DNA of 64,000 nt from Pararhizobium capsulatum DSM 1112 (GTDB lineage: Bacteria; Pseudomonadota; Alphaproteobacteria; Rhizobiales; Rhizobiaceae). Below the pieces are notes generated by a model. That model was not told the origin of the DNA, searched no databases, and saw only the letters and a list, made by a program, of their open reading frames with translations. This document shows, one piece after another, positions 1 through 64,000 of this stretch. Positions within the stretch are counted from its first letter, which is position 1. Every line of letters begins with the position of its first letter. The DNA is taken from positions 1 through 64,000 of the forward strand of contig NZ_JAUSVF010000004.1 in NCBI RefSeq assembly GCF_030814475.1. Direction: 5' to 3'. The position numbers and the translations under genes were made by a program.

Positions 1-1238
1 AAAAAGTCCGTATTGTTCAGGGCCAGACCCACCGGCAGCATCGCGAATATGGTGTCTCCCCCGCCGGTCCCTCCGTTGCTATCGTAGGTAAGAGCGCCGG
101 TCGCAGCGTTGTAGACTATCCGGTCGTCGGCATCCTCCGCAGAGGTGCCAATACGGAATGCCGCGCTGGCCAGCACGCCGGTCGTCAACCCGGCGAACAC
201 GGTGCCGTCCAATGCAACAGTATCCAACTCCGCGGTCGTGAAATCGGTGACGACTGCTACCGGCGTCGGCGGGTAGAGCAGGGCGCTGAAGCAGAAGATA
301 TCGTTACCGGGTCCGCCCGTGAGAATGTCACTACCGCCCAATCCTTGCAGCACGTCGTCGTCTTCGCCGCCAGAAAGGTTGTTGTTCCCCGCATTGCCGA
401 CAAGCCAGTTGTCACGCTCATTGCCGGTTAGATCGATGGCGTCCGTGCCGGACTGGTCTGTGGTCGAGAGCGTCTGCACCATTACCCCCGCGGCGAGCGT
501 GTAGCTGACACTGGTGAAGGCTTGGTTTCCCCAGTCCTCGGTTCCCCCGTCCTCTTCGACGATCTCGTCGCCGCTATTGTCGATGTAGTAGGTGTCGGCA
601 CCAAGCCCGCCCTCCATGCGGTCAGCGCCTGGACCGCCATCGAGCGCGTCGTCCCCCGGTTCGACCAAGATGCCAACGCCGTCACCATAGAGGAAATCGT
701 TGCCTTCGTTTCCGATCAGCTCATCGTTGCCGCCAGACCCACGGAGCGTGTCCGAGTATTCTAGCCCGAACAACAAGTCGTTCCCGGTTGAACCAGAAAC
801 TAACGTTCTCGACTGCCCAGGCACTTGCACCTGGTCAGGGTATCCATTGAACAAAAGTTCGAACAGAGCGAACCCGTCGCCGCTCAGTGCAACAGCCTCC
901 AACGCGGCATTTCCCTCAACCAAAATAGGCTCTCCTTCAAGAAAAATATGCCCGTCGGCGGCCGTGGCGATGTCGGAAAGCTGACCAAGGAACGTGTAGA
1001 CCTGAATTCCATCCGCGAAACCATAGGCATATTCATAGATCGGTCCAATTTCAGGATGGACTGTGGACGCCTCAAACCGAACGTATTCCGTCGCACTCCA
1101 CCTGAGGGTCGCCGTTTGCACAGGCAGATGATCGATCATGATTTCGCCGAATTCGAGGACCGGCACGCTCCCGGCGTCATATTGCCTGAAACCCATCTCA
1201 TACATGTTCAACGGCTGATGCGGTGAATTGAGCGCCAT
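1..1238 (-). CDS. RTX-type calcium-binding protein, C-terminus beyond window
   Basis: The reverse frame is open from an ATG at 1238 to the window edge, giving 412 visible residues. The first ~140 residues are non-repetitive. They are followed by glycine/aspartate nonapeptides such as GGNDEL, GNEGNDFLYGDG and GGLGADTYYID, which bind calcium in RTX proteins, and then by the terminal signature DRIVYNAATGALTYD, which in this family sits close to the type I secretion signal. The product is therefore probably exported by a T1SS and folds outside the cell. Only a few C-terminal residues should be missing. No transporter gene is visible nearby. The same terminal block occurs in the RTX protein at 38679. 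The family is secure; the specific activity is unknown. Confidence 0.85.
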   Translation of the reverse strand, partial: MALNSPHQPLNMYEMGFRQYDAGSVPVLEFGEIMIDHLPVQTATLRWSATEYVRFEASTVHPEIGPIYEYAYGFADGIQVYTFLGQLSDIATAADGHIFLEGEPILVEGNAALEAVALSGDGFALFELLFNGYPDQVQVPGQSRTLVSGSTGNDLLFGLEYSDTLRGSGGNDELIGNEGNDFLYGDGVGILVEPGDDALDGGPGADRMEGGLGADTYYIDNSGDEIVEEDGGTEDWGNQAFTSVSYTLAAGVMVQTLSTTDQSGTDAIDLTGNERDNWLVGNAGNNNLSGGEDDDVLQGLGGSDILTGGPGNDIFCFSALLYPPTPVAVVTDFTTAELDTVALDGTVFAGLTTGVLASAAFRIGTSAEDADDRIVYNAATGALTYDSNGGTGGGDTIFAMLPVGLALNNTDF

Positions 1239-2100
1239 GACGGATTGTCCCCCTTGTTCGCCGGCAATAGCCGCTGCCCCATTAGAACGGATGCGTTGAT
1301 AGTCACTGTCGTTCAACGGACCACAGTATTCCGACATCACCAACAGCATTGCTACTTTCTTAAGCGCCGCAATGGAAAATTGTCTGGGCTCACAGTCAAG
1401 CTCGCAGCACCTAAAGTAAGGGTCGAAAACGTGCCAAGACCGGTCTGCTCTGCAGAAGCAATTGGATTTGATAAATCAGGGAAAAGTGTTGATCGTGCAC
1501 GGTGCCTGTCGATGTAAACGTCGCAGCCGACGCCGGGACGGTCCCGGTGTAACAATGGCCAATGCCCTAAGCACATATAAAACATGTTTTACATCCCCCT
1601 GAGCTAAACAGGAGCCAGTCTCTGCCGAGTGTTAATCATTGTAAAGCGGAGGTGGAGTTTGGCGGGCCCCAGACCTCAGATGATGCGAGTGGCCCGCGCC
1701 GCACTAGCCACGGTCTGAGTCGATACCTGCCGGATGGGCGGCTCTTCGGGGCAAGATTGACGCCAGGGACGGGTATTGGCATGCCCCGCACCGCGAGCCC
1801 CAAGTGTCTCGGACGCCGATAGTCTGGCGGACCTTCGGCTGAGGCACCCGGCGGGAAGCACGCGAGATATCCTGAAAATGTGGCCACGATCCGGTCAATC
1901 TCATGCGTACCGTCATATGCTCACTCCAAGACGCTCGATGCCCTCGTCCTGCTTGTCAGTATGAACATCCTGAATTGTGTCGAAGTCGAGATGAGCACAT
2001 CTGAGGGTTTCTGAGGATTTGTTGATTGGCACAGGTAGCGCCAGGCCCGTGCCGATGCAGCAGATGCACTGGGCAGAGGAATTGCAGTAGAGTGACTCAC
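1239..2100. other. Gap without recognisable gene
   Basis: Short open frames occur on both strands but none has family character or a convincing ribosome binding site. A small AT-rich palindrome (AAAACATGTTTT) lies near 1578-1589. This stretch separates the RTX gene from the phage remnant and may include the left junction of that remnant. Confidence 0.5.
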
Positions 2101-2643
2101 ATGCCGAAAGCCGACCCGAAATCTAATGAAAAGACCCCTCTCACTGCGCGGCAGGCTGCGTTTTGCCGTCTCTTGGCTGAGGGGCGATCCAACCGCGATG
2201 CCTACCTTCAGGCCGGGTATAAGACCACGCCAGAGGCGGCGGATGCCAACGCCGCGAGGCTGCTAGGGAATGATAGGGTTTCGGCCATGGTGAAGGCTTT
2301 GCAGGCGCAAGCCGCCGTGAAGGCCATGGTGACCCTCGACAGCCTTGCCCGGGAATTCGATGAGAGCAGGGCGCACGCGCTGCGCGTCGATCAGGTGGGC
2401 GCGGCGGTTCAGGCCACGGCGATGAAGGCAAAACTCTTCGGGTTCATGGTTGACCGTCAGCAGGTGCAGGTCGAGCATACTTTGCGAAAACCATCCGCCG
2501 ATGAGAACGCCCCAACAGAGATGAGCCTTCAGGATTGGCAGGCGAAGTATGGCGGCGGCGGTCCCGTCATGAACGGCATCGGCAGCGGCAAACTGATCGA
2601 GCACAAGCCCGGAACGCCTCCGAAGGAGTATGACCGGGGATGA
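2101..2643 (+). CDS. Phage terminase small subunit
   Basis: The 180-residue product has the Terminase_2-like layout: an N-terminal helix-turn-helix segment with the typical opening LTARQAAFCRLLAEG and the GYK motif near residue 40, then a helical oligomerisation region and a variable tail. Small terminase subunits bind the phage packaging site and recruit the large subunit. An upstream in-frame start at 2026 would add 25 Cys-rich residues that do not fit the family, so ATG 2101 is preferred although its ribosome site is weak. The stop overlaps the start of the large subunit by four bases, the usual coupled arrangement. No portal or capsid genes follow, so this is a prophage remnant. Confidence 0.85.
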   Translation: MPKADPKSNEKTPLTARQAAFCRLLAEGRSNRDAYLQAGYKTTPEAADANAARLLGNDRVSAMVKALQAQAAVKAMVTLDSLAREFDESRAHALRVDQVGAAVQATAMKAKLFGFMVDRQQVQVEHTLRKPSADENAPTEMSLQDWQAKYGGGGPVMNGIGSGKLIEHKPGTPPKEYDRG

Positions 2644-4058
2644 ACATCCAGATCGTCAAACCGCAACCGGGACCGCAGGCAGCCTTCATCCAGTGCATCG
2701 CCGATGTCGTCTGCTATGGCGGCGCTCGCGGCGGCGGAAAGTCATGGGCCATTGCGCTTGACTTCTGGCTGCATGCGGAACGGTATGGCGAGGATGCCCG
2801 GGGTCTCATCCTGCGCAAGACCCGTGAAGACCTGAAAGACTTCATCGACACCGCCGGTCACATGTTTGCCGGGAGCGCGCGATATTCGGAAAAGGGGAAC
2901 TTCTTCAAATTCACCACCGGGGCGAAGCTTTACTGCGGCTATCTCGAACGCGAAGCCGATGCGGCCAACTATCAGGGCTGGAGCCTTACACGGCTTTATT
3001 TTGACGAGCTGACCCAGTTGACCACGCTCGATCCGGTTCTGCGGCTCCTGGCAACCCTGAGGTCGGCGAAGGGCATCAGGTCGCAAGCGAAATTTTCTTG
3101 CAATCCAGGTGGGCCGTCGCACCACGAGGTGAAGTCTAAGTTTGTTGATCTCGGTGCCTACAACGTCACCTGGAAGGAGGGTTTGAGTTGGGTATTCATC
3201 CCAGCCCGCGTTCAGGACAACCCGGCCCTGCTTCAGGCCGACCCGCGCTATATCGACCGCCTGAAGTCCACCGGAAGCCCGCAGCGGGTTCGCGCATGGC
3301 TCGAAGGTGACTGGAACGTAACTGAAGGTGCCTTCTTCAGCGAGTTCTCGACGGCGCGACACAGCATCCCGCCGTTTGCGGTGCCTCAGCACTGGACGAG
3401 ATTCCGTTCGATGGACTGGGGTTCTGCATCGCCCTTCGCCGTGCATTGGCTGACGGTCGTTCAGGACGACTTCGAACATGATGGCCGCACCATCCCGCGC
3501 GGGGCTCTCGTGGTTTACAGGGAATGGTACGGAGCATCTGCCCCGAATATCGGACTTAAGCTCACCGCCGAGGAGGTCGCCGCTGGGATCGTCGCCCGCG
3601 AGACGGATCGGGACGGTAGGCGGGAGCACGTTTCCTATGGTGTGCTCGACCCAAGCGCCTTTGCCGTCCAGAGCGGACCCAGCATTGCCGAAACCCTCAT
3701 GCGGCATGGGGCGGTGTTCCGACGGGCCGACAACACAAGAACATCCGCCATTTCGCATGACCGCCGCAAGGGCGGTTGGGATCAGTTACGCGCCCGCCTC
3801 AAGGGCGATGGCAATGGCCGACCCCTCATCTACTTCTTCTCGACATGCCGCGACATCGTCCGAACCTTGCCACTTCTCCAGCATGACCAGCACAACAATG
3901 AAGACGTTGACACGGGCGGTGACGACCATTGCGGGGATAGCGTTCGCTATGCCTGTCTTTCACGCCCCTACCGTGCACACGAACCCTTCGAAGACGAAAC
4001 CTCCCGCTCGCCATACCTTGTCGCGAACGCATTCAGGTTTTCGGAGTTGCGGGATTGA
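2640..4058 (+). CDS. Phage terminase large subunit
   Basis: This 472-residue protein is the DNA-packaging motor ATPase and nuclease of a tailed phage. Walker A GGARGGGKS is at residues 27-35 and the Walker B LYFDE at about 119-123, followed by a coupling motif SCNPGG. The C-terminal RNase H-like nuclease half shows acidic residues in SMDWGSASPF and VLDPSAF. The length is normal for the family and the frame is intact. It begins at an ATG overlapping the small-subunit stop. With no structural genes downstream, the pair is unlikely to act in this cell unless it serves another phage. Confidence 0.92.
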   Translation: MNIQIVKPQPGPQAAFIQCIADVVCYGGARGGGKSWAIALDFWLHAERYGEDARGLILRKTREDLKDFIDTAGHMFAGSARYSEKGNFFKFTTGAKLYCGYLEREADAANYQGWSLTRLYFDELTQLTTLDPVLRLLATLRSAKGIRSQAKFSCNPGGPSHHEVKSKFVDLGAYNVTWKEGLSWVFIPARVQDNPALLQADPRYIDRLKSTGSPQRVRAWLEGDWNVTEGAFFSEFSTARHSIPPFAVPQHWTRFRSMDWGSASPFAVHWLTVVQDDFEHDGRTIPRGALVVYREWYGASAPNIGLKLTAEEVAAGIVARETDRDGRREHVSYGVLDPSAFAVQSGPSIAETLMRHGAVFRRADNTRTSAISHDRRKGGWDQLRARLKGDGNGRPLIYFFSTCRDIVRTLPLLQHDQHNNEDVDTGGDDHCGDSVRYACLSRPYRAHEPFEDETSRSPYLVANAFRFSELRD

Positions 4059-4062
4059 AGCA

Positions 4063-4410
4063 ATGAGGGCATCGATGGCTGAACTTCTCCGCCGCAGGCA
4101 GCAGGCACAGCAGGACCTGGACGCCGCGCGGAATGCCGGTGACCAGGAAGCGTTCCTCGACTATTTCAAGCGACTTGCAACGCTCGATGACCACATCGAG
4201 TTCTGTCCTCACCTCGCCGGGCGTTGGGTCGATGAAGTGCTAGAGGGTGCCGTTGATCCTGACGAAATCTGTGATCGCCTACGTGCCACATTCGACCTGA
4301 TGGCGGAGCATCGTCTCGACGCCATCGCACGAGGCGATCACCTCGCCGCCGAGCGTGCCGATGACGCCTTGGAGGCTCTCAGGCGCAGGCTGGCAGCTTT
4401 GCTGCACTGA
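4063..4410 (+). CDS. Small helical protein after terminase genes
   Basis: A 115-residue, highly charged helical protein beginning 4 bp after the large terminase stop. A second in-frame ATG at 4075 is possible. It is rich in Glu, Arg, Asp and Ala, has no membrane segment or signal peptide, and its spacing suggests cotranscription with the terminase genes. I do not recognise a family. It is the last phage-like gene before the remnant ends against a truncated TPR gene. Confidence 0.6.
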   Translation: MRASMAELLRRRQQAQQDLDAARNAGDQEAFLDYFKRLATLDDHIEFCPHLAGRWVDEVLEGAVDPDEICDRLRATFDLMAEHRLDAIARGDHLAAERADDALEALRRRLAALLH

Positions 4411-4498
4411 CACCGTCGAACCTTCTCTGCAGGCGACATATTGGGTCTTATATTGGGGCTGCCGCCGCAAAACATTGAAATCATTGCCATCAAATTGC

Positions 4499-4993
4499 CT
4501 CCGTAAGGCAATTGATCTCGATCCAGGCCTTCCGGGCGCACGCATCAATCTGGCCGAACTTTACCGCGCCACAGGGGACGGACTGAAATCCGAACAGACC
4601 TATGCCGAAGCGGTCGCGGGAAATCCTGACCGGGCTGACCTTCGTTTCGGCCATGGCCTGTCCCTCGTACGCCAGAAGGCGACGGCACAGGCGATAGGAG
4701 AACTGGAGATGGCCGTCCAGTTGGACCCAGCCAACGCGCGCTACAGGATGACCGCCGCCGTCGCACTCGATTCGGTTGGACGGACGGAAGAGGCGTTTGA
4801 GCTGTTTGATCCGGCTCAGGCGACTGGTGCGGATGCCAACCTGTTAAACACGGCCATTCAGATAGGGCTCAAACTCCGCCGCTATGCGGAGACACTTAGT
4901 TTTGCGATGGCGCTGTCACGTTTGCAGCCGGAGGATCAAAACGTTGCAGACCTCGTGAGACAACTGCTGGCTGTTGGCGAGGACAACAAATGA
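4499..4993 (+). pseudogene. TPR protein, 5' end missing
   Basis: From about 4499 the frame encodes consecutive tetratricopeptide repeats (KAIDLDPGLPGARINLAELY, AVQLDPANARYRMTAAVALD and following helices) up to a stop at 4991. No start with a ribosome site precedes the repeats, and the upstream sequence in this frame is the tail of the phage gene region with non-coding character. The gene therefore lost its N-terminal part, plausibly when the phage element inserted or was deleted. The full-length parent cannot be named from this piece. Confidence 0.7.
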
Positions 4994-5142
4994 TGAGCGA
5001 ATACACAGTGGGGCAGTCAACGTCGCCGATAGTCCATATTCGATTGCGGACAAGACGTTGGCTCGTCGCGTTTGCTACCCAGGTACGATCTCGCGGAAAT
5101 GATGTGCATTTGGCAACTCACCGACCAGAAGCGGAGCACGCA

Positions 5143-5934
5143 ATGACGAACTACATCAAGCTCACTCTTTCTGTTGCTTTCGCCGCGATGGTCTGCGGCG
5201 ACGTCCACGCGGCAGATCTTCCGCCGCTGATGACCGAGAAACCTCAAGTGATCGAGTCGGAATCCGGCTGGACCTTCGCAGTCGCGCCCTATTTCTGGAT
5301 GGCCGGAATTTCTGGTGACACATCGCAGTTTGGTCTGCCTGTCGTCCATATGGACTCCGACTTCAGCGACGTCTGGAACAATCTTGACTTTGCGTTCATG
5401 GCAGCCGGGGAGGCACGGAACGGCCGCTTCAGCGTGATAGGCGACGTCGTCTACACGAAGTTGTCCGCCGACGCAGAGACACCACGTGGAATCCTTGCCG
5501 ATAATGTGGATGTGGCGACGAGCACGTTCTCCGGCCTGCTTGGCATTAGCTACGCGGTTCTGGACGGACCCGAGGGTCACCTTGACATCGTCGGAGGTGT
5601 CAAGGTCTGGTCGGTCGATACGACGCTCTCGTTCGACGGTGGACTTCTTGGCGGCATTGAGAGAAGCGACGGTGCGACCTGGGTTGATGGCATGTTCGGA
5701 TTAAAGGGGAAATATTCGCTTACACCGGAAATCTATCTGACCGGTTGGGGGCTGTTAGGCGCGGGCGGAGCGGACATTGATTGGGATGTCGCGCTTGGAT
5801 TGGGCTACGATTTCAACGAACGGATTTCGGCGATAGCGGGGTATCGTGCACTCGGGGTCGACTACAGCCACGACGGCTTCGTCTTCAATGCCGTGCAGCA
5901 GGGTCCGATTCTCGGCGTTTCGATAAAATTCTAG
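5143..5934 (+). CDS. Outer membrane beta-barrel protein
   Basis: The 263-residue product starts at an ATG preceded by GGAG at 5132-5135. It has a cleavable signal peptide ending in VHAADLPP (about residues 1-23) followed by a region with alternating hydrophobic and polar residues, many aromatic girdle residues and a C-terminal phenylalanine, as in outer membrane barrels assembled by BamA. The segment WTFAVAPYFWMAGISGDTS is typical of a conserved alphaproteobacterial barrel family without known substrate. An upstream extension to 4990 is poor in coding character and would bury the signal peptide. It lies between the TPR remnant and a truncated transporter-like gene, so the three may be relics of one locus. 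Confidence 0.75.
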   Translation: MTNYIKLTLSVAFAAMVCGDVHAADLPPLMTEKPQVIESESGWTFAVAPYFWMAGISGDTSQFGLPVVHMDSDFSDVWNNLDFAFMAAGEARNGRFSVIGDVVYTKLSADAETPRGILADNVDVATSTFSGLLGISYAVLDGPEGHLDIVGGVKVWSVDTTLSFDGGLLGGIERSDGATWVDGMFGLKGKYSLTPEIYLTGWGLLGAGGADIDWDVALGLGYDFNERISAIAGYRALGVDYSHDGFVFNAVQQGPILGVSIKF

Positions 5935-5963
5935 CGCCTACCAACAACTTATGGAGACCGACA

Positions 5964-6185
5964 ATGACATTCTCGGCTTTGAGGAACTTCATCAGTCTGT
6001 TGGTGCTGTTCGCTTGGACGACCTTGCTCCAAGCTCAAGAGTCCAGCTCAGACCTGGCAAAGAAGTTGTCGAACCCGATCGCTTCGCTGATAAGCGTTCC
6101 GTTTCAGTACAACTACGACCACGGCTATGGTCCGCTGGAGGGCGACAAATCGACTCTCAACATCCAGCCCGTCATCCCGTGTTAG
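5964..6185 (+). pseudogene. Truncated outer-membrane transporter-like protein ('neuromedin U'/Phenol_MetA_deg type)
   Basis: The 73-residue frame has a signal peptide (MTFSALRNFISLLVLFAWTT) and then the diagnostic start of this family: DLAKKLSNPIASLISVPFQY and, near the end, LNIQPVIP. Intact members continue for roughly 200 further residues as a beta-barrel, but here the frame stops right after QPVIPC. The sequence downstream shows no continuation, so it is a 3' deletion rather than a simple stop mutation. GGAG-like sequence (ATGGAGACC) lies upstream of the start. Confidence 0.7.
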
Positions 6186-6393
6186 TTTTCACGCAGAACT
6201 GAGCCGGTTAGGCGCATCCGCCCGAAACTTTGCGCTGGTTCCGGGCCGATGACCATACGGGACTATTCGGCACGCCTCTGTAGGATTTGCAGCGCGGCCG
6301 CGAAGGCCGATGTAGGTTGAAATATGATGAGAAAGTTGAACCTGATCCTACACGGCCGTGACCACCTTATATCAATGGAAAGTAGGTTGCTCG

Positions 6394-7446
6394 ATGGACC
6401 AGACTGACCCTTCCGCCGCAGTCCTGCGAACCCTCGAAGCCCAAGCCGCCATATGCGATGCGCTCGGTTCGCCCTTCTCTGCCAAGGTCTGCCGAGCGCT
6501 TGCCGAGGGATTGGATCACTCGAGCGCGACCGGCCGACGCGCGCTCCGCTGGCCTGGCAACGCGACGGCCGACGCACTGGCGCTCAGGCTGCTGGGTGCC
6601 TTGCATGGGCTCGTGTTGCGCGGCGCTGACGAAGGACTCGTTGCAGTGTATCCGCCGCGAGAGGTTGGCGATTCCAGGCTTCGCGACGCGATCACTGCTG
6701 CGATACGACAGCACGACGAGGGATTGTGTCAGGCGCTTGACAGCGTGCCGCAGACCAACGAGGTCGCTCGGTCGGCAATGCTGTTGCCGGGCTTCCTCTC
6801 GATAGCGCGAGAGACCGGTTTGCCGCTGGAAATTGCTGAAATCGGCGCGAGCGCCGGACTTAACCTCAACTTCGACCGTTTACACTATCGTTATGGAACT
6901 GCCCAATGGGGCAACTCCGCTTCGCCGGTTCACCTCGCACCGAACCTCCGCGGCAATGTCCCGCCGCTCGATGGAGCGCTAACGGTTTCGGCGCGCTCTG
7001 GTTGTGACATCGCGCCGGTCGATCTCTCGAACGAGGCTGCGCGGCTTCGCCTCAGATCTTTTATCTGGGCCGACCAGGCCTCTCGACTTCAGCGACTGGA
7101 CGCGGCGACTGGGCTGGCGGTGGCAGCGCCTGTCATGCTGGTTCAAGCCGACGCGGCCGATTTCGTGCTGCAAAAACTGGCCGCGCGATTAGAAGGGTCG
7201 GTTTTCGTGATGTTTCATTCGGCTGTGTGGGACTACATGCCCCACCCAACGCGGGATGCAATCGAGGCGGCCGTACGCCAAGCCGGCACTGTCGCCACGG
7301 CACGATCTCCGCTCGCCTGGCTTTCCGTAGAACCGCTCGCCGCGGGGGCGCCACATGCGGTGCTGCGGCTAACAATTTGGCCAGGCGGCGAAACCAGGCA
7401 ACTCGCCGCCTGCGATCACCATGGTCGCTGGATCAAGTGGCTATAG
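6394..7446 (+). CDS. DUF2332 family protein
   Basis: A 350-residue soluble protein matching DUF2332 along its length: the central motif EIGASAGLNLNFDRLHY and the later FVMFHSAVWDYMP and RSPLAWLSVEP blocks are characteristic. The GASAGLN motif resembles the glycine-rich loop of a methyltransferase-like fold, but no activity is established for the family. ATG 6394 is chosen; an ATG at 6358 would add 12 residues. It is monocistronic, with 200 bp upstream lacking any gene and a convergent gene downstream. Confidence 0.85.
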   Translation: MDQTDPSAAVLRTLEAQAAICDALGSPFSAKVCRALAEGLDHSSATGRRALRWPGNATADALALRLLGALHGLVLRGADEGLVAVYPPREVGDSRLRDAITAAIRQHDEGLCQALDSVPQTNEVARSAMLLPGFLSIARETGLPLEIAEIGASAGLNLNFDRLHYRYGTAQWGNSASPVHLAPNLRGNVPPLDGALTVSARSGCDIAPVDLSNEAARLRLRSFIWADQASRLQRLDAATGLAVAAPVMLVQADAADFVLQKLAARLEGSVFVMFHSAVWDYMPHPTRDAIEAAVRQAGTVATARSPLAWLSVEPLAAGAPHAVLRLTIWPGGETRQLAACDHHGRWIKWL

Positions 7447-7714
7447 GAACAGAGCCCAGCGACCCGCGGCGGCTCCGCTAATGGGTCGCCCGCACCGCCC
7501 GCCGATGCCAAAGCCCTTCGGCGATGTTCCGCGCCTCACAGGCGGGGCTGCGAAGATACGACCTCGCACCATTCTCGCACTGCGGTGTTAGCGCAAAGCA
7601 GCCGCGGTCACCGCATTTGTGGCGGCGCCTTCCTGACCGGAAACCATCTCTAGCCAAAGTCGCAAGCAACTGGCCGTCGCTGCGTTGGAAATCTACACAG
7701 GCCGGATCTCTAAC

Positions 7715-8038
7715 TCAAATGGAAGCCTTCATTCGCGATAACGCCTCGACAACAAAATTTGGTGCAGTAATCCATACGATGCCGAGACCCACATGCAGCA
7801 CTCCGATTGTCATCAGGATGCTGCGGAACGGCTCCTTGCGCGTTTTGTGACGAAGTACTTGCTGTGCGGTAAGCGCTCCGAGGCTTCCACCGGCAATAGC
7901 CAGCCAGAGCAGCGTGCTCTCCCTAACGCGCCAAGCACCCTCTATCGCGGCTTGCTTGTCCCACCAATAGACGCAGTAGACCACGACGTTGACGAGGAGG
8001 TAAATTAGAAGGAGTGTGAACGGTGTCGAAAGGTGCAT
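7715..8038 (-). CDS. DUF1294 family membrane protein
   Basis: This 107-residue protein has three or four hydrophobic segments (about 6-24, 42-60 and 75-95) and the family pattern: YWWDKQAAIEGAWRVRE followed by LLWLAIAGGSLGALTAQQ and RHKTRKEPF. DUF1294 proteins are small inner membrane proteins, sometimes fused to a cold-shock domain; this copy lacks that domain. A 63-codon frame at 7478-7669 on the same strand follows it but has no clear family. Confidence 0.88.
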   Translation of the reverse strand: MHLSTPFTLLLIYLLVNVVVYCVYWWDKQAAIEGAWRVRESTLLWLAIAGGSLGALTAQQVLRHKTRKEPFRSILMTIGVLHVGLGIVWITAPNFVVEALSRMKASI

Positions 8039-8274
8039 GGTCGGATTTTTGCACGCACGCAGGCGTTAATCTCCGGTTAACCTACAGTTCGATGATCGTC
8101 GCGTTGATCTATGCGACGCAGCGTGCTGCGACCTTAAACGAACGGCGGCTTATGGATTTTGGTACCCTATCCACTTAACGTCTGGAACGCAGGCGCATAG
8201 CCGTAAAATAAACGACTACACCGGAACACCGTTTCCAGATGGCACGGCCTCGCTTGGTGCAGGGCCGCCCTCTT

Positions 8275-8665
8275 TCAAATTTCTGTATGATCAGCTAGTT
8301 CCAGCGCATCTTCAATGTCCACGCCAAGGAACTCAACGGTACTTTCGATCCTGGTGTGCCCCAACAGGATTTGGATAGCGCGAAGATTGCCAGTCGCTTT
8401 GTACATCATTGCCGCCTTCGTACGCCGACGCGAGTGCGTGCCATAGTCTTCACTTCGTAGCCCAACTGGTCACCCATTCCTCGACCAATCGGGCATACTG
8501 GCGGGTACACCGTGCGGTCGAATCGACTTGGAAAAGCGTAATCGTCGATTGTTCACCTCGCCTTCCCAGCCATGCGAGCAAACTTACCCTCACCTCGGGG
8601 AACGGAGCCGTAAACTGTCAGCCAGCTTTCGGACGTACGACATAGGCAGCGCCCCGAACCACGCC
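8275..8665 (-). pseudogene. Tyrosine recombinase/integrase, decayed C-terminal part
   Basis: Reading the reverse strand, the last ~60 codons to the TGA at 8275-8277 give YGTHSRRRTKAAMMYKATG and LLGHTRIESTVEFLGVDIED, the box II of phage-type integrases: the HxxR is here as THSRRR and H of LLGH is present. The nucleophile position, normally Tyr in TVRYLG, is Phe in TVEFLG. Upstream pieces matching the same family (DYAFPSRFDRT; TRQYARLVEEWV) fall in different frames, so there are at least two frameshifts plus a missing N-terminal half. Non-functional relic of an integrating element. Confidence 0.75.
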
Positions 8666-8780
8666 CGCCAGGGGCCAACAGTGTCACCCCGACGAGATCG
8701 TCCAAATAAAGACGCCGAGAAGCTCGAAGTTTGTCTGGGTTCCACCTTGTTGTTGCGAATTTCTAGCGGCCGACGATACT

Positions 8781-11594
8781 ATGAGCCGCTACCAGGGGGG
8801 AACGGATGTGGGGCTGCTGCTTAGGCGTATCTGGCTTGCCCTTACGGCAGTCATGGCGATCGTTCTCGCGACCCTGTCCATCCTGGCCGTTCTCCAGCAT
8901 GACGCCATATTGTCGAATCTAATCAGACAGAGGCTTTCTGTCGTTGTCGGGTCGACTGCCGCGCCCTTCCGTTCCGTCGTCGAGCTGGGGCTTCCGGTGT
9001 CGATGATGCGCAATGCCACCGAACTGCTCCTGCGCGCCCAGAAAACCGACCCCCTGATCAAGGCCGTCCACCTGATCAACCCCTCTGGGATAGTCGTCGA
9101 TTCGACGCTCCCCGGCGACGTCAAACCGATGCCGCGCGAGATCGTCCGTGCTCTGGTTGACAGTGTGGACGGCAGGTGGACCGCCGAAACCGATACCGAC
9201 CTGATCAGCGGCTACTCGATACTCGACGAAGGAGGGAGTCCGGTAGGTGGCGTTGTCGCCTCATACCCGAGGAACGAGTTGGAGGCGCGCAGTTGGGCGA
9301 TCAGGCAGCGCATGCTGCTGGTTTCGGTCATCTTGCTCGTGCTTTTTTCTGTGGTGTCTTACCTCGCACTCGGGGTCAGAATGCGCGGCCCGATCAGCGA
9401 GCTCAGGCGGATCGAGAAGCAACTGGACAGTTCTGACGAACAGGTTCCGGCGGAGGCTTCCGCAGCGACGGTTTCCTTCCCGGTATTTTCAGAGATGCTG
9501 GACCGGGCTTCATTCGCCTACCGATCCGCGGTGTCGGAACTCGCAAAATTCGCTTCAGCGGCGCCGGACGCATTGCCTGGCAACGATGCCACCGCCTCAG
9601 TCAGATTCGTCGGCATCGATGAGACAGACCTCGCCAGGAACATCGCCAGGCGCCTGATGCCGCTGGTCGCGGCCATGGTGTTCGGTTCGGCGCTGGCGCT
9701 CGCCTATGTGGCCTATCTCGGCATCGACGAATCCTTCTCGCCCGAGATTGCGAAACGCACCGAGCTCATTGGTACTGTTGCTAACGCCAACATACAGCGT
9801 GCCCTCGAGGCCGGCGTGCCGCTTGAACAGTTGGTTGGCGGTCAGGACTATTTTCAGGATCTGACGCAGAACCTTCCGGAGATATCCTATCTGGGGATCC
9901 TGCCGGGGAAGCCAATCCTCGAGATCGGCAGGAAACGCTCAGCCGCGGACGGCGTCTCAGAATTTCCGCTGTTGCTTGACGGGGAGACGATCGGAACGAT
10001 TGTCACCGAAACCGATCCGCTCTATTTCGCTGCGCAGTTCCGCGACATACTGCTCGACCTTAGCGTCGTGCTTCTCGTGATCGTCCTCTTTGCGTACGAA
10101 CTGGTGGTCGTGATGATGGCTTCGTCGGTGACGCTACCGATCGACGGGCTCCAGCATGTCGCGGGGCTGCAGGCCGCGAGCGACTTCTCCAAGCGCTTGG
10201 CCACCTCCGGCATGAACGTTATCGGCAGGCTGGCTAATAGGATCTCCGAAAGAGCCGTTCGCTTAGATGGCATGTTTGCCGAGGCCTGGCGATCGGCGAT
10301 GGCCGGACAGAATCCGGAGGAAAGGACGAGACTCCTCGAGTCTCTAGGACAGAGATTCGGGCTTCGCACGTCGGGCGCCGAGGTCCTACGTTTCTGCAGC
10401 TTGTCCGACGTCCGCCTCCCGCTCTTCCTCTTCGCGATGGCTGACGAACTGCCGCTGTCGTTCTTCTCTCTTTACGCGAGGGACGCCGACAACCCGATCA
10501 CTTGGATAAGCCCCGGCATAGTGATCGGCCTGCCACTGGCCGCCTATTTGCTGGCGACCCTGTTCGGGGCGCCGCTGGTGCGGCCGCTCGAACGCCGCTT
10601 CGGCTACAGGAACCTGTTCCTCGCGGGTGCCGGCATGTGCATGTTCGCCAATGTTGGCCTTTTTGCTGCCGGCAACATCGTCCACCTGATCGCCTGCCTC
10701 GCACTCAACGGCCTCGGCTTCGTCCTCGCCTCGCTTTCCTGCCAGGACTACGTTCTGGACATGCTTCCGCCGACCGTGCGGTCGCGCTCGATCGGCCTCA
10801 TCAGAACCGCAATGTTCAGCGGGGTCTTCGCGGGCACAGCGCTCGGCGGCATCATCGCCGACCGGATGGGCCAGCGGGCAGTGTTCATCGTCTGCGCGGC
10901 GGTGACGGCTGTGTCGTCCGCCTTGATCTGGCACTACGTGCCACAGTTCCGCGCCGGCATCGGTCAGACCGGTGAGCAGGAGGACACCCGGCTCTCGTTC
11001 AACCTTCTAGCGCCAATGCGCAGCGCGCGTTTTGTCGCCGTCGCCTTCGGCATTATCGTTCCGCTGGAGATCGTAGATCATGTCTTCGTCTCCTACCTGC
11101 TATCGCTGCAGATGGATGCACTGGGGTCGTCGGCCGCTGGGATCGGCCGCGCCATGATGTGCTTTTTCCTGATGCTGATTATCGGCGGGGCCGCCCAAGA
11201 TAAGGTGCCGCAACGATATTCGAATCCGACGCTGGTCGCCTTCGCATCGTCGGTTGTCTCGGGCGCAGTGCTGCTCGTTGCCGCCGCCTTCCCGTCGAGC
11301 GCAAGCATGTTTCTCGCCGCTGCGGGAACCGGGCTCGGATTGGGGCTGTCCGGCGGACCACAGGCGGTGCTGGTCATGGACCTTGCCGAAGGCCGGCTGT
11401 CACATCTCGGATCGAGCGTCGTACTGGGAACGACGCGCCTGCTGGAGCGAGGCGGCGCCGTCGCCGGCCTGGTGCTGACAGGCCTGCTCACCGGCTACAT
11501 CGGATATTCCGGCGCCGTCGGAATGATCGGGTGCCTTGTCCTGTTCGGGGCCGTTGCCTTTGCCTTGCTTCAAACCGTCGGAAAAAATCGTTGA
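8781..11594 (+). CDS. Dual membrane sensor fused to MFS transporter
   Basis: A single 937-residue frame combines signalling and transport architecture. TM1 (about 18-37), a ~140-residue periplasmic domain and TM2 (177-197) are followed by a HAMP-like helix; a second module repeats this with TM3 (292-312), a periplasmic domain of ~110 residues, TM4 (424-446) and another HAMP-like stretch. From about 543 to 930 comes a 12-TM major facilitator domain with RRFGYR after its second helix and ADRMGQR in the second half. No histidine kinase, GGDEF or methyl-accepting domain is present. A strong purine run (AGGGGGGAACG, 8791-8801) precedes a GTG at 8808, which may be the real start rather than ATG 8781. 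A solute-binding protein follows after 11 bp, suggesting that the binding protein presents a ligand to the periplasmic domains and so gates or feeds the transporter; that is inference. Confidence 0.85.
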   Translation: MSRYQGGTDVGLLLRRIWLALTAVMAIVLATLSILAVLQHDAILSNLIRQRLSVVVGSTAAPFRSVVELGLPVSMMRNATELLLRAQKTDPLIKAVHLINPSGIVVDSTLPGDVKPMPREIVRALVDSVDGRWTAETDTDLISGYSILDEGGSPVGGVVASYPRNELEARSWAIRQRMLLVSVILLVLFSVVSYLALGVRMRGPISELRRIEKQLDSSDEQVPAEASAATVSFPVFSEMLDRASFAYRSAVSELAKFASAAPDALPGNDATASVRFVGIDETDLARNIARRLMPLVAAMVFGSALALAYVAYLGIDESFSPEIAKRTELIGTVANANIQRALEAGVPLEQLVGGQDYFQDLTQNLPEISYLGILPGKPILEIGRKRSAADGVSEFPLLLDGETIGTIVTETDPLYFAAQFRDILLDLSVVLLVIVLFAYELVVVMMASSVTLPIDGLQHVAGLQAASDFSKRLATSGMNVIGRLANRISERAVRLDGMFAEAWRSAMAGQNPEERTRLLESLGQRFGLRTSGAEVLRFCSLSDVRLPLFLFAMADELPLSFFSLYARDADNPITWISPGIVIGLPLAAYLLATLFGAPLVRPLERRFGYRNLFLAGAGMCMFANVGLFAAGNIVHLIACLALNGLGFVLASLSCQDYVLDMLPPTVRSRSIGLIRTAMFSGVFAGTALGGIIADRMGQRAVFIVCAAVTAVSSALIWHYVPQFRAGIGQTGEQEDTRLSFNLLAPMRSARFVAVAFGIIVPLEIVDHVFVSYLLSLQMDALGSSAAGIGRAMMCFFLMLIIGGAAQDKVPQRYSNPTLVAFASSVVSGAVLLVAAAFPSSASMFLAAAGTGLGLGLSGGPQAVLVMDLAEGRLSHLGSSVVLGTTRLLERGGAVAGLVLTGLLTGYIGYSGAVGMIGCLVLFGAVAFALLQTVGKNR

Positions 11595-11605
11595 GGAGGA
11601 CCGTC

Positions 11606-12607
11606 ATGAGACGCATAATTGGAGCTATGCTTGCCTTGGGGCTTGTCGTCGGCTGGTTTGCCAGTCCTGCCGCGGCAGCAAGAAAGACCATCGCCATGGT
11701 TGTCTGGATAGGCTGCGAGGATGTCTGTCGGGGGGTGAAGGATTTTGTGGCCGACAGCGGGATGGATGCCGATGTAACCGTATTCGATGCAGCCGAGGAT
11801 CCGTCGAAGCTACCGGGCATCGTCGAGAAACTGCGCAAGATGCGCCCCGACCTGGTGATTACCTGGGGAACCAAGGTGACGCTGGGCGTCGTCGGCTCGC
11901 TTGACGAGCGGAACGATCCGCGCTTCCTCGGCGATATCCCGGTGGTGTTCACGGTGGTTTCTAATCCGGTCGGCACCAAGATTATTGAAAGTTTGCAGCA
12001 GACTGGCAGGCCGAACGTAACCGGCACGCGCAACCGGGTGCCCGAAAGCGTAAACATCAAGAGCATCCGCCGCTACATGAAGGACTTCGCACACCTCGGA
12101 ATCCTCTACGACACCAGCGAAGCGAACTCCGTCGCAAAGGTGGACGAGATCAAGGAACTGACGGGGAAGCTGAACTTCTCGTTGACGGCGCTTCCGCTCA
12201 CCGCGAAGGCCGATGGCACGCCGGACCCGGCGTCGGTCGCATCGAAGATGCAGGAACTGAAGCAGGCTGGCGTGCAGTTCGTATATCTGGGATCGAGCAC
12301 GTTCCTGGAGAAGCAGCAGGACCTGTTCACGGGGACTGCGCTGGAAGCGGGTCTGCCTGTGCTGTCGCCCTATGAACATCTGGTCACCGAATCCAACGCG
12401 CTGATGTCCGTGGCGGCGCGCGACTACGATGTCGGAAGGCTTGCAGCCCGGCAGGCAAGTAAGATCCTCGTCGACGGCGCCCAGCCAGGCGACCTCCCGG
12501 TGCTCGCTATGGAAGAGTTCGCCTATCTGGTGAACATGCGAGTTGCCAAGCAACTCAACCTGTTTCCGCCCGTCGAGTTTCTACAATTCGTCGAGAAGGT
12601 TGAATAG
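11606..12607 (+). CDS. ABC_sub_bind-type periplasmic solute-binding protein
   Basis: The 333-residue protein begins with a signal peptide (MRRIIGAMLALGLVVGWFAS...AAA), and GAGGAGGA at 11593-11600 is an excellent ribosome site, overlapping the upstream stop. The fold is that of the ABC_sub_bind family (PF04392): the VIWGxxx-like ITWGTKVTLGVV, VVFTVVSNPVGTKII and NVTGTRNRVPE blocks are family marks. Usual partners are an ATPase and a permease, neither of which is present here. Its only neighbour is the sensor-MFS fusion, with which it must be cotranscribed. It probably delivers a ligand to that protein. Confidence 0.88.
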   Translation: MRRIIGAMLALGLVVGWFASPAAAARKTIAMVVWIGCEDVCRGVKDFVADSGMDADVTVFDAAEDPSKLPGIVEKLRKMRPDLVITWGTKVTLGVVGSLDERNDPRFLGDIPVVFTVVSNPVGTKIIESLQQTGRPNVTGTRNRVPESVNIKSIRRYMKDFAHLGILYDTSEANSVAKVDEIKELTGKLNFSLTALPLTAKADGTPDPASVASKMQELKQAGVQFVYLGSSTFLEKQQDLFTGTALEAGLPVLSPYEHLVTESNALMSVAARDYDVGRLAARQASKILVDGAQPGDLPVLAMEEFAYLVNMRVAKQLNLFPPVEFLQFVEKVE

Positions 12608-12631
12608 GCTGCGTGTTTCACTAATTCCGCA

Positions 12632-13930
12632 CTAACAGTCTGGGTGGTGCAGGTCGTGCCGCATCACTGGGTAGATCGCGAGGGTTTGTTCGACGCGTTC
12701 CACAGCAACATCTATGCCGGCGTCCTCTTGAAGTTGACGCGACAATTCCATTGCGGCAGACCTGTAAGATGTGTCGGCAAGCACGGTTCTGACGCGTGAG
12801 GCAAACAGTTTCGGCGTCGCGTTCTTCAAGGCAATGGGTGCATCCCCCGCCCCCAAGGCGGCAACACGGCGACCCCAGAAAAACTGGTCGCCGATCATCG
12901 GGAAGATAATGGTTGGCAGGCCAAATCGAAGGCCCTGCGCTGTTGTTCCGGCGCCGCCATGGTGAACCACGGCTGATACATGCGGAAAAAGCCGCGAATG
13001 CTCGATAAATTTGATTTCGAGAATGTTCGGCGCCAGGCCTCCTTGCAGGTTCAAGCTTTCTCCGACCGAGGAAATGATCGCCCTACCGCCCCACATTTCC
13101 AGCCCTTTGAGGACTACCTGCGTATTGTGGCGCTTTCCCCAAAACATTGAACCGAACCCTACGTAAATCGGCGGTTCCCCCGCATCCAGGAAGGCGCAAA
13201 CTTTCGCTGGAAGCTGCTCCTTGTCGCTCGCAATATTATCAAACCAGAATCCTGTCATGGTGGTCTCGCACGGCCAGTCGCCTGGATCGGGACTGAGCGC
13301 GGCGCTGAAGGCCAATAATTGTACCGACGAATCTATTCCGAGCGTTAGCGGGTTAGTCCAGCCGCGCAGGCGGTTTCCTACTCCATATTGGGCGCGGAAT
13401 GTCCGGAAAGCCCGCTGCAGCAACAGCGGGATGGCGCGTGCTATCTGATAGGATGACTTGTTGACGAAGGCACTACGCCGTGCACCACCTAAGAGACAAA
13501 GTATATGTTTCTGGCTCGGTAGAAGTGGCTGGAAGGAAACATGTATCGCTGGCTTTCTTAGTTCGCGAGCCAATTCACCAACAAAGAACGCGAACGTGTT
13601 GTAAATAACGAGGTCCGAGGTTAAAACGTGCTTATAGCAAACCTCCATTGCTGAGAATAAACCGACTTGAACTGCTCGAAGGCGTTCCACTATTTTAGAA
13701 AGAACTCGCTGGGTTGTTTTCCCAAGATTGGAATTAAGATTCTCTATAATTCTTGAGTCAGCCTGTGGATCAAAGAGCGATCTGACTGCAATCGTCTCAA
13801 TCCCAAACGACTTGCAATGGCTCTCATATTCTTCATTGACGACGATCGCGACGTCATGGCCATTGCCCTTCAGCGCGACGGCCAGCAGACAGAGCGGCCG
13901 GATATCGCCGCGGGTACCGAAGGATACCAT
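12632..13930 (-). CDS. GT1-family glycosyltransferase
   Basis: A 433-residue protein of the UGT/MGT superfamily that transfers sugar from a nucleotide sugar to a lipid or small-molecule acceptor. The N-terminal LMVSFGTRGDIRP is the acceptor-side Rossmann start, and the C-terminal HHGGAGTTAQGLRFGLPTII plus PMIGDQFFWGRRV is the donor-binding signature. ATG at 13930 is preceded in frame by RRI-TTG; the family usually begins two or three residues before the VSFGTRGD strand, so the true start may be TTG 13933 or slightly earlier. It is convergent with the solute-binding gene, 24 bp away, and lower in GC than its neighbours, hinting at horizontal origin. Acceptor unknown. Confidence 0.85.
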   Translation of the reverse strand: MVSFGTRGDIRPLCLLAVALKGNGHDVAIVVNEEYESHCKSFGIETIAVRSLFDPQADSRIIENLNSNLGKTTQRVLSKIVERLRAVQVGLFSAMEVCYKHVLTSDLVIYNTFAFFVGELARELRKPAIHVSFQPLLPSQKHILCLLGGARRSAFVNKSSYQIARAIPLLLQRAFRTFRAQYGVGNRLRGWTNPLTLGIDSSVQLLAFSAALSPDPGDWPCETTMTGFWFDNIASDKEQLPAKVCAFLDAGEPPIYVGFGSMFWGKRHNTQVVLKGLEMWGGRAIISSVGESLNLQGGLAPNILEIKFIEHSRLFPHVSAVVHHGGAGTTAQGLRFGLPTIIFPMIGDQFFWGRRVAALGAGDAPIALKNATPKLFASRVRTVLADTSYRSAAMELSRQLQEDAGIDVAVERVEQTLAIYPVMRHDLHHPDC

Positions 13931-13933
13931 CAA

Positions 13934-14381
13934 AATTCGACGATGTTGAATTGGTTGAATCCATATCCTGCGAACTATTGAAACAACAGTATACCTATAT
14001 TTTCACCTTGCCGACGCAAGATATTTGACGAACTTCATCCGAACGTGCGGATCGCATTCATGATGCGAAGCGCTGGCCCATGGATCGCTTCGAAGAAGCG
14101 GAGGTCAGAGCGGTGGATCTCGCACCGGCGCTTCTGGCCGCATATGAGGACGTCTATTCCGGTGGCCCCCACGGGCACGGTTTCGCTGCCCGTCTGGCTG
14201 GCATTTTTTGAGGCGCGGCCCTGTACCGCCCCGTATGGACGATGCCGCTGCCGACGCGACCGGAGGCCCTCGCCTCGAAAAGCAGAAGCCGCCTGGTGTC
14301 TCCTCGGACGGCTTCAAATGCTTTCAATAGCCGCCCGTTTGCACATGTGACTTTTTATCCCGATACACTAGCGTTAGGTGT
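13934..14381. other. Gap between glycosyltransferase and GGDEF/EAL gene
   Basis: About 450 bp with only short frames of shadow character. It contains the upstream region of the glycosyltransferase gene (AT-rich near 13960-14010). Nothing else recognised. Confidence 0.5.
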
Positions 14382-17300
14382 TTAGGTGCTCAAATAGGCC
14401 TGGGCGTCATTGGTATTTTCGCTGCGCAGCATCCGTTCTATTTCCCCCGCCAGGACGGGTTTGCTGAATAGATAACCCTGCCCGTGGTCGCAGCCCAGGC
14501 GCCGCAGGAAATCGCTCTGCGCTTGCGTTTCGACGCCTTCGGCAATGAGTTGCAGACCGAGGCTCTTCGCCATCGCGATGATGGCCGAGGTGATTGCCAC
14601 GTCGTCAACATCGTCCGGGATGTCGGCAATGAAGGAGCGGTCGATCTTGAGGAAATCGATAGGGAAACGCTTGAGGTAGCTCAGCGAAGAATAGCCGGTG
14701 CCAAAGTCGTCAATGGCCACCGTGGCGCCCATACTCTTCAGCTCGCGCAGCACCTGCACCACACGTTCCGGCTCGCGCATCACCATCGATTCCGTCAATT
14801 CGAGCTCCAGGTAGCGCGCTTCCAGGCCGCATTCCTCGAGGAGGTCGGCAATGCGCTCGGAGAAGTCGGGCCGGCTGAATTGCCGCGCGGCGAGGTTGAC
14901 CGCCACGCTCTCCAACGCCAGGCCGGAGTCGCGCCACTGACGCATCTGGCGGCAGGCTGCCTTCAGCACCCACTCCCCGACGGCCTCGATCATCCCCGTT
15001 TCCTCGGCAATGGGGATAAAACGCAGCGGCGGCAGCAGACCCAGTTCGGGATGCTGCCACCTGACCAGGGCCTCAACTCCGCTGATCTTTCCGGTGCTCA
15101 GATTCACACGGGGCTGGTAATGCAAAACCAGTTCGTCGCGCTCCAGTGCCAGCCGGAGGGCACTGCTTATCAGCAGGTTTTCCATCGCACGCGCATTGAT
15201 GTCGGCGTCGAAAAATTTGTAACTGTTGCGCCCATCCGCCTTGGCTCGGTACATTGCTGCATCAGCATTTTTCAGCAGGTCTTCCGCATCGGTCGCGTCG
15301 GCCGGATAGCAACTAATGCCGATGCTGCTCGAAACGAAGATTTCGTGCCCAGAAAGAGAGAAGGGCGACGCAAACGCGTTCAACAGCTCCTTCGCGATGC
15401 CGGCCGTGCTCTGCACGCTGTCGATGTTCTCCAGCAACACGGCGAACTCGTCACCGCCGAACCGGCCCACGACATCGCCTTTCCTCACGCAGCACGTCAA
15501 CCGCTCGGCTACTTGCTGCAGAAGCTGATCGCCTGCGGCATGTCCCAGCGAATCGTTAACGTGCTTGAACCGGTCCAGGTCCAGCATCATCACCGCGACC
15601 TGCGTGCCTTGCCGGTTGGCACGGACCAGCATTCCATTGAAGCGCTCCTGAAACTGGAACCGGTTCGGGAGGCCGGTCAGCGCATCGTGCTGCGCCTGAT
15701 AACGCAGTCTCTCCTCGTAGCGCTTGAGCGACGAGATATCCGTGAAGACGCCGACATAGTGGCTGACCTCTCCGCCATCATCAATGACAGCGCTGATGCT
15801 CAACAGTTCGGGATAGATTTCCCCATTCTTGCGCCGATCCCAGATTTCGCCATGCCAGAACCCGGTGCTGTCGATGTCCTTCCACATGGCCTCATAGAAC
15901 GCGGCATCCTGCCGCCCCGATTGCAGTAGCCTCGGAAACAGCCCCAGCACTTCTGCGGGGGCGTACCCCGTGATCGTGCTGAACGCCTTGTTGACAGATA
16001 CGATGCGCTTGTCTTTGTCCGTCACCATGATGCCTTCGGCTAGACTCTCGAAAGCCTTGGCGGCGAGGCGCCTTTCTTTATCCTCCAGAAGGCGAGCCGT
16101 GACGTCGCGTGCGGTCCCGACCGTGCCGAGCACCCGGCCGTCGACATCCTGGACGCGGGTCTTGATGGTTTCGATCGTCTGGGTCGTTCCGTCAGCGAGC
16201 GCGATCTTTTCTTCCGTCACACTGCTTCCGCCTTCGAGCAGGACGCGGACATCGCCTGCCTTGTAAGCCTCAGCGATGTGCGCCGGGAAGAGATCGGCAT
16301 CGGTCTTTCCGATGATTTCATCGAGCGGCCGATTGCACAGCTTGACTAGGGCCTGATTAACCGCAAGGAAGCGCGACTGCGCGTCCTTGAACCACGCAAT
16401 CTCGGATATGTTGTCGAGAATGGCCTGCCGCAGCAGTTCCTGATTTTGCGTCCGTTCCTGCTCCAAGCGGCGACGCACCGACACGACAACGATCGCGGCG
16501 CCGAACGCCAGAAGGCCGGTGGTTGTCGCAATGCTAAGGTAAAGGTACCCGCGCAGGCGGCCGCGCACCTCGGCCAATGTTTCGTCCACCGAGAGGCCAA
16601 CTGTGACGATCAGATCGTAGTTCGCCAGTTTGCGATAGCTGAGATAGTAGGTAATCTGGTCGATGCCGCTCTTGTAAACGATGTCCGCCGTCGGCTCTTT
16701 CTTCGAGTAGAGCAAAGGACGCGCATCTTGGCCGAAACTATCCCCGCCTGCCGCGCGCCGGGCGCGGACGAAGCCATCCGTGCCCACCAGCGTGATGGCG
16801 CCCTTCTGCTTCAGGTCCTCGCGGTTATAGAAGTCGATGAAATAAGATGGATCAACGCCGCAGACAACGACGCCCTTGAACTCGCCCCGAGGCCCGTCGA
16901 TGCGATGTGCCACCGGGATCACCCATCTTTGTGTACTGCGACTTTGTATTGGCTTGCCGACATAGAGGTCGAGGGCGGGGGTGTCGCGCAGCGTTGTGAA
17001 GTATTCGCGGCCGCTCATGTCGGCATCCTGGACCTTGCTGACAGTCAGCACGATCTGTCCGCGCTCATCCAGAATGGCCAATTCCCTGGACATTCTCCGG
17101 TCGATCAATTTGGTCGCGAGCGACTCGTTGAGCTGGAAGTCCTTCTTGCCCGCCATATAGTCGCGCGCAACCAGCTCCAGGGCGAGCTCGATGTTCTTCA
17201 GCGTCGTGGTAGTCTGGACGTCCAGCGCCCGGGCCAGCGTGTGCGCCTGCCTGACCGCCGTGTCGGTTGTCTGCTTCAGTTCGTAGCGCGCGCGGTCGAT

Positions 17301-17453
17301 GGAGTAAGTCCAGAGCAAAGCGACCAGCGCCAGCGAAAAGAGCGCGACGGCTATTTCCCAGCGGCCGAAATACTTGAACCGGGCCAGCCTCACAACGTCG
17401 GGTATTACCCGGTCGGCCCACCGACGGGCATCTGCAAGGTTCCAGTCCGCCAT
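14382..17453 (-). CDS. Cache-PAS-PAS-GGDEF-EAL cyclic-di-GMP enzyme
   Basis: This 1023-residue inner membrane protein senses a periplasmic signal and makes or breaks cyclic-di-GMP. TM1 (33-50) and TM2 (about 303-326) enclose a dCache-like periplasmic domain (GREYF, YVGKPIQSR, VPVAHRI-type motifs). Two PAS domains follow (345-455 and 465-580). The GGDEF domain (585-750) keeps the active-site motif FGGDEF at 665-670. The EAL domain (765-1010) keeps GVEALVRW at 792-799, DDFGTGYSS and AEGVET, so both activities look possible. No inhibitory-site RxxD is obvious five residues before GGDEF (the sequence is KGDVVGRFGGDEF). The gene stands alone; 600 bp upstream is non-coding. Confidence 0.95.
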   Translation of the reverse strand: MADWNLADARRWADRVIPDVVRLARFKYFGRWEIAVALFSLALVALLWTYSIDRARYELKQTTDTAVRQAHTLARALDVQTTTTLKNIELALELVARDYMAGKKDFQLNESLATKLIDRRMSRELAILDERGQIVLTVSKVQDADMSGREYFTTLRDTPALDLYVGKPIQSRSTQRWVIPVAHRIDGPRGEFKGVVVCGVDPSYFIDFYNREDLKQKGAITLVGTDGFVRARRAAGGDSFGQDARPLLYSKKEPTADIVYKSGIDQITYYLSYRKLANYDLIVTVGLSVDETLAEVRGRLRGYLYLSIATTTGLLAFGAAIVVVSVRRRLEQERTQNQELLRQAILDNISEIAWFKDAQSRFLAVNQALVKLCNRPLDEIIGKTDADLFPAHIAEAYKAGDVRVLLEGGSSVTEEKIALADGTTQTIETIKTRVQDVDGRVLGTVGTARDVTARLLEDKERRLAAKAFESLAEGIMVTDKDKRIVSVNKAFSTITGYAPAEVLGLFPRLLQSGRQDAAFYEAMWKDIDSTGFWHGEIWDRRKNGEIYPELLSISAVIDDGGEVSHYVGVFTDISSLKRYEERLRYQAQHDALTGLPNRFQFQERFNGMLVRANRQGTQVAVMMLDLDRFKHVNDSLGHAAGDQLLQQVAERLTCCVRKGDVVGRFGGDEFAVLLENIDSVQSTAGIAKELLNAFASPFSLSGHEIFVSSSIGISCYPADATDAEDLLKNADAAMYRAKADGRNSYKFFDADINARAMENLLISSALRLALERDELVLHYQPRVNLSTGKISGVEALVRWQHPELGLLPPLRFIPIAEETGMIEAVGEWVLKAACRQMRQWRDSGLALESVAVNLAARQFSRPDFSERIADLLEECGLEARYLELELTESMVMREPERVVQVLRELKSMGATVAIDDFGTGYSSLSYLKRFPIDFLKIDRSFIADIPDDVDDVAITSAIIAMAKSLGLQLIAEGVETQAQSDFLRRLGCDHGQGYLFSKPVLAGEIERMLRSENTNDAQAYLST

Positions 17454-18055
17454 AGACGACTCCCTGGTTGCACGCTGAGAAATTCAGGCCTTATTTGTTG
17501 GCTTCCACCCAAAACTGACCCTCGGGTGCAGTGCTCCTTCGGCTTGACCAACCGCCTCGTCAAGCTGAGCCGCGTCCTGGGCGAGTTGTGTTTCAATTCC
17601 TCCGGCTAATATCCAAGTGCCGAGGTAGGCGCTGGGAATTGTAGACCTATTTGAGGAACCTCCGCAATCGTTCCGTCATACCAGCGAGTGGGCCGAAGGG
17701 GGTAGGCCTTGGCGAATGAACCATCTCCCTGCCAGCTTCGGAATTATGCTTGCAGTGCAATTAAGACAGGAGTTTTTCAACTGCTTCCGCCATTTTCGGT
17801 CATTGGCGCACCGGTGTTGCGTTTCCTGTCACTGGCCATCCGTTGCCCGAACGCCAGGACAATTTTGCTTTTTTGCGCGCGTTGATTTACGGCACTGCTG
17901 GTGAAATCCGCCCTTGCTCCTTAGTGCCGGGAGGTATCGCGTAGACTGCGCCCTTCGGGCCCGGTTACGGTGCACCCCGTCACTATCGCCACATTCATCT
18001 TGGGTTCATGCCAAGCGTCCCAAAATGAACGACGGAAAAAAGTTGGGTGATTGGG
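17454..18055. other. Intergenic stretch with divergent promoters
   Basis: About 600 bp between the divergent GGDEF/EAL and BA14K genes. No convincing gene. It must hold both upstream regions; no clear operator palindrome was noticed. Confidence 0.45.
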
Positions 18056-18538
18056 ATGAAGAAGATTGGTGCAATGCTAACTGCGGTTGTCACGGCTTTT
18101 TCTGGTGTGGGTCCAGTCCAAGCGATGCCTGCATTAAAGATACAGGTGCCGGATTTGAGCGCTCAGGGCGTGGACTTGGTTCACCACAAGCCGGGTCACT
18201 CCGGTGGCCCGCCGCACGCACGCACATATAGCCGCTACAACGGTACACGTTACAGCACTGGTACACGATACGGCTATCACAACGGCTACAGGGGCTATCG
18301 CTATAGTCGGAACGGCTACCATCAGCATAGTGACGGTTGGTGGTATCCACTCGCAGCATTTGGAACAGGCCTTATCATCGGTGGATCGATTGCGTCGCCA
18401 CGGCGTCCGGCCTATTCGAATTCAGCCTCGGCCCACGTTGACTGGTGCTACTCGCGCTATCGTTCGTATAGTGCCTACGACAACAGCTTCCAGCCCTACA
18501 ATGGTCCGCGTCAGCAGTGCATTTCCCCGTATTATTGA
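18056..18538 (+). CDS. BA14K family secreted protein
   Basis: A 160-residue exported protein: signal peptide [20 protein letters not shown]...QA, a Tyr/Gly/Arg/His-rich middle, one hydrophobic stretch ([15 protein letters not shown]) and the C-terminal BA14K motif [19 protein letters not shown]...NGPRQQC with its two conserved cysteines. BA14K is named after the 14-kDa immunoreactive, lectin-like Brucella protein and is typical of Rhizobiales. ATG 18056 gives the cleanest signal peptide; GTG 18047 would add three residues. A second BA14K protein is at 21619, and a related tail occurs on the penicillin-binding protein at 26733. Confidence 0.88.
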
Positions 18539-18951
18539 AGCAGCTCACGTTCAAGCGCGCTTGCTATGTGATCTCTGTCGATCAGGCAGGCGAGAAGGTT
18601 CATGGCGGCGTACATCTGCAAGACTTTCCGCCAGGACATCCAGCCGTGCATCCATGTCGCAAGTGGCCAGAACAGGGACGAGGCCAAACCCGCAATCAAG
18701 GTGAGACGGACGATCGCGGTCTGCGATTTCCTGCCTCCAGCCTGCACGATTGCGGTGAAGGCGCTCGAATAGAGGTCCCCGGCGGAGACCACCTGCATCA
18801 GCGTGAGCGATACTGCGAAAACCACCGGTCCCGACGAGATCGCCGTCAGCGCCGAACCTATCGATCCGACCGCCATCACCCTTCCCGCCCCCCAGATGCG
18901 GGAACAAATACTTCGCATCCATTGTTGCAATCGCCGCAGGGTTTCGCCCAT
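18532..18951 (-). pseudogene. MFS transporter fragment
   Basis: The reverse frame encodes about 100 residues closely resembling TM helices 3-5 of a major facilitator: RIWGAGRVMAVGSIGSAL, then VSLTLMQVVSAGDLYSSAF and GLASSLFWPLATWMHGWMSW. Both the N-terminal helices and the whole second half are absent, and the frame ends a few codons after the last match, overlapping the end of the BA14K gene. This is an internal fragment of a gene, not a working transporter. Confidence 0.65.
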
Positions 18952-19005
18952 CGACGCATGACTTAAAAAGGTGCATTCAGAATCCACGGATTAGGAGTTG
19001 ATAGC

Positions 19006-20415
19006 ATGCCAGACATTTTCAGCCTTATCGGACGCTCACTCGGCACGGCAGCGCTTTTGCTGTCGGTCGCAGCTGCGCCGATTTCAATCCCCGCAGCCAG
19101 GGCACAGGACACCCAGGCCGCAGCAGCTGCCCCGAGCGCAGATGCTGATGCAGACACGCCCGATCTTCTGACAGAAGATGAACTGGAGGTGCTCGTCGCC
19201 CGCATCGCCCTCTATCCGGACGAGCTGGTCGCCGTCATCACCTCCGCCTCGATTTTCCCCCTGCAGATCGTGGAGGCGCAGCGGTTCCTCGATCAATCGA
19301 AGGCCAAGAAGGACCTGAAGCCCAAGGACAGCTGGGACGGCAGCGTCATCTCCCTTCTGAATTACCCCCAGGTCGTCAAGATGATGAGCGACGACCTCGA
19401 GTGGACACAGTCGCTCGGCAGCGCCCTCACCTATCAGCAGAAGGATGTGCTGATCGCCATACAGACGCTGCGCGACAAGGCGGTCGCCGACAACGTCATC
19501 AAGAGTGACGACAAGATTACCGTCGTCAATGAGGGCGACAATGTCGTCATCCAGTCCACGAACCCCGAAAAGGTCTACGTGCCGCAATACGAGCCGCAAA
19601 TGCTCTATGAACCGAGCTATGCTCCGGCTCCGATCAGCTACTATCCTGAACCCTACCCCAATTATTACTACCCGACGGCAACCTTCTTTGCAGGCGCGGT
19701 GACGGGTGCAATCTGGGCCTCAGCGGTCGATTGGGACGATTGGGGTGTATGGGGCGGAAACTGGGGCGGCGGCGATGTCGATATCGACTGCGACAACTGC
19801 TTCAACAACGTCGATATAGATCGCGACAAGTTCAAGATGGGTGATGTCGACTGGAAGAATGTCGACCGTTCCAAGATCAAGTTCGACAAGAACCAGTTCA
19901 ACAATATCGATCGCACCAAGATGCGTAACGATTTCAAGGGAAATCGCGAAAACAACATCGGTGTCAAGGCAAAGGATTTGCGTCGCGACGGCGGTAACAC
20001 CATCGCCAACAATCGGCCTAAGGTTACCACAAACGACATTCGCAAGAGCAAGGTCGATGCGGATCGTGCTCGCAACAAGAGCGCTAATGCCGGAAATCAG
20101 CGACCGGGCAAGGGGCAGAACGCTGCCAACCAGCGGCCGGGCAAAGCACAGAACGCTGGTGCCAATCGTCCAAAAGCTTCACAGGGGGCAAACCGTTCGA
20201 ACAAGCAAGTCAACCGGCAGGTCAAGCAGCCAAAGGCAGGTGCTCGTACCCAGAATCGCTCCCCGAAAAACAACTCCGTGCTCGGCAATCCAGGCAATCG
20301 CCACCAAACGAACATGTCATCCAATCGCGGCAGACAGTCGATGGGCGGCGGCCATCGCGGTGGTGGCGGTCATAAGGTGGTGAGACATGGCGGTGGCGGC
20401 GGACGTCGCCGGTAA
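19006..20415 (+). CDS. DUF3300 family secreted protein
   Basis: The 469-residue product has a signal peptide (cleavage near ARAQD, residue 34), a DUF3300 domain (about 50-250) with the marks VARIALYPDELVAVITSAS and SLLNYPQVVKMMSDDLEWTQ, a Tyr/Pro-rich linker, repeated D(V/I)D and NNxDR motifs around 260-310, and a strongly basic Asn/Gln/Arg/Gly-rich tail (350-469). Such tails suggest binding to nucleic acid or anionic polymer, but function is unknown. The DUF2950 gene follows after 24 bp, an association known in other proteobacteria, so the two probably act together in the periplasm. Confidence 0.9.
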   Translation: MPDIFSLIGRSLGTAALLLSVAAAPISIPAARAQDTQAAAAAPSADADADTPDLLTEDELEVLVARIALYPDELVAVITSASIFPLQIVEAQRFLDQSKAKKDLKPKDSWDGSVISLLNYPQVVKMMSDDLEWTQSLGSALTYQQKDVLIAIQTLRDKAVADNVIKSDDKITVVNEGDNVVIQSTNPEKVYVPQYEPQMLYEPSYAPAPISYYPEPYPNYYYPTATFFAGAVTGAIWASAVDWDDWGVWGGNWGGGDVDIDCDNCFNNVDIDRDKFKMGDVDWKNVDRSKIKFDKNQFNNIDRTKMRNDFKGNRENNIGVKAKDLRRDGGNTIANNRPKVTTNDIRKSKVDADRARNKSANAGNQRPGKGQNAANQRPGKAQNAGANRPKASQGANRSNKQVNRQVKQPKAGARTQNRSPKNNSVLGNPGNRHQTNMSSNRGRQSMGGGHRGGGGHKVVRHGGGGGRRR

Positions 20416-20439
20416 TTCGGGCGCAAAGGAGAAACGACG

Positions 20440-21402
20440 ATGAAAACAGAATACAGAACTATTCTTCGCACGTTGGCCTGCGCCGCAGTCTTTGCAGGCA
20501 CAACGCTGGTACCGGTTGTCAACGCGCAGACCGCTGACGACAATATGTCCATTTCGGACTTCGCGTCGAAACAGGAACCACCGACTTTCGCCACCCCCGA
20601 AGAGGCTGTCGCGGCGTTCAAGTCGACCGTCGAAGGTGGCGATATCGACAAGCTCGCCGCCCTGCTCGGTCTCGATGCCGCAAAAACCAAGGCGGCCAGT
20701 GGCGTGGCGGAAACCTACGAAGACATCAAAGCCCGCCTGAAGGAAAAGCTTGATCTCACGGATGTGAACAACCGCAAGGTTCTGGAAATCGGCAACGAGC
20801 GCTGGCCTTTCCCCTTCCCGATCTCCAAGGGTGACGACGGCAAATGGGCCTTCGATACCTTTGTCGGGCTTGAGGAGGTCGCAAATCGCCGGGTTGGAGA
20901 AAATGAACTTTCGACCATCGACACCATCAGCGACTATGTCGGAGCACAGGAGCAATATGCCCTTGCCGATCACGATGGCGATGGCGTTCTCGAATATGCG
21001 CAGAAAATAATCAGCACCGAGGGCACCCAGGACGGCCTCTATTGGCCAGCCGAGGCGTTCGACGGCGAGGAAAGCCCGGCCGGCGCAGCGCTTGCCGGCG
21101 GGGATGCGCTCAAGGCAGCCAAGGCAGGCGAAGGCTTCAATGGCTACCGCTACAAGATCCTCACCCGACAAGGCGACGCGATTGCCGGGGGCGCTTATGA
21201 CTATGTCATCAACGGCAACATGATCGCCGGTTTCGGCCTCGTGGCCTGGCCCGTCCATTATGGCATAACCGGGGTCAAGACCTTCGTCGTCAACAAGAAC
21301 GGCATCGTCTATGAAGCCGATCTGGGCGACGACACGTCGAAAATCGCGTCGAAAATCGAAACCTTCAATCCGAACGACGATTGGCAGATCGTGGAGGACT
21401 GA
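20440..21402 (+). CDS. DUF2950 family periplasmic protein
   Basis: A 320-residue protein with signal peptide (ending VVNAQT near residue 31) and the full DUF2950 domain: FATPEEAVAAFKSTVEGGD at the start, the core RWPFPFPISKGDDGKWAFD, and the closing GYRYKILTRQG and GLVAWPVHYGITGVKTFVV blocks. AAAGGAGAAACG precedes the ATG. It is the second gene of an apparent operon with the DUF3300 gene and is followed by a strong hairpin at 21473-21508. Function not established. Confidence 0.92.
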   Translation: MKTEYRTILRTLACAAVFAGTTLVPVVNAQTADDNMSISDFASKQEPPTFATPEEAVAAFKSTVEGGDIDKLAALLGLDAAKTKAASGVAETYEDIKARLKEKLDLTDVNNRKVLEIGNERWPFPFPISKGDDGKWAFDTFVGLEEVANRRVGENELSTIDTISDYVGAQEQYALADHDGDGVLEYAQKIISTEGTQDGLYWPAEAFDGEESPAGAALAGGDALKAAKAGEGFNGYRYKILTRQGDAIAGGAYDYVINGNMIAGFGLVAWPVHYGITGVKTFVVNKNGIVYEADLGDDTSKIASKIETFNPNDDWQIVED

Positions 21403-21472
21403 CGCGGTGACTCGGTCGCGAGAAGGGAGAGAACCAGACAGCGGCCGCGGTCGACAAGAAATAGCTGAACTG

Positions 21473-21508
21473 TAATGCCCGGCTCCGCATTTGCGGGGCC
21501 GGGCATTA
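21473..21508 (+). terminator. Hairpin terminator after DUF3300-DUF2950 operon
   Basis: An 11-bp perfect stem (TAATGCCCGGC with GCCGGGCATTA) encloses a further CCGC/GCGG stem and an ATTT loop. No long T-run follows on the + strand, but position and strength make it the likely end of the operon transcript. Confidence 0.7.
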
Positions 21509-21618
21509 TGCCAGCCGGCACCTATCGCTGAAAATCTCGGGACGGAATTATTCCTCTGGAGCGCCGCGGACATCAGCGAGCCGGATTTACAGAAATGGCT
21601 TGATGACTACCCGTCCGG

Positions 21619-22116
21619 CTAATACGGCGAAATGCACAGGCGCCGCGGTCCATAGTACGGCTGGAACGTATCGTCATAGGCCCGATACGAACGATATCTC
21701 GAGTGGCACCAGTTTGCGTGGGAACCGTCCCCATAGTATCCCGGCTCGGAGTAGTTATAGTAGCCTGGATGAGCTAACAGGCCGCCCACGATAACACCGG
21801 TGCCGAAGCTGCCCCACGGGGCGCCATAGTTGTTGTAGTTGTTATAATTATTGTAGTAATGACGGGGATAATAGCGTCTGTAGCCTCCATGGTACTGACT
21901 ATAGCGCCGTGCGTTATTCCCACTCCACCTGTTCATTCCCATTGAGCGGCGGTAGTAATTTCGGCCTTGCGCATACCGTGAGTTCCCACGATTGCGGATA
22001 ACCTGAATGTCAGAGTTCTGCAGCTTAGGGCCGTCAACAGCCGGGAAGGCGTGCGCTGGCGCAACGCTTGAAAATGCAGTTGTCAGCGAAAGCCCAATGA
22101 TTGCGAGCAATCTCAT
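21619..22116 (-). CDS. BA14K family secreted protein
   Basis: The 165-residue product starts at ATG 22116 behind GTGGTGAAG and has a signal peptide (MRLLAIIGLSLTTAFSS...AHA), a Tyr/Asn/Arg-rich middle with runs of YNN, the hydrophobic WGSFGTGVIVGGLLA and the C-terminal BA14K motif HANWCHSRYRSYRAYDDTF...GPRRLC. It is convergent with the DUF2950 gene. The layout matches the protein at 18056, so the two are paralogues flanking the DUF3300 operon. Confidence 0.88.
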   Translation of the reverse strand: MRLLAIIGLSLTTAFSSVAPAHAFPAVDGPKLQNSDIQVIRNRGNSRYAQGRNYYRRSMGMNRWSGNNARRYSQYHGGYRRYYPRHYYNNYNNYNNYGAPWGSFGTGVIVGGLLAHPGYYNYSEPGYYGDGSHANWCHSRYRSYRAYDDTFQPYYGPRRLCISPY

Positions 22117-22711
22117 TTGCTTCACCACTTTGCCTTGCAGAGGCCAATACTGCCTCTCGATGGGCAAACGTTTCAAGCCTCGCATCGTTCCGGCCCAACT
22201 TAGTCACTCAATTGTGATTGGCTGATCTCTGCACCTACCCCTCGGTATTTCCTTTCCAAGTTGCCTCCTCGTCCAGCAATTGTTGAGCCTAGCGTGAGCA
22301 CGGAATTGGAACGCCGTGTGCCGGTCACGAGCACTGGGTGATGGGCGGTCTTGCTAACCTGCTAACCTCACCATTACTCAGTTGGTATCAGGTATAAAAA
22401 ACGCCGGCGGCTTCGACGCCACGTAGGTCCAGCCCCTCAAATAGTCTTGCCGCGCAACCAGCTAGGTGTACGGCCTTCCGGCCAGGTTTTGATGGTCTAT
22501 GCGTACCCATTGTCGATCCACCGGTCGCGAAGCCTTCAGTCGGCGAGAAAGAGGTGAATGGAGTGCTGCGTTTTGCCATCCGGTCGCCTCGTAAAAGGAA
22601 CTGACATGGAAGCATGCGCGGGACTGTTCAGCGACATTTTTGTCTTGTATGCCGATAACCACGACGTTACGAAAATAAGCCCACGCGTTCGATAAACCGG
22701 AGGGACGATAT
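22117..22711. other. Non-coding gap
   Basis: About 600 bp containing only short frames without family character. It holds the upstream regions of the divergent BA14K gene and the gene at 22712. Nothing else recognised. Confidence 0.45.
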
Positions 22712-23398
22712 ATGCTCCGTCAACACGTTATGGTTATTGCGCTTGTAGTGGGAATTGCTGGGCTCCTCACTGTCAGTTTGGTTCATGATCGTATCGCAAG
22801 GCAGGCGGTACAAGTGGAACAAGATGCGAAACTGAGTGAATTTATCGGCAACGTCGAAAAGATCGAAGCGTCCTCAGACCCTGACGGCAAAAAAAGCAAA
22901 GAGGTTATCGATCTGGTCATCTCCGCAAATGTGGGACAATCGGCCTTTGACAAGCAATACCCGCTCAACCCTCTTCGCAATCGGGTGCTCGACCATGTTC
23001 TTCTGCGCCATCAGAACACTTTTCCGCTCCAATCGACTGTGTTTGAAAGGATGGCGGATATAGATTGTCTCAACCAGGTCAGCTTGGTTTCAACCGACAG
23101 CGACACTTTCACCCAAGACATCAATGATAAGTGGCGGAAGGCCTATTCTGATTTTAGGCAGTGGCAACCTTATCTCTCAAACTCAAAGGCCAAGTTGCGT
23201 GAATGTGCAGACCGCTTCCACGCGCGCATTACTATGCATGAGGAATATTTGGCGAAGAATAAGCCACTTAGCGTGCGGATTGTCGGCGAGGAGGTGGGCC
23301 AGGCGACATCCGAGGTAAGCGAGTGGTGGGACGGCGTCACAAAACCTATCACTGACGTAGTCGATGAGTTCAAATCAGGATACGAAGGTGGGAAATAG
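22712..23398 (+). CDS. Membrane-anchored hypothetical protein
   Basis: A 228-residue protein with a single N-terminal hydrophobic segment (about 5-24), probably an uncleaved signal anchor, and a hydrophilic helical domain outside. CGGAGGGACG precedes the ATG. Two cysteines (in DCLNQV and RECADRF) could form a disulfide in the periplasm. The C-terminal 40 residues are amphipathic helix with several Val-Trp pairs. No family is recognised. Base composition is lower in GC than flanking genes, which suggests acquisition. Confidence 0.65.
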   Translation: MLRQHVMVIALVVGIAGLLTVSLVHDRIARQAVQVEQDAKLSEFIGNVEKIEASSDPDGKKSKEVIDLVISANVGQSAFDKQYPLNPLRNRVLDHVLLRHQNTFPLQSTVFERMADIDCLNQVSLVSTDSDTFTQDINDKWRKAYSDFRQWQPYLSNSKAKLRECADRFHARITMHEEYLAKNKPLSVRIVGEEVGQATSEVSEWWDGVTKPITDVVDEFKSGYEGGK

Positions 23399-23457
23399 GC
23401 ATCGGGTCGGTTGACAGCGTCCAGATCAACGACTGGATCGTCTAGCGAATGGCTTAG

Positions 23458-24072
23458 TGGCCCCCGTTCATTGCCGCCGCCAATCCGCTACGCACTGTGT
23501 CAGGTGATGCTGCTTATGTTTCCGCTATCGTCGGAAGCATCCAGGGGCCGGTGGTGCTGGTCGGGCACTCTTATGGGGGCCAGGTCATCACGAACGCCGC
23601 CAGAGGCAGCGAGAATGTGAAATCACTGGTCTATGTGGCCGCCTTTGCTCCAGAAGCGGGTGAAGCTGCGGCAGAGCTCGCAGGCAAGTTCCCCGGTGGC
23701 ACGCTCGGGCAGGCCCTTGCTGCTCCTGTAAAGCTTGCTGATGGTGGCGTGGATCTCTCCATCGACCAAGCCAAGTTCCACGATCAGTTCGCCCATGATG
23801 TCGCAGCAGACGACGCTGCCCTGATGGCCGCGGGCCAACGCCCGATCACCGAAGCCGCCTTGACGGAGAAGTCCGGAGATCCGGCTTGGAAGGCGCTGCC
23901 ATCTTACTTCATCTATGGGGATGGCGATAAGAACATCCCGGCCAAGGCACTAGGCTTCATGGCCGAACGCGCCGGCTCCAGGCACACCGTCGTCGTCAAA
24001 GGCGCATCCCACGTTGTGATGGTCTCCCAGCCCCAGGCCGTGGCCGATCTCATCGAAGAAGCTGCACGGTAG
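23458..24072 (+). pseudogene. Alpha/beta hydrolase lacking N-terminus
   Basis: The frame carries the family sequence FIAAANPLRTVSGDAAYVSA followed by the nucleophile elbow VVLVGHSYGGQVI (catalytic Ser in GHSYGG) and, near the end, FIYGDGDKNIPAKALGF and the catalytic-His region KGASHVVMVSQP. Intact relatives have about 45 more residues before this point, including the first beta strands with HG. Here the frame is closed by TAG at 23455-23457 and only a non-family ATG at 23497 would remain. The core triad survives, so a shortened product from 23497 cannot be excluded. Confidence 0.7.
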
Positions 24073-24328
24073 GTCATGTCGGCCACAATCTGCAAAAGGC
24101 CGTCGCTCGAAAGAGGGTGGCCTTTCGCAGGCAGAGGTCGTCCCACAGGGCTCAGGAATGCGGGGTAACGCACCATCTCGTCTTCCGACATGCCAATCGG
24201 CTGGCGCGGTCCGGGACGATTTCCCATCGGCGCCGGGCGTTGCTCGATCTCGGACAGCGAGCTCATGCTATTCATGCCAAACCAGAACCATCGCCGCACT
24301 CGAGTGGGCGAACCATCGGTCTGAACGG

Positions 24329-25228
24329 TTACTCAACTCGGATCCCAGCCAGAAGCGCCTTTTTCTCCAAAAGGTCTTCACCGACAATATCAAAGAAAGC
24401 TCGGATACGGGCAGTATTCTTCAAATCCGTATGAGTTACGATCCAGAGTTCTCGAACAAGCTCTGGCACGGGGTCGATAATGCGCACTAGGTCCGGCTCT
24501 GGATCACCGAGGTAACAGGGAAGGACGGCAGCACCGATGCCAGCACGTACGGCGACGAGCTGGTTTACGACGCTATTAGTTCGGTAGCCGATATTCACAT
24601 TCGGCACATGGCTGCTGATCCATTCCGCTGCATTGACGTCGCTCATACTCTCTTCCCAACCAATAATCGGCAGTTGGGTAATTTTATCGGGTCCAACTCC
24701 CACTTTCGCCGCCAGGTCTCTTCTTGCGTAAACGGTCCATGCAATGTCCGAGAGCTTGCGGCCATAAAGGTCGCCTTCGCGCGGTCGGGTGACACGGAGA
24801 GCAAGGTCGGCTTCACGTCGGGACAGGCTCAACACTCGATTGTCGATGGCGAGCTCGATCATAATGTCAGGATGGGCATCGCGGAAACGACCTATTGCGG
24901 GCGTCAGTAGACGGTATGCCAGCGTCTCGGAAGAGGTCACGCGAAGGCGGCCCGTTAGGCTCAGATCGCGTCCTGCAATGTCGCGCGCGATTGTCGCCGC
25001 TTCTGTTTCGATACGTTCTCCTGCCGCCGACACACGCTCCCCCGCAGCGGTGGGACGATAGGTCCCACCTGGTAGGCGTTCGAAAAGCCGGACGCCCATT
25101 CCGTCCTCCAGATGTCTCAAGCGGCGAAACGCCGTCGAATGGTTCACACGCAAAAGTTCGGCGGCCTTTGTCAGGCTGCCGGCACGGGCCACCGCCAGCA
25201 CCAGGCGCAGGTCGTTCCAGTCGTCCAT
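24329..25228 (-). CDS. LysR-family transcriptional regulator
   Basis: A 299-residue regulator: winged HTH at residues 3-62 (LVLAVARAGSLTKAAELLRV with AFRRLRHLEDGMGVRLFER), then a LysR effector-binding domain from about 90 onward. ATG 25228 is preceded by CAGGAG; an upstream ATG at 25411 would place 61 unrelated residues before the HTH. It is divergent from the glutathione S-transferase gene at 25461, with a 232-bp shared region, so that gene is the likely target. Confidence 0.9.
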   Translation of the reverse strand: MDDWNDLRLVLAVARAGSLTKAAELLRVNHSTAFRRLRHLEDGMGVRLFERLPGGTYRPTAAGERVSAAGERIETEAATIARDIAGRDLSLTGRLRVTSSETLAYRLLTPAIGRFRDAHPDIMIELAIDNRVLSLSRREADLALRVTRPREGDLYGRKLSDIAWTVYARRDLAAKVGVGPDKITQLPIIGWEESMSDVNAAEWISSHVPNVNIGYRTNSVVNQLVAVRAGIGAAVLPCYLGDPEPDLVRIIDPVPELVRELWIVTHTDLKNTARIRAFFDIVGEDLLEKKALLAGIRVE

Positions 25229-25286
25229 GGCGAGCTCCTGAGACAAGTGATTAATCCTTTTAACATCCAGGTTCATGCAGGCTGAC

Positions 25287-25300
25287 TTGCAAAATTGCAA
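25287..25300. promoter_or_regulatory. Possible LysR operator in divergent region
   Basis: TTGCAAAATTGCAA consists of two TTGCAA arms (each self-complementary) separated by two bases. It lies between the divergent LysR and GST genes, where LysR-type proteins normally bind. Assignment rests on symmetry and position only. Confidence 0.35.
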
Positions 25301-25460
25301 ATTCGCTTTGCCAAATCGACGATGGATTTGCGGATTAGCTGATGGCACTTTTCTCATTACCGGGGCCACGATGGCGTCGGGCGTCAAAGGATTCTCTTGC
25401 TTCCGTTTCATCGCCGGGTGCGTGCCGGTTAACGCTTCGAATTTTCATCTGGAGGTTTTT

Positions 25461-26138
25461 ATGTCTCGCCTGGAACTTATCAGCCATGGGCTTTGCCCCT
25501 ACGTGCAGCGGGCCGCCATTGCACTCGCCGAAAAGAACGTCCCGTTCACGCGCATCGATATCGATCTTGCCAACAAGCCCGCCTGGTTCAAGGTGATTTC
25601 TCCTCTCGGCAAGGTACCACTTCTAAAGGTCGATGACCGCGTCCTCTTTGAATCCGCGGTTATCTGTGACTATCTGGATGAAACCACTGCGCCGCGTCTC
25701 CATCCATCAGATCCATTCGAGCGCGCGCGCCATCGTGGCTGGATCGAGTTCGGATCTGCTGTCCTAAACGATATCTGGCGGTTATACTCGGCACCCGATG
25801 AAGCCAGCTTTATCGCTGCTAGCATTGGGTTAAAGGCACGTCTTAGACAACTCGAAGCAACACTGGATCGTGGGCCGTACTTTTCCGGCTCGGATTTTTC
25901 CCTTGTCGATGCCGCCTTCGCGCCTGTCTTTCGCTACTTCGATGTCTTCGACACCTTTGTCGACTTGGAAATCGTCAAGGACTTGCCGAAAGTTCAAGAT
26001 TGGCGCCGGGCGTTGTCCGAACGACCAAGCGTACAGGTAGCGGCTTGCAACACTTATCCCGAAAAACTGCGTGTCTTTCTCGCCGGCCAGAACAGTTATA
26101 TGAGCACGCTTCTTGGCCAACAGGAGAAAATTGGATAA
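25461..26138 (+). CDS. Glutathione S-transferase
   Basis: A 225-residue cytosolic GST-fold enzyme that conjugates or reduces substrates with glutathione. The thioredoxin-like N-terminal domain shows SHGLCPYVQRAAIALAEK (LCPY-type active site, so omega/zeta-like with a catalytic Cys), the cis-proline in GKVPLL and the ES motif FESAVICDYL. The all-helical C-terminal domain runs from about 90 to 215. GGAGG at 25451-25455 supports ATG 25461; the in-frame extension to 25275 has no ribosome site. Probably controlled by the divergent LysR gene. Confidence 0.88.
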   Translation: MSRLELISHGLCPYVQRAAIALAEKNVPFTRIDIDLANKPAWFKVISPLGKVPLLKVDDRVLFESAVICDYLDETTAPRLHPSDPFERARHRGWIEFGSAVLNDIWRLYSAPDEASFIAASIGLKARLRQLEATLDRGPYFSGSDFSLVDAAFAPVFRYFDVFDTFVDLEIVKDLPKVQDWRRALSERPSVQVAACNTYPEKLRVFLAGQNSYMSTLLGQQEKIG

Positions 26139-26160
26139 GGATTGTACCACCAAGCACAGG

Positions 26161-26331
26161 ATGAAAACCGTGCCGATGATCACTGGCGATTACGTTGCAC
26201 CGGAGATCCGATCCGGCCTTCTGGCAGATATCGCCGCACTCGACTCCAGATCGGCAGCAACACATCTTGGCCAATATCCGGGCGTAACCGCCATTCCTGT
26301 CAAGCCAGCAGATGGGAAAGCTGGCTTGTAG
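26161..26331 (+). pseudogene. N-terminal fragment resembling a PLP-dependent ammonia-lyase
   Basis: This 56-codon frame reads ITGDYVAPEIRSGLLADIAAL then RSAATHLGQYPGVTAIPV. The last part resembles the N-terminal leader of diaminopropionate/threonine ammonia-lyase-like enzymes, in which an arginine-rich helix is followed by PG-x-x-x-TP(V/L). The catalytic domain with the PLP lysine is absent; the frame ends right after the leader. No recognisable continuation was seen in the next 400 bp. The identification is tentative. Confidence 0.35.
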
Positions 26332-26732
26332 CGTGCAAACGCCCCACCGACGTCGGCCTGTCCGCCGTTTGGCTGGATAACAAGTCACGGCGAGGACGAA
26401 CCTAAAGACTGAAACCACGGCCGTCGTGCACACGGTCTTCGAAGCCATTCAGAACCTGCTCGGTCCACTCGATACGGAGAGCTAATTGTTCGTTCACGCC
26501 CTAGATGGCGAGGGTTGTCGCTATGGCGGCAGAGCACAGAATGGTCGCTTGGCGGAAGCCAATAAGTACGCCTGCTTACAACGTGAGGCACTTGCCTTCC
26601 GGCGAATCCTTCGAATTCCTTTGGTCCGTCAATCAGAGCGATCTGCTCGCGCGTCTCTTCGGGCTTAGAAAGGTCAACACCACTTGAAACACGCCCGGTT
26701 CACAGCTGAAATTTATCTTTCCTTCAAGCCAC
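26332..26732. other. Gap with short frames only
   Basis: About 400 bp between the fragment at 26161 and the convergent penicillin-binding protein gene. Frames of 30-60 codons on both strands lack family character. Nothing assigned. Confidence 0.4.
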
Positions 26733-29084
26733 TTATTTTTCGCAAAGCCGTCGTTGGCCACGGTAGGGCTGATAGGTGCAGTCCGAGGAGCGGAACGAGC
26801 GATAGTTTCGCAAGCATGCACGAATATTGCAGGCGGGCCCCTGCCCGGCCGTTATTGCCTGTTCTTCGCTATCGGTACGAGGCGAAGACTGGGTCATGGC
26901 GACCTCCATAAACTCCCGCCATATACGGGCAGGTAGACCGCCGCCGGTTACGCCTTTCATTGGGGTTCCGTCGTCGTTACCGACCCACACACCGGCGACC
27001 AATGTCTCGGTAAAGCCGACAAACCAAGCGTCCCGGTTATTCTGGCTTGTACCGGTCTTGCCAGCCGCAAACACCCCCAGAGAGGCGTCCCGTCCGGTTC
27101 CACGTTCAACAACCAGTTGGAGAAGTGCAACGAGGTCACGTTGATACTCCGAAATATCCACCCACGGTTTGACTAGTGGCCCGAGACGAAAGGCACGGGG
27201 TTGTGCCTCTGCTTGAAAATCGATCATACCCCACGGCTCAATAGGTGAAATTCCGGCGCGCACCGATGCGTATGCGCCCGTCAGGTCCAGCAGACTGACT
27301 TCCGACGCTCCAAGCGAAAGAGCTGGCCCTTTCGTAAGGGGGGCGTCTATGCCAAGCTCCTTGGCGGCGGCAGCGACGTTCTCAATGCCAACGTCTTGTG
27401 CAAGCCCCACTGTAGCAGCGTTGAGGGAACGCGCAAAGGCTTCCGCGACTGAAACACGGCCCCGAAAACCACCCCCGGAGTTCTCCGGAGACCAGCCATC
27501 GATCGATATGGGCCTGTCAATAATCTTATCACGCAGACTGTAGCCCTTCTTCAAGGCCGCATAATACACGAATAGTTTAAACGTGGAGCCCGGCTGTCGC
27601 ATGGCCGTGACTGCCCGGTTGAACTGACTGGCTTTGTAGTCCCGTCCGCCGACCATCGCGAGAACGGCTCCGTCCGGTGTCATTGCCACCAACGCCGCCT
27701 CCGATACGCCAAGCGCTTTCCCCTCTTCGTCAAGGACACGGGTGATTATTTTCTCCGCAGCTCGTTGAAGGGGCGGCACCAGGGTGGTGCGCACCGTGAT
27801 CGAACCGGGTGAGGAACTCGCGATTTCGCGGGCTTGTCCGGAAACCCAGTCTGCAAACCAACTGCCGGAACGTGGTGTAGGACTCGTCACTTGCAATGCG
27901 GCAAATTCCGCTTTTGCCACCATGGCTTCATCCACACTCAGCTTACCGTTTTCAACCATCGCGTCTAATACGGTTACGGTGCGTTGTTTTGCGCCTTCGA
28001 AATTGTCGATCGGATTCAGCTGGCTCGGAGCCTTGAGGAGACCTGCCAGCATTGCCGATTCTCTGATGTCCACAGCGCCAATGTCTTTGTTGAAATATAT
28101 GCGCGCCGCCGCCGGCATTCCCGTGGCGCCAGCGCCGAGATAGACGGCATTCAAGTAGCGTTCCAGGATCTCGCGCTTGCTGAGCTTCCATTCCAGCCAG
28201 AAAGCAATAACCAATTCCTGGAGCTTGCGTTTCACAGTCCGGTCAGTTTCTAGATAAAGGACTTTGATCAACTGCTGGGTGATCGTGCTACCGCCCTGCA
28301 CGACTTCGCCGGCTTGGAAGTTTCGGATAATTGCGCGCGATATTCCCTTCAGGTCAATTCCATAATGATCCAGGAAACGCCGATCCTCAATCGAGAGGAC
28401 CGCATCCACTAGATGCGGAGGAAATTCGTCATAGCTTGCATAGGAGCCTTGGAACGGTCCCTGTCGGACCAATGGCTCGCCGTTCGCTGTTTCGAGCACG
28501 ATGGTCGGCTTTAGGGATCCGTCAGCGATCTCTCGCCAAGGAATGTCCTTCAAAGCCCAGAAAAAAATGCCGATCAGAACTAGAAAACAGCTCAGCGAAG
28601 CCAAAGCGAAAGCAGCGCGCCAGGATCGCCATCTTCCCCATTTCAGCGATCGCTGGGAGTCTGCTTTGTTGTAAGCCCCAGAAACCAGTGACCAACTGCT
28701 GCCGGCGTGTGCGCCAAGCCGCCGCAGCAACCCTTGAAGTTTCGACCGCAACTGCGCAGTTTCGAGGGTCTTTGATCGTTCCTTTAGAAGGCCAAGCGCT
28801 TGCAAATGACAAGCGCTAGCGCGGCGCCAGATCGCGCCAAGGTCGTCGCGCAACGCGCAGGCGAGTTCGCGAACGGCACGCCCGCTTCGTCGAAAGTCTG
28901 GAGCTTCATTCTCTAATTCGGAGGAATCTGCAGACGCGTCGGCCTCCGCGCGAGGCGAAGGTTCTTCTTTCCCGGAATTTGTCTGCGGATTGTCCGCCTT
29001 CCCTGTGTCAGGCACTAAGCCACTGCCTTTGCTTTTGAAGACTTCATCGTGCTCGACATTCCTGCCGCTCTTTTGTGTAGTCAC
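26733..29084 (-). CDS. Bifunctional class A penicillin-binding protein with BA14K-like tail
   Basis: A 783-residue peptidoglycan polymerase and crosslinker. A hydrophilic cytoplasmic part of ~150 residues precedes the TM segment (157-177). The glycosyltransferase 51 domain has catalytic E233 in SIEDRRFLDHYG and the GGSTITQQ motif at 264-271. The transpeptidase domain has the nucleophile S500 in PGSTFK, SLN at 553-555 and KTGTS at 676-680. Residues 751-781 (ACNIRACLRNYRSFRSSDCT...GQRRLC) form a cysteine-containing tail like the BA14K C-terminal motif of the small proteins at 18056 and 21619. This would put a BA14K module in the periplasm next to the transpeptidase. The N-terminal cytoplasmic part is long for the class. 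Confidence 0.93.
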   Translation of the reverse strand: MTTQKSGRNVEHDEVFKSKGSGLVPDTGKADNPQTNSGKEEPSPRAEADASADSSELENEAPDFRRSGRAVRELACALRDDLGAIWRRASACHLQALGLLKERSKTLETAQLRSKLQGLLRRLGAHAGSSWSLVSGAYNKADSQRSLKWGRWRSWRAAFALASLSCFLVLIGIFFWALKDIPWREIADGSLKPTIVLETANGEPLVRQGPFQGSYASYDEFPPHLVDAVLSIEDRRFLDHYGIDLKGISRAIIRNFQAGEVVQGGSTITQQLIKVLYLETDRTVKRKLQELVIAFWLEWKLSKREILERYLNAVYLGAGATGMPAAARIYFNKDIGAVDIRESAMLAGLLKAPSQLNPIDNFEGAKQRTVTVLDAMVENGKLSVDEAMVAKAEFAALQVTSPTPRSGSWFADWVSGQAREIASSSPGSITVRTTLVPPLQRAAEKIITRVLDEEGKALGVSEAALVAMTPDGAVLAMVGGRDYKASQFNRAVTAMRQPGSTFKLFVYYAALKKGYSLRDKIIDRPISIDGWSPENSGGGFRGRVSVAEAFARSLNAATVGLAQDVGIENVAAAAKELGIDAPLTKGPALSLGASEVSLLDLTGAYASVRAGISPIEPWGMIDFQAEAQPRAFRLGPLVKPWVDISEYQRDLVALLQLVVERGTGRDASLGVFAAGKTGTSQNNRDAWFVGFTETLVAGVWVGNDDGTPMKGVTGGGLPARIWREFMEVAMTQSSPRTDSEEQAITAGQGPACNIRACLRNYRSFRSSDCTYQPYRGQRRLCEK

Positions 29085-29306
29085 AATCTAGCGCTGGACG
29101 TGAGGTAGTGAAGGGAGGCACTGCGAAACGATTGCCATTCTTGCGGTTGGGCAATGGTCGTAATGGCAGCCGTCGGAAACGTCTGCGACCTGTTCACACC
29201 ACAAGAGTGCTGGAGTTAATTCCGAAACGCTGGATGCCTTGCATATTAACCGCCCGAAGACTGGACTTCTGGATACCTGGTCGCAACGCTCCAACGGTCG
29301 CATTCT

Positions 29307-29687
29307 TCAGATTTGAGGATGCGCGCGGTCGCGCCGACGTTCCTTGCAGGCTGTTGAAGAAGTCTCTGACTTGGCCTTCAGGATGGCCTCGTCGCCATTG
29401 TGATAAGCGAACGCGATCTCGATTGCGCCATCGTCGAGTAATTCGGCATGACCGTCACCCGAGACCTCGTCCATTTCGTCGCATCCGGCCCAAGTGAAGG
29501 AGACCATGGACGTGCTGTAGCCGAGTTGGAGGCCCGCTTGCATCGCACCGAAGGCGATTTCTCCATGTCCATTGGCTCCGATGGTGATCGTGGCGGGTTC
29601 AACCAGGTCGAGATAATCCCGATCCCATAGATCGGCCTCGACGATCCGCCAGCGGCCAATCAGGCGGCAGTTCGAGGCCGCGCTCAT
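29307..29687 (-). CDS. Conserved hypothetical protein beside transposase remnant
   Basis: A 126-residue acidic protein: RLIGRWRIVEADLWDRDYLD at the N-terminus, then GHGEIAFGAMQAG, FTWAGCDEMDEVSG and AIEIAFAYHNGDEAILKAK. It belongs to a widespread bacterial family of small beta-rich proteins without known role, characterised by W-R-I-x-E-x-D-L-W-D and DEMDEVSG. The ATG overlaps the stop of the upstream transposase remnant, as if translationally coupled. The last ~20 residues (TSSTACKERRRDRAHPQI) look unlike the rest and may result from a junction. Confidence 0.6.
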   Translation of the reverse strand: MSAASNCRLIGRWRIVEADLWDRDYLDLVEPATITIGANGHGEIAFGAMQAGLQLGYSTSMVSFTWAGCDEMDEVSGDGHAELLDDGAIEIAFAYHNGDEAILKAKSETSSTACKERRRDRAHPQI

Positions 29688-29925
29688 GACGGCACCGCCA
29701 TCAGTTTCGGTAACCGCACCAGATCATAGGCGGCAGCCGCGAAGGTGAAGGCCCATCCGACGCGGTCGCGACCACGGAACTTCGTCTAGTCCTGCCCCGC
29801 GACAGTCTTGATCCAGCCGAACGCCTCCTCGATGCGCTTGAGGATACGCAAGCTGAACCCATAGCCGGAATGGCGCGTCGTGCGCCCGTCAATGGCGGAG
29901 CGGCGACCATCCGCCATCCTCGGTG
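29684..29925 (-). pseudogene. IS5-like transposase, C-terminal remnant
   Basis: The reverse frame reads MADGRRSAIDGRTTRHSGYG, then RILKRIEEAFGWIKTVAGQD, a TAG stop, and TKFRGRDRVGWAFTFAAAAYDLVRLPKL. This is the DDE C-terminus (with the E of RIEEAFGW) and tail of an IS5/IS1182-like transposase. The N-terminal two thirds are missing and one nonsense codon interrupts the rest, so it is a relic. Confidence 0.7.
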
Positions 29926-30092
29926 TAAAAAGGATCCTCAAATTTCCCCGGCAACAAAAACAACCCCAACATGCGCGTTGAAATTCCCATCCGAAAAGAT
30001 ATTGGCTCTCAAGCCATTGCGCACTTTGTAGCTCGCCTGCAAATCGTCTTCCCCTTCTAACACCGTCTTACTGTAGGGAGGTGTTGAAAGCG
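29889..30092 (-). pseudogene. Coding-like remnant of unknown origin
   Basis: Between the tautomerase stop and the transposase remnant the reverse strand carries an open frame without start that looks translated in composition: TPPYSKTVLEGEDDLQASYK then VRNGLRANIFSDGNFNAHVG and VVFVAGEFEDPFYTEDG. It stops inside the transposase remnant. I recognise no family. It may be the tail of a gene cut by the insertion events here. Confidence 0.3.
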
Positions 30093-30515
30093 TTATGCGG
30101 TACGGGCGGTTTCTGCAGCGTCAGCCTGCGGACGCAATAGGCGCCGCTCTTCCTGGGTCACGCCGTCATAGCCCCATGCGTCAGCCTCGATCTCATCGAC
30201 CACCACATAGGTGGCAATCGGCAGATCAGGCCCCAGAACTTTCCTGAACATTGCCGCCACCTCGGCGACGAACCGTGCCTTTTCCTCATGTGTATTGGTG
30301 CCGCGCGTCACCTTGACATCGAGATGGGCCGCTACCGTTGCCGGTTCGCCGCCGATCGCCCAACTGCCAGGCTCGGCCACATCGACCAAAACAGCAGTGA
30401 CATCCGGCCGCTTTCGCATGATATCGACCATGAAGGAGGTGGCCTGCTTTTGCAGTTGCTGCTTTTCCCCCGTGCCGATATGAGCTCCGGCAACCTGGAT
30501 ATGGACGAAGGGCAT
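30093..30515 (-). CDS. Tautomerase family protein
   Basis: A 140-residue 4-oxalocrotonate-tautomerase-like enzyme. After removal of Met, the catalytic base Pro-1 is in PFVHIQVAG. The sequence contains one tautomerase unit (1-65) and a second beta-alpha-beta half (VAAHLDVKVTRGTNTHEEKA onward), as in double-length members that form trimers. Such enzymes move protons in keto-enol conversions during aromatic or dicarbonyl metabolism. Its natural divergent partner is probably the LysR gene at 31468; an IS element now separates them. Confidence 0.82.
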   Translation of the reverse strand: MPFVHIQVAGAHIGTGEKQQLQKQATSFMVDIMRKRPDVTAVLVDVAEPGSWAIGGEPATVAAHLDVKVTRGTNTHEEKARFVAEVAAMFRKVLGPDLPIATYVVVDEIEADAWGYDGVTQEERRLLRPQADAAETARTA

Positions 30516-30567
30516 GTGCGTTTTCCTTTTTTTGGATGCGTTAACGGGAGCAGATTACTGCTGCAAC

Positions 30568-31020
30568 TTAGGTTCTGTTGACAAAGTAGGGTAGCCAAAT
30601 CTTTGCGGCAGCCAACGCGAGGAAGGCTTCAAAGGAAGCTCTGGTCTTATCGTATCTGGTGGCGATCCTGCGAAACTGCTTGAGACGATTAAACATCCGC
30701 TCGATACGATTGCGATCCTTGTATGCTCGGTAGTCACAGGCAGGCGGGTTCTTCCGGTTCGCTTTTGGCGGAATAACGGGACGGATGCCGCGCATCAAAA
30801 GCTCTTCCCGGATAGAGTCGCCGTCATACCCCTTATCTGCCAGGAATAGCCTGGGCTTGTTGACTGGCATGGCCAACAGAGCCGGAACGGCATTGTAGTC
30901 CGAGGTCTCGCCACCCGTCAGGATAAAGCCAAGAGGGCGTCCCTGACCGTCCGCTCTGGCATGGATTTTTGTCGTAAAGCCGCCGCGTGATCGACCAAAA
31001 GCCTCCTTATGAGTCCCCCT
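30568..31020 (-). CDS. IS5/IS427-type transposase, orfB
   Basis: About 150 codons carrying THKEAFGRSRGGFTTKIHA, the second catalytic Asp in LFLADKGYDGDS and the catalytic Glu in DRNRIERMFNRLKQFRR, ending YFVNRT. The first ATG in this frame is at 30876, but family similarity starts at the orfA overlap, supporting expression by frameshift. The stop codon TAA is completed by the TA target duplication just outside the element. Confidence 0.8.
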   Translation of the reverse strand, partial: RGTHKEAFGRSRGGFTTKIHARADGQGRPLGFILTGGETSDYNAVPALLAMPVNKPRLFLADKGYDGDSIREELLMRGIRPVIPPKANRKNPPACDYRAYKDRNRIERMFNRLKQFRRIATRYDKTRASFEAFLALAAAKIWLPYFVNRT

Positions 31021-31419
31021 TTAGCGCCCGCTGCCTGCGAATGGCCGCGAACTGTGGTGCTATCGATCATGTGCTGCCAGTCGTCAGTCAGGCCAAGGCC
31101 GACCAATGTTTCCAGAAGGGCATCCCAAACGCCGTGCTCAGCCCATCGCCGGAAACGGACATAGACCGAATTCCATTTGCCGTATCGTTCGTGCATATCC
31201 CGCCAAGGGCATCCGACGCGCAGAACGTGCAGCATCCCGTTTAGAAAGCGCCGATTATCATGGGCAGGACGGGATTTTCGTCCGCGCTCCGCAGGCAAAA
31301 GCCCTTCAATAATCCGCCATTCGACATCCGAAAGATCGCCACGAGCCAAAGCAGCCTCCTAAAAGACAGCGTTGAATCATGCTTCAGGTGATTTGCAAAC
31401 CCACTTTGTCAACAGGACC
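30571..31419. mobile_element. IS5-family (IS427-like) insertion sequence
   Basis: An 849-bp element with near-perfect terminal inverted repeats: GGTTCTGTTGACAAAGTAGG from 30571 and, read inward on the other strand from 31419, GGTCCTGTTGACAAAGTGGG. A TA dinucleotide flanks both ends (30569-30570 and 31420-31421), the target duplication expected for this group at a YTAR site (reconstructed TTAG). Two overlapping reverse frames encode the transposase. It sits between the divergent tautomerase and LysR genes. Confidence 0.88.
30918..31349 (-). CDS. IS5/IS427-type transposase, orfA
   Basis: 143 codons giving the N-terminal part of the transposase: LSDVEWRIIEGLLPAERGRK, GCPWRDMHERYGKWNSVYVR and the first catalytic Asp in HMIDSTTVRGH. 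After AAGAKGG the frame departs from family sequence. The second half of the enzyme continues in the -1 frame (orfB) from a run AAAGGGGGA at 31022-31014, so a fused enzyme needs -1 frameshifting, as is common in this group, unless one G has been lost. Confidence 0.82.
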   Translation of the reverse strand: MARGDLSDVEWRIIEGLLPAERGRKSRPAHDNRRFLNGMLHVLRVGCPWRDMHERYGKWNSVYVRFRRWAEHGVWDALLETLVGLGLTDDWQHMIDSTTVRGHSQAAGAKGGLIRRLLVDHAAALRQKSMPERTVRDALLALS

Positions 31420-31467
31420 TAGTTTTGAAAATTTTGATTTATTGAATGTATAGTTTGGAAAAAAAGA

Positions 31468-32337
31468 ATGGTTTTGCCGGTTAACATCGACATGGATGTG
31501 CTGCGCACCTTCGTGACCGGGGTCAATCTCGGTAGCTTTGCCAAGGCCGCCGATCGGCTCGGCCGATCGCCATCGGCTATCAGTCTGCAATTGCGTAAGC
31601 TCGAGGGACAGGCAGGCCAGACATTGTTCCAAAAGCAGGGGCGTGGGCTGGCGCTGACGGAGGCTGGCGACATTCTCTTTGGTTACGCCAAGCGCATCCT
31701 CGAGCTCAACGACGAAGCCCGCAGCGCCATGACCGGTCTTTCAGCGATGCAGGGCTGGATACGCATCGGTCTGCCGCAGGATTTCGCCGAGACATGGTTT
31801 CCGGCCCTCCTCGGCCGCTTTGCCCGCGCCCATCCGAAGGTGCGCGTCGAAGCCCGCGTCGATCGCGGTTCAGACCTGGCGCAAGGCGTGGCGCGCGGCG
31901 ACCTTGATCTCGCTTTGACGTGGGGCAGAATGGGCAACGTCCAGGCTGAGATCATCTCTACACGGCACGTCGTCTGGATCGGGCTCGAAGGTTTTAAACG
32001 GGACGAAGGCGAGCCGCTGCCGCTGATCGCTTTCGATTCGCCCTGCGCGTTTCGCAGTGCTGCCCTTCAGGCACTCGACCATGATGAGATCGAGTGGCGT
32101 CATGCCTTCGCCAGCCCCAGTCTTGGCGGACTCTGGGCCGCGGTAACTGCCGGTCTCGGCGTCACCCTGCGTACCGCCGAAGGTGTACCGTCGCATCTGT
32201 GCGTCCTCGATCCCGCCATATCCGGCCTGCCAGCTCTTGGCCGTATCGAACTCGCCTTGCACCGCTCAGACGTCGAACAGAGCCCAGCCGTTGCGAAGTT
32301 CCAGGCACTGCTCATCGAGGCGATAGCCGACGGTTAG
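31468..32337 (+). CDS. LysR-family transcriptional regulator
   Basis: A 289-residue LysR protein with HTH at about 8-66 (LRTFVTGVNLGSFAKAADRL, SAISLQLRKLEGQAG) and an effector-binding domain from about 95 (IRIGLPQDFAETWFPALLGR). It lies divergent to the tautomerase gene at 30515, with the IS element inserted 48 bp before its start codon. The IS probably removed its own promoter or the shared operator from the tautomerase side, so regulation of both genes is likely altered. Confidence 0.9.
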   Translation: MVLPVNIDMDVLRTFVTGVNLGSFAKAADRLGRSPSAISLQLRKLEGQAGQTLFQKQGRGLALTEAGDILFGYAKRILELNDEARSAMTGLSAMQGWIRIGLPQDFAETWFPALLGRFARAHPKVRVEARVDRGSDLAQGVARGDLDLALTWGRMGNVQAEIISTRHVVWIGLEGFKRDEGEPLPLIAFDSPCAFRSAALQALDHDEIEWRHAFASPSLGGLWAAVTAGLGVTLRTAEGVPSHLCVLDPAISGLPALGRIELALHRSDVEQSPAVAKFQALLIEAIADG

Positions 32338-32679
32338 GCTTGTGTTCTATTGAAAAAACTGCGCAACAGGTTTTGCGACCACCCCCTGCCGCGAGTATCG
32401 GCGGACGCCGCTTCCGCCTCCCGCACGTGCGCCGGCTACGTCTGCTTTCACGAAGAAGCAATGTTGACCGCAGCAGGCGCAAAGCTACCTTTTCGGGGCT
32501 GCAGGTCGCCGAAGTTTAATTTGAAGGAGGCGGGGCTTCCGTTCTCCACCATGGCGGTACCCGCATCAGCGTCTTCTTCGTATGAAGTCAGTCGTCTCGG
32601 CAGCAAGTTTCTTGGCAGGCTTACTCTTCCTGTTGGGAAGCTGTTTCGAGGTGGCTACCGCCCTTTTTGTGGGATAAGC
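32338..32679. other. Gap without recognised gene
   Basis: About 340 bp between the LysR gene and the convergent His/Arg-rich secreted protein gene. No terminator hairpin or gene stood out. Confidence 0.4.
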
Positions 32680-33072
32680 CTAAAGAAAAAGCTGGAACAC
32701 ATCGAGTGAGTAGTAATAGCCGTCGTTATGGCGACGGTATCCTCGACGGTATTCGCGATAGCCGCGGTGTCCGTGCCAGTAGCCGCGACGTTCATGACGC
32801 CACTCGGCACGGTCGTCCCAACGATTGTGGCGCCCTTCTGCGCGATAGTGCCTCCGGTCATGTCGGCGCTCCGCATGGTCGTGGCGATTGTTGTGGCGCC
32901 TCTTCCATTCCGACTTGCCATTGTCACTGTGGCGGTGCTCGACGAGATCTACATCGGAAGTGACCTGAACGCGCGTCGGTGCGATCGGGGCTGCCGAAGC
33001 CGGAAAAACCGACGTCAATCCGACTATTGCCGCGATGGCGGCCGCACCGAGTGCTGAAATCATCTTTTTCAT
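32680..33072 (-). CDS. Secreted His/Arg/Tyr-rich protein, probably shortened BA14K relative
   Basis: 130 residues: a signal peptide ([20 protein letters not shown]...ASA), a conserved segment [14 protein letters not shown], a long RHDRRHx[17 protein letters not shown] repeat region and [19 protein letters not shown] at the end. In BA14K relatives (compare 18056) the [16 protein letters not shown] segment is followed by a hydrophobic stretch and the Cys motif; both are missing, so the gene has probably been truncated by a frameshift or deletion after YYY. AAAGGATGGAC-type sequence precedes the start. Confidence 0.65.
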
Positions 33073-33184
33073 AGTCCATCCTTTCGAGGTGATGATGGAC
33101 TTTGAGCGTTTCGCTATGAACTCGATCTGAACCCGTTGTTCACGTAAAACTCATAAACGGACAAGAAAAGGCCGCCCTCGACAT

Positions 33185-33856
33185 TCACAAAACTGTCATA
33201 CAGATGTGCATCGTTTCTGAACAACCATGGGTGCCCCCAAACGCAGCGTGACCCAACCGCTTTGGTTTTTTGCACTTTCGCGGTCCGCCTATTTTTAGCT
33301 GCAGGCTCGCGGGCTTCCGGTAAAGGTTAGTCGGCGTGCCCACCTGTTCGATGCGACCGTCCTTGAAGACAACGATGCGGTCCGCCAACGTCATCGCCTC
33401 GACTTGGTCATGCGTGACGTAGATCATGGTCACATCCGGCATGCTCTGTTTCAACTTCGCGATCTCGATTCGCGTAGCAACGCGAAGCGCCGCATCGAGA
33501 TTGGACAACGGCTCATCGAAGAGAAAGACGCGCGGGTTGCGCACAATCGCCCGGCCGATCGCAACCCGCTGCCGCTGCCCGCCCGAAAGCGCCTTGGGCT
33601 GCCGTTGCAGGTATTTGTCGAGTTGCAGGATTTCGGCGGCTTTGCGCACCCGTGCATCGATCTCGGTTTTCGGCGTGCCGGCGATACGCAGGCCGAAAGC
33701 CATGTTCTCGTAGACGGTCATGTGCGGACAGAGGGCATAGGACTGGAACACCATGGAGATGCCGCGCTTGGAGGGAGCGACGGCGTTCATCCGCTCACCG
33801 TCGATGACGAGGTCGCCGGAGGTGATGCTCTCAAGGCCGGCAATCGAGCGCAGCAA
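33185..33856 (-). pseudogene. ABC transporter ATPase (MalK/UgpC type), truncated at both ends
   Basis: The reading frame begins inside Walker [20 protein letters not shown] follows where GPSGCGKST should be, and a TAA sits directly upstream. It keeps the Q-loop [13 protein letters not shown], signature [14 protein letters not shown], Walker [13 protein letters not shown] and switch His in [11 protein letters not shown]. After NLYRKPAS the family sequence ends and unrelated residues follow, so the regulatory TOBE domain is also gone. Without the phosphate-binding loop it cannot hydrolyse ATP. Confidence 0.85.
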
Positions 33857-33938
33857 TTAACTGAGCTCAGAATGCGCGAGGTCGCGTCTTCACACCTGAA
33901 CACGCCATTGAGGGTCGATTTGCGCGCCTGGTTCTTCT

Positions 33939-34694
33939 TCAGTGAGCGGTATAGGCGCCGTCCACCAGATAGTGCGCCCCCGTGATGAAGCTGGCCTGCT
34001 CGGACAGGAGGAAACACACGAGAGCCGCGACCTCCTCCGGCGTTCCACGCCTGCCCATCGGTTGAAGTGATGCCGCGCGTCGCGTACTCGCCGCCTCGAT
34101 ATGCTCTGACAGAAGTGGCGTTTCAATCCAGCCGGGACCGACAGCATTGATGCGAATATCGAATCTTGCATACTCCATCGCAGCGACTTTCGTCAGTCCG
34201 ACAACCCCGTGCTTGGCTGCGGTGTATGCCGCTGCGGTGGGCAATCCAACGGAACCGAGCGTTGAAGACATATTCACGATTGCGCCGCCGCTCAGCTTAC
34301 GCATCGCGGCAATTTCGCACTTCATGCAATAGAAAACTCCGTTGAGGTTGACATTCATCACCTTGTGCCAATTGTCGAGCGGATAGGCTCCGACTGGCGC
34401 GCGAACTCCATCAATTCCGGCGTTGTTCACCGCCAAATCCAAACCGCCACAGGTCTCGACCGCAAAATCGACAAGTCTCTGGACACTGTCACTGTCGCCG
34501 ACATCGACGACAAAATCACGGGCGCGGCCTCCCTCTGACCTGATCGCAGCAGCAATCTCGTTTGCCGCTTCCGCATTGATATCGGCAACGACAACCTCGG
34601 CCCCCTCGTCAGCGAGTTGCCGGGAAACGGCGGCACCAATTCCCGAACCTGCCCCCGTTACAATCGCAACCTTTCCTTCCAGGCAAAGCTTCAT
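33939..34694 (-). CDS. Short-chain dehydrogenase/reductase
   Basis: 251 residues of the classical SDR family: cofactor motif TGAGSGIG at 14-21, an acidic residue (ADIN) after the second strand favouring NAD, NNAG at about 90, catalytic Ser in NMSSTLGSVG, and YTAAK with catalytic Tyr and Lys. It ends LVDGAYTAH, as usual. The region between this gene and the truncated ABC ATPase is short, so both may derive from a sugar or polyol catabolic operon. Substrate unknown. Confidence 0.9.
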   Translation of the reverse strand: MKLCLEGKVAIVTGAGSGIGAAVSRQLADEGAEVVVADINAEAANEIAAAIRSEGGRARDFVVDVGDSDSVQRLVDFAVETCGGLDLAVNNAGIDGVRAPVGAYPLDNWHKVMNVNLNGVFYCMKCEIAAMRKLSGGAIVNMSSTLGSVGLPTAAAYTAAKHGVVGLTKVAAMEYARFDIRINAVGPGWIETPLLSEHIEAASTRRAASLQPMGRRGTPEEVAALVCFLLSEQASFITGAHYLVDGAYTAH

Positions 34695-34867
34695 CGTTTC
34701 GGCCCCCGTTGATGTGCTAATGTTCGATCAGAGCACGATTGTTGATGCAAAGGTTTTACGGATAAATGGAAGGGCATGGTATCACCCAGCTGTTGCCGGT
34801 TTTGTCAAAAGATGGCGTAGTCTAACTAGGAATGAACGGGATCGACCGAATCACTTGGCAGGTGGGA

Positions 34868-35455
34868 ATGGACAGACCACATATTACACGCCGCGGGCTC
34901 GTGCTTGGTAGCCTGGCTTTGATGCTTTCTGGATGCGCTTCGGACGATAGGCCGCCATTGCGCTACGCATTTTCGATGGATCCGGACATCCATCCCCGCT
35001 ATTGACGACGGGAGGTTGCGTATAGCGGCAGGGAACCGCCTGGAACTATCGTCGTCGATACGGCGAGCCGTTACCTTTACCTTGTGGAGGCGGGTGGACA
35101 AGCGACCCGCTACGGCGTTGCCGTCGGAGAGGAAGGACTGAGTTTCAAGGGTGAGGCCACCATCGGCCGCAAGGCGGAGTGGCCTTCGTGGAAGCCCACC
35201 GAAGACATGATTGAGCGCAAGCCCCGGCTGGCGAAGTATGCCGATGGGGTACCGGGAGGGCCACTCAACCCTCTCGGTGCAGCGGCCCTTTATCTCTACC
35301 AGAACGGACAAGACACCTTGTTCCGCTTGCACGGAACGAACGCTCCGTGGTCGATAGGCCACGCAGTTTCGAATGGCTGTATTCGCTTGACGAATGCGAA
35401 CATTCTCGACCTCTACTCTCGAGCTCGTGTTGGTACACGCGTGGTGGTTATCTGA
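34868..35455 (+). pseudogene. L,D-transpeptidase (YkuD/ErfK type) with in-frame UGA
   Basis: From ATG 34868 the frame encodes MDRPHITRRGLVLGSLALML then SGC, a lipoprotein-like or twin-Arg-like signal, continuing to HPRY. A TGA at 35003-35005 (codon 46) interrupts it. The same frame then carries the YkuD domain: PGTIVVDTASRYLYLVE, IGRKAEWPSWKPT, GPLNPLGAAALYL, HGTNAPWSIGHA and the active-site SNGCIRL. Everything else is intact, so a single base change seems to have inactivated it; a short product from 35084 would lack the signal peptide. These enzymes crosslink peptidoglycan or attach proteins to it. Confidence 0.8.
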
Positions 35456-35618
35456 CGCTGTTTACCATTTGAATCGCCAGATTGAGTATTTTGATATGCA
35501 TCTGCTAGTGTAGATTCGTTGCATGGTTCATGCATATCTGCCCTATTCAGGGTGCTGATTGTCGCTAAACTTTAAGGTGTAGCCTTCGAAAGCTATCCCA
35601 TTATGAGAAGAGGACTTC

Positions 35619-35741
35619 ATGATAAGCAGAATTCTATTCGTGATCGTTGCGATGGTTGCCGTGGCCAATCTGAGCGCTTGTGGGACGATTGGCAAAGGCA
35701 AGGGGAAGGCCCCACCGCCGGCGGAAGCAGTCTACAAGTAG
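35619..35741 (+). CDS. Small lipoprotein
   Basis: A 40-residue protein: signal MISRILFVIVAMVAVANLSA followed by Cys (lipobox LSAC) and a short hydrophilic tail GTIGKGKGKAPPPAEAVYK. GAGAAGAGGAC precedes the ATG. The size and layout resemble entericidin-like or YgdI-like small lipoproteins. A strong terminator follows at 35761, so it is a single-gene transcript. Confidence 0.75.
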   Translation: MISRILFVIVAMVAVANLSACGTIGKGKGKAPPPAEAVYK

Positions 35742-35760
35742 CATACCGCGTTTGATACTT

Positions 35761-35787
35761 GAGGAAGGGTCACGTTGACCCTTCCTC
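35761..35787 (+). terminator. Rho-independent-type hairpin
   Basis: A perfect 12-bp stem (GAGGAAGGGTCA / TGACCCTTCCTC) with a 3-base loop, 20 bp after the small lipoprotein stop. The T-rich tail is short (TTC), so strength rests on the stem. Confidence 0.75.
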
Positions 35788-35900
35788 TTCGTACACCATA
35801 AACCGCCAGGCTTGTGCTTCTTCGCAACTCACAGCGCACGCGTGGACTTAATGCTGACTTCGGGCTCGTGTTCGTCAGGGCCTGCATCTGGAGCTTACTA

Positions 35901-36485
35901 ATGGCGCTTGGAAGAGGCGGTGTGCCGCTAGTTATTGTGATGGCGGTTGTTCTATCATCGTGCCAGACAGAAGATCAAAGACCGTTACCGCATTATACGT
36001 CCAACGGCAGGGGCCTCGCTCCAACCAATGCGGCCGAAAACAAATCAAATCGGTATTTCATCGAGTTCCGCTCCCGCTATGCGCTCACCTACGGCCACAC
36101 CTATGTCGTTTTCGGCCGGACGGATAAGAACGGAAATATGATCAATCCCGAAGTCGCAGGACTTGCCCCAGCTTCTCCTGATGCCGCGTCCTATGTCGTC
36201 GGCCACTTCATACCCGTTCAGGCCTCGACCGGAGCAACAGACGGTGACCTGGAAGAGCAGTACAGGTCGGCAAGCTGGCGCGTGATGCTGACTGATGATG
36301 AATATAGAGACACAATTGCGTATATACGCAAACTGCAGGCAAAATCCCATCACTGGGAGGCATCGGTTTATAATTGCAACGCCTTTGTTGCGGATATCGC
36401 ACGGCATATGGGCTACAAGGCGCCCGGCATCTGGCTAAGGCCGCAACAGTTCATTACAAAGCTCCGGGAAATGAACACAGGTTGA
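35901..36485 (+). CDS. Lipoprotein with papain-like/LRAT-like His and Cys motifs
   Basis: A 194-residue protein starting at ATG 35901 (GGAG 9 bp upstream). The signal VPLVIVMAVVLSSC ends in a lipobox Cys at about residue 20. The mature part contains RSRYALTYGHTYVVFGRTD and, 100 residues later, ASVYNCNAFVADIARHMG. A conserved His at the start of a strand and a Cys beginning a helix, in that order, is the arrangement of circularly permuted NlpC/P60 (LRAT/YiiX-like) hydrolases. That fold assignment is inference; the protein appears conserved in rhizobia without a name. Confidence 0.65.
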   Translation: MALGRGGVPLVIVMAVVLSSCQTEDQRPLPHYTSNGRGLAPTNAAENKSNRYFIEFRSRYALTYGHTYVVFGRTDKNGNMINPEVAGLAPASPDAASYVVGHFIPVQASTGATDGDLEEQYRSASWRVMLTDDEYRDTIAYIRKLQAKSHHWEASVYNCNAFVADIARHMGYKAPGIWLRPQQFITKLREMNTG

Positions 36486-36642
36486 TGGCGCACGGGCATC
36501 CAAGAACGCAGATGCCCGCCTCCCTTTAAGCCCCGGGCGACATCGTTGTCGTCGACGCTCGAGGCGACAGGAAGATGATGCAGCCCGTAAAGCCGAACGC
36601 GATCGCCCCTATGCAAACCGGAAGGCCCGCCAAGCCTGAGTT

Positions 36643-37920
36643 CTATCGTTCGCCCAAAGGCCCTGCCGGCAAGGCACCCCTTCGGCGGGCGTGCGCCATT
36701 TTTCTATCTATCCATCGCATGGTCGGTGTGACCGCCAAACCGTGAGCCACGATGGAAGCGAGTATAATTAAGAGGACAGTGGCCCAAACAGTCTCAACCT
36801 TGTCGAAGTTGGCCTGCCCGGTCGCATAGGCGAGGTAATAGATCGATCCCAAACCTCTAATCCCAAATATCGCAATGATCATGCTCTCGCCAAGCGTATG
36901 ACCCGTGCCCATCAGGCTGAGCCAACCGAGAACAGGGCGGACAATCACGAGCGTCAGGACGGCTACCGTCACGATCTTCCAGTCAATGTTTGCGAACAAT
37001 GGTCCGCTGGCTACAATGGCTCCAAGACAGACGAGTAGAACCATCATTAAAAGCCGCTCTATTTGCTCCGCGAAGTCGTGGAGCTGCTGATGGAAGTCGT
37101 GCTCTCTTTCCGCTTGACGGAAAGCCACCGCAGCCAGAAAGACGGCGAGGAACCCGTAGCCGCCCAAGAGCTGCGTGATTCCATAGGCCGTGAACGTTAT
37201 CCCCAGAGAGACAAACCCGTCTTTGGTCCGCGACAGACTTCGCACGCTGATCTTGAACGCCAGCCAACCGAACAGTTTTCCGCCCCCCCATCCCACTGCC
37301 ACCCCGATTGCAAGCCGCCATACGATATCGACGGCAGCCCAGTGCTGAAAGACTTCTGAACCGTCTTTGGCGGCCAACGCGATAGCTACGGCGAGATGGA
37401 TGAAGGGAAAGCTCAATCCGTCATTCAGGCCGGCCTCGGATGTCAGCGCAAACCGAACTTCATCTTCGATCCCGCTCCGGGGTGGTCCAACCTGGATATC
37501 ACTGGCAAGAACCGGATCTGTTGGAGCCAGCGCCGCGCCCAACAAAAGGGCAGACGCGAGCCCAAGGCCAAGTATAGAGTACCCGAGACAGGCAATCGCG
37601 GCGATCGTGAGTGGCATCGCGATTCCCAGCAGTCGCCAGGTTGTCCTCCAACGTCGCCAGCCGATCGGTCGGTCGATTTTAAGACCGGCGCCCATCAACG
37701 CGACGATGACGACGATTTCGGTCATCCGTTCCGTAAATTCCCGGTTTTCCAGCGGATTGAACGGCGGCAGCAGCGGATACGGAGACCAGGCCAGGAGCAT
37801 GCCCATGACGATGCACAAAATCGGTAACGATAACGGCATCCGCCGTAACACCATCGGCAGCCATGCGGTCAAAAGGATGACGATCCCCAGGATGCTCAGC
37901 GTTATGATGTAAGGGTCCAT
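36643..37920 (-). CDS. CPA1-type sodium:proton antiporter
   Basis: 425 residues with 12-13 hydrophobic helices. The transport core shows ALAPTDPVLASDIQVG (the TDP motif) and LTSEAGLNDGLSFPF (the ND motif), as in NhaP/KefB-like exchangers of the monovalent cation:proton antiporter-1 family. It exchanges Na+ or K+ for protons across the inner membrane. The C-terminus is short and basic (MAHARRRGALP) without a regulatory TrkA or cNMP domain. Confidence 0.9.
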   Translation of the reverse strand: MDPYIITLSILGIVILLTAWLPMVLRRMPLSLPILCIVMGMLLAWSPYPLLPPFNPLENREFTERMTEIVVIVALMGAGLKIDRPIGWRRWRTTWRLLGIAMPLTIAAIACLGYSILGLGLASALLLGAALAPTDPVLASDIQVGPPRSGIEDEVRFALTSEAGLNDGLSFPFIHLAVAIALAAKDGSEVFQHWAAVDIVWRLAIGVAVGWGGGKLFGWLAFKISVRSLSRTKDGFVSLGITFTAYGITQLLGGYGFLAVFLAAVAFRQAEREHDFHQQLHDFAEQIERLLMMVLLVCLGAIVASGPLFANIDWKIVTVAVLTLVIVRPVLGWLSLMGTGHTLGESMIIAIFGIRGLGSIYYLAYATGQANFDKVETVWATVLLIILASIVAHGLAVTPTMRWIDRKMAHARRRGALPAGPLGER

Positions 37921-38678
37921 GACCGCTCCGTGAATTGTATCGGATTGGCGATACGCTTACACGTAAGCAGTGCTACAACACACCTGGCCAATGCAGGTCT
38001 TGTTATTCAAGGGTAACAGCGAACAACGACCCCTGCCGATAGGGCCGAAACGGCGAGTGCGCAACGGGCGTGAAGACAAATTTTGCCATTTTCCCGATCT
38101 CGGCGCAATGCATGCATTGTCGCTGCCCCCCCTCGGCCAGATAACCTGATCGCTTGAGATGTTTGTCGAAACGGGCACGTGATGCGACCAATCTTTTCCA
38201 TTTCTCCCGAGGAATGCACCCTTGGCGTCAAGCCAAAAACGGCGGCGACCACGTCGTGAGAAAGCGGAGAGCGTGTGGGCACGAATGACTGCGTTGGACA
38301 CCTCGTGAGAAACATTACGTTTAGAGCTAGCAGCATAAGTTCATTACAGAAGATGTCCATCTTTCGGTGATGCCGATACAGGCCCCGAGATGCGTAGGAT
38401 CGGTGGCTATCGTCAGCATAGTCTCCTGCTCACTGGGTCCCTTTGTTGGCCAAGCGGTCACGTCGGCGCGAAGATCCTTGCGTCCAATCGGTGTTTGGTG
38501 CGTCATTTGACGTATTGGTGTTTCCTTGCTTCTGCCGTAGAAGTTGAAATCGATGATATCCGCACTTTTCCGTAAATAAACAACGTGGCGGTGCTGGTTG
38601 CCGAAACGATCATTAACTTTTTGATATTCCGGACCGGGACGTGCCCAGAATATCATGCTGAGGCGGGACGATATTTCC
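37921..38678. other. Intergenic region before RTX gene
   Basis: About 750 bp between divergent antiporter and RTX genes. Frames up to 210 codons on the reverse strand (near 38327-38962) are shadows of the RTX reading frame or lack family features. A 62-codon reverse frame at 38003-38191 (MVASRARFDKHLKRSGYLAE at its start) has Cys-x-x-Cys but no ribosome site; not assigned. Confidence 0.4.
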
Positions 38679-41255
38679 ATGGCAACATACATCCTGACGA
38701 CCGGCGATGACATCCTCACTGGAACTGATGGCGATGATATATTTGACAGTATGTATGGCCCGTTCTTTGGCGGTGGAGATCCCGGCGGAATCGATAAGAT
38801 CGAAGGCGGGTTAGGCAATGATAACTTGCGCATTTCGGATCCTAATAACGGGGCGGACCATATCCCAGGTGGTACGGCTGATGGCGGTGATGGGCTTGAC
38901 AGTGTTGATGTCTGGGCCGTGTTCCAAACAAGACCGACCTTGGGAACGATAGTGTTCAACAATTTTGAAGTTCTCTCCGTCAGTATGTTTCGTTCATTAA
39001 CCGCGTCGATCGCTCAGTTATCGAGCTTCTCTTTGATAGATTTGGCTGGAGAACACTTCACGTTTTATCTCACCGATGCGGGCGGCACAGTCGATTTTTC
39101 GACGCGAATGAATACCTTTTCCCTAACCATCGACTGCTCTGCACTTACATCGGCCGCAACGATTACCTCGACAGCTGCTGCTGACACCATGATAGGTTCA
39201 AATTTTGAGGATTGGCTAAACGGCGGCGGCGGTGACGACACCTATGTCGCCAGCCAGGGTGACACGATCATCGAGTCTCTCAACGGTGGTACCGACTTGG
39301 TGAGGTCCGGTGCCACGCAGGCTCTGTCGGACAATGTTGAAAACCTGACTCTCACGGGCGTGGCGGCAATCAACGGTAAGGGGAACCTGCTGGCCAATAT
39401 CATTATCGGTAATGACGGAGCAAATGTGCTGGATGGTGCGGGCGGGGCGGATCGCTTTGAGGGTGGGCTTGGCAACGACACATATATCACTGATGGCGGC
39501 GACACGATCGTCGAGGCAGCGAACGCGGGGAGCGACACCATCCGCTCGAGCGTTGCCAGTACGCTTTCCGCTAATTTCGAGAACCTGACGCTGATCGGGA
39601 CCGCTGGCGTCATAGGCACCGGTAATGGGGTCGCCAATATATTGAACGGTTTGCTGAACACCGGCGCAAATGTGCTCTCCGGCCTCGACGGCGCGGACCT
39701 TTATATCGTCGGCGCGGGCGACGTCGCCACCGAGATCACCTCGGGTGAGGCCGGTGGCGCCGACACGGTGCAATCTGGCGTAACCTACGCGCTTGGCGAC
39801 AACATCGAGCATCTGAAACTGACGGGCACTGCCTCAATCAATGGCACCGGCAACTATTTCGACAACACGATCACCGGCAACGGCGGTTCGAACGTGCTTG
39901 ACGGTGTCACGGGAGCGGACAGACTAGTCGGCGGGCTCGGCAGCGACACCTATGTCACGGAAGGCGGCGACACGATTGTCGAGGCTGCCAATCAAGGCGC
40001 AGACACAGTGAAGTCAAGCGTCGATTATACGCTAGGCGCTAATATCGAAAATCTCTTGCTGACCGGCCTATCGGCACTTGGCGGCACAGGCAACTCGCTT
40101 GCCAACACCATCACGGGCAACAGCGCTGCGAATGCTCTGAACGGTGCAACCGGTATCGATCGTCTGGTGGGACGCAGTGGCAACGACACCTATATCACGG
40201 ATGGTGGTGATACCATCGTCGAGGTTGCCAATCAGGGCACAGACACAGTGAAGGCAAGCGTCGATTATAAGCTGGACGCCAATGTCGAAAATCTCTCGCT
40301 GACCGGGAGCGCTGCGATTGCCGGCACCGGCAACTCGCTTGCCAACACCATCACCGGCAACAGCGCGGCGAACATCCTGAACGGTGTCACCGGCATTGAC
40401 CGCCTAGTCGGCGGTAACGGCAACGACACCTACATAACTGAGAGCGGCGACACGATCGTCGAGGCTGCCAATCAGGGTATCGATTTGGTGCAGTCGAGCG
40501 GCGACCATACCTTGTCCAGCAATGTGGACAATCTGACTTTGATCGGTGCAAACGCGATCAACGGCACGGGCAACTCGCTTAACAATACCATCATCGGCAA
40601 CAGCGCGGCAAACGTGCTGAACGGCGGAACAGGCTTCGATCGTCTCTTTGGCAGCAACGGCAACGACACTTATATCATCGACGGTGGCGATGCGATCACT
40701 GAGGCCAGCAATCAAGGCACAGATACTGTCCGGTCGAGCGCAACCTATGTGCTCGGGATCAATATCGAGCATCTGACATTGACGGGAACATCAACGATCA
40801 ACGGCACCGGCAATTCGCTGGCTAACATCATCCGCGGCAATGCAGGCATCAATGTTCTCGAAGGGGGAAGCGGCGCCGACAAATTGGCTGGCGGCTTGGG
40901 TATTGATACACTGTTCGGAGGATCGGGTAACGATGCTTTCGTGTTCGATACCAGACCAACTGCCGCAACCAACCGCGATATCATCACCGACTTCTCCAAC
41001 ACGTCCACCAACAACGATGTGTTCCAGTTGGACAACGCTATCTTTACCAAGCTTGGGAGCGAGACGGAGGCGTTGAACGCAGCGTATTTCAAGCTGTCGA
41101 CGCAGGCGCAGGATGCCAATGATTATATCGTCTACAACAACGAAACCGGCGGATTGCTTTATGATGCCGACGGCAATGGGGGAGCCGCTGGCGTGCAATT
41201 CGCAATGCTTTTCAACAACGCGACACTGACTGCCGCAGATTTCGTTTTGATCTGA
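38679..41255 (+). CDS. Large RTX repeat protein
   Basis: 858 residues from ATG 38679 (GGCGGGACG 10-18 bp upstream; ATG 38655 would add eight residues). No Sec signal. After an N-terminal domain (1-185) come seven tandem units of about 81 residues, each with a calcium-binding GGxGNDTY element, GDTIVEAANQGxDTV, a strand ENLTLTGTAAINGTGNSLAN and NVLNGxTGxDRL. The C-terminal block (FVFDTRP...DIITDFSN...DYIVYNNETGGLLYDADGNG) matches that of the RTX protein at the window start and precedes the type I secretion signal. The protein is probably exported and rigidified by calcium; role may be adhesion, biofilm or enzymatic, but no catalytic domain is visible. Confidence 0.92.
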   Translation: MATYILTTGDDILTGTDGDDIFDSMYGPFFGGGDPGGIDKIEGGLGNDNLRISDPNNGADHIPGGTADGGDGLDSVDVWAVFQTRPTLGTIVFNNFEVLSVSMFRSLTASIAQLSSFSLIDLAGEHFTFYLTDAGGTVDFSTRMNTFSLTIDCSALTSAATITSTAAADTMIGSNFEDWLNGGGGDDTYVASQGDTIIESLNGGTDLVRSGATQALSDNVENLTLTGVAAINGKGNLLANIIIGNDGANVLDGAGGADRFEGGLGNDTYITDGGDTIVEAANAGSDTIRSSVASTLSANFENLTLIGTAGVIGTGNGVANILNGLLNTGANVLSGLDGADLYIVGAGDVATEITSGEAGGADTVQSGVTYALGDNIEHLKLTGTASINGTGNYFDNTITGNGGSNVLDGVTGADRLVGGLGSDTYVTEGGDTIVEAANQGADTVKSSVDYTLGANIENLLLTGLSALGGTGNSLANTITGNSAANALNGATGIDRLVGRSGNDTYITDGGDTIVEVANQGTDTVKASVDYKLDANVENLSLTGSAAIAGTGNSLANTITGNSAANILNGVTGIDRLVGGNGNDTYITESGDTIVEAANQGIDLVQSSGDHTLSSNVDNLTLIGANAINGTGNSLNNTIIGNSAANVLNGGTGFDRLFGSNGNDTYIIDGGDAITEASNQGTDTVRSSATYVLGINIEHLTLTGTSTINGTGNSLANIIRGNAGINVLEGGSGADKLAGGLGIDTLFGGSGNDAFVFDTRPTAATNRDIITDFSNTSTNNDVFQLDNAIFTKLGSETEALNAAYFKLSTQAQDANDYIVYNNETGGLLYDADGNGGAAGVQFAMLFNNATLTAADFVLI

Positions 41256-41565
41256 TGAGTGGTGGGGTAGACGTCGCGTCACGTACCGACCGACGTATGG
41301 CCGAGGCATCGCTCGGTCCTTATGGAGCGGAGCGGTCATTTGGCCAGTCTTGGCCATCGCCGCTTCTGGCGGATATTGGACCGCTTGCTCACGAAAACGC
41401 ATGCCGGGCCCAGTCATCGTCATTGTCGATCAGCAGAGCATCAGGACCCCCGATCTGAAAAAAGCCTCGCTCCGGCATCATTTAAACCGACATTCGAGGT
41501 CAGGTGACAACTCAATCCTGGGCGTTGAAGCGTTGTTGGGGGAGGTGAGATTGAATATCCTCCCC

Positions 41566-41739
41566 CTAGTCGCGCCCGGTGAGAACTTTTCCCAAAAGCA
41601 CGAATGCATCATAACCCATTTTTCCTCCGCCGTAGTGGATTGCTACGCTTGTGTCGTCGGCTTCCTTTTCGGCCTGGGCTAGAAGTGTATTGCGGAGGCT
41701 CTTGCCATCGCGGATGCTCACGGTCTTCACCTCAGCCAT
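41566..41739 (-). CDS. Small hypothetical protein
   Basis: 57 residues from ATG 41739 (AGAAGATTG upstream): MAEVKTVSIRDGKSLRNTLL then AQAEKEADDTSVAIHYGGGK and MGYDAFVLLGKVLTGRD. Composition is coding-like and soluble; no family recognised. The 310 bp between it and the RTX stop hold nothing else. Confidence 0.4.
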   Translation of the reverse strand: MAEVKTVSIRDGKSLRNTLLAQAEKEADDTSVAIHYGGGKMGYDAFVLLGKVLTGRD

Positions 41740-41932
41740 AACAATCTTCTGGCAGGCCAAAATTCAGCGAGCAAACGCCCGAAAACCGAGGCGCCAGTGC
41801 TCACATCCAGCAGCCACATCGGGCTGGGGGGCGTCCGCAGAACGTCGCCTCCCTTTACCAGCTCTTTACAGTTCATGAAGCACACTGTTGCCAAGCGCGA
41901 TAAGTATCACGTACGCGCACCTCTGTTTCTCG

Positions 41933-41958
41933 CCCGCCAGTTTGGCGGGTTTCTTTTT
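41933..41958 (+). terminator. Rho-independent terminator
   Basis: CCCGCCA-GTT-TGGCGGG followed by TTTCTTTTT on the + strand: a classical terminator. No protein gene was found directly upstream on this strand, so the terminated transcript may be a small RNA or a phage relic. Confidence 0.75.
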
Positions 41959-42091
41959 GCCAGCGTACCGGAATCGGGAAAACCAGGCTTCCCATTCCAC
42001 ACCGCGGTACCTAAGGTTTCATTCTGGTTTCCCTCTCTGGGACGCCGCCTCCCCTCACCCACATTGCAGCCAAGTGTGGGATGGCACTTTG

Positions 42092-42117
42092 CCCCGCCCT
42101 CACACGGCGGGGTTTTT
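42092..42117 (+). terminator. Rho-independent terminator
   Basis: CCCCGCC, a 7-base loop, GGCGGGG and a TTTTT tract. It is 134 bp after the previous terminator on the same strand, and the piece between has no gene, only short inverted repeats. Confidence 0.75.
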
Positions 42118-42387
42118 CCTGTCGGCCGATCATGGCAACGATCGAACCCACCCCCGATTGTTGTCGGATACGGACCGGGACGTTCGTCAAGTCTGGCCAC
42201 GTGGCCTGACGGTTTTGTCGATGCAGATGACCGCCCTGCGCAAGGCCGCAACGACCCCCGAGGCGATTGGCGAACGTTCGGCCGATCGTGAGGACTGTCA
42301 AAAAGAGGGTCGCCTGATATTTTCACCATGCAGTGAAAAGCACGGGGCGTTTCGCCGGGACTTTTCATGGATCAAGCGGAGAACATA

Positions 42388-42684
42388 ATGAGCACGGATC
42401 GTCGCCGCGCGTTAATGCAGCACCTGATAACAACGGAAGCAGCTGCGGGTCATGCGATCGACCGCGATGCGGACTTCATGGCATTGGTCGAACTCTGGAT
42501 TGAAGGAGACGTCGACATGGTAGAAGTGCGTCGGCGGTATCGGATCATCTGCAAAGAGCGGCTCAAGCAGAAGCGAATTTCGGTAGCATCGGGCAAGGGT
42601 CAGACCCAGCCTGTACCGTTCACTTCGGAAGATGAACTTCTTGCGGAAATCGCACGGATAACCACGCCGGATCACACCGTATGA
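42388..42684 (+). CDS. Small hypothetical protein
   Basis: 98 residues from ATG 42388, supported by AGCGGAGAAC just upstream; ATG 42367 would add seven residues. It is helical and charged with no cysteine motif except one Cys in RIICKER: LMQHLITTEAAAGHAIDRDA, then FMALVELWIEGDVDMVEVRR and a C-terminal SEDELLAEIARITTPDH. The N-terminal style is shared by small rhizobial proteins of unknown role. No neighbour on the same strand. Confidence 0.55.
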   Translation: MSTDRRRALMQHLITTEAAAGHAIDRDADFMALVELWIEGDVDMVEVRRRYRIICKERLKQKRISVASGKGQTQPVPFTSEDELLAEIARITTPDHTV

Positions 42685-42866
42685 AATCCAGGTCTATCTC
42701 CCAGAGGCAAAGGATCTGCGCCAACGGGTTGGACCACGGGTGCTCTCGATCAGCTCCGACGTCTTCCCGCTGGCGGTCGCCGAGCTTCTAGAATCCCGAA
42801 CGCAGCGACCGCTGGGCGACAGAAGCCAGCATATCGCCTCACCACGGGCGTAGATTGCGTCTGCAT

Positions 42867-43088
42867 TTACCACCGCCAACGCCGGCGCAACGCCTCGTTG
42901 AACCACACTTCGGCATCATGATCTGCGCCCCCTGCGGAGTGGAAGTCGAGGGTATGGCCATGCCCGTTCTGTCGAAGCCAGGCTTTAAACGATCTGAAGG
43001 TCGGATGATCCATTTCTTTATCGGTCAGAGTTCGAAACCATATCGCACTCAGGGAGCGGATGGCATTCTCGGTTTCGGATTTTTCCAT
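42867..43088 (-). CDS. Conserved small rhizobial protein
   Basis: 73 residues: MEKSETENAIRSLSAIWFRT, HPTFRSFKAWLRQNGHGHTL, then FHSAGGADHDAEVWFNEALR. The pattern SFxSFKxWLxxNxxxHxLxFxSxxGADxDAExWFxxE is familiar from short proteins found widely in Rhizobiales, without known function. It starts three bases after the stop of the 51-codon gene at 43092, so the two are cotranscribed. Confidence 0.65.
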   Translation of the reverse strand: MEKSETENAIRSLSAIWFRTLTDKEMDHPTFRSFKAWLRQNGHGHTLDFHSAGGADHDAEVWFNEALRRRWRW

Positions 43089-43091
43089 GCC

Positions 43092-43247
43092 TCATGCATC
43101 CATAGGTGGATCAAAGTTGAGAGCCGCCTTGCCGTTGGCGACGGCTGTCCCCAGACGGTCCAGAAGGTCCTGTGATCCACACTCTCCGAACCGGCTGCCG
43201 TGGGCTAGATCGGTTAACTCCGCTGAAGTATCGGATTCGTGAAACAT
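43092..43247 (-). CDS. Small protein, first gene of a two-gene unit
   Basis: 51 residues from ATG 43247 with CAGGGCGACG upstream: MFHESDTSAELTDLAHGSRF then GECGSQDLLDRLGTAVANGK. Hydrophilic and acidic. Not recognised as a family. The next gene begins three bases after its stop, which supports both being real. Regulatory partners are not apparent. Confidence 0.5.
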   Translation of the reverse strand: MFHESDTSAELTDLAHGSRFGECGSQDLLDRLGTAVANGKAALNFDPPMDA

Positions 43248-43578
43248 CGTCGCCCTGCACATATGGGGAGATAGTTTGTATATGAATAACGGAAAATAAG
43301 CCGGAAGCAATAGACGGCCCAAAAGGCTACGGCGACATTGTCGGTGACGAGGGATACGGTGTTCACATAAGTCTCGCCCGATGCACGGACCCCGCGGCTC
43401 AACAGGCCACGCAACCAACTGTGAATGCTACCGGTTATCGTTATGCGGTGGGGGGAGCGGCTCAGAGAGAAGCTCAATTTCGGCCCGTTGGAGCTTGCAG
43501 CGTGACCAGCACGCGATGAGGACCAGTACGGTCGCAAACTCCGGCTCTGGAAACCGCCATCATGGAATGTGGAATCGC

Positions 43579-43794
43579 TCAGTGGAGCGTCGCTCGCAAC
43601 CTCTTGTGCCTCAAGGAACGATGAGGGGCACCGTGGTGTCCCATACAGAACTCGAGGGCCGCGGTGGATGCCTCGTCTTCATTTTTAAACGGGCCAAGCA
43701 CCGTGAGGGAATCATCCAGCACGATCGTTATCGTTCGGCGCTCCGGATTGTACACAAAGAAGGCGCTCTCCAACTCGGCGTCAATTGTTTCCAC
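43579..43794 (-). CDS. Small hypothetical protein
   Basis: 71 residues from a GTG start with GAGG eight bases upstream: METIDAELESAFFVYNPERR then TITIVLDDSLTVLGPFKNED and EASTAALEFCMGHHG. The alternating beta pattern followed by a helix looks like a small folded domain. No family recognised; it stands alone. Confidence 0.45.
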   Translation of the reverse strand: METIDAELESAFFVYNPERRTITIVLDDSLTVLGPFKNEDEASTAALEFCMGHHGAPHRSLRHKRLRATLH

Positions 43795-43836
43795 GATCGC
43801 CTCGCTATCTCTCAGAATGAGAGGTATTTTAGCTAA

Positions 43837-44678
43837 ATGATATATTCACACCTCACCCAATTGGGGGAGGTCTTACACCTGTTGATCGGAGCCAAAACAT
43901 TGACGCGAAGGGAGCTGTCGCCGCCGCGTTGCTTTCAATCCCAATATTCCCCGCCTTTGAGCGGCGGAATATGCTTTACGGTGCCCTGCGTGAAGAGACC
44001 TATCGTGACCAATAAACAAGGGATTAACAGAATAAGGCTCGATCCCATGGGGCGTTCGTCCTCCACACAGGTTGTGCTTTGACGGGCAGGAGATCAATTC
44101 GCCCAATAGTCTATTCCCCTACCTCTTCATCATCCGAGCGTGCAGGCTTGGCAAAACTTCAGCGTGTGCTAATTTTCATAATGCGTATGCGCAGAAGGCC
44201 CTCGGTGATTTGGCTTGGATGGCTTACTCATCGGGAGGTTTTACGCTCCAGGCTCACCGAGGTTGGTCCAAGTCAGCAAACAGCGCCAATCCGCTTTTCT
44301 GTCTCGACATATGCTGCATGTGCTGGGACTGTCGTTCGACAACTTCGCTTCCCTGATGCAGTTCCTGCCGTGGACCGTGCGTTGAACAGAGTTGGGCTAT
44401 TGCCAGACCGCTCTCGTAACGCGTTGGTCGCGTTCAAAGCGGAGCATCAGGCGCTCCAAACCTCCTTGCAGCGAAAGGCCGTTGCGTGATGGGATCACAC
44501 AACGGCCACTGGTTAGAAGGTTGTTCAGGCGCTTCCGTTCCACCGGCGATATTAATCAAGACACGGCTAGGCGCAATCGGCGGTGCTTAAAAAATTGCAA
44601 GACGCACGCAGGACGGCGACACGGCATCTATCTTTGTGGTTCTATCCTACGCGGGGGGTCGTGCCGAGACACGACCCT
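43837..44678. other. Gap with no assigned gene
   Basis: About 840 bp. An inverted repeat near 43949-43976 (ATATTCC...GGAATAT around CCGC/GCGG) may be a terminator-like hairpin. A 136-codon + strand frame at 44079-44489 lacks a ribosome site and family features, and a hairpin GGGTCGTG/CACGACCC lies at about 44657-44677. Nothing firmer. Confidence 0.4.
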
Positions 44679-44718
44679 CTTGGACGCTTGGACGCTTGGA
44701 CGCTTGGACGCTTGGACG
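44679..44718. repeat. Tandem octanucleotide repeat, five copies
   Basis: Five exact head-to-tail copies of CTTGGACG occupy 44679-44718, just downstream of the stop of the 24-residue gene at 44742. Such perfect short repeats are prone to copy-number change by slippage. It is outside any assigned coding frame. Confidence 0.9.
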
Positions 44719-44741
44719 TGTTAGTCGAGGTCTCACCCCAA

Positions 44742-44816
44742 TTAGCGCAAGCCAAAAAATGACAGCACGGCAATGACGATGACGATCAGTCCAACGATAT
44801 AGATGATGCGGTTCAT
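44742..44816 (-). CDS. 24-residue membrane peptide
   Basis: MNRIIYIVGLIVIVIAVLSF then FGLR and a stop: one transmembrane helix with positive residues at both ends. GAAAGGAAC ends six bases before the ATG. Very short proteins of this exact style are common in rhizobial genomes and usually missed by gene callers. Role unknown. Confidence 0.7.
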   Translation of the reverse strand: MNRIIYIVGLIVIVIAVLSFFGLR

Positions 44817-44932
44817 GACGGGTTCCTTTCAATTTCAACGTGTTAAAATGCACATCAAAACGATTTGGTTCCTCTGGTGAGGCAGTGGCGTTGGGGGCCA
44901 CCGGCTCTCTTCCTTCGGATACGCTCTCGACA

Positions 44933-45490
44933 TCACAGTTGGAAGTTCGGACTATTGACACCTGGATTTTGACAGAAGGAAGCGAAGTCCGCGAGAAATC
45001 TTTCGGCCCTTTCTCGATTGGATGGGGCCTTGAGATTCTCGAGGATCTGTTCCGGCGTGTCCTTCATCACCGGAAGTCGAAAGAAAAGGCTTTCATTGAA
45101 ATTGGAACTTACCGTCGCAAGCACCGTTCGCAGGATGTTTAACATGTCGTCTCCGCGGTGTGAGGCATGGACAAGAGCAATGGATTTCCCAATCACCTGA
45201 TCCCCTGAAACGAGCCAATCGATCGCATTTTTCAAGCCGCCGGGGATGCTGCGAACGTATTCCGGGCTGGAAATGAGTAACCCGTCACTCGCCGAAATCG
45301 CCTGTTTAAACATCCGTACGCTATCCGGCTCGTCAGACCCTTCGAGATCGGGCGAAAAGACAGGCAAATCCCCTATGCCATCAAATACGTCGATGACGAT
45401 ACCCGTAGGCGCCATGCCCTGCATCGCCTTCAACAATGCAGTGTTGGTGGACAGTCGGCGCGCGCTGCCTGAAATTGCGAGTATCTTCAT
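44933..45490 (-). CDS. NADPH-dependent FMN reductase-like flavoprotein
   Basis: 185 residues with the flavodoxin-like FMN_red fold: phosphate-binding loop LAISGSARRLSTNTALL at the N-terminus and the second hallmark SSPEYVRSIPGGLKNAIDWL at about 80-100. Such enzymes reduce FMN, quinones or azo/nitro compounds using NAD(P)H. ATG 45490 puts the loop at the normal position; 45514 would add eight residues. No operon partner. Confidence 0.9.
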   Translation of the reverse strand: MKILAISGSARRLSTNTALLKAMQGMAPTGIVIDVFDGIGDLPVFSPDLEGSDEPDSVRMFKQAISASDGLLISSPEYVRSIPGGLKNAIDWLVSGDQVIGKSIALVHASHRGDDMLNILRTVLATVSSNFNESLFFRLPVMKDTPEQILENLKAPSNRERAERFLADFASFCQNPGVNSPNFQL

Positions 45491-45692
45491 GAATTCACCG
45501 ATCGCGATGCGCAATCGCTTTTATGTCACCCGTTAGTTCCTTGCTGAGGAACCACCTGAAAGGTGGTAGTGGGGCGGACTTTGACACACGGTTTCGCTTC
45601 GCTATATCGGCAACCATATTCTTGCTGACGGCGAGGTCGCGAGCTGCGAGGGCTTGCCCGTTCGGAATTCGGGGTGTTTGTGGGAACGGCTA

Positions 45693-45929
45693 ATGATTGA
45701 GGCAGCCAACACCAATCGCCCCTTCCAAGGCAAAGCCCTCGCAGCGGTGTTACGCGATCTTGCCCAAATCAACGCGATCGCGCTCAGCCTTAAATACGAC
45801 CTCGCTCCGCTGTCGGAGAACGACAAGGCATTGGGCATGCAACCGCTTGCCCCAACGCAAATCTCCAGTGAACTTGAACACATAGCTGCAATTGTTACCC
45901 GGATTGTCCTGGAAACATTTGAAGGCTGA
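45693..45929 (+). CDS. Small helical hypothetical protein
   Basis: 78 residues: MIEAANTNRPFQGKALAAVL, RDLAQINAIALSLKYDLAPL and a C-terminal SSELEHIAAIVTRIVLETFE. Predicted mostly helical and soluble. ATG 45693 is preceded by GGGAACGG. It overlaps the start of a following coding stretch that bears an amber codon (see 46003), and the two may form a unit. Family unknown. Confidence 0.5.
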   Translation: MIEAANTNRPFQGKALAAVLRDLAQINAIALSLKYDLAPLSENDKALGMQPLAPTQISSELEHIAAIVTRIVLETFEG

Positions 45930-46002
45930 GTCCAACGAGTGGTACGAGGCAAACGACCAGATCGAATAGCATCAGGCCGCCTGGCAGGATGAGGGCACGG
46001 CC

Positions 46003-46344
46003 TTGAACCGCTTGCGTTGGAGGGAGCGTCATTGGCATGACCCCACCACCGACTTCATTGCTGAGCTTTTAAGGGTCGCGAACAACGTCGAGACGCTGGG
46101 CGCGACCGAGGTAAGCCGATTGCTGGATCGGTCGATCGATACGATACGAGACATGCGCCAGCAAATCGGCGTCGAGCAGAACCGCCTAAGCCGTGACGTC
46201 GTCATCTACCTTCAGACTGCGTCGGCCAGAGCAAGGGGACTACCGCCCGATCAGGCGAAAGACGCCTTGCTCGATGCAGCCGACACGATCCGCACGCTCA
46301 AGATGGTGTTGGACGCAAAGAATGAGCATATCGAGGAACCCTGA
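46003..46344 (+). CDS. Coiled-coil protein, possibly interrupted upstream
   Basis: The frame from 46003 (TTG) gives 113 residues: HDPTTDFIAELLRVANNVET, EVSRLLDRSIDTIRDMRQQI and AKDALLDAADTIRTLKMVLD, a helical, probably coiled-coil protein. No ATG with a ribosome site starts it. The same frame continues upstream as WYEANDQIE, a TAG at about 45967-45969, then HQAAWQDEGTALNRLRWRER, all coding-like, so the original gene was longer and may carry a nonsense mutation. Function unknown. Confidence 0.45.
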   Translation: MNRLRWRERHWHDPTTDFIAELLRVANNVETLGATEVSRLLDRSIDTIRDMRQQIGVEQNRLSRDVVIYLQTASARARGLPPDQAKDALLDAADTIRTLKMVLDAKNEHIEEP

Positions 46345-46492
46345 AGATGCAGCATGACCCTGCAGTGCTTTCCGCCGGAGCCGTTAGTGGATCACCCACG
46401 GACTAAGTAGAGCGACTGCCAGGGCACGGTCCCGCAGGCCCAGGGTCGTGTGGGCATCGCATTGCCATCGGCGTCGCAGCGAGGCGACACCA

Positions 46493-46636
46493 TTAATTCG
46501 CCTGCGCGTTTATCATTCCGTGAGTGGATGGAGGCATACCCGCACCTTCTCCATTTCCCCAAATAATAACGACCATTAGCCCGATTGTTATGGCAATCGA
46601 TCCGGCTAGGACAATGTGAAGAATGTGCTTTAGCAT
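46493..46636 (-). CDS. Small single-TM membrane protein
   Basis: 47 residues from ATG 46636: MLKHILHIVLAGSIAITIGL, MVVIIWGNGEGAG then a polar tail ending INAQAN. One clear transmembrane helix (about 5-27). The ribosome site is weak (GGAAATG, 12 bp upstream). Similar small anchors are frequent in rhizobia; role unknown. Confidence 0.5.
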   Translation of the reverse strand: MLKHILHIVLAGSIAITIGLMVVIIWGNGEGAGMPPSTHGMINAQAN

Positions 46637-46707
46637 GGCGGCATTTACATTTCCGTTCGAAAACGTGTGGCCGGTTAAAACCAGAATTTGAGAAAATGAT
46701 GGAGATT

Positions 46708-46739
46708 AAAAAGCCAGTGGCTGCGGCTCCCACTGGCTT
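46708..46739 (-). terminator. Reverse-strand terminator without clear gene
   Basis: Read on the - strand: AAGCCAGTGG, a 9-base loop, CCACTGGCTT and a T run. It is about 350 bp beyond the stop of the nearest upstream reverse gene (47087) and precedes the 47-residue gene. It may end a small RNA made from around 46750-46860. Confidence 0.65.
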
Positions 46740-47086
46740 ACCCCGCCTGATTTGGTGGCGGAGAGAACACCGGCAAAGACGGGGATCTTCTCCAGCGATA
46801 GTTTTCACTATCACACGATCAAACTGAACTTTTCTGACGTGAGCCTGAAGGGGGGCAATGTCCTCAATTCCTGACTACGAAACCAACTGCGCCTTACTCA
46901 CAAGCTAAAGGTCACGCTGTGGTTATGTAATCGCGAGATCAATAAGTATGGTTGCCGAGCAGACCGGGAGGGGTGTCGACCGGTCTCGGACCATCCGGCC
47001 AGGGCATCGCCGCCATCCATTCGCACCTCGTGTACAAAAACCTTCCGACCCACGAAAAAGCCTGGGACCGGGCGATTTAGTCTCCC

Positions 47087-47266
47087 TTAATCAACAAGCA
47101 ATCTGCCTTTCGACGCCATCAACAGACTTAGCTCAACACCCGACGGGCCGACCTTTTCGAAAAGTTCTCTGGCCTCGTTCCAACTGAGGCAGTATCGCTG
47201 CCGAAATTGTTCAAGCGTGAATGGTTCGATTAGTCTATGATTTTGCTTGGACTCGATATCAGTCAT
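47087..47266 (-). CDS. Small DUF3606-like helical protein
   Basis: 59 residues from ATG 47266 with GGAGTGGGCGGGC upstream; ATGs at 47311 and 47365 allow longer forms. The core FTLEQFRQRYCLSWNEAREL then FEKVGPSGVELSLLMASKGR resembles the small rhizobial helical proteins in which a helix-turn-helix-like pair ends with (K/R)(V/I)G(P/T)S (DUF3606-like). The match is by pattern only. Confidence 0.5.
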   Translation of the reverse strand: MTDIESKQNHRLIEPFTLEQFRQRYCLSWNEARELFEKVGPSGVELSLLMASKGRLLVD

Positions 47267-47584
47267 GCCCGCCCACTCCGAAAAGGTGATTGTTCTTTTT
47301 GGTCTAGACATTCGCCAAAATTTTCCCGACTGACGGGCGCGGCCTTCAAAGTCTAGATCGTCCATTCCAGCACACCGGCTTCAGCGGCAGCACATGTTTT
47401 TCTTAAGGGTGCGAAAACGCACCCGCGAGAAAAACTTTACCGTTTTTGCGGTGTTGTGCGGAATATGTTGCCGCCCTCGCACTCGCGCCCATTCATTCCG
47501 CCCCGATCGGAGAACTGCACCGGAGCGCGCGCCGCCACGAGCGAGACCCTGCCTAAGTCAACCACCTACTTCTTCCCGACAGCA

Positions 47585-47794
47585 ATGTCGGAGGCCGACC
47601 AATTTGGGCTAATGAAAGCCAATCATGAGCAAGCTGAAGCTGCACAATTGAAGTTGATCAGCGAAAAGCGGTGGGAGAGATTCATCGACGCAATCAAAGT
47701 TGCGCTGTCGCCTCCCATCGTCCTTCTGCTGATCGGGTTGGTAATCCGCTGGGTGCTCACAGGCCTCCGCAGACAAGCGCCCCCAGAGCCCTGA
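47585..47794 (+). CDS. Small membrane protein
   Basis: 69 residues from ATG 47585: a charged helix MSEADQFGLMKANHEQAEAA and QLKLISEKRWERFIDAIKVA, then one transmembrane segment LSPPIVLLLIGLVIRWVL and a short basic tail. The layout (cytoplasmic helix, single TM) would suit a membrane-anchored adaptor or phage holin-like protein; nothing more can be said. Confidence 0.45.
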   Translation: MSEADQFGLMKANHEQAEAAQLKLISEKRWERFIDAIKVALSPPIVLLLIGLVIRWVLTGLRRQAPPEP

Positions 47795-47881
47795 CACCCC
47801 ATCCGTCCACGCTAGAATTAGAGGGACACCCAAGCGCCGTCCGTTATCCTGACGTCCTGCCGTCCTGCCTTCAGTAGTTTA

Positions 47882-48910
47882 TCAAATAGCGTCTTCGCCC
47901 ACGCGAACGATAAGCTTCCCAAAGTTCCCTCCCTCCAAGAGGCCGATGAACGCTTCGGGAGCCCGCTCCAGGCCGGCGACGATGTCCTCCCGGTAGCGCA
48001 AGGCGCCAGAGGCGATCCACTCGCTCACTTCCTTGTAAAACTGCTCCCGCTGATGGACGAACTCGCGCTGGATGAAGCCGCGGATCAGCAGGCTCTTCGT
48101 CAGGACGGTGCGCATAACATCGGGCAACCGGTCCTGTTGCGCCGCTTGGCCGGGACGCGCATTATATTGGGCGATGAGGCCGCAGACGGGGATCCGTGCA
48201 AAAGGATTGAAAAGCGGAAAAACCGCGTCCCAGACCTTGCCGCCGACAGTCTCGAAATAGACGTCGATGCCCTGAGGGCAGGCCTTGGCGAGCCGCTCGT
48301 TAAGATCGGGGCTGCGGTGGTCTATGGCTGCGTCGAAGCCAAGTTCGTCTTGCAGGTAAGCGCACTTTTCCGGCCCGCCGGCTATACCGACGGCGCGGGC
48401 ACCCCTCAGCCGGGCGATCTGCCCGACGACCGAGCCGACCGCGCCGCTGGCCGCTGCGACGACGAGTGTTTCACCAGGCTTCGGCTGACCGATATTGGCA
48501 AGGCCCGCCCAGGCGGTGAACCCAGGCATGCCGAGCACGCCGAGCGCGGTCGTGACGGGCGCGACGGCTGGATCGAGCTTACGCAATTCATTTCCGTTTG
48601 AAAGCGCGTAGTTCTGCCATCCAGAATGGGACAGAACCACATCACCTTCTGCAAAAGCGGGGTTTCGGCTTTTTATAACCCGGGCGACAGTTCCGCCCTC
48701 CATAACCGCGCCTATCTCGACCGGCGCGGCATAGGATTTGGCGGCGCTCATGCGTCCGCGCATGTACGGATCGAGCGAAAGGTAGAGGATCTTGAGCAGG
48801 ACTTGACCTATGGCGGGTTCCGCGACGGGGCCAGTGTCGATGGTGAAGTCGGCGATCGTCGGAGCACCAGTCGGGCGTGATGCGAGCAATATTCGCTGGT
48901 TTCCGTTCAT
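47882..48910 (-). CDS. NADP-dependent oxidoreductase (MDR superfamily, CurA/LTB4DH-like)
   Basis: A 342-residue zinc-free medium-chain reductase of the prostaglandin reductase/YncB (CurA) group that reduces alkenals or enones with NADPH. Key blocks: YLSLDPYMRGRMSAAKSY, GMPGFTAWAGLANIGQPKPG, the nucleotide loop AAASGAVGSVVGQIA and FETVGGKVWDAV. AAGGAGCC precedes ATG 48910. It is alone in its transcription unit. Zinc-ligand cysteines are absent, as expected. Confidence 0.92.
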   Translation of the reverse strand: MNGNQRILLASRPTGAPTIADFTIDTGPVAEPAIGQVLLKILYLSLDPYMRGRMSAAKSYAAPVEIGAVMEGGTVARVIKSRNPAFAEGDVVLSHSGWQNYALSNGNELRKLDPAVAPVTTALGVLGMPGFTAWAGLANIGQPKPGETLVVAAASGAVGSVVGQIARLRGARAVGIAGGPEKCAYLQDELGFDAAIDHRSPDLNERLAKACPQGIDVYFETVGGKVWDAVFPLFNPFARIPVCGLIAQYNARPGQAAQQDRLPDVMRTVLTKSLLIRGFIQREFVHQREQFYKEVSEWIASGALRYREDIVAGLERAPEAFIGLLEGGNFGKLIVRVGEDAI

Positions 48911-49491
48911 GATTTGTGGCTCCTTGAGCGAGTGGAGGATCAATCGCGCCGGGGCCATCGTAACCAAGACAAGATCGCGCGCGATCCGGACATAAAAAGG
49001 GCCCCTGCATCTGATCTTCGCAAGGACCCTAATGCCGGAGCGTTCGACTTCTACCGGCGGCCGAATTTATCCATATGGGCTCGCCTCGCGTCAATGCTTG
49101 GCTCCGACAGGAGTGCCCCCGCTGCGTCAGCGGTCAAAACACCAAGATCACAGGCAACAGCCACAATCAATTCTGCGACTGAACACGGGTGTCATAGGGT
49201 TGCGGATGGGTCACGTGGAAACTATTCTGAAGTCGCGGCGGCGAACCCGCCGATCTCGCAACCTCCGGCGCGCCTCAGCGCACCGAGCAGTTCCGAGTAG
49301 AGTGCCCAAGGCGTCAAAGAGAGAGCGTCGCTCGACATCGGAAGCCTGCTGCAATGGCCGTTCTGCGTGCGTCACTGGGCGCCTCTGCGGGCGTGCATCT
49401 ATGATTATGACGGATGGGAAGACGATAGGGGCTTTTGGTTGATACGGCGCCGGCCGCTGAACAGTTGCCCAAAATCTGTTGCGCGGGACGG
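48911..49491. other. Gap, no gene assigned
   Basis: About 580 bp upstream of the oxidoreductase gene. A 169-codon reverse frame at 49211-49720 mostly overlaps the real small gene at 49492 in another frame and lacks coding character. Nothing recognised. Confidence 0.4.
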
Positions 49492-49713
49492 CTAGTCCTC
49501 CGTGATGTAGCCGTCTTCGATGCAGTGCTGCTTCATTGCCAGTAGCGTGGGGTCGGTCTTGGCCATTCCGCATACGGATCGCATTGCCGTTTGCTCGTAT
49601 AGTTTTGCCTCGGCATTCGCCGCGCCGTTCTCCTTCCAAGCGAGGTAGGCGCCGCACGCGATACCTACGGCGCACGTTGCGGTCAAAATAACGGCCTTCA
49701 ACCACCCAAACAT
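49492..49713 (-). CDS. Small signal-anchored protein
   Basis: 73 residues from ATG 49713 with an excellent GGAGGTGGAG site. MFGWLKAVILTATCAVGIAC forms a membrane anchor, followed by GAYLAWKENGAANAEAKLYE and a domain with two cysteines (VCGMAKTDPTLLAMKQHCIE) that could pair in the periplasm. It resembles small phage lysis-cassette or conjugation accessory proteins in layout only. A phage-like fragment lies close by on the other strand. Confidence 0.6.
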   Translation of the reverse strand: MFGWLKAVILTATCAVGIACGAYLAWKENGAANAEAKLYEQTAMRSVCGMAKTDPTLLAMKQHCIEDGYITED

Positions 49714-49911
49714 GCTCCACCTCCGAAAGCCGCCACCACGCAGGCTGCCATTTCTAGGAGGCCCGCATGGCCACCGACTAGACCGACAAAAGGACAATCA
49801 TGACTACCCCCGCCACCACCCAGGCGGGCGGCATTGCCGTGCCTGCCGCTATTGTCCATGCGAGGCTCATATGCTGAGAGATGAGCGATTTTATGCCAAC
49901 TCATATAGTGA

Positions 49912-50112
49912 CCCTGTCTCCGCCACATCTGGGAATACAGCCTACGGCGTACCACGACGCTTTATCCGATTGCGCGCCGCGACCCCCTCTTTCTCCCGAT
50001 CTTCACCGCCATCTTCGGTAGGGCAACGATCGGTGCGATTGGGGTCACCATCGCGGGGGTCATGAGTGCCATTGCGACGACAGCTATTTCCAAGGGAGTT
50101 CAAATCCGATGA
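49912..50112 (+). pseudogene. Phage tail-like fragment
   Basis: A frame without start codon encodes RRDPLFLPIFTAIFGRATIG followed by AIGVTIAGVMSAIATTAISK and stops at 50110. A DPLF-LPIF-TAIFG opening followed by a small-residue-rich hydrophobic stretch is what one sees near the N-terminus of phage tail-tip/host-specificity proteins. Only this piece remains. The assignment is a pattern match. Confidence 0.3.
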
Positions 50113-50476
50113 CGGGGCATATGTGTAGTAGTTCGCCAACATGAAGTAATAATCGCGACGGACACCAAGGGGACTGGCGAAGGGAAGCCATCGTGTGGCC
50201 TCGGCAAAACGGCCCGGCTTCAACGCCAGCAGTGGCGGCAAGGCCGAGCATGCACTAACACTAAACCCGGATCACCCCATGGGGGCAGACCAGACCAGTC
50301 ATCGCACATTAAATTCCATGTTCCGTTAAGTTGACGATGCCGTGATCTGACTGACAGGTGGCCTGACATCGCGACTGCCGTCCCCATAGTTTCGCGGCCG
50401 GTTTAATAGATACGTCTTCCTTCCATCGATTCAAAATTGACTGATTTTTGCCCACACAATCGGTGAAGCTTATTAT

Positions 50477-50498
50477 TTGTACATATATGTATAGACAA
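50477..50498. promoter_or_regulatory. Inverted repeat, likely GntR/HutC-type operator
   Basis: TTGTACATATATGTATAGACAA has TTGT/ACAA ends and a perfect TACATATATGTA core. HutC-subfamily GntR repressors commonly recognise T-TGTxTAxACA-A-like sites, and the regulator encoded at 57856 is of this subfamily. The site is 64 bp before the first gene of the operon. Confidence 0.5.
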
Positions 50499-50561
50499 CA
50501 ATCATGAAAGATGGTGCTATGTCCTCGGCATCTGACAACAGCAGATCAATGGCAGGGCCTG

Positions 50562-51335
50562 ATGAATGTACCGGCACTCTTCGATCTGACCGGGCGAAAG
50601 GCACTTGTAACAGGTGCCAGCCGCGGTCTCGGGCAGGCGATCGCCCAGGCGCTCGCATCCGCCGGGGCGGATGTCGCGATTACTGCGCGCGACGTTAAGG
50701 GCTTGGAAGAAAGCCGAACGTGCATCGACAACGCGGGCAGACAGGCCCTTGCCTATGCGCTAGATGTTCGGGATGTCGATGCCTGCTCTTCCGTCATCGA
50801 CGCCGCGTCGCATGCGTTGAACGGACTGGACATCCTGATCAACAATGCCGGTTATGAAGAAATCCGGCCCTCCCTCGATGTCGACGAGGCGTTGTGGGAC
50901 CGGATCGTATCAATCAATCTGAAGGGTGCGTTCTTCTGCGCGCAGGCCGCGGCGCGCAACATGGTCGCGCTCGGCACTGGCGGCTCCATTGTAAATCTCT
51001 GCTCGCTGACCTCCTATGTCGGTGTTCCGACCGCGGTTCCCTACGGCTCTTCGAAAGCCGGCCTCATGGGCATGACGCATGCGCTTGCCGCAGAATGGGC
51101 GCAGCATGGCATTCGCGTCAACGCCGTAGCTCCCGGCTATTTCCGCACGGCGATGACGGATGTTTTTTACCAGGACGAAGCATGGCAACAGGCGATGCTG
51201 GCAAAGATTCCGCAACGGCGCTTCGGCGCCATGGAGGACATGGCGGGCGCAGTCGTCTTCCTTTCGAGCGATGCGTCCCGTTATGTCACGGGGCATTGCA
51301 TACCGGTGGATGGCGGCTACCTCGCCTCGATCTGA
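50562..51335 (+). CDS. SDR dehydrogenase, first gene of catabolic operon
   Basis: 257 residues, classical SDR: TGASRGLG near residue 18, NNAG at about 90, catalytic Ser in NLCSLTSYVG, YGSSK with Tyr and Lys, and the usual end VDGGYLASI. ATG 50562 follows AGGGCCTG. It opens the operon of transport and dehydrogenase genes and in position corresponds to a secondary-alcohol oxidoreductase acting on the imported polyol (compare the HpsO-type enzyme of sulfopropanediol degradation, from memory). Actual substrate not deducible. Confidence 0.9.
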   Translation: MNVPALFDLTGRKALVTGASRGLGQAIAQALASAGADVAITARDVKGLEESRTCIDNAGRQALAYALDVRDVDACSSVIDAASHALNGLDILINNAGYEEIRPSLDVDEALWDRIVSINLKGAFFCAQAAARNMVALGTGGSIVNLCSLTSYVGVPTAVPYGSSKAGLMGMTHALAAEWAQHGIRVNAVAPGYFRTAMTDVFYQDEAWQQAMLAKIPQRRFGAMEDMAGAVVFLSSDASRYVTGHCIPVDGGYLASI

Positions 51336-51373
51336 ACGTTTTACATGCGGCGTTGTCGCCGCGCAAGGAAAGC

Positions 51374-52426
51374 ATGATGCAGGTTGCACTTAGGGGATCG
51401 TCGATCAAGGCAAAACCGGAGGGGGTCGCAATTGCGGTATCCGTCAAGGCCGTGAACATGGTCTATGACGGCGTCCATGCGGTGCGTTCGGCGTCTTTCG
51501 ATCTCGAAACGGGAAAGTTTCTTACGATCCTCGGCCCCTCCGGATCCGGCAAGACGACACTGCTGCGATTGATCGCGGGCTTCCAGCGGCCGACCAGCGG
51601 CGAGATTTTCATCAACGGCGCCGCCGTCAGCGCCGTGCCGCCGCATCGGCGGTCGATCGGCATGGTGTTCCAGAAGCTGGCCCTTTTCCCCCATATGACC
51701 GCCGCAGAGAACGTCGCCTTTCCATTGAAGATGCGGCGCAGCGATGCGCGTGACATTCCCGCCCGGGTCGAGCGCTATCTCGACATGGTGCGTCTTGGCG
51801 GCTACGGCACCCGCCGGTTGCACGAACTGTCGGGTGGCCAGCAGCAGCGCGTGGCGATTGCCCGCGCGCTGGTGTTCGAGCCCGACCTGCTCTTGCTCGA
51901 TGAACCACTCGCAGCCCTCGACCGGAAACTGCGTGAGGAAATGCAACTCGAGTTCCGCCGCATCCAGCGCGAACTCGGCGTGACGACGATCAATGTGACC
52001 CACGATCAGCGGGAAGCCCTCGTCGTGTCCGACGAGATCATTGTTATGGACGGCGGGGAAATCCAGCAGAAGGCGAGGCCGGCCGAGACCTATCGAAGCC
52101 CGTCCAACGCCTTCGTCGCCAATTTCATCGGCGTGACAAACTTCCTCGATGCGCCGGACGGCGAACGCCGGGCAATCCGCGCGGAAAAGATCCGCATCGC
52201 GCCGACCCGCGACGGATTGGACGGTGCCGATACGATCGTCGAGGGGGTCGTGGCGGATGCCATCTTCGAGGGCGAGAGGGTCGTCTACGAGGTTCGGGTA
52301 GCATCGCTAGGCGATGCGCTGCTGCGGGTTTTTGATCATGATCCGTCTGCACACAGCCAGCTGGAAGCAGGGTCCGCTGTTCATCTCGGCTGGACCGCCG
52401 GAGACGTCCTGCACTTCAAGCCGTAA
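51374..52426 (+). CDS. ABC importer ATPase, PotA type
   Basis: 350 residues. Walker A GPSGSGKT, Q-loop VFQKLALFPHMTA, signature LSGGQQQRVAIARA, Walker B LLLLDEPLAALD and the switch His in NVTHDQREALV are all present; a TOBE-like domain covers the last ~90 residues. It powers uptake by the two permeases downstream, in the class that imports polyamines, phosphonates or other small charged compounds. ATG 51374 (next ATG 51377) follows AAGGAAAG. The gene begins 38 bp after the SDR stop. Confidence 0.95.
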   Translation: MMQVALRGSSIKAKPEGVAIAVSVKAVNMVYDGVHAVRSASFDLETGKFLTILGPSGSGKTTLLRLIAGFQRPTSGEIFINGAAVSAVPPHRRSIGMVFQKLALFPHMTAAENVAFPLKMRRSDARDIPARVERYLDMVRLGGYGTRRLHELSGGQQQRVAIARALVFEPDLLLLDEPLAALDRKLREEMQLEFRRIQRELGVTTINVTHDQREALVVSDEIIVMDGGEIQQKARPAETYRSPSNAFVANFIGVTNFLDAPDGERRAIRAEKIRIAPTRDGLDGADTIVEGVVADAIFEGERVVYEVRVASLGDALLRVFDHDPSAHSQLEAGSAVHLGWTAGDVLHFKP

Positions 52427-52461
52427 GCCGGAGAAACCGGTCAAACCAGAGGAGAATGAAC

Positions 52462-53577
52462 ATGAGCGAAGATAAACTGACATCCTTGACTATCCGCCGC
52501 CGCCGGTTCCTACAGGGCGCGGCGACGATCGGCGGTGCTGCGGGCCTGTCGTCACTGGGCCTGTCCAGCGCCTTAGCGCAGGAGCCTGAAAAGCCGAAGG
52601 AACTGATCGTTCGCGCCTGGGGCGGCAGCTGGGTCGACGCGCTGAAGGCCGGCGTCTCCGATAGCTTCACCGCAAAGACCGGCATTGCTGTCCGCCACGA
52701 TCTGACCGAGGACAACGAAATCCAGCCGAAGGTCTGGGCGGCCGTAGCTCAGGGCCGCGCGCCACCGATCCACATCAACTGGGACACGACCACCAACGCC
52801 ACGAAATCGGCGCTGCGCGGCGTAACCGAGGATCTGTCGGATCTTCCCAACCTCAAGAACACCACCGATCTTGCAAAGCCGGTCGGTCTCGACGGCTATC
52901 CAATCGTCAACACCTACGGTTATGTTTACGTACTTGCCTACCGCCCGGAAGCGTTTCCGAACGGTGCGCCGAAGTCCTGGAAGGACCTGCTCGATCCCAA
53001 GTACAAGGGCCGCATCGCACTCTACAATGACGGCATCGGCTTCCACTTCCCCGCACAGGTCGCCGGCGGCGGCAAGCTGGAGGACATTCCGGCCAACATG
53101 CAGCCGGCCTGGGATTTCGTCGCCAAGATGAAGGAGCAGCAGCCGTTGCTCGGCGAAGATCCGGATTTCACCACGTGGTTCCAGAAGGGCGAGATCGACG
53201 CCGCCTGCACGATTTCCACCAATGCGCGCGAGGCCAAGAAAAACGGCATCGACATCAAGTGGATCGTGCCGGAGGAAGGCGCCAAGTTTGATACCGACGG
53301 CCTCTGGATCCCCAAGGGCCTGCCGGCCAACGAGCTTTATTGGGCGAAGGAATATATCAATCACTCGTTGACGGTCGAAGCCCAGCAGATCTGGCTCGAC
53401 GGCCTCGGTCTGCCGGGCGTAGTGCCGGGCGTAAAGCCGCCGGCCGATCTCGTCGATGATCCCTCCTATCCGACCACCGAAGATGCCTTCAAGCACCTGA
53501 TCCGCATCTCCTCCAAGGTGCAGGTAGAAAACGAGAGCGAGTGGTTCTCGAAGTTCAAGGCGATCATGCAGGGTTGA
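52462..53577 (+). CDS. ABC importer periplasmic substrate-binding protein, PotD type
   Basis: 371 residues. A twin-arginine-like signal (IRRRRFLQGAATIGGAAGL, cleavage near ALAQ) leads to an extracellular solute-binding domain: LIVRAWGGSWVDALKAGVSD at the start, NTYGYVYVLAYRPEAF and SWKDLLDPKYKGRIALYND in the middle. GGAG at 52451-52454 fits ATG 52462 better than ATG 52456. It captures the operon substrate in the periplasm. A RIME-like hairpin follows. Confidence 0.93.
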   Translation: MSEDKLTSLTIRRRRFLQGAATIGGAAGLSSLGLSSALAQEPEKPKELIVRAWGGSWVDALKAGVSDSFTAKTGIAVRHDLTEDNEIQPKVWAAVAQGRAPPIHINWDTTTNATKSALRGVTEDLSDLPNLKNTTDLAKPVGLDGYPIVNTYGYVYVLAYRPEAFPNGAPKSWKDLLDPKYKGRIALYNDGIGFHFPAQVAGGGKLEDIPANMQPAWDFVAKMKEQQPLLGEDPDFTTWFQKGEIDAACTISTNAREAKKNGIDIKWIVPEEGAKFDTDGLWIPKGLPANELYWAKEYINHSLTVEAQQIWLDGLGLPGVVPGVKPPADLVDDPSYPTTEDAFKHLIRISSKVQVENESEWFSKFKAIMQG

Positions 53578-53589
53578 CCTCTCGGATGT

Positions 53590-53680
53590 CCCACACCCCA
53601 GCCCTTTCCCCCCAGGGGAGAGGGAACGACAAAGGTTGCCACTGGGTTCTTCTCCCCGTTTGCGGGAGAAGGTGGCCAAA
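53590..53680. repeat. RIME-like intergenic hairpin
   Basis: Two nested hairpins, around CCCTTTCCCCCCAGGGGAGAGGG and TTCTCCCCGTTTGCGGGAGAA, in the 158-bp gap between the binding-protein and permease genes. The sequence style is that of the dispersed palindromic elements of rhizobial genomes (RIME and relatives). In this location it could stabilise the upstream mRNA and raise binding-protein yield relative to permeases. Confidence 0.65.
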
Positions 53681-53735
53681 AGGCTAGATAAGAGGCGCTC
53701 CGGCGCACTGACACTGCCACCAATCAAGGACTGAC

Positions 53736-54680
53736 ATGCGAACGGCGAAATCGGCCTATCCCCTGACCTGGCGCATCATGGATGCTCTGGAAGCTTTCGC
53801 GGCTTTAGTCTGGCCTGCGCGCTTCGGCCGCGCGATACCGTGGCTGATGCTGGCGCCCGCCCTGCTGCTCGTCGGCCTGCTGGTGCTCGGTCTCTGGCAG
53901 ATCGGCGATGCCAGCCTGCGGACACTGGATACGACCACCTTTCTGATGTCGGAGACCTATACGCTTTCAAATTACCAGCGTGCCTTTACCGAAAGCCTGT
54001 TTGCAGTCGTTGCCTGGCGCAGCCTTGTGGGGTCGCTGATCGTCACGGCCGTGACGCTTGTTCTAGCCTTTCCCTATGCCTACGTGATGGTCCAAACATC
54101 CTCGCCGATAACGCGCAAGCTGTTGTTGATCGCGCTCTTTCTGCCCTTCTTCATCGGGCAGGTGGTGCGGGCCTATGGCTGGCTGGTCATTCTGGGCAAT
54201 CAGGGAATGGTCAACGAGGCGCTCGGCCTTGTCGGCATCGCGCCGATCAGGCTTCTTTACAATTATTGGGCCGTGCTCTTCGGCCTTGTCCAATATATGC
54301 TGCCGTTCGCTGTCCTGATGCTCGCACCGGCGCTGACCGCCATTCCGGAAGAGCTGGAAGCTGCGGCTGGCTCTCTCGGCGCCGACTGGGTGCGCACCTT
54401 CCGCCATGTCGTCCTGCCACTCGCAAGGCCGGGCCTGGTGGGTGCGGGTCTCGTCGTGCTCACCCTGTCGCTCACCGATTTCGCCATGCCCGCCATCCTC
54501 GGCGGCGGAAGCCAGGATTTCATCGCCAACGCTATCTACGACCAGTTCTTCCGCACATCGGACCAGGGACTGGGCTCGACGCTGGCGCTGTTGCTGGTCG
54601 CCGTCGGCTCGCTCCTTGTCGGTCTGGTCTTCACCCTGTTCGGCGCTGGCACTCTGGCCATGGGGAGGGGGCGCCGATGA
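53736..54680 (+). CDS. ABC importer permease, PotB type
   Basis: 314 residues with six to seven membrane helices and the cytoplasmic EAA loop EELEAAAGSLGADWVRTFRH that docks on the ATPase. It is longer at the N-terminus (~35 residues before the first helix) than average. The stop overlaps the ATG of the second permease by four bases. Confidence 0.94.
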   Translation: MRTAKSAYPLTWRIMDALEAFAALVWPARFGRAIPWLMLAPALLLVGLLVLGLWQIGDASLRTLDTTTFLMSETYTLSNYQRAFTESLFAVVAWRSLVGSLIVTAVTLVLAFPYAYVMVQTSSPITRKLLLIALFLPFFIGQVVRAYGWLVILGNQGMVNEALGLVGIAPIRLLYNYWAVLFGLVQYMLPFAVLMLAPALTAIPEELEAAAGSLGADWVRTFRHVVLPLARPGLVGAGLVVLTLSLTDFAMPAILGGGSQDFIANAIYDQFFRTSDQGLGSTLALLLVAVGSLLVGLVFTLFGAGTLAMGRGRR

Positions 54681-55477
54681 CTGTCCCGTTGAGCAAAACC
54701 ATCGTTCTTTGGATTTTCGTCGTCGCGGTGCTCGTTCTTCTGTCGGCACCGACGATCGTGATCCTCGGCGCTTCCTTCACGTCCGGAAATATCATCACCT
54801 TTCCGCCAGAGGGCTTTTCGCTGAAATGGTACGAGAAAATCGCCACCTCGCGCGATCTGTGGGACGCCTTCCTGCGTTCGCTCTATGTCTCGGCAATCTG
54901 CACCATCGTTGCGATCCCGGTGGGAACGCTGGCCGGTATCGTACTTGCCAAATATGCGATCCGCTTTGAAAAATCGGTCCAGCTCTATCTGTTGCTGCCC
55001 TTCACCATCCCGCTCATCGGTTCCGGCATCGGACTGATGCTGATCTTCGGCGAGGCACGGTTGCTGGGCCAGCTCTGGCCCGTCGGGCTGGCCTGCTGCG
55101 TCATCAACCTGCCGTTCATGATCTGGGCCGTGACGGCAAGCGCCTCCAGCCTTGATCCGGATCTTGAACTCGCCGCCGCCAGCTGCGGCGCGCCACCGCT
55201 CTCCACCTTCCTGCATGTGACCCTGCCCGCTGTCATGCCCGGAGTTATCAGCGGGTCGCTGCTGATGTTCATTCTGGCGCTGAATGAATTTCTGGTGAGC
55301 CTGCTTTTGACGGATGCACGCATCGTGACGCTGCCGGTCCAGATCTACAATTCCATCCGCTCCATCATCACGCCCGATCTGGCGGCGATCTCGGTGGTCT
55401 TCATCGCCTGCGCGGCGCTGGCGATCGTTCTGCTCGATCGCCTCGTCGGTCTTGAAATCTTCCTCAGATCCAAATGA
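54677..55477 (+). CDS. ABC importer permease, PotC type
   Basis: 266 residues, six membrane helices, EAA loop DPDLELAAASCGAPPLSTFL (the usual Gly-Ala is here SCGA). It forms the heterodimeric channel with the upstream permease, and translational overlap ensures equal amounts. The short gap to the next gene indicates one transcript. Confidence 0.94.
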   Translation: MTVPLSKTIVLWIFVVAVLVLLSAPTIVILGASFTSGNIITFPPEGFSLKWYEKIATSRDLWDAFLRSLYVSAICTIVAIPVGTLAGIVLAKYAIRFEKSVQLYLLLPFTIPLIGSGIGLMLIFGEARLLGQLWPVGLACCVINLPFMIWAVTASASSLDPDLELAAASCGAPPLSTFLHVTLPAVMPGVISGSLLMFILALNEFLVSLLLTDARIVTLPVQIYNSIRSIITPDLAAISVVFIACAALAIVLLDRLVGLEIFLRSK

Positions 55478-55520
55478 TGCAGAAGCCGGCGCGATGCACT
55501 GGCGAAACGGGAAAACAGCC

Positions 55521-56837
55521 ATGTCAGACGTCTCCTTTCACGATCTCTCCACATTGGATGCGCCAAGCCGCGCAGCGCTCCTGCGCCGGTCGGAGACCGA
55601 CCTCTCCGGTTTCATGGAAACGGTGAAGCCGATCATCGAGGCGGTTCGCGTCGAGGGTGACGCCGCCCTGGTGCGTTACGCGCGCGAACTGGACAAGGCG
55701 GATTTGGACGAGAGCCGCCTGAAGGCAACGGAAGTCGAATTCAACGCAGCTTTCGATCTGGTTGAGGACGATGTCATCGAGGCCATCCGATTCGGTATCG
55801 ACAACATCCGCCGCTTCCACGAAGTGCAGAAACCGGAACCGATGTGGCTAAAGGAAATGCGCCCCGGCGCCTATGCTGGTGACCGCTTCACGCCGATCCG
55901 CTCCGTTGCGCTCTACGTTCCCCGCGGCAAGGGCGCATTCCCCTCCGTGACCATGATGACGGCCGTGCCCGCCGTGGTCGCCGGCGTGCCGGAGATTGCT
56001 ATCGTCACACCGCCGGCGCCAGATGGATCCGTGGATGCCGCGACACTGGTCGCAGCCCGCCTCGCCGGCGTCTCCAACGTTTACAAAGTCGGCGGCGCGC
56101 AGGCCGTTGCAGCTGTGGCCTACGGCACGCAGACCGTCAGGCCGGCGCTGAAGATCGTCGGTCCGGGAAGTCCCTTCGTGGTGGCGGCCAAGCGGCTTTT
56201 GTCCGGCACCATCGATCCCGGTCTGCCCGCTGGCCCGTCCGAGGCGGTCATCTTTGCCGACGAAACGGTGAAGGGCGGCCTGGCGGCGCTAGACCTTCTG
56301 GTCGAAGCCGAGCACGGTCCGGATTCTTCCGCCTACCTCGTCACGCACAGCCGCCGCGTGGCCGAAGAGGCCCTCGCCGCCCTGCCCGATCACTGGGCCC
56401 GCATGACCGAACAACGCGTCGCCTTCTCGAAAGCGGTGCTCACCGGCCGCTGCGGTGGCATCGTGCTCACCTCCTCGCTTGAAGAAAGCTATCGCTTCGT
56501 CAACGACTATGCGCCGGAACATCTCGAAATCCTGTCGACCGATGCCTTCGCCCATCTCGGCCATATTACGGAAGCTGCGGAAATCCTCATGGGGCCGCAT
56601 ACGCCGGTCTCGATCGGCAATTTCGGTCTCGGGCCTAATGCAGTTCTGCCAACAAGTCGCTGGGCGCGCACCTACGGACCGCTGTCGGTGACTGATTTTG
56701 TCAAGCGCTCGTCGATCGGCTACGTCACGGCGTCGGCCTATCCGGAATTTGCAAGACATGCCCGCACCCTGGCCCGCTACGAGGGCTTCTCCTCACACGA
56801 GCACGCGGTCTCCGATGTTCGCAAGGAATACCTGTGA
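55521..56837 (+). CDS. Histidinol-dehydrogenase homologue acting on another alcohol (HpsN-like)
   Basis: 438 residues, full-length HisD fold: YVPRGKGAFPSVTMMTAVPA, KVGGAQAVAAVAYGTQTV, GPGSPFVVAAKRLL and AGPSEAVIFAD. The acid-base pair E333-H334 (NDYAPEHLEI) and H265 and H426 are kept. But the position of zinc ligand Gln259 of E. coli HisD is Glu262, zinc ligand Asp360 is Asn367, and the substrate-contacting His367 is Ala374 (GNFGLGPNAVLP). These changes argue against histidinol as substrate. HpsN, the sulfopropanediol 3-dehydrogenase, is the characterised non-histidine member of this family. ATG 55521 starts 43 bp after the permease; the stop overlaps the next start. Confidence 0.85.
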   Translation: MSDVSFHDLSTLDAPSRAALLRRSETDLSGFMETVKPIIEAVRVEGDAALVRYARELDKADLDESRLKATEVEFNAAFDLVEDDVIEAIRFGIDNIRRFHEVQKPEPMWLKEMRPGAYAGDRFTPIRSVALYVPRGKGAFPSVTMMTAVPAVVAGVPEIAIVTPPAPDGSVDAATLVAARLAGVSNVYKVGGAQAVAAVAYGTQTVRPALKIVGPGSPFVVAAKRLLSGTIDPGLPAGPSEAVIFADETVKGGLAALDLLVEAEHGPDSSAYLVTHSRRVAEEALAALPDHWARMTEQRVAFSKAVLTGRCGGIVLTSSLEESYRFVNDYAPEHLEILSTDAFAHLGHITEAAEILMGPHTPVSIGNFGLGPNAVLPTSRWARTYGPLSVTDFVKRSSIGYVTASAYPEFARHARTLARYEGFSSHEHAVSDVRKEYL

Positions 56838-57868
56838 CGATGAAGGCGGCAAGACTCTATGCAGTGGGCGATATCCGGGTGGAGGACATTGACATCCCCG
56901 GCCCGCTTGCCCCCGGCTGGGTCCGGGTTGCTGTTGCCGCAGCAGGCATCTGCGGCTCTGACCTTCACAATTTTCGCACCGGGCAGTGGATCACGCGATC
57001 GCCGTCCGTAGCAGGGCACGAGTTCGCTGGTGTGGTAATGGAGGTCGGAGCGGGCGTTTCGCAATTTACTGAGGGCGATACCGTCGTTGCCGATTCCCGG
57101 TTCTGGTGCGGCGAATGCCCCGCCTGCCGAAGCGGCCGACACAACATCTGCCATCATCTCGGCTTCGTCGGAGAAATCTGCGACGGTGGCTTTGCAGAGC
57201 AGTCGGCATTGCCGGCACGGCTGCTGGTCAGGCACGATCCGGCGTTGGATCCGGCGATTGCGGCCATGGCCGAGCCGCTGGCTGTCGCCCTGCATGCGGT
57301 GCGACGGCAGGCGATTCCGTCCGGCGAGCCCGTTCTCGTTGTCGGCTGCGGTCCGATCGGCGGACTTGCGGCTCTTCTGCTGTCGCACCTGCATGATGGC
57401 CCTGTCCTCGTCTGCGACCGCAACGCGGATCGCGCAAGGCTGGTTGCGCGGGTGACCGGTGCCTCAAACGTCACCCTCGACACGGAATCCTTTCGCGACG
57501 CGCTTTCCGGACGGGTGCTTCGCTACGCCTTAGACGCGACGGGCAATATTGAGGTCCTGATGCGGGTTATCGCACATCTTGGCGGCGGCGGTTCACTGAC
57601 ACTGGTCGGCATCTCGCATGGTCGCATCGATCTCGACCCGAATATGCTCGTCGAGCGCGAAATCGCGCTCATCGGCTGCCATGCCTTTTCCAGCGAGTTG
57701 CCGGAAGCCGTCGCCATGCTGCCCGGACTGGCGGACGCTCTTGCCAAACTGATCGACCGGGAAATAGCAATCGAGGCCTTGCCGCAAACCTATGAACGAC
57801 TCCTTGCCGGCAACGCGACGCGTCTCAAGACGATTGTCCGATTTGCCCGAAACGAGTGCCGCCCTTGA
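56834..57868 (+). CDS. Zinc-dependent alcohol dehydrogenase (MDR)
   Basis: 344 residues. Catalytic zinc site C-G-S-D in AGICGSDLHNFRTG and GHEFAG, structural zinc lobe CGECPACRSGRHNIC, and the Rossmann motif VVGCGPIGGLAALL. A GTG at 56834 overlaps the HisD-like stop, with AAGGAA upstream; ATG 56840 is the alternative. It probably oxidises or reduces the second carbon of the operon substrate, together with the SDR (an epimerising pair in sulfopropanediol degraders). Overlap with the regulator frame follows. Confidence 0.92.
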   Translation: MTMKAARLYAVGDIRVEDIDIPGPLAPGWVRVAVAAAGICGSDLHNFRTGQWITRSPSVAGHEFAGVVMEVGAGVSQFTEGDTVVADSRFWCGECPACRSGRHNICHHLGFVGEICDGGFAEQSALPARLLVRHDPALDPAIAAMAEPLAVALHAVRRQAIPSGEPVLVVGCGPIGGLAALLLSHLHDGPVLVCDRNADRARLVARVTGASNVTLDTESFRDALSGRVLRYALDATGNIEVLMRVIAHLGGGGSLTLVGISHGRIDLDPNMLVEREIALIGCHAFSSELPEAVAMLPGLADALAKLIDREIAIEALPQTYERLLAGNATRLKTIVRFARNECRP

Positions 57869-58656
57869 CCCAATCCTCCGACGGAAAGCCGGCCGCGATG
57901 ACTACCCTGTCCGACCATGCGAGCCCCCTTTACGAGAAGGTCAAGGACTACGTCCTCACGCATATCGGCAGCGGCGAATGGGACAGGAACCGCAAGCTGC
58001 CGTCCGAGCACGATCTGGTGGCGACGCTCGGCGTTTCGCGCATGACCGTTCACAGAGCGCTGCGGGAATTGACGTCGGAAGGTTATCTCCTGCGTATCCA
58101 GGGGGTGGGAACATTCGTCGCGCCGCCTAAGCCGCAATCGACCCTGATCGAGGTCGCCAACATTGCCACCGAGATAAGTGGGCGCGGCGGACAACATCGC
58201 GCCGAGGTCATTCTCATCGAAACCATACGGCCGGAAATCGAACTTTTGGCAGCCTTCGAGGCCGGTGGACAGATCCGCGTTGCCCATTCGATCGTCGTCC
58301 ATTTCGACAACGGCATTCCTGTCCAGGTCGAAGAGCGCTTCGTCAACTCGGAGCTCGTGCCGGACTACGAGCGGCAGGACTTCGTCGCTATGACGACCTA
58401 CGACTATCTGCAGCGCTCGACGCCGATGACCGAAGTGGAACACGTCATTTCCGCCATTGGAGCGGATGCCGAAACCGCACGGATGCTGAAGCTGGAAGAA
58501 GGGGCTCCCTGCCTGCTTCTTCACCGACGGACCTGGTCCGGTCCAAATGTCGCGACGGTCAACCGGCTTACCTATGCCGGCGACCGCTATTCCCTCGGCA
58601 GCCGTTATGCGCCGTCATCGCTGAAATACCGTCAAAAACTGGAAGATGAAAGATGA
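57856..58656 (+). CDS. GntR-family regulator, HutC subfamily
   Basis: A winged HTH at about 20-90 (LYEKVKDYVLTHIGSGEW, LPSEHDLVATLGVSRMTVHR) is followed by a UTRA effector domain with the typical FDNGIPVQVEERFVN and CLLLHRRTWS. A GTG at 57856 overlaps the upstream gene; ATG 57898 would still keep the HTH and is as likely. Being inside the operon it probably represses it, with the TTGT...ACAA repeat at 50477 as candidate operator, and is relieved by a pathway intermediate. Confidence 0.92.
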   Translation: MPPLTQSSDGKPAAMTTLSDHASPLYEKVKDYVLTHIGSGEWDRNRKLPSEHDLVATLGVSRMTVHRALRELTSEGYLLRIQGVGTFVAPPKPQSTLIEVANIATEISGRGGQHRAEVILIETIRPEIELLAAFEAGGQIRVAHSIVVHFDNGIPVQVEERFVNSELVPDYERQDFVAMTTYDYLQRSTPMTEVEHVISAIGADAETARMLKLEEGAPCLLLHRRTWSGPNVATVNRLTYAGDRYSLGSRYAPSSLKYRQKLEDER

Positions 58657-59939
58657 CTGAAAACAACAGCAGGACATCGGACATTCGCCGGATGGCACGA
58701 ACTGACGAGCCGACGGCGACGGCACTTCTCGGCAGCCTGCTTCTGGATCTGTTTTCGCTGAAGGCGGAGTCGATCCGCATCAACCGCGATCAGTACAGCC
58801 TGAATTCGTTGAACGGCTTTTTTGACGCTGATGGCCAGTCATTTTTCTTCAAGTTTCATCAGGAGGACGGTGAAGAGGCGATGTCCGGCGAATATTATCG
58901 CGCCGACATCCTTGCCCGCGCCGGGCTTCCGGTGGATCAGCCGGTCTATATGTCGGTTCTGCCCGGAGAACAGATACTCATCTACCGTCGGCGCAGCGAT
59001 CCGCGCTTTTCCGATGTGCTGCGGGCGCTGGATCTCAACCCCGATCCGGTGGTGGAATCGAAGGCCGTTGCTGCCGAGAAGGAGCTTTCCGCCAGGGTGC
59101 TTTCCGTATACCTGGAAAGCCTGCATGTCGTAACGCCGCAGGAGGTGGCGGCCGAGCCGATCCATAGACTGTTCTATGACCGGCTGGTCGATCCGCAATC
59201 CGGCGCCATTCCCGGCGGACGCTACAAAACCTTTTACGTTGGCGAGCGGTTTCTTTTCCCGGGCGTCGATCTCGATTGGGAGGCTTTCTCTAAGGCCCGG
59301 ATCGTGATCAATGGCCGGCGATATCGTCACAGCTTCGGCGAACTCTTCTACCTTGCGAGTATTCGGTTGAGGCCCGACCGGCTTGCCGACGCCGGTGGCG
59401 TCGTCGCGCACGGCGATGCGCACAATGCGAATGTCTGGTACACGGAGACGGATGACCGGGCGCAGCTGACCTATTTCGATCCGGCTTTTGCTGGGCAGAA
59501 CGTTCCGACCCTTCTGGCTGAGGTTAAGACGACCTTCCATAATGTTTTCGCGCACCCGCTGTGGCTCTATGATGCCGCGGAAGCTGAGAAACGATATTCG
59601 GGACTTGCCCGCTACGAGGCCGGAACGCTTTTCTTGGAAACCGATTGGGATTTGAGCGCGGTGCGACGCAAATTATTGGATGTGAAGGCTGACAATTTGT
59701 GGCGGCCTCTTCTAAGCGCGTTGGATGCGCGTGGCATGCTTCCTGCGGATTGGCGTCGCGTCATTCGCCTTGCGCATTTTCTGTGCCCGACCCTTGTCAT
59801 GAACATCAGGGCCGGGGCGTCGACTCACAATCCGACCTCTTCGCTCATCGCCATCGCCATCGCCGTGATGGTGGGTAGCGAACCGGAGACTGAAGACGAC
59901 TTGATGTCACGGTTTCTGGATCGCATTGATCCGGCCTGA
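58653..59939 (+). CDS. Aminoglycoside-phosphotransferase-fold kinase of unknown substrate
   Basis: 428 residues; the ATG overlaps the regulator stop by four bases. Kinase elements are in order: Lys67 in FFFKFHQ, Glu79/80 on the following helix (SGEYYRAD), the Brenner motif HGDAHNAN at 253-260 and the metal-binding Asp276 in YFDPAFAG. All catalytic residues look intact. The protein is longer than antibiotic kinases and closer to metabolite kinases of this fold. Its place as the last gene of a transport-oxidation operon suggests it phosphorylates a pathway intermediate, or the imported substrate, though resistance or regulation remain possible. Confidence 0.82.
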   Translation: MTENNSRTSDIRRMARTDEPTATALLGSLLLDLFSLKAESIRINRDQYSLNSLNGFFDADGQSFFFKFHQEDGEEAMSGEYYRADILARAGLPVDQPVYMSVLPGEQILIYRRRSDPRFSDVLRALDLNPDPVVESKAVAAEKELSARVLSVYLESLHVVTPQEVAAEPIHRLFYDRLVDPQSGAIPGGRYKTFYVGERFLFPGVDLDWEAFSKARIVINGRRYRHSFGELFYLASIRLRPDRLADAGGVVAHGDAHNANVWYTETDDRAQLTYFDPAFAGQNVPTLLAEVKTTFHNVFAHPLWLYDAAEAEKRYSGLARYEAGTLFLETDWDLSAVRRKLLDVKADNLWRPLLSALDARGMLPADWRRVIRLAHFLCPTLVMNIRAGASTHNPTSSLIAIAIAVMVGSEPETEDDLMSRFLDRIDPA

Positions 59940-60231
59940 TCAAACCGGGTCGAGTGGAGATATCGGCGGATTCTCGTAGAAAGCGACACCGTGTGCGGTG
60001 AGATGAAGTGCAGTTTCCATCAAATTATGGCTGAAACCGCACATCCCGTCGCAATGTTATAACGACCGATAAGGTTGGCTTATTAACTGTTTATTTCTTG
60101 AGCGGCGCATCGTAAGATCTAGCAGTAACTGGGAGGCAAAGACAGCGCTTTACCCCCTTCCCTGCCGCAGTTGCCTCGGTTTAGGCCGGTGCAGCGCCCC
60201 GCCAACATGCTTGAGCGCAGCACGGCATTTA

Positions 60232-60663
60232 TTAGTCACTGCGTGCGGTTGCCCTATGACCTTGTCCGCGCGCCAATTCGACGAAGCGGCGTTTGATCTC
60301 ATCGAACAGTGCCGGCGGTAGGGGGCCATAGTAGCCGGTCTCGGTATCGACAGGCCTTACATCTGGCCCCGGCCAGACAAATCGATTGCTCTCTGTCAAA
60401 ACAATCCAGGATCGCTCGTCGTCCAGTCCGAGACGACGTTTCGTCGCTGGTGGAATCTCGATGGCATCTCCTGGATCAGAGGGTGGCGAATGCGTGATGG
60501 GTAGAACCCGCACGGCAGGGGTTCCATCCTCCAAGGTTGCGACGATAGCCAACACGAGCGCCGGGCGATCCTTGTCACCCTCTTCACGACCTTCGAGATG
60601 CTGCCAATGCCAGAGATACGAATATCGGAAAACCCATCCGACCTTCGGTTCAGTCGGCAGCAT
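60232..60663 (-). CDS. PemK/MazF-like toxin
   Basis: 143 residues: FRYSYLWHWQHLEGREEGDK then DRPALVLAIVATLEDGTPAV and RVLPITHSPPSDPGDAIEIP, with SWIVLTESNRFVWPGPDVRP near the end. The W...E-G-xKxRPALV start and the central IEIP strand fit the PemK/MazF superfamily of ribonuclease toxins as found in this subgroup. It overlaps the antitoxin gene by 14 bp, antitoxin first, which is the usual order. Confidence 0.75.
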   Translation of the reverse strand: MLPTEPKVGWVFRYSYLWHWQHLEGREEGDKDRPALVLAIVATLEDGTPAVRVLPITHSPPSDPGDAIEIPPATKRRLGLDDERSWIVLTESNRFVWPGPDVRPVDTETGYYGPLPPALFDEIKRRFVELARGQGHRATARSD

Positions 60664-60928
60664 GCTTGTCGTTCAGCAGTTCGACGTTGAGATGGTCGAG
60701 ACCTGGCTCCATAGTCGACGCTTCGATGCCGGCAAGGTCCTCGTCGCCAAGTGTTGTTGTCAGGTCAACGCGACGATCGCGTTTCGCCAGACGCAGATAA
60801 TCCTCATAGGCGATCAAAACAGTGCGCGGTCGGCCATTCTTGGTGATAATTACCGGTTCACGTACGGCCGCATCCTGGTAGGCTCCGAAATTCTTGGAAA
60901 CCGCCGCCGCGGTTACAGTTGATGCCAT
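60650..60928 (-). CDS. Phd/YefM-type antitoxin
   Basis: 92 residues from ATG 60928 behind AAGGAGC. TVTAAAVSKNFGAYQDAAVR then EPVIITKNGRPRTVLIAYED is the characteristic Phd/YefM DNA-binding half, followed by a tail (LDHLNVELLNDK) that would wrap the toxin. It should repress its own promoter and neutralise the toxin. Partner of the PemK/MazF-like gene. Confidence 0.8.
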   Translation of the reverse strand: MASTVTAAAVSKNFGAYQDAAVREPVIITKNGRPRTVLIAYEDYLRLAKRDRRVDLTTTLGDEDLAGIEASTMEPGLDHLNVELLNDKHAAD

Positions 60929-61560
60929 GGTCAAGCTCCTTTGTTCCGTAATATACGGGATTTCCGTGACATCTGCAAACACGGGTTGGACCAGGCGAAC
61001 ACGAAGTTTCCAGGCGTGTTAAAAAATCGACACGATCGCTGCCGTGCCGCCGATGGAGCGCGAGACGCTGGCCGAATTCCTGCCCCCTCGAAAACGACTT
61101 CATAGCGTAAGTGCTTTCGGCCTGAGCGGACGACAGCCTGGTCGATGTCCGCCACTAGGCCCTGCTGATGGCCTTTGTCTTTGGCTGCCGACGGCGCTAG
61201 GAGATGGCAAAATCGTCGTACAGAGGACTTGATTGTCGGGGAACCGGTTCACGCCGATCCCGTTGGGCAACCCCCTCCCCTGCCGTGGCACCCCATCCAT
61301 CTCGGCTGCACCAGGACCACCAGTGGCGACAACCTAAACGAGAATGTCGTCGTGATCGCCCTGCCGGTATTCCCTCTGAAACTTTGAACGAGGCCGGCAT
61401 CGAGAATGAGCCTATCGTCCCGAGCATCGATCAATGGGGAATTGTGGAACGACTTGCAGGGCCGCCGCAGTGTCTATCAATCTGATCCTGAATTCCCCCG
61501 TTGCCAGGCAGATCTCGCCCCATCGCATACTCTACCACGGCCTGCGGTCGAGCTATCTGA
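60929..61560. other. Decayed DNA, no gene assigned
   Basis: Short frames on both strands mix fragments with no continuous family match. No terminal inverted repeats were noticed. Appears to be degraded accessory sequence upstream of the toxin-antitoxin pair. Confidence 0.4.
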
Positions 61561-62033
61561 TCAAACCCGCCAACCGCGATTGCTGAATGTTGGTGGGCAA
61601 GCAGCAATCGCCTTCATCGAACGATTGCCCAGGCGGCCGACTATTGTAACACCACAGAGCGTAAGATGGGTCCGGCGGCACGAGTGAATGTCTGAGCGCT
61701 GAGCACGCCATCGGGTGTATTGATCCAGTGAAACGGATCTTACTCTGGCGATATTGCTTCCACTCAACGAACCCCGGTCAGCGGCAATTTCTGCCCTGCC
61801 CCAAGCTTCAGCGCGGTCCATCAGCGAAGCCAACTCATGCTTCAAAATGTGCGTTCGTCGGAGGTCGTCCGCACGTTCGGCGTTGGTGCGGAGATCGTAA
61901 AAGGTGCCGATATCCGCGCCGGTTGCTTGCCGCGCCGCTTCCAGCTGGCCTTCAATTCGGCCAGTTCGACCTTTGTTTGGAAATAGCACTTCATGACCAT
62001 GATCATCTCACGATCGTTCACACTGATTTCCAT
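61561..62033 (-). pseudogene. Probable frameshifted small gene
   Basis: A GAGGAGGAACC site precedes ATG 62033, and the first ~30 codons (MEISVNDREMIMVMKCYFQT, KVELAELKA) look translated. Coding character then moves to the neighbouring frame: QLEAARQATGADIGTFYDLR, TNAERADDLRRTHILKHELA, SLMDRAEAWGRAEIAADRG. A one-base indel at about 61950 would join them into one helical protein. No family recognised. Confidence 0.4.
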
Positions 62034-62352
62034 GGTTCCTCCTCACAATGTCCTGGAGCTCGAGCGGTGAACGACAAGAATGGCAAAAGATGGATGCATC
62101 CCGGTTCGCACCGTGATCGCGGTCAGCGAAACGTATATTTCGGTGCGGGAGGAGGCGAGGCAGGTTTCGACAAATGACCGACAGCTTGTGAGGAGGAGAG
62201 CTTCTCGGAGGAGGTGAACCGTTTCCGATACGCTAGAGATTAGCAGGTCGAGGAGCCAAGTCGACACTGGCGCCTGCGATTATAGCTCCCAAGACGAAGA
62301 AGGCCGGGTTAAGCCCCGACCCTCCACAATGTCGTTTTTTGAGGGGTCAGGC

Positions 62353-62559
62353 CTAAGCCGTAAGATTGTCCGCCGACATCTTTCCTGACTTGCGATCTTT
62401 CGTTAGCTCGTAGGTAATTTTCTGGCCATCAGCCAGACCACGCATGCCAGCCCGCTCCACCGCGGAAACATGCACGAAGACATCTGCACTGCCGTCATCT
62501 GGCTGGATGAAACCAAACCCCTTCGTTGCGTTGAACCATTTTACCGTACCAGTTGCCAT
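62353..62559 (-). CDS. cspA: Cold-shock protein (CspA family)
   Basis: A 68-residue single cold-shock domain with RNP1 KGFGFIQP and RNP2 VFVHVSAV, ending TKDRKSGKMSADNLTA. It binds single-stranded nucleic acid and acts as an RNA chaperone; rhizobia hold many copies. GGGAGAAAACC-like sequence lies before the ATG. A weak hairpin follows the stop. Which paralogue it is cannot be told. Confidence 0.93.
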   Translation of the reverse strand: MATGTVKWFNATKGFGFIQPDDGSADVFVHVSAVERAGMRGLADGQKITYELTKDRKSGKMSADNLTA

Positions 62560-63535
62560 TTCGGTTTTCTCCCATTGCTCTCATCAGACGAAGGCACTTT
62601 GGCTCGTCACTGTGAACTTAGGTGTTGAATGGGGAAATGGCAAAGCCGCGAGCTAATCCTCTCATCAGTTTTGTACTTGGCGCGGTCGACGCAGGCGACA
62701 GCCCAACGGGAGAAGCAGGCTTTGGGACTACGCGAGAACACAACGCTTTGGATGCTGTGGTAACGCTGCGTCGTGACGTCGAGGCAAGTATTCCGTGAGA
62801 AGCAGAAGTCGGAAGGTAGTGCTGCTGGCTAGTTGTCATAGCCATCGTAGGGTCGCAGAGAACGCAGCCATCGAACCGATAACGGCCGTCCTAGTTTAAA
62901 CGATAGCTGATCGGATCTCCATGTACGTGGAGACGGCCACTCTCGTGGGTTCTAGTGTTTTGGGCAGCGAATATTGCATCCGACTATTTGGCGGCTCGTA
63001 GAACACGGTTTCTCTTTCTGACGGACTCGATTCTGAGCCTTGATTGAATGAAAGTTGGGACGGCGATGCTCTCCAAGCCAGCGCGAAGTGGCTAGTATTT
63101 TCCGCACTATCTCCAGCTCACCAGTTGCACGCGGCGGTGTCCCGCGCGCCATTACGTCTGTCGCGTAGTTGGTCGCACTTGGACTGCAGGATGCCGCCTC
63201 GCAGTATGCCACAAACACGGGATGAGGCGATCAGCCCGCGCGTCGTTATCGGCGCTATCGCCTAATAAACTGATTGTTCGTGCTCGCAGCACCGAAAGCA
63301 CTGTGCCTCCGGTGATGACGCGCCGATGATCGTGTCTGCTTTCTGCGAAATGGGGCACAAGAGCGTTAGGTTCTTGCCCACCGTATTGCACAAAAAAGGT
63401 GCCTCGCCGCGATAAGGTGGACCGCAGTCCGCAGCCACTTTAGGACGCTAGGAACGCGACAGCCTATGAATTGCAAGCCCTTTACTTTCGATGGACGGCC
63501 GGAAGCGTTAGTCATGTTGGAAGGATGCCGAGGCC
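62560..63535. other. Non-coding stretch upstream of the presumed replication region
   Basis: Nearly 1 kb without a supportable gene; frames of 60-90 codons lack ribosome sites and family features. Holds the cspA upstream region and one inverted repeat at 62916-62933. Confidence 0.45.
62916..62933. repeat. Inverted repeat TCTCCA...TGGAGA
   Basis: TCTCCATGTACGTGGAGA has 6-bp perfect arms around a GTAC centre, with one wobble pair. Possible operator or small hairpin in the region before the repA-like gene. No binding protein can be assigned. Confidence 0.45.
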
Positions 63536-63551
63536 GTTCTCAGCTGAGAAC
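63536..63551. promoter_or_regulatory. parS: parS-like 16-bp palindrome, copy 1
   Basis: GTTCTCAGCTGAGAAC is a perfect palindrome of the form GTT-N4-GC-N4-AAC, the pattern described for centromere-like parS sites of repABC replicons. It lies 354 bp before the start of the RepA-like gene and matches the copy at 63639 exactly. Confidence 0.7.
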
Positions 63552-63638
63552 TTGATGTGCTTTGAGCGTGGCAGGCTTTGCTAGTCCAGACGAAGCTAGG
63601 GGAGGGCCGATGCAGCGAGTGGGACACGTAGCCCCGGA

Positions 63639-63654
63639 GTTCTCAGCTGAGAAC
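63639..63654. promoter_or_regulatory. parS: parS-like 16-bp palindrome, copy 2
   Basis: Second exact copy of GTTCTCAGCTGAGAAC; symmetry extends to 20 bp (63637-63656). The centre-to-centre distance to copy 1 is 103 bp. It sits 236 bp before the RepA-like start, where the RepB product would bind. Confidence 0.7.
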
Positions 63655-63889
63655 TCAAGCACCGCAACGGGCACTTTTATTGCCAACCGTGGACTGGGCG
63701 AGCGGCGAACCCTCAGGATTGACGCTAGCAGACGCGAAGACTCTTGAGGTATACCCCATCGTGGAATGCGATCCGAGCGGATAAACCATTGGACGTTAAG
63801 GTTTTGTTAACCCATTTCTCCTTGACGGATTGAGAGACTCACGACAAATTCACGCTCGAACCAGACATAACGAGCAGTGAGCGTTTATC

Positions 63890-64000
63890 ATGCCAACAAG
63901 CGCAAATACGATACATCAGCGTGAAGACGCGGGAGATTCGCTGACGGCGCTCGTCTCTGCCGACGCTGATCTTCTGAGTGCGCAATTGCAGCAGCTTAGG
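63890..64000 (+). CDS. repA: RepA-like partition protein, N-terminus only
   Basis: 37 codons from ATG 63890 to the window edge: MPTSANTIHQREDAGDSLTA then LVSADADLLSAQLQQLR. RepA proteins of repABC plasmids begin with a variable stretch followed by a helix of the form LSxQLQxxR just before the FPPxAxKxLRxF segment and the Walker ATPase. The visible part fits that, and the two parS-like palindromes upstream support it. RepA (ParA-like) partitions the replicon and represses the operon with RepB. The ATPase core lies outside the window. Confidence 0.7.
   Translation, partial: MPTSANTIHQREDAGDSLTALVSADADLLSAQLQQLR

Follow-up and report, generated by a model that had tools for sequence, protein, structure and literature searches.

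A nine-gene uptake and oxidation operon of Pararhizobium capsulatum is probably a satellite of histidine utilization

The window analysed here, a 64,000-nucleotide stretch of the Pararhizobium capsulatum DSM 1112 genome, carries nine co-directional genes (50562-59939, all on the + strand) for an ABC importer, three dehydrogenases, a regulator and a kinase, which raises the question of what compound they handle. No described pathway for such an operon was found in the open-licence literature. The features of the locus are as follows.

50488..50497, +, HutC-type operator TGTATAGACA; lies 74 bp upstream of the SDR gene; sole copy in the window
50562..51335, +, SDR-family dehydrogenase (PF13561); KduD-like, below the KduD cut-off
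51374..52426, +, ABC importer ATPase, PotA-like (TIGR01187 341.5 bits, cut-off 355.6)
52456..53577, +, periplasmic binding protein, polyamine/opine class (PF13416)
53736..54680, +, ABC permease, PotB-like (permease1)
54677..55477, +, ABC permease, PotC-like (permease2)
55521..56837, +, HisD-family dehydrogenase, third clade (TIGR00069 427 bits, cut-off 243.8)
56834..57868, +, zinc alcohol dehydrogenase (ADH), threonine-dehydrogenase-like (PF08240/PF00107; Tdh 159.0 bits, below cut-off)
57898..58656, +, GntR/UTRA repressor, HutC family (TIGR02018 278.8 bits, cut-off 220)
58653..59939, +, APH-fold small-molecule kinase of an uncharacterised family (from model and fold matches)

Four-base overlaps occur at three junctions (permease1/permease2, HisD/ADH and regulator/kinase), while 158 bp separate the binding-protein gene from permease1. 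A longer GTG start of the regulator is possible at 57856, and its relatives begin at the later Met. The exact nine-gene order was retained in 22 of the best 80 kinase loci (of 238 found). The initial annotation had described a single unidirectional operon with 4-bp overlaps, and both the operon and its gene content were confirmed as real and as more than a chance arrangement. In S. meliloti the operon lies on pSymA, and R. leguminosarum carries it on a plasmid.

The three dehydrogenases had been likened to the sulfopropanediol enzymes HpsO, HpsP and HpsN. If the likeness extended to function, the operon would encode a variant of dihydroxypropanesulfonate (DHPS) catabolism, in which the three enzymes interconvert DHPS and oxidise it to sulfolactate. 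The resemblance holds at the level of enzyme types: a DHPS cluster of Leisingera contains the same types, grouped in a comparable way with an alpha-hydroxy acid oxidase, the window SDR is 41% identical to the SDR in the HpsO position there, and the SsuA/TauA-like importers found at 32 of the best 80 kinase loci (of 238) would suit sulfonates too. However, identity to HpsN was 34%, that to HpsP was 38% across a 159-residue stretch, and the HisD-like protein fell in a clade separate from HpsN in the tree. Genome searches for Xsc and for the SuyB family returned no Xsc over the cut-off (best match 293.1 of 676.4) and no clear SuyB; the single PF04295 match, in a Pfam family that we take to include SuyB, was galactarate-dehydratase-like (371.1 of 730.85). 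According to the available text of PMC11382572, the G-R-Y-A/S-H motif of HpsN carries the sulfonate-recognising His (His126), and its Asp352 is a zinc ligand whose Ala mutant is inactive. The G-R-Y-A/S-H motif was not found in the HisD-like protein. All 123 aligned HisD-like rows, which include near-identical strains and overlapping loci, carried G-K-G-A/S-F instead and had Asn at the position of the essential Asp352. On the motif, the zinc-ligand column, the tree and the missing Xsc or clear SuyB match, DHPS catabolism was rejected as a candidate and is regarded as extremely improbable, in agreement with the earlier remark that the described pathway does not fit.

The HisD-like protein falls in a third HisD-family clade, defined by PRGKG[A/S]F, Glu in place of E. 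coli Q259 and Asn in place of D360 in the same 123 of 123 rows. The window protein itself reads PRGKGAF, with Glu at E. coli position 259, Asn at 360 and Ala at 367; neither the canonical G-S-A-P-L motif nor the Gln259/Asp360 zinc ligands were found in it. The ten non-His367 loci without an SDR include short contigs. Because the zinc-site residues are altered, plain histidinol is uncertain as a substrate. Members of the clade go under the name histidinol dehydrogenase in the annotated records examined. A duplicate of the closing steps of histidine biosynthesis, or a salvage route, built on the HisD and HisC paralogues would account for the TIGR00069 score and for the hisC paralogue scoring above PRK05166 (577 of 540). 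Against a biosynthetic role stand the differing zinc-site residues, the operon's importer and hut-type operator, and a canonical HisD elsewhere in the genome that is 40% identical to the window protein; we therefore consider biosynthesis or salvage, as opposed to catabolism, very unlikely.

The regulator was named HutC-type in the initial annotation, and its TIGR02018 score agrees with that. The HutC-type operator TGTATAGACA occurs twice in the 6.48-Mb genome, once in the operon promoter (50488) and once in the gap between hutF and hutIHGU. The reversed control pattern likewise occurs twice, so copy number alone is not unusual. Across 81 loci, namely the window and the best 80 kinase loci of 238 found, 73 of 77 copies lay no more than 350 bp upstream of operon genes, the hisC paralogue or hut genes, comprising the SDR (46 loci), hisC (19), the ABC ATPase (17), hutI (7), the HisD-like gene (7) and hutH (1). 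Over these loci, 200 shuffled decamers gave a mean of 0.5 copies, although one of them reached 10 copies, all upstream. The exact operator preceded the SDR in only 46 of the 81 loci and was missing there from 26 of the 62 loci with a window-type regulator. A sigma-54-like pattern upstream of the SDR appeared in 2 of 99 regions, which include near-identical strains and overlapping loci, and was unconvincing.

The gene neighbourhood is consistent with the operator. Within the 64-kb window there were no hut genes, and such genes stood near the operon in a minority of genomes only; at a threshold of at least 60% identity, which leaves out weaker hut-type matches (L044, L116, L160), they adjoined 9 of the best 80 kinase loci (of 238 found). 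They also lay beside a kinase-free HisD-like gene at four further loci (L124, L141, L142, L145), and at the last three the HisD-like gene is the end of the hut cluster. Apart from three partial matches that fell short of the cut-off and were left out, 11 of 51 genomes, belonging to five families, have hutU no farther than 15 kb from the HisD-like gene, where 0.37 were expected. Overall, hutU was present in 49 of the 51 genomes that carry the HisD-like gene versus 102 of 246 that lack it; the statistics given here take no account of kinship. In the available text of an expression study on a S. meliloti tolC mutant, hisC3, ABC genes, hisD2 and a GntR gene fall together with ntrBC and hutUGH (PMC2912261). 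The putative operator and the neighbourhood thus point to histidine utilization, a link that is new here. Histidine utilization had not been considered in the initial annotation despite the regulator it named, and the sulfonate or plain polyol substrate suggested there is not supported, the HpsN motif being missing as well. A phosphorylated compound, also suggested there, may still apply, the kinase being present though dispensable.

The same observations could arise if the operon supplied nitrogen from another polyol or an amino alcohol, with a borrowed HutC-family repressor and with hut proximity reflecting shared nitrogen control only. The nitrogen-type co-expression in S. meliloti spans many unrelated transporters as far as the available part of that report goes (PMC2912261), the binding-protein class is broad, and regulator and importer have been exchanged between lineages. 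Yet the operator is common to hut in the same genome and to hisC and hutI promoters elsewhere, and hut clusters terminate in the HisD-like gene itself at the three loci above, so that a different nitrogen source seems unlikely.

The importer resembles PotABCD but does not reach the equivalog thresholds (PotA 341.5 of 355.6; PotD 28.5 of 582), and polyamine import was rejected on these models. The polyamine label of SMa0392 goes back, in the available text of PMC3484140, to a 'possibly involved' statement. Since the model of the binding protein is moderate (pLDDT 70.7) and Foldseek matched PotD, MotA, AgtB and GABA and iron binders alike, specificity is not decided by it.

The kinase, which the initial annotation had left unexplained, is an APH-fold small-molecule kinase, as judged from structural matches of its predicted model (pLDDT 90.6). 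A single-sequence search with the window protein gave no match in Pfam (PF01636 included), NCBIfam or PDB sequences, and a profile retrieved only four PDB sequences, weak and implausible. Among 53 relatives, HGDAHNAN and D276 were invariant, and 23 matched PF01636 at E values up to 1 (best 3.9e-5). The family is labelled hypothetical protein in the annotated records examined. The check proposed earlier, co-conservation of the kinase with HisD-like genes, gave a positive result: the HisD-like gene was present at 78 of the best 80 kinase loci (of 238) and in 19 of 19 genomes with the kinase. Conversely, the kinase is missing from 32 of the 51 genomes that carry the HisD-like gene; it is an optional, dispensable part of the operon.

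Gene order, co-conservation, operator, hut proximity and active-site differences, all obtained by computation, are best accommodated by an operon that is probably a histidine-utilization satellite, taking up an imidazole alcohol and oxidising it to histidine. As to substrate, individual reactions, kinase step and repressor binding, we infer the following scheme. The ABC importer would take up a histidinol-type alcohol that bears an imidazole. Its secondary hydroxyl may be handled by the SDR and the zinc ADH, which would act on two stereoisomers or oxidise it to a ketone, and the third-clade HisD enzyme would oxidise the CH2OH end, in two steps with NAD, to a carboxylate. An amino alcohol would yield histidine directly; otherwise an accessory transaminase, of hisC or aromatic type, would lead the product to histidine, a route that an FMN 2-hydroxyacid oxidase may sometimes join. 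The resulting histidine would be degraded by Hut, with expression tied to hut by the HutC-family repressor at the 50488 operator, and in part of the lineages only, the kinase may phosphorylate the alcohol or an intermediate.

A bolder version, to which we give limited credence, is an undescribed pathway that takes up imidazole-ring alcohols (imidazolyl-propanediol, imidazole acetol or histidinol) and converts them to histidine through a re-wired end of biosynthesis. Here the SDR and ADH would make the ketone, the kinase would supply the HisC paralogue with imidazole-acetol phosphate, and the third-clade HisD would complete the histidine that Hut degrades, whereas kinase-free lineages would proceed via imidazole lactate and imidazole pyruvate, where the 2-hydroxyacid oxidase would act along with a transaminase.

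If histidine utilization is indeed served, a function would be assigned to the third HisD-superfamily clade, to the hypothetical kinase family and to the operon on the S. meliloti and R. leguminosarum plasmids; the Hut regulon would gain a branch, and alcohols related to histidine intermediates would seem to serve as nutrients in the soil or around roots. The claim is directly testable, since S. meliloti 1021 is amenable to genetics.

Compared with known systems, the operon shares with HpsN/HpsO/HpsP of Cupriavidus pinatubonensis and Roseobacteraceae the clustering of a HisD-family enzyme, an SDR and a zinc ADH with an importer and a regulator, as well as an accessory 2-hydroxyacid oxidase. 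It differs in the HpsN motif, Asp ligand and clade, in the sulfolyase, none being found here by the Xsc and SuyB-family searches, and in having a HutC-type operator, hut neighbours and a kinase. Canonical HisD has the family, the fold and the columns of E. coli His262, Glu326-His327 and His419 in common with the HisD-like protein, but its Gln259, Asp360 and GSAPL are replaced by Glu, Asn and GKG[A/S]F in every row, and the HisD-like gene sits in an operon with an importer. The PotABCD polyamine and agropine/mannopine importers have a common ATPase, two permeases and binding-protein class with that of the window, which remains under the Pot equivalog cut-offs. To the APH-fold 5-methylthioribose kinase and PsiK, the window kinase is 8-9% identical; it has no Pfam match and forms a separate family linked to the HisD-like gene. 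Finally, the Hut regulon under HutC shares with the operon a HutC-family repressor, the hut-promoter decamer of this genome and, in several genera, its neighbourhood, whereas the operon encodes an importer, three dehydrogenases and a kinase rather than Hut enzymes.

The operon is real and conserved, with parts of its gene set recurring in the best 80 of 238 loci with a kinase relative. The features referred to here are as follows.

50488-50497, HutC-type operator decamer TGTATAGACA
50562-51335 (+), SDR gene, followed by ABC ATPase, binding protein and two permease genes (+)
55521-56837 (+), HisD-like gene
56834-57868 (+), zinc ADH gene
57898-58656 (+), GntR/UTRA regulator gene of the HutC family
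58653-59939 (+), APH-fold kinase gene

Each species was represented by one genome in the scan that gave the 238 loci, and the record titles of the best 80 name genera of the Hyphomicrobiales, or Rhizobiales/Rhizobiaceae isolates. At a threshold of at least 50% identity, these 80 loci contained the HisD-like gene (78), ADH (74), SDR (73), the regulator (53), and the ABC ATPase and binding protein (40). Two lacked the HisD-like gene: L066, whose contig is only 5.9 kb long, and L035 (21 kb), the latter being a genuine exception. The kinase was found in 19 of 297 genomes of the order, all 19 with the HisD-like gene, and printed coordinates placed both on one contig within about 2 kb in 18. The kinase, unexplained in the initial annotation, is co-conserved with HisD-like genes. 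The HisD-like gene itself occurred in 51 of the 297 genomes, 32 of them without the kinase. Kinase-free operons retained SDR, importer, HisD-like gene, ADH and regulator. A 2-hydroxyacid oxidase accompanied these in L125, L126, L128 and L150 and was absent in L127 and L129; the kinase is a frequent yet dispensable part. It was present in 7 of 398 genomes of a phylum sample. In PLSDB, 107 records carried the kinase and 105 the HisD-like gene (at least 60% identity), and rearranged operon versions were located on a Klebsiella and a Paroceanicella plasmid. No published description of the operon was found among open-licence papers.

Several other features were observed in the window. The 158-bp gap between the binding protein and first permease genes (53578-53735) holds a palindromic CCTTCTCCCGCAAACGGGGAGAAG-like stretch resembling rhizobial intergenic repeats. 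Directly behind the operon, at 60232-60982 (-), a Phd-family antitoxin gene (TIGR01552 29.7, cut-off 20.8) overlaps a possible toxin partner, a gene of 143 aa that matched no family, and ahead of the operon lies a gene of the CurA-type NADPH-dependent curcumin reductase family (47882-48967, -; NF058644 537.4, cut-off 440). By eye, 2640-4058 (+) is a terminase-like reading frame, and 38655-41255 (+) encodes a protein with glycine/aspartate stretches resembling calcium-binding repeats.

The operon is linked to histidine utilization (hut), not to sulfonates. TGTATAGACA occurs once in the window and twice in the genome, the second copy lying in the gap from which hutF and hutI-hutH-hutG-hutU diverge; hutC is found on the far side of hutF. 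This count is not unusual, since the reversed pattern, used as a control, was also found twice; what is unusual is the two places. The window and best 80 of 238 kinase loci held 77 copies, 73 within 350 bp upstream of listed genes (SDR 46 loci, hisC 19, ABC ATPase 17, hutI 7, HisD-like 7, hutH 1), versus a mean of 0.5 for 200 shuffled decamers, one of which had 10, all upstream. In a wider set, TGTATAGACA preceded SDR in 52 of 99 upstream regions. Where the locus has the window-type regulator, the decamer was present in 36 of 62 cases and absent in 26; where that regulator is lacking, it was present in 16 of 37. The exact decamer is missing from many loci, which counts against the hut reading. 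Compared with TGTA-N2-TACA, the consensus for HutC of Pseudomonas (PMC12977541), the decamer has a single mismatch.

Hut genes (at least 60% identity) adjoined the operon in 9 of the best 80 of 238 kinase loci (six Pleomorphomonas, Oryzibacter, Metarhizobium and one Rhizobiales isolate), and the HisD-like gene in the kinase-free loci L124, L141, L142 and L145. In 11 of 51 genomes, representing five families, hutU and the HisD-like gene were no more than 15 kb apart, against 0.37 expected assuming 5-Mb genomes and ignoring kinship. Of the 51 genomes carrying the HisD-like gene, 49 also had hutU, versus 102 of the 246 that lack the HisD-like gene (p 2e-14, kinship ignored). In L160, the kinase is about 171 kb away from the HisD-like gene and adjoins a gene of the histidine-ammonia-lyase family (38%). 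One genome (G000) carried four histidine-ammonia-lyase-family and three hutU-family genes (G000:C2:847202, C2:853993, C5:87060, C1:3205104), part of which may act on other ring compounds.

Sinorhizobium meliloti 1021 pSymA has the window's gene order at ~210.3-221.1 kb, with a divergent hisC. An excerpt of PMC12542648 gives hisD2 as SMa0398 with a site at 214937-214957, adjoining the HisD-like gene located here; the remaining SMa tags were assigned solely from gene names and gene order. For a tolC mutant, excerpts of PMC2912261 list hisC3 (SMa0387, -11.4), SMa0391 (-15.6), SMa0392 (-8.3/-23.5), SMa0394 (-10.5), SMa0396 (-10.1), hisD2 (-10.6) and the GntR gene SMa0402 (-8.4), decreasing along with ntrB, ntrC, glnK and hutU/G/H. 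This pattern fits nitrogen control, though the affected gene set is broad. SMa0392 is an AbcR1/2 target according to an excerpt of PMC8844928.

The variable parts of the best 80 of 238 kinase loci included a hisC-type transaminase (36/80), an FMN 2-hydroxyacid oxidase (15/80) and an aromatic transaminase (5/80), and the Klebsiella plasmid version a GhrA-like 2-hydroxyacid dehydrogenase. One operon enzyme would convert CH2OH to COOH, and the families of the other two dehydrogenases act on secondary alcohols. Together with the variable parts, these enzymes fit a route from alcohol through 2-hydroxy acid and 2-oxo acid to amino acid, which, because of the hut operator, would most simply be histidine. 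The kinase could supply imidazole-acetol phosphate to HisC. We infer both the ring and the chain of the substrate. An SsuA/TauA-like importer downstream of the kinase in 32 of the best 80 of 238 loci would fit a sulfonate substrate and is a point against the histidine reading.

The initial annotation likened the dehydrogenases to the dihydroxypropanesulfonate set; this holds for the enzyme types only, as the HpsN motif is absent and the operon is instead tied to histidine utilization. In a 32-row HisD-family tree, which carries long-branch warnings, HpsN and two relatives grouped at 100/100 apart from a window-type clade of 26 (100/99), and two canonical HisD proteins were separate from both. 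Two HisD relatives, L097 (Cupriavidus sp. EM10) and L101 (R. johnstonii 3841), share 68% with each other and 42-45% with HpsN; they carry motifs of the GKFPM/GKYPL type and possibly form another functional group. The HisD-like clade may have more than one function, because 55-60% identical members in some families adjoin other genes, including a PuuE-like gene (L139, L152, L154) and a thiamine-diphosphate enzyme (PRK08199, L139). The genome's canonical HisD, encoded elsewhere, is 40% identical to the window protein. By E. coli numbering, which we assumed and positioned through alignments, all 123 HisD-like rows differ from canonical HisD in having Glu for Gln259 and Asn for Asp360, and the His262, Glu326-His327 and His419 columns are retained. 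The His367 column held Ala (104), His (18) or Cys (1), and SDR was in the locus for 1 of 18 rows with His versus 95 of 105 others. What is new is how known kinds of enzyme are combined here, among them an orphan kinase and a member of a third HisD clade. By the published criteria in an excerpt of PMC11382572, HpsN carries G-R-Y-A/S-H and HisD G-S-A-P-L, whereas the window enzyme has neither and carries G-K-G-A-F, within PRGKG[A/S]F in 123 of 123 rows.
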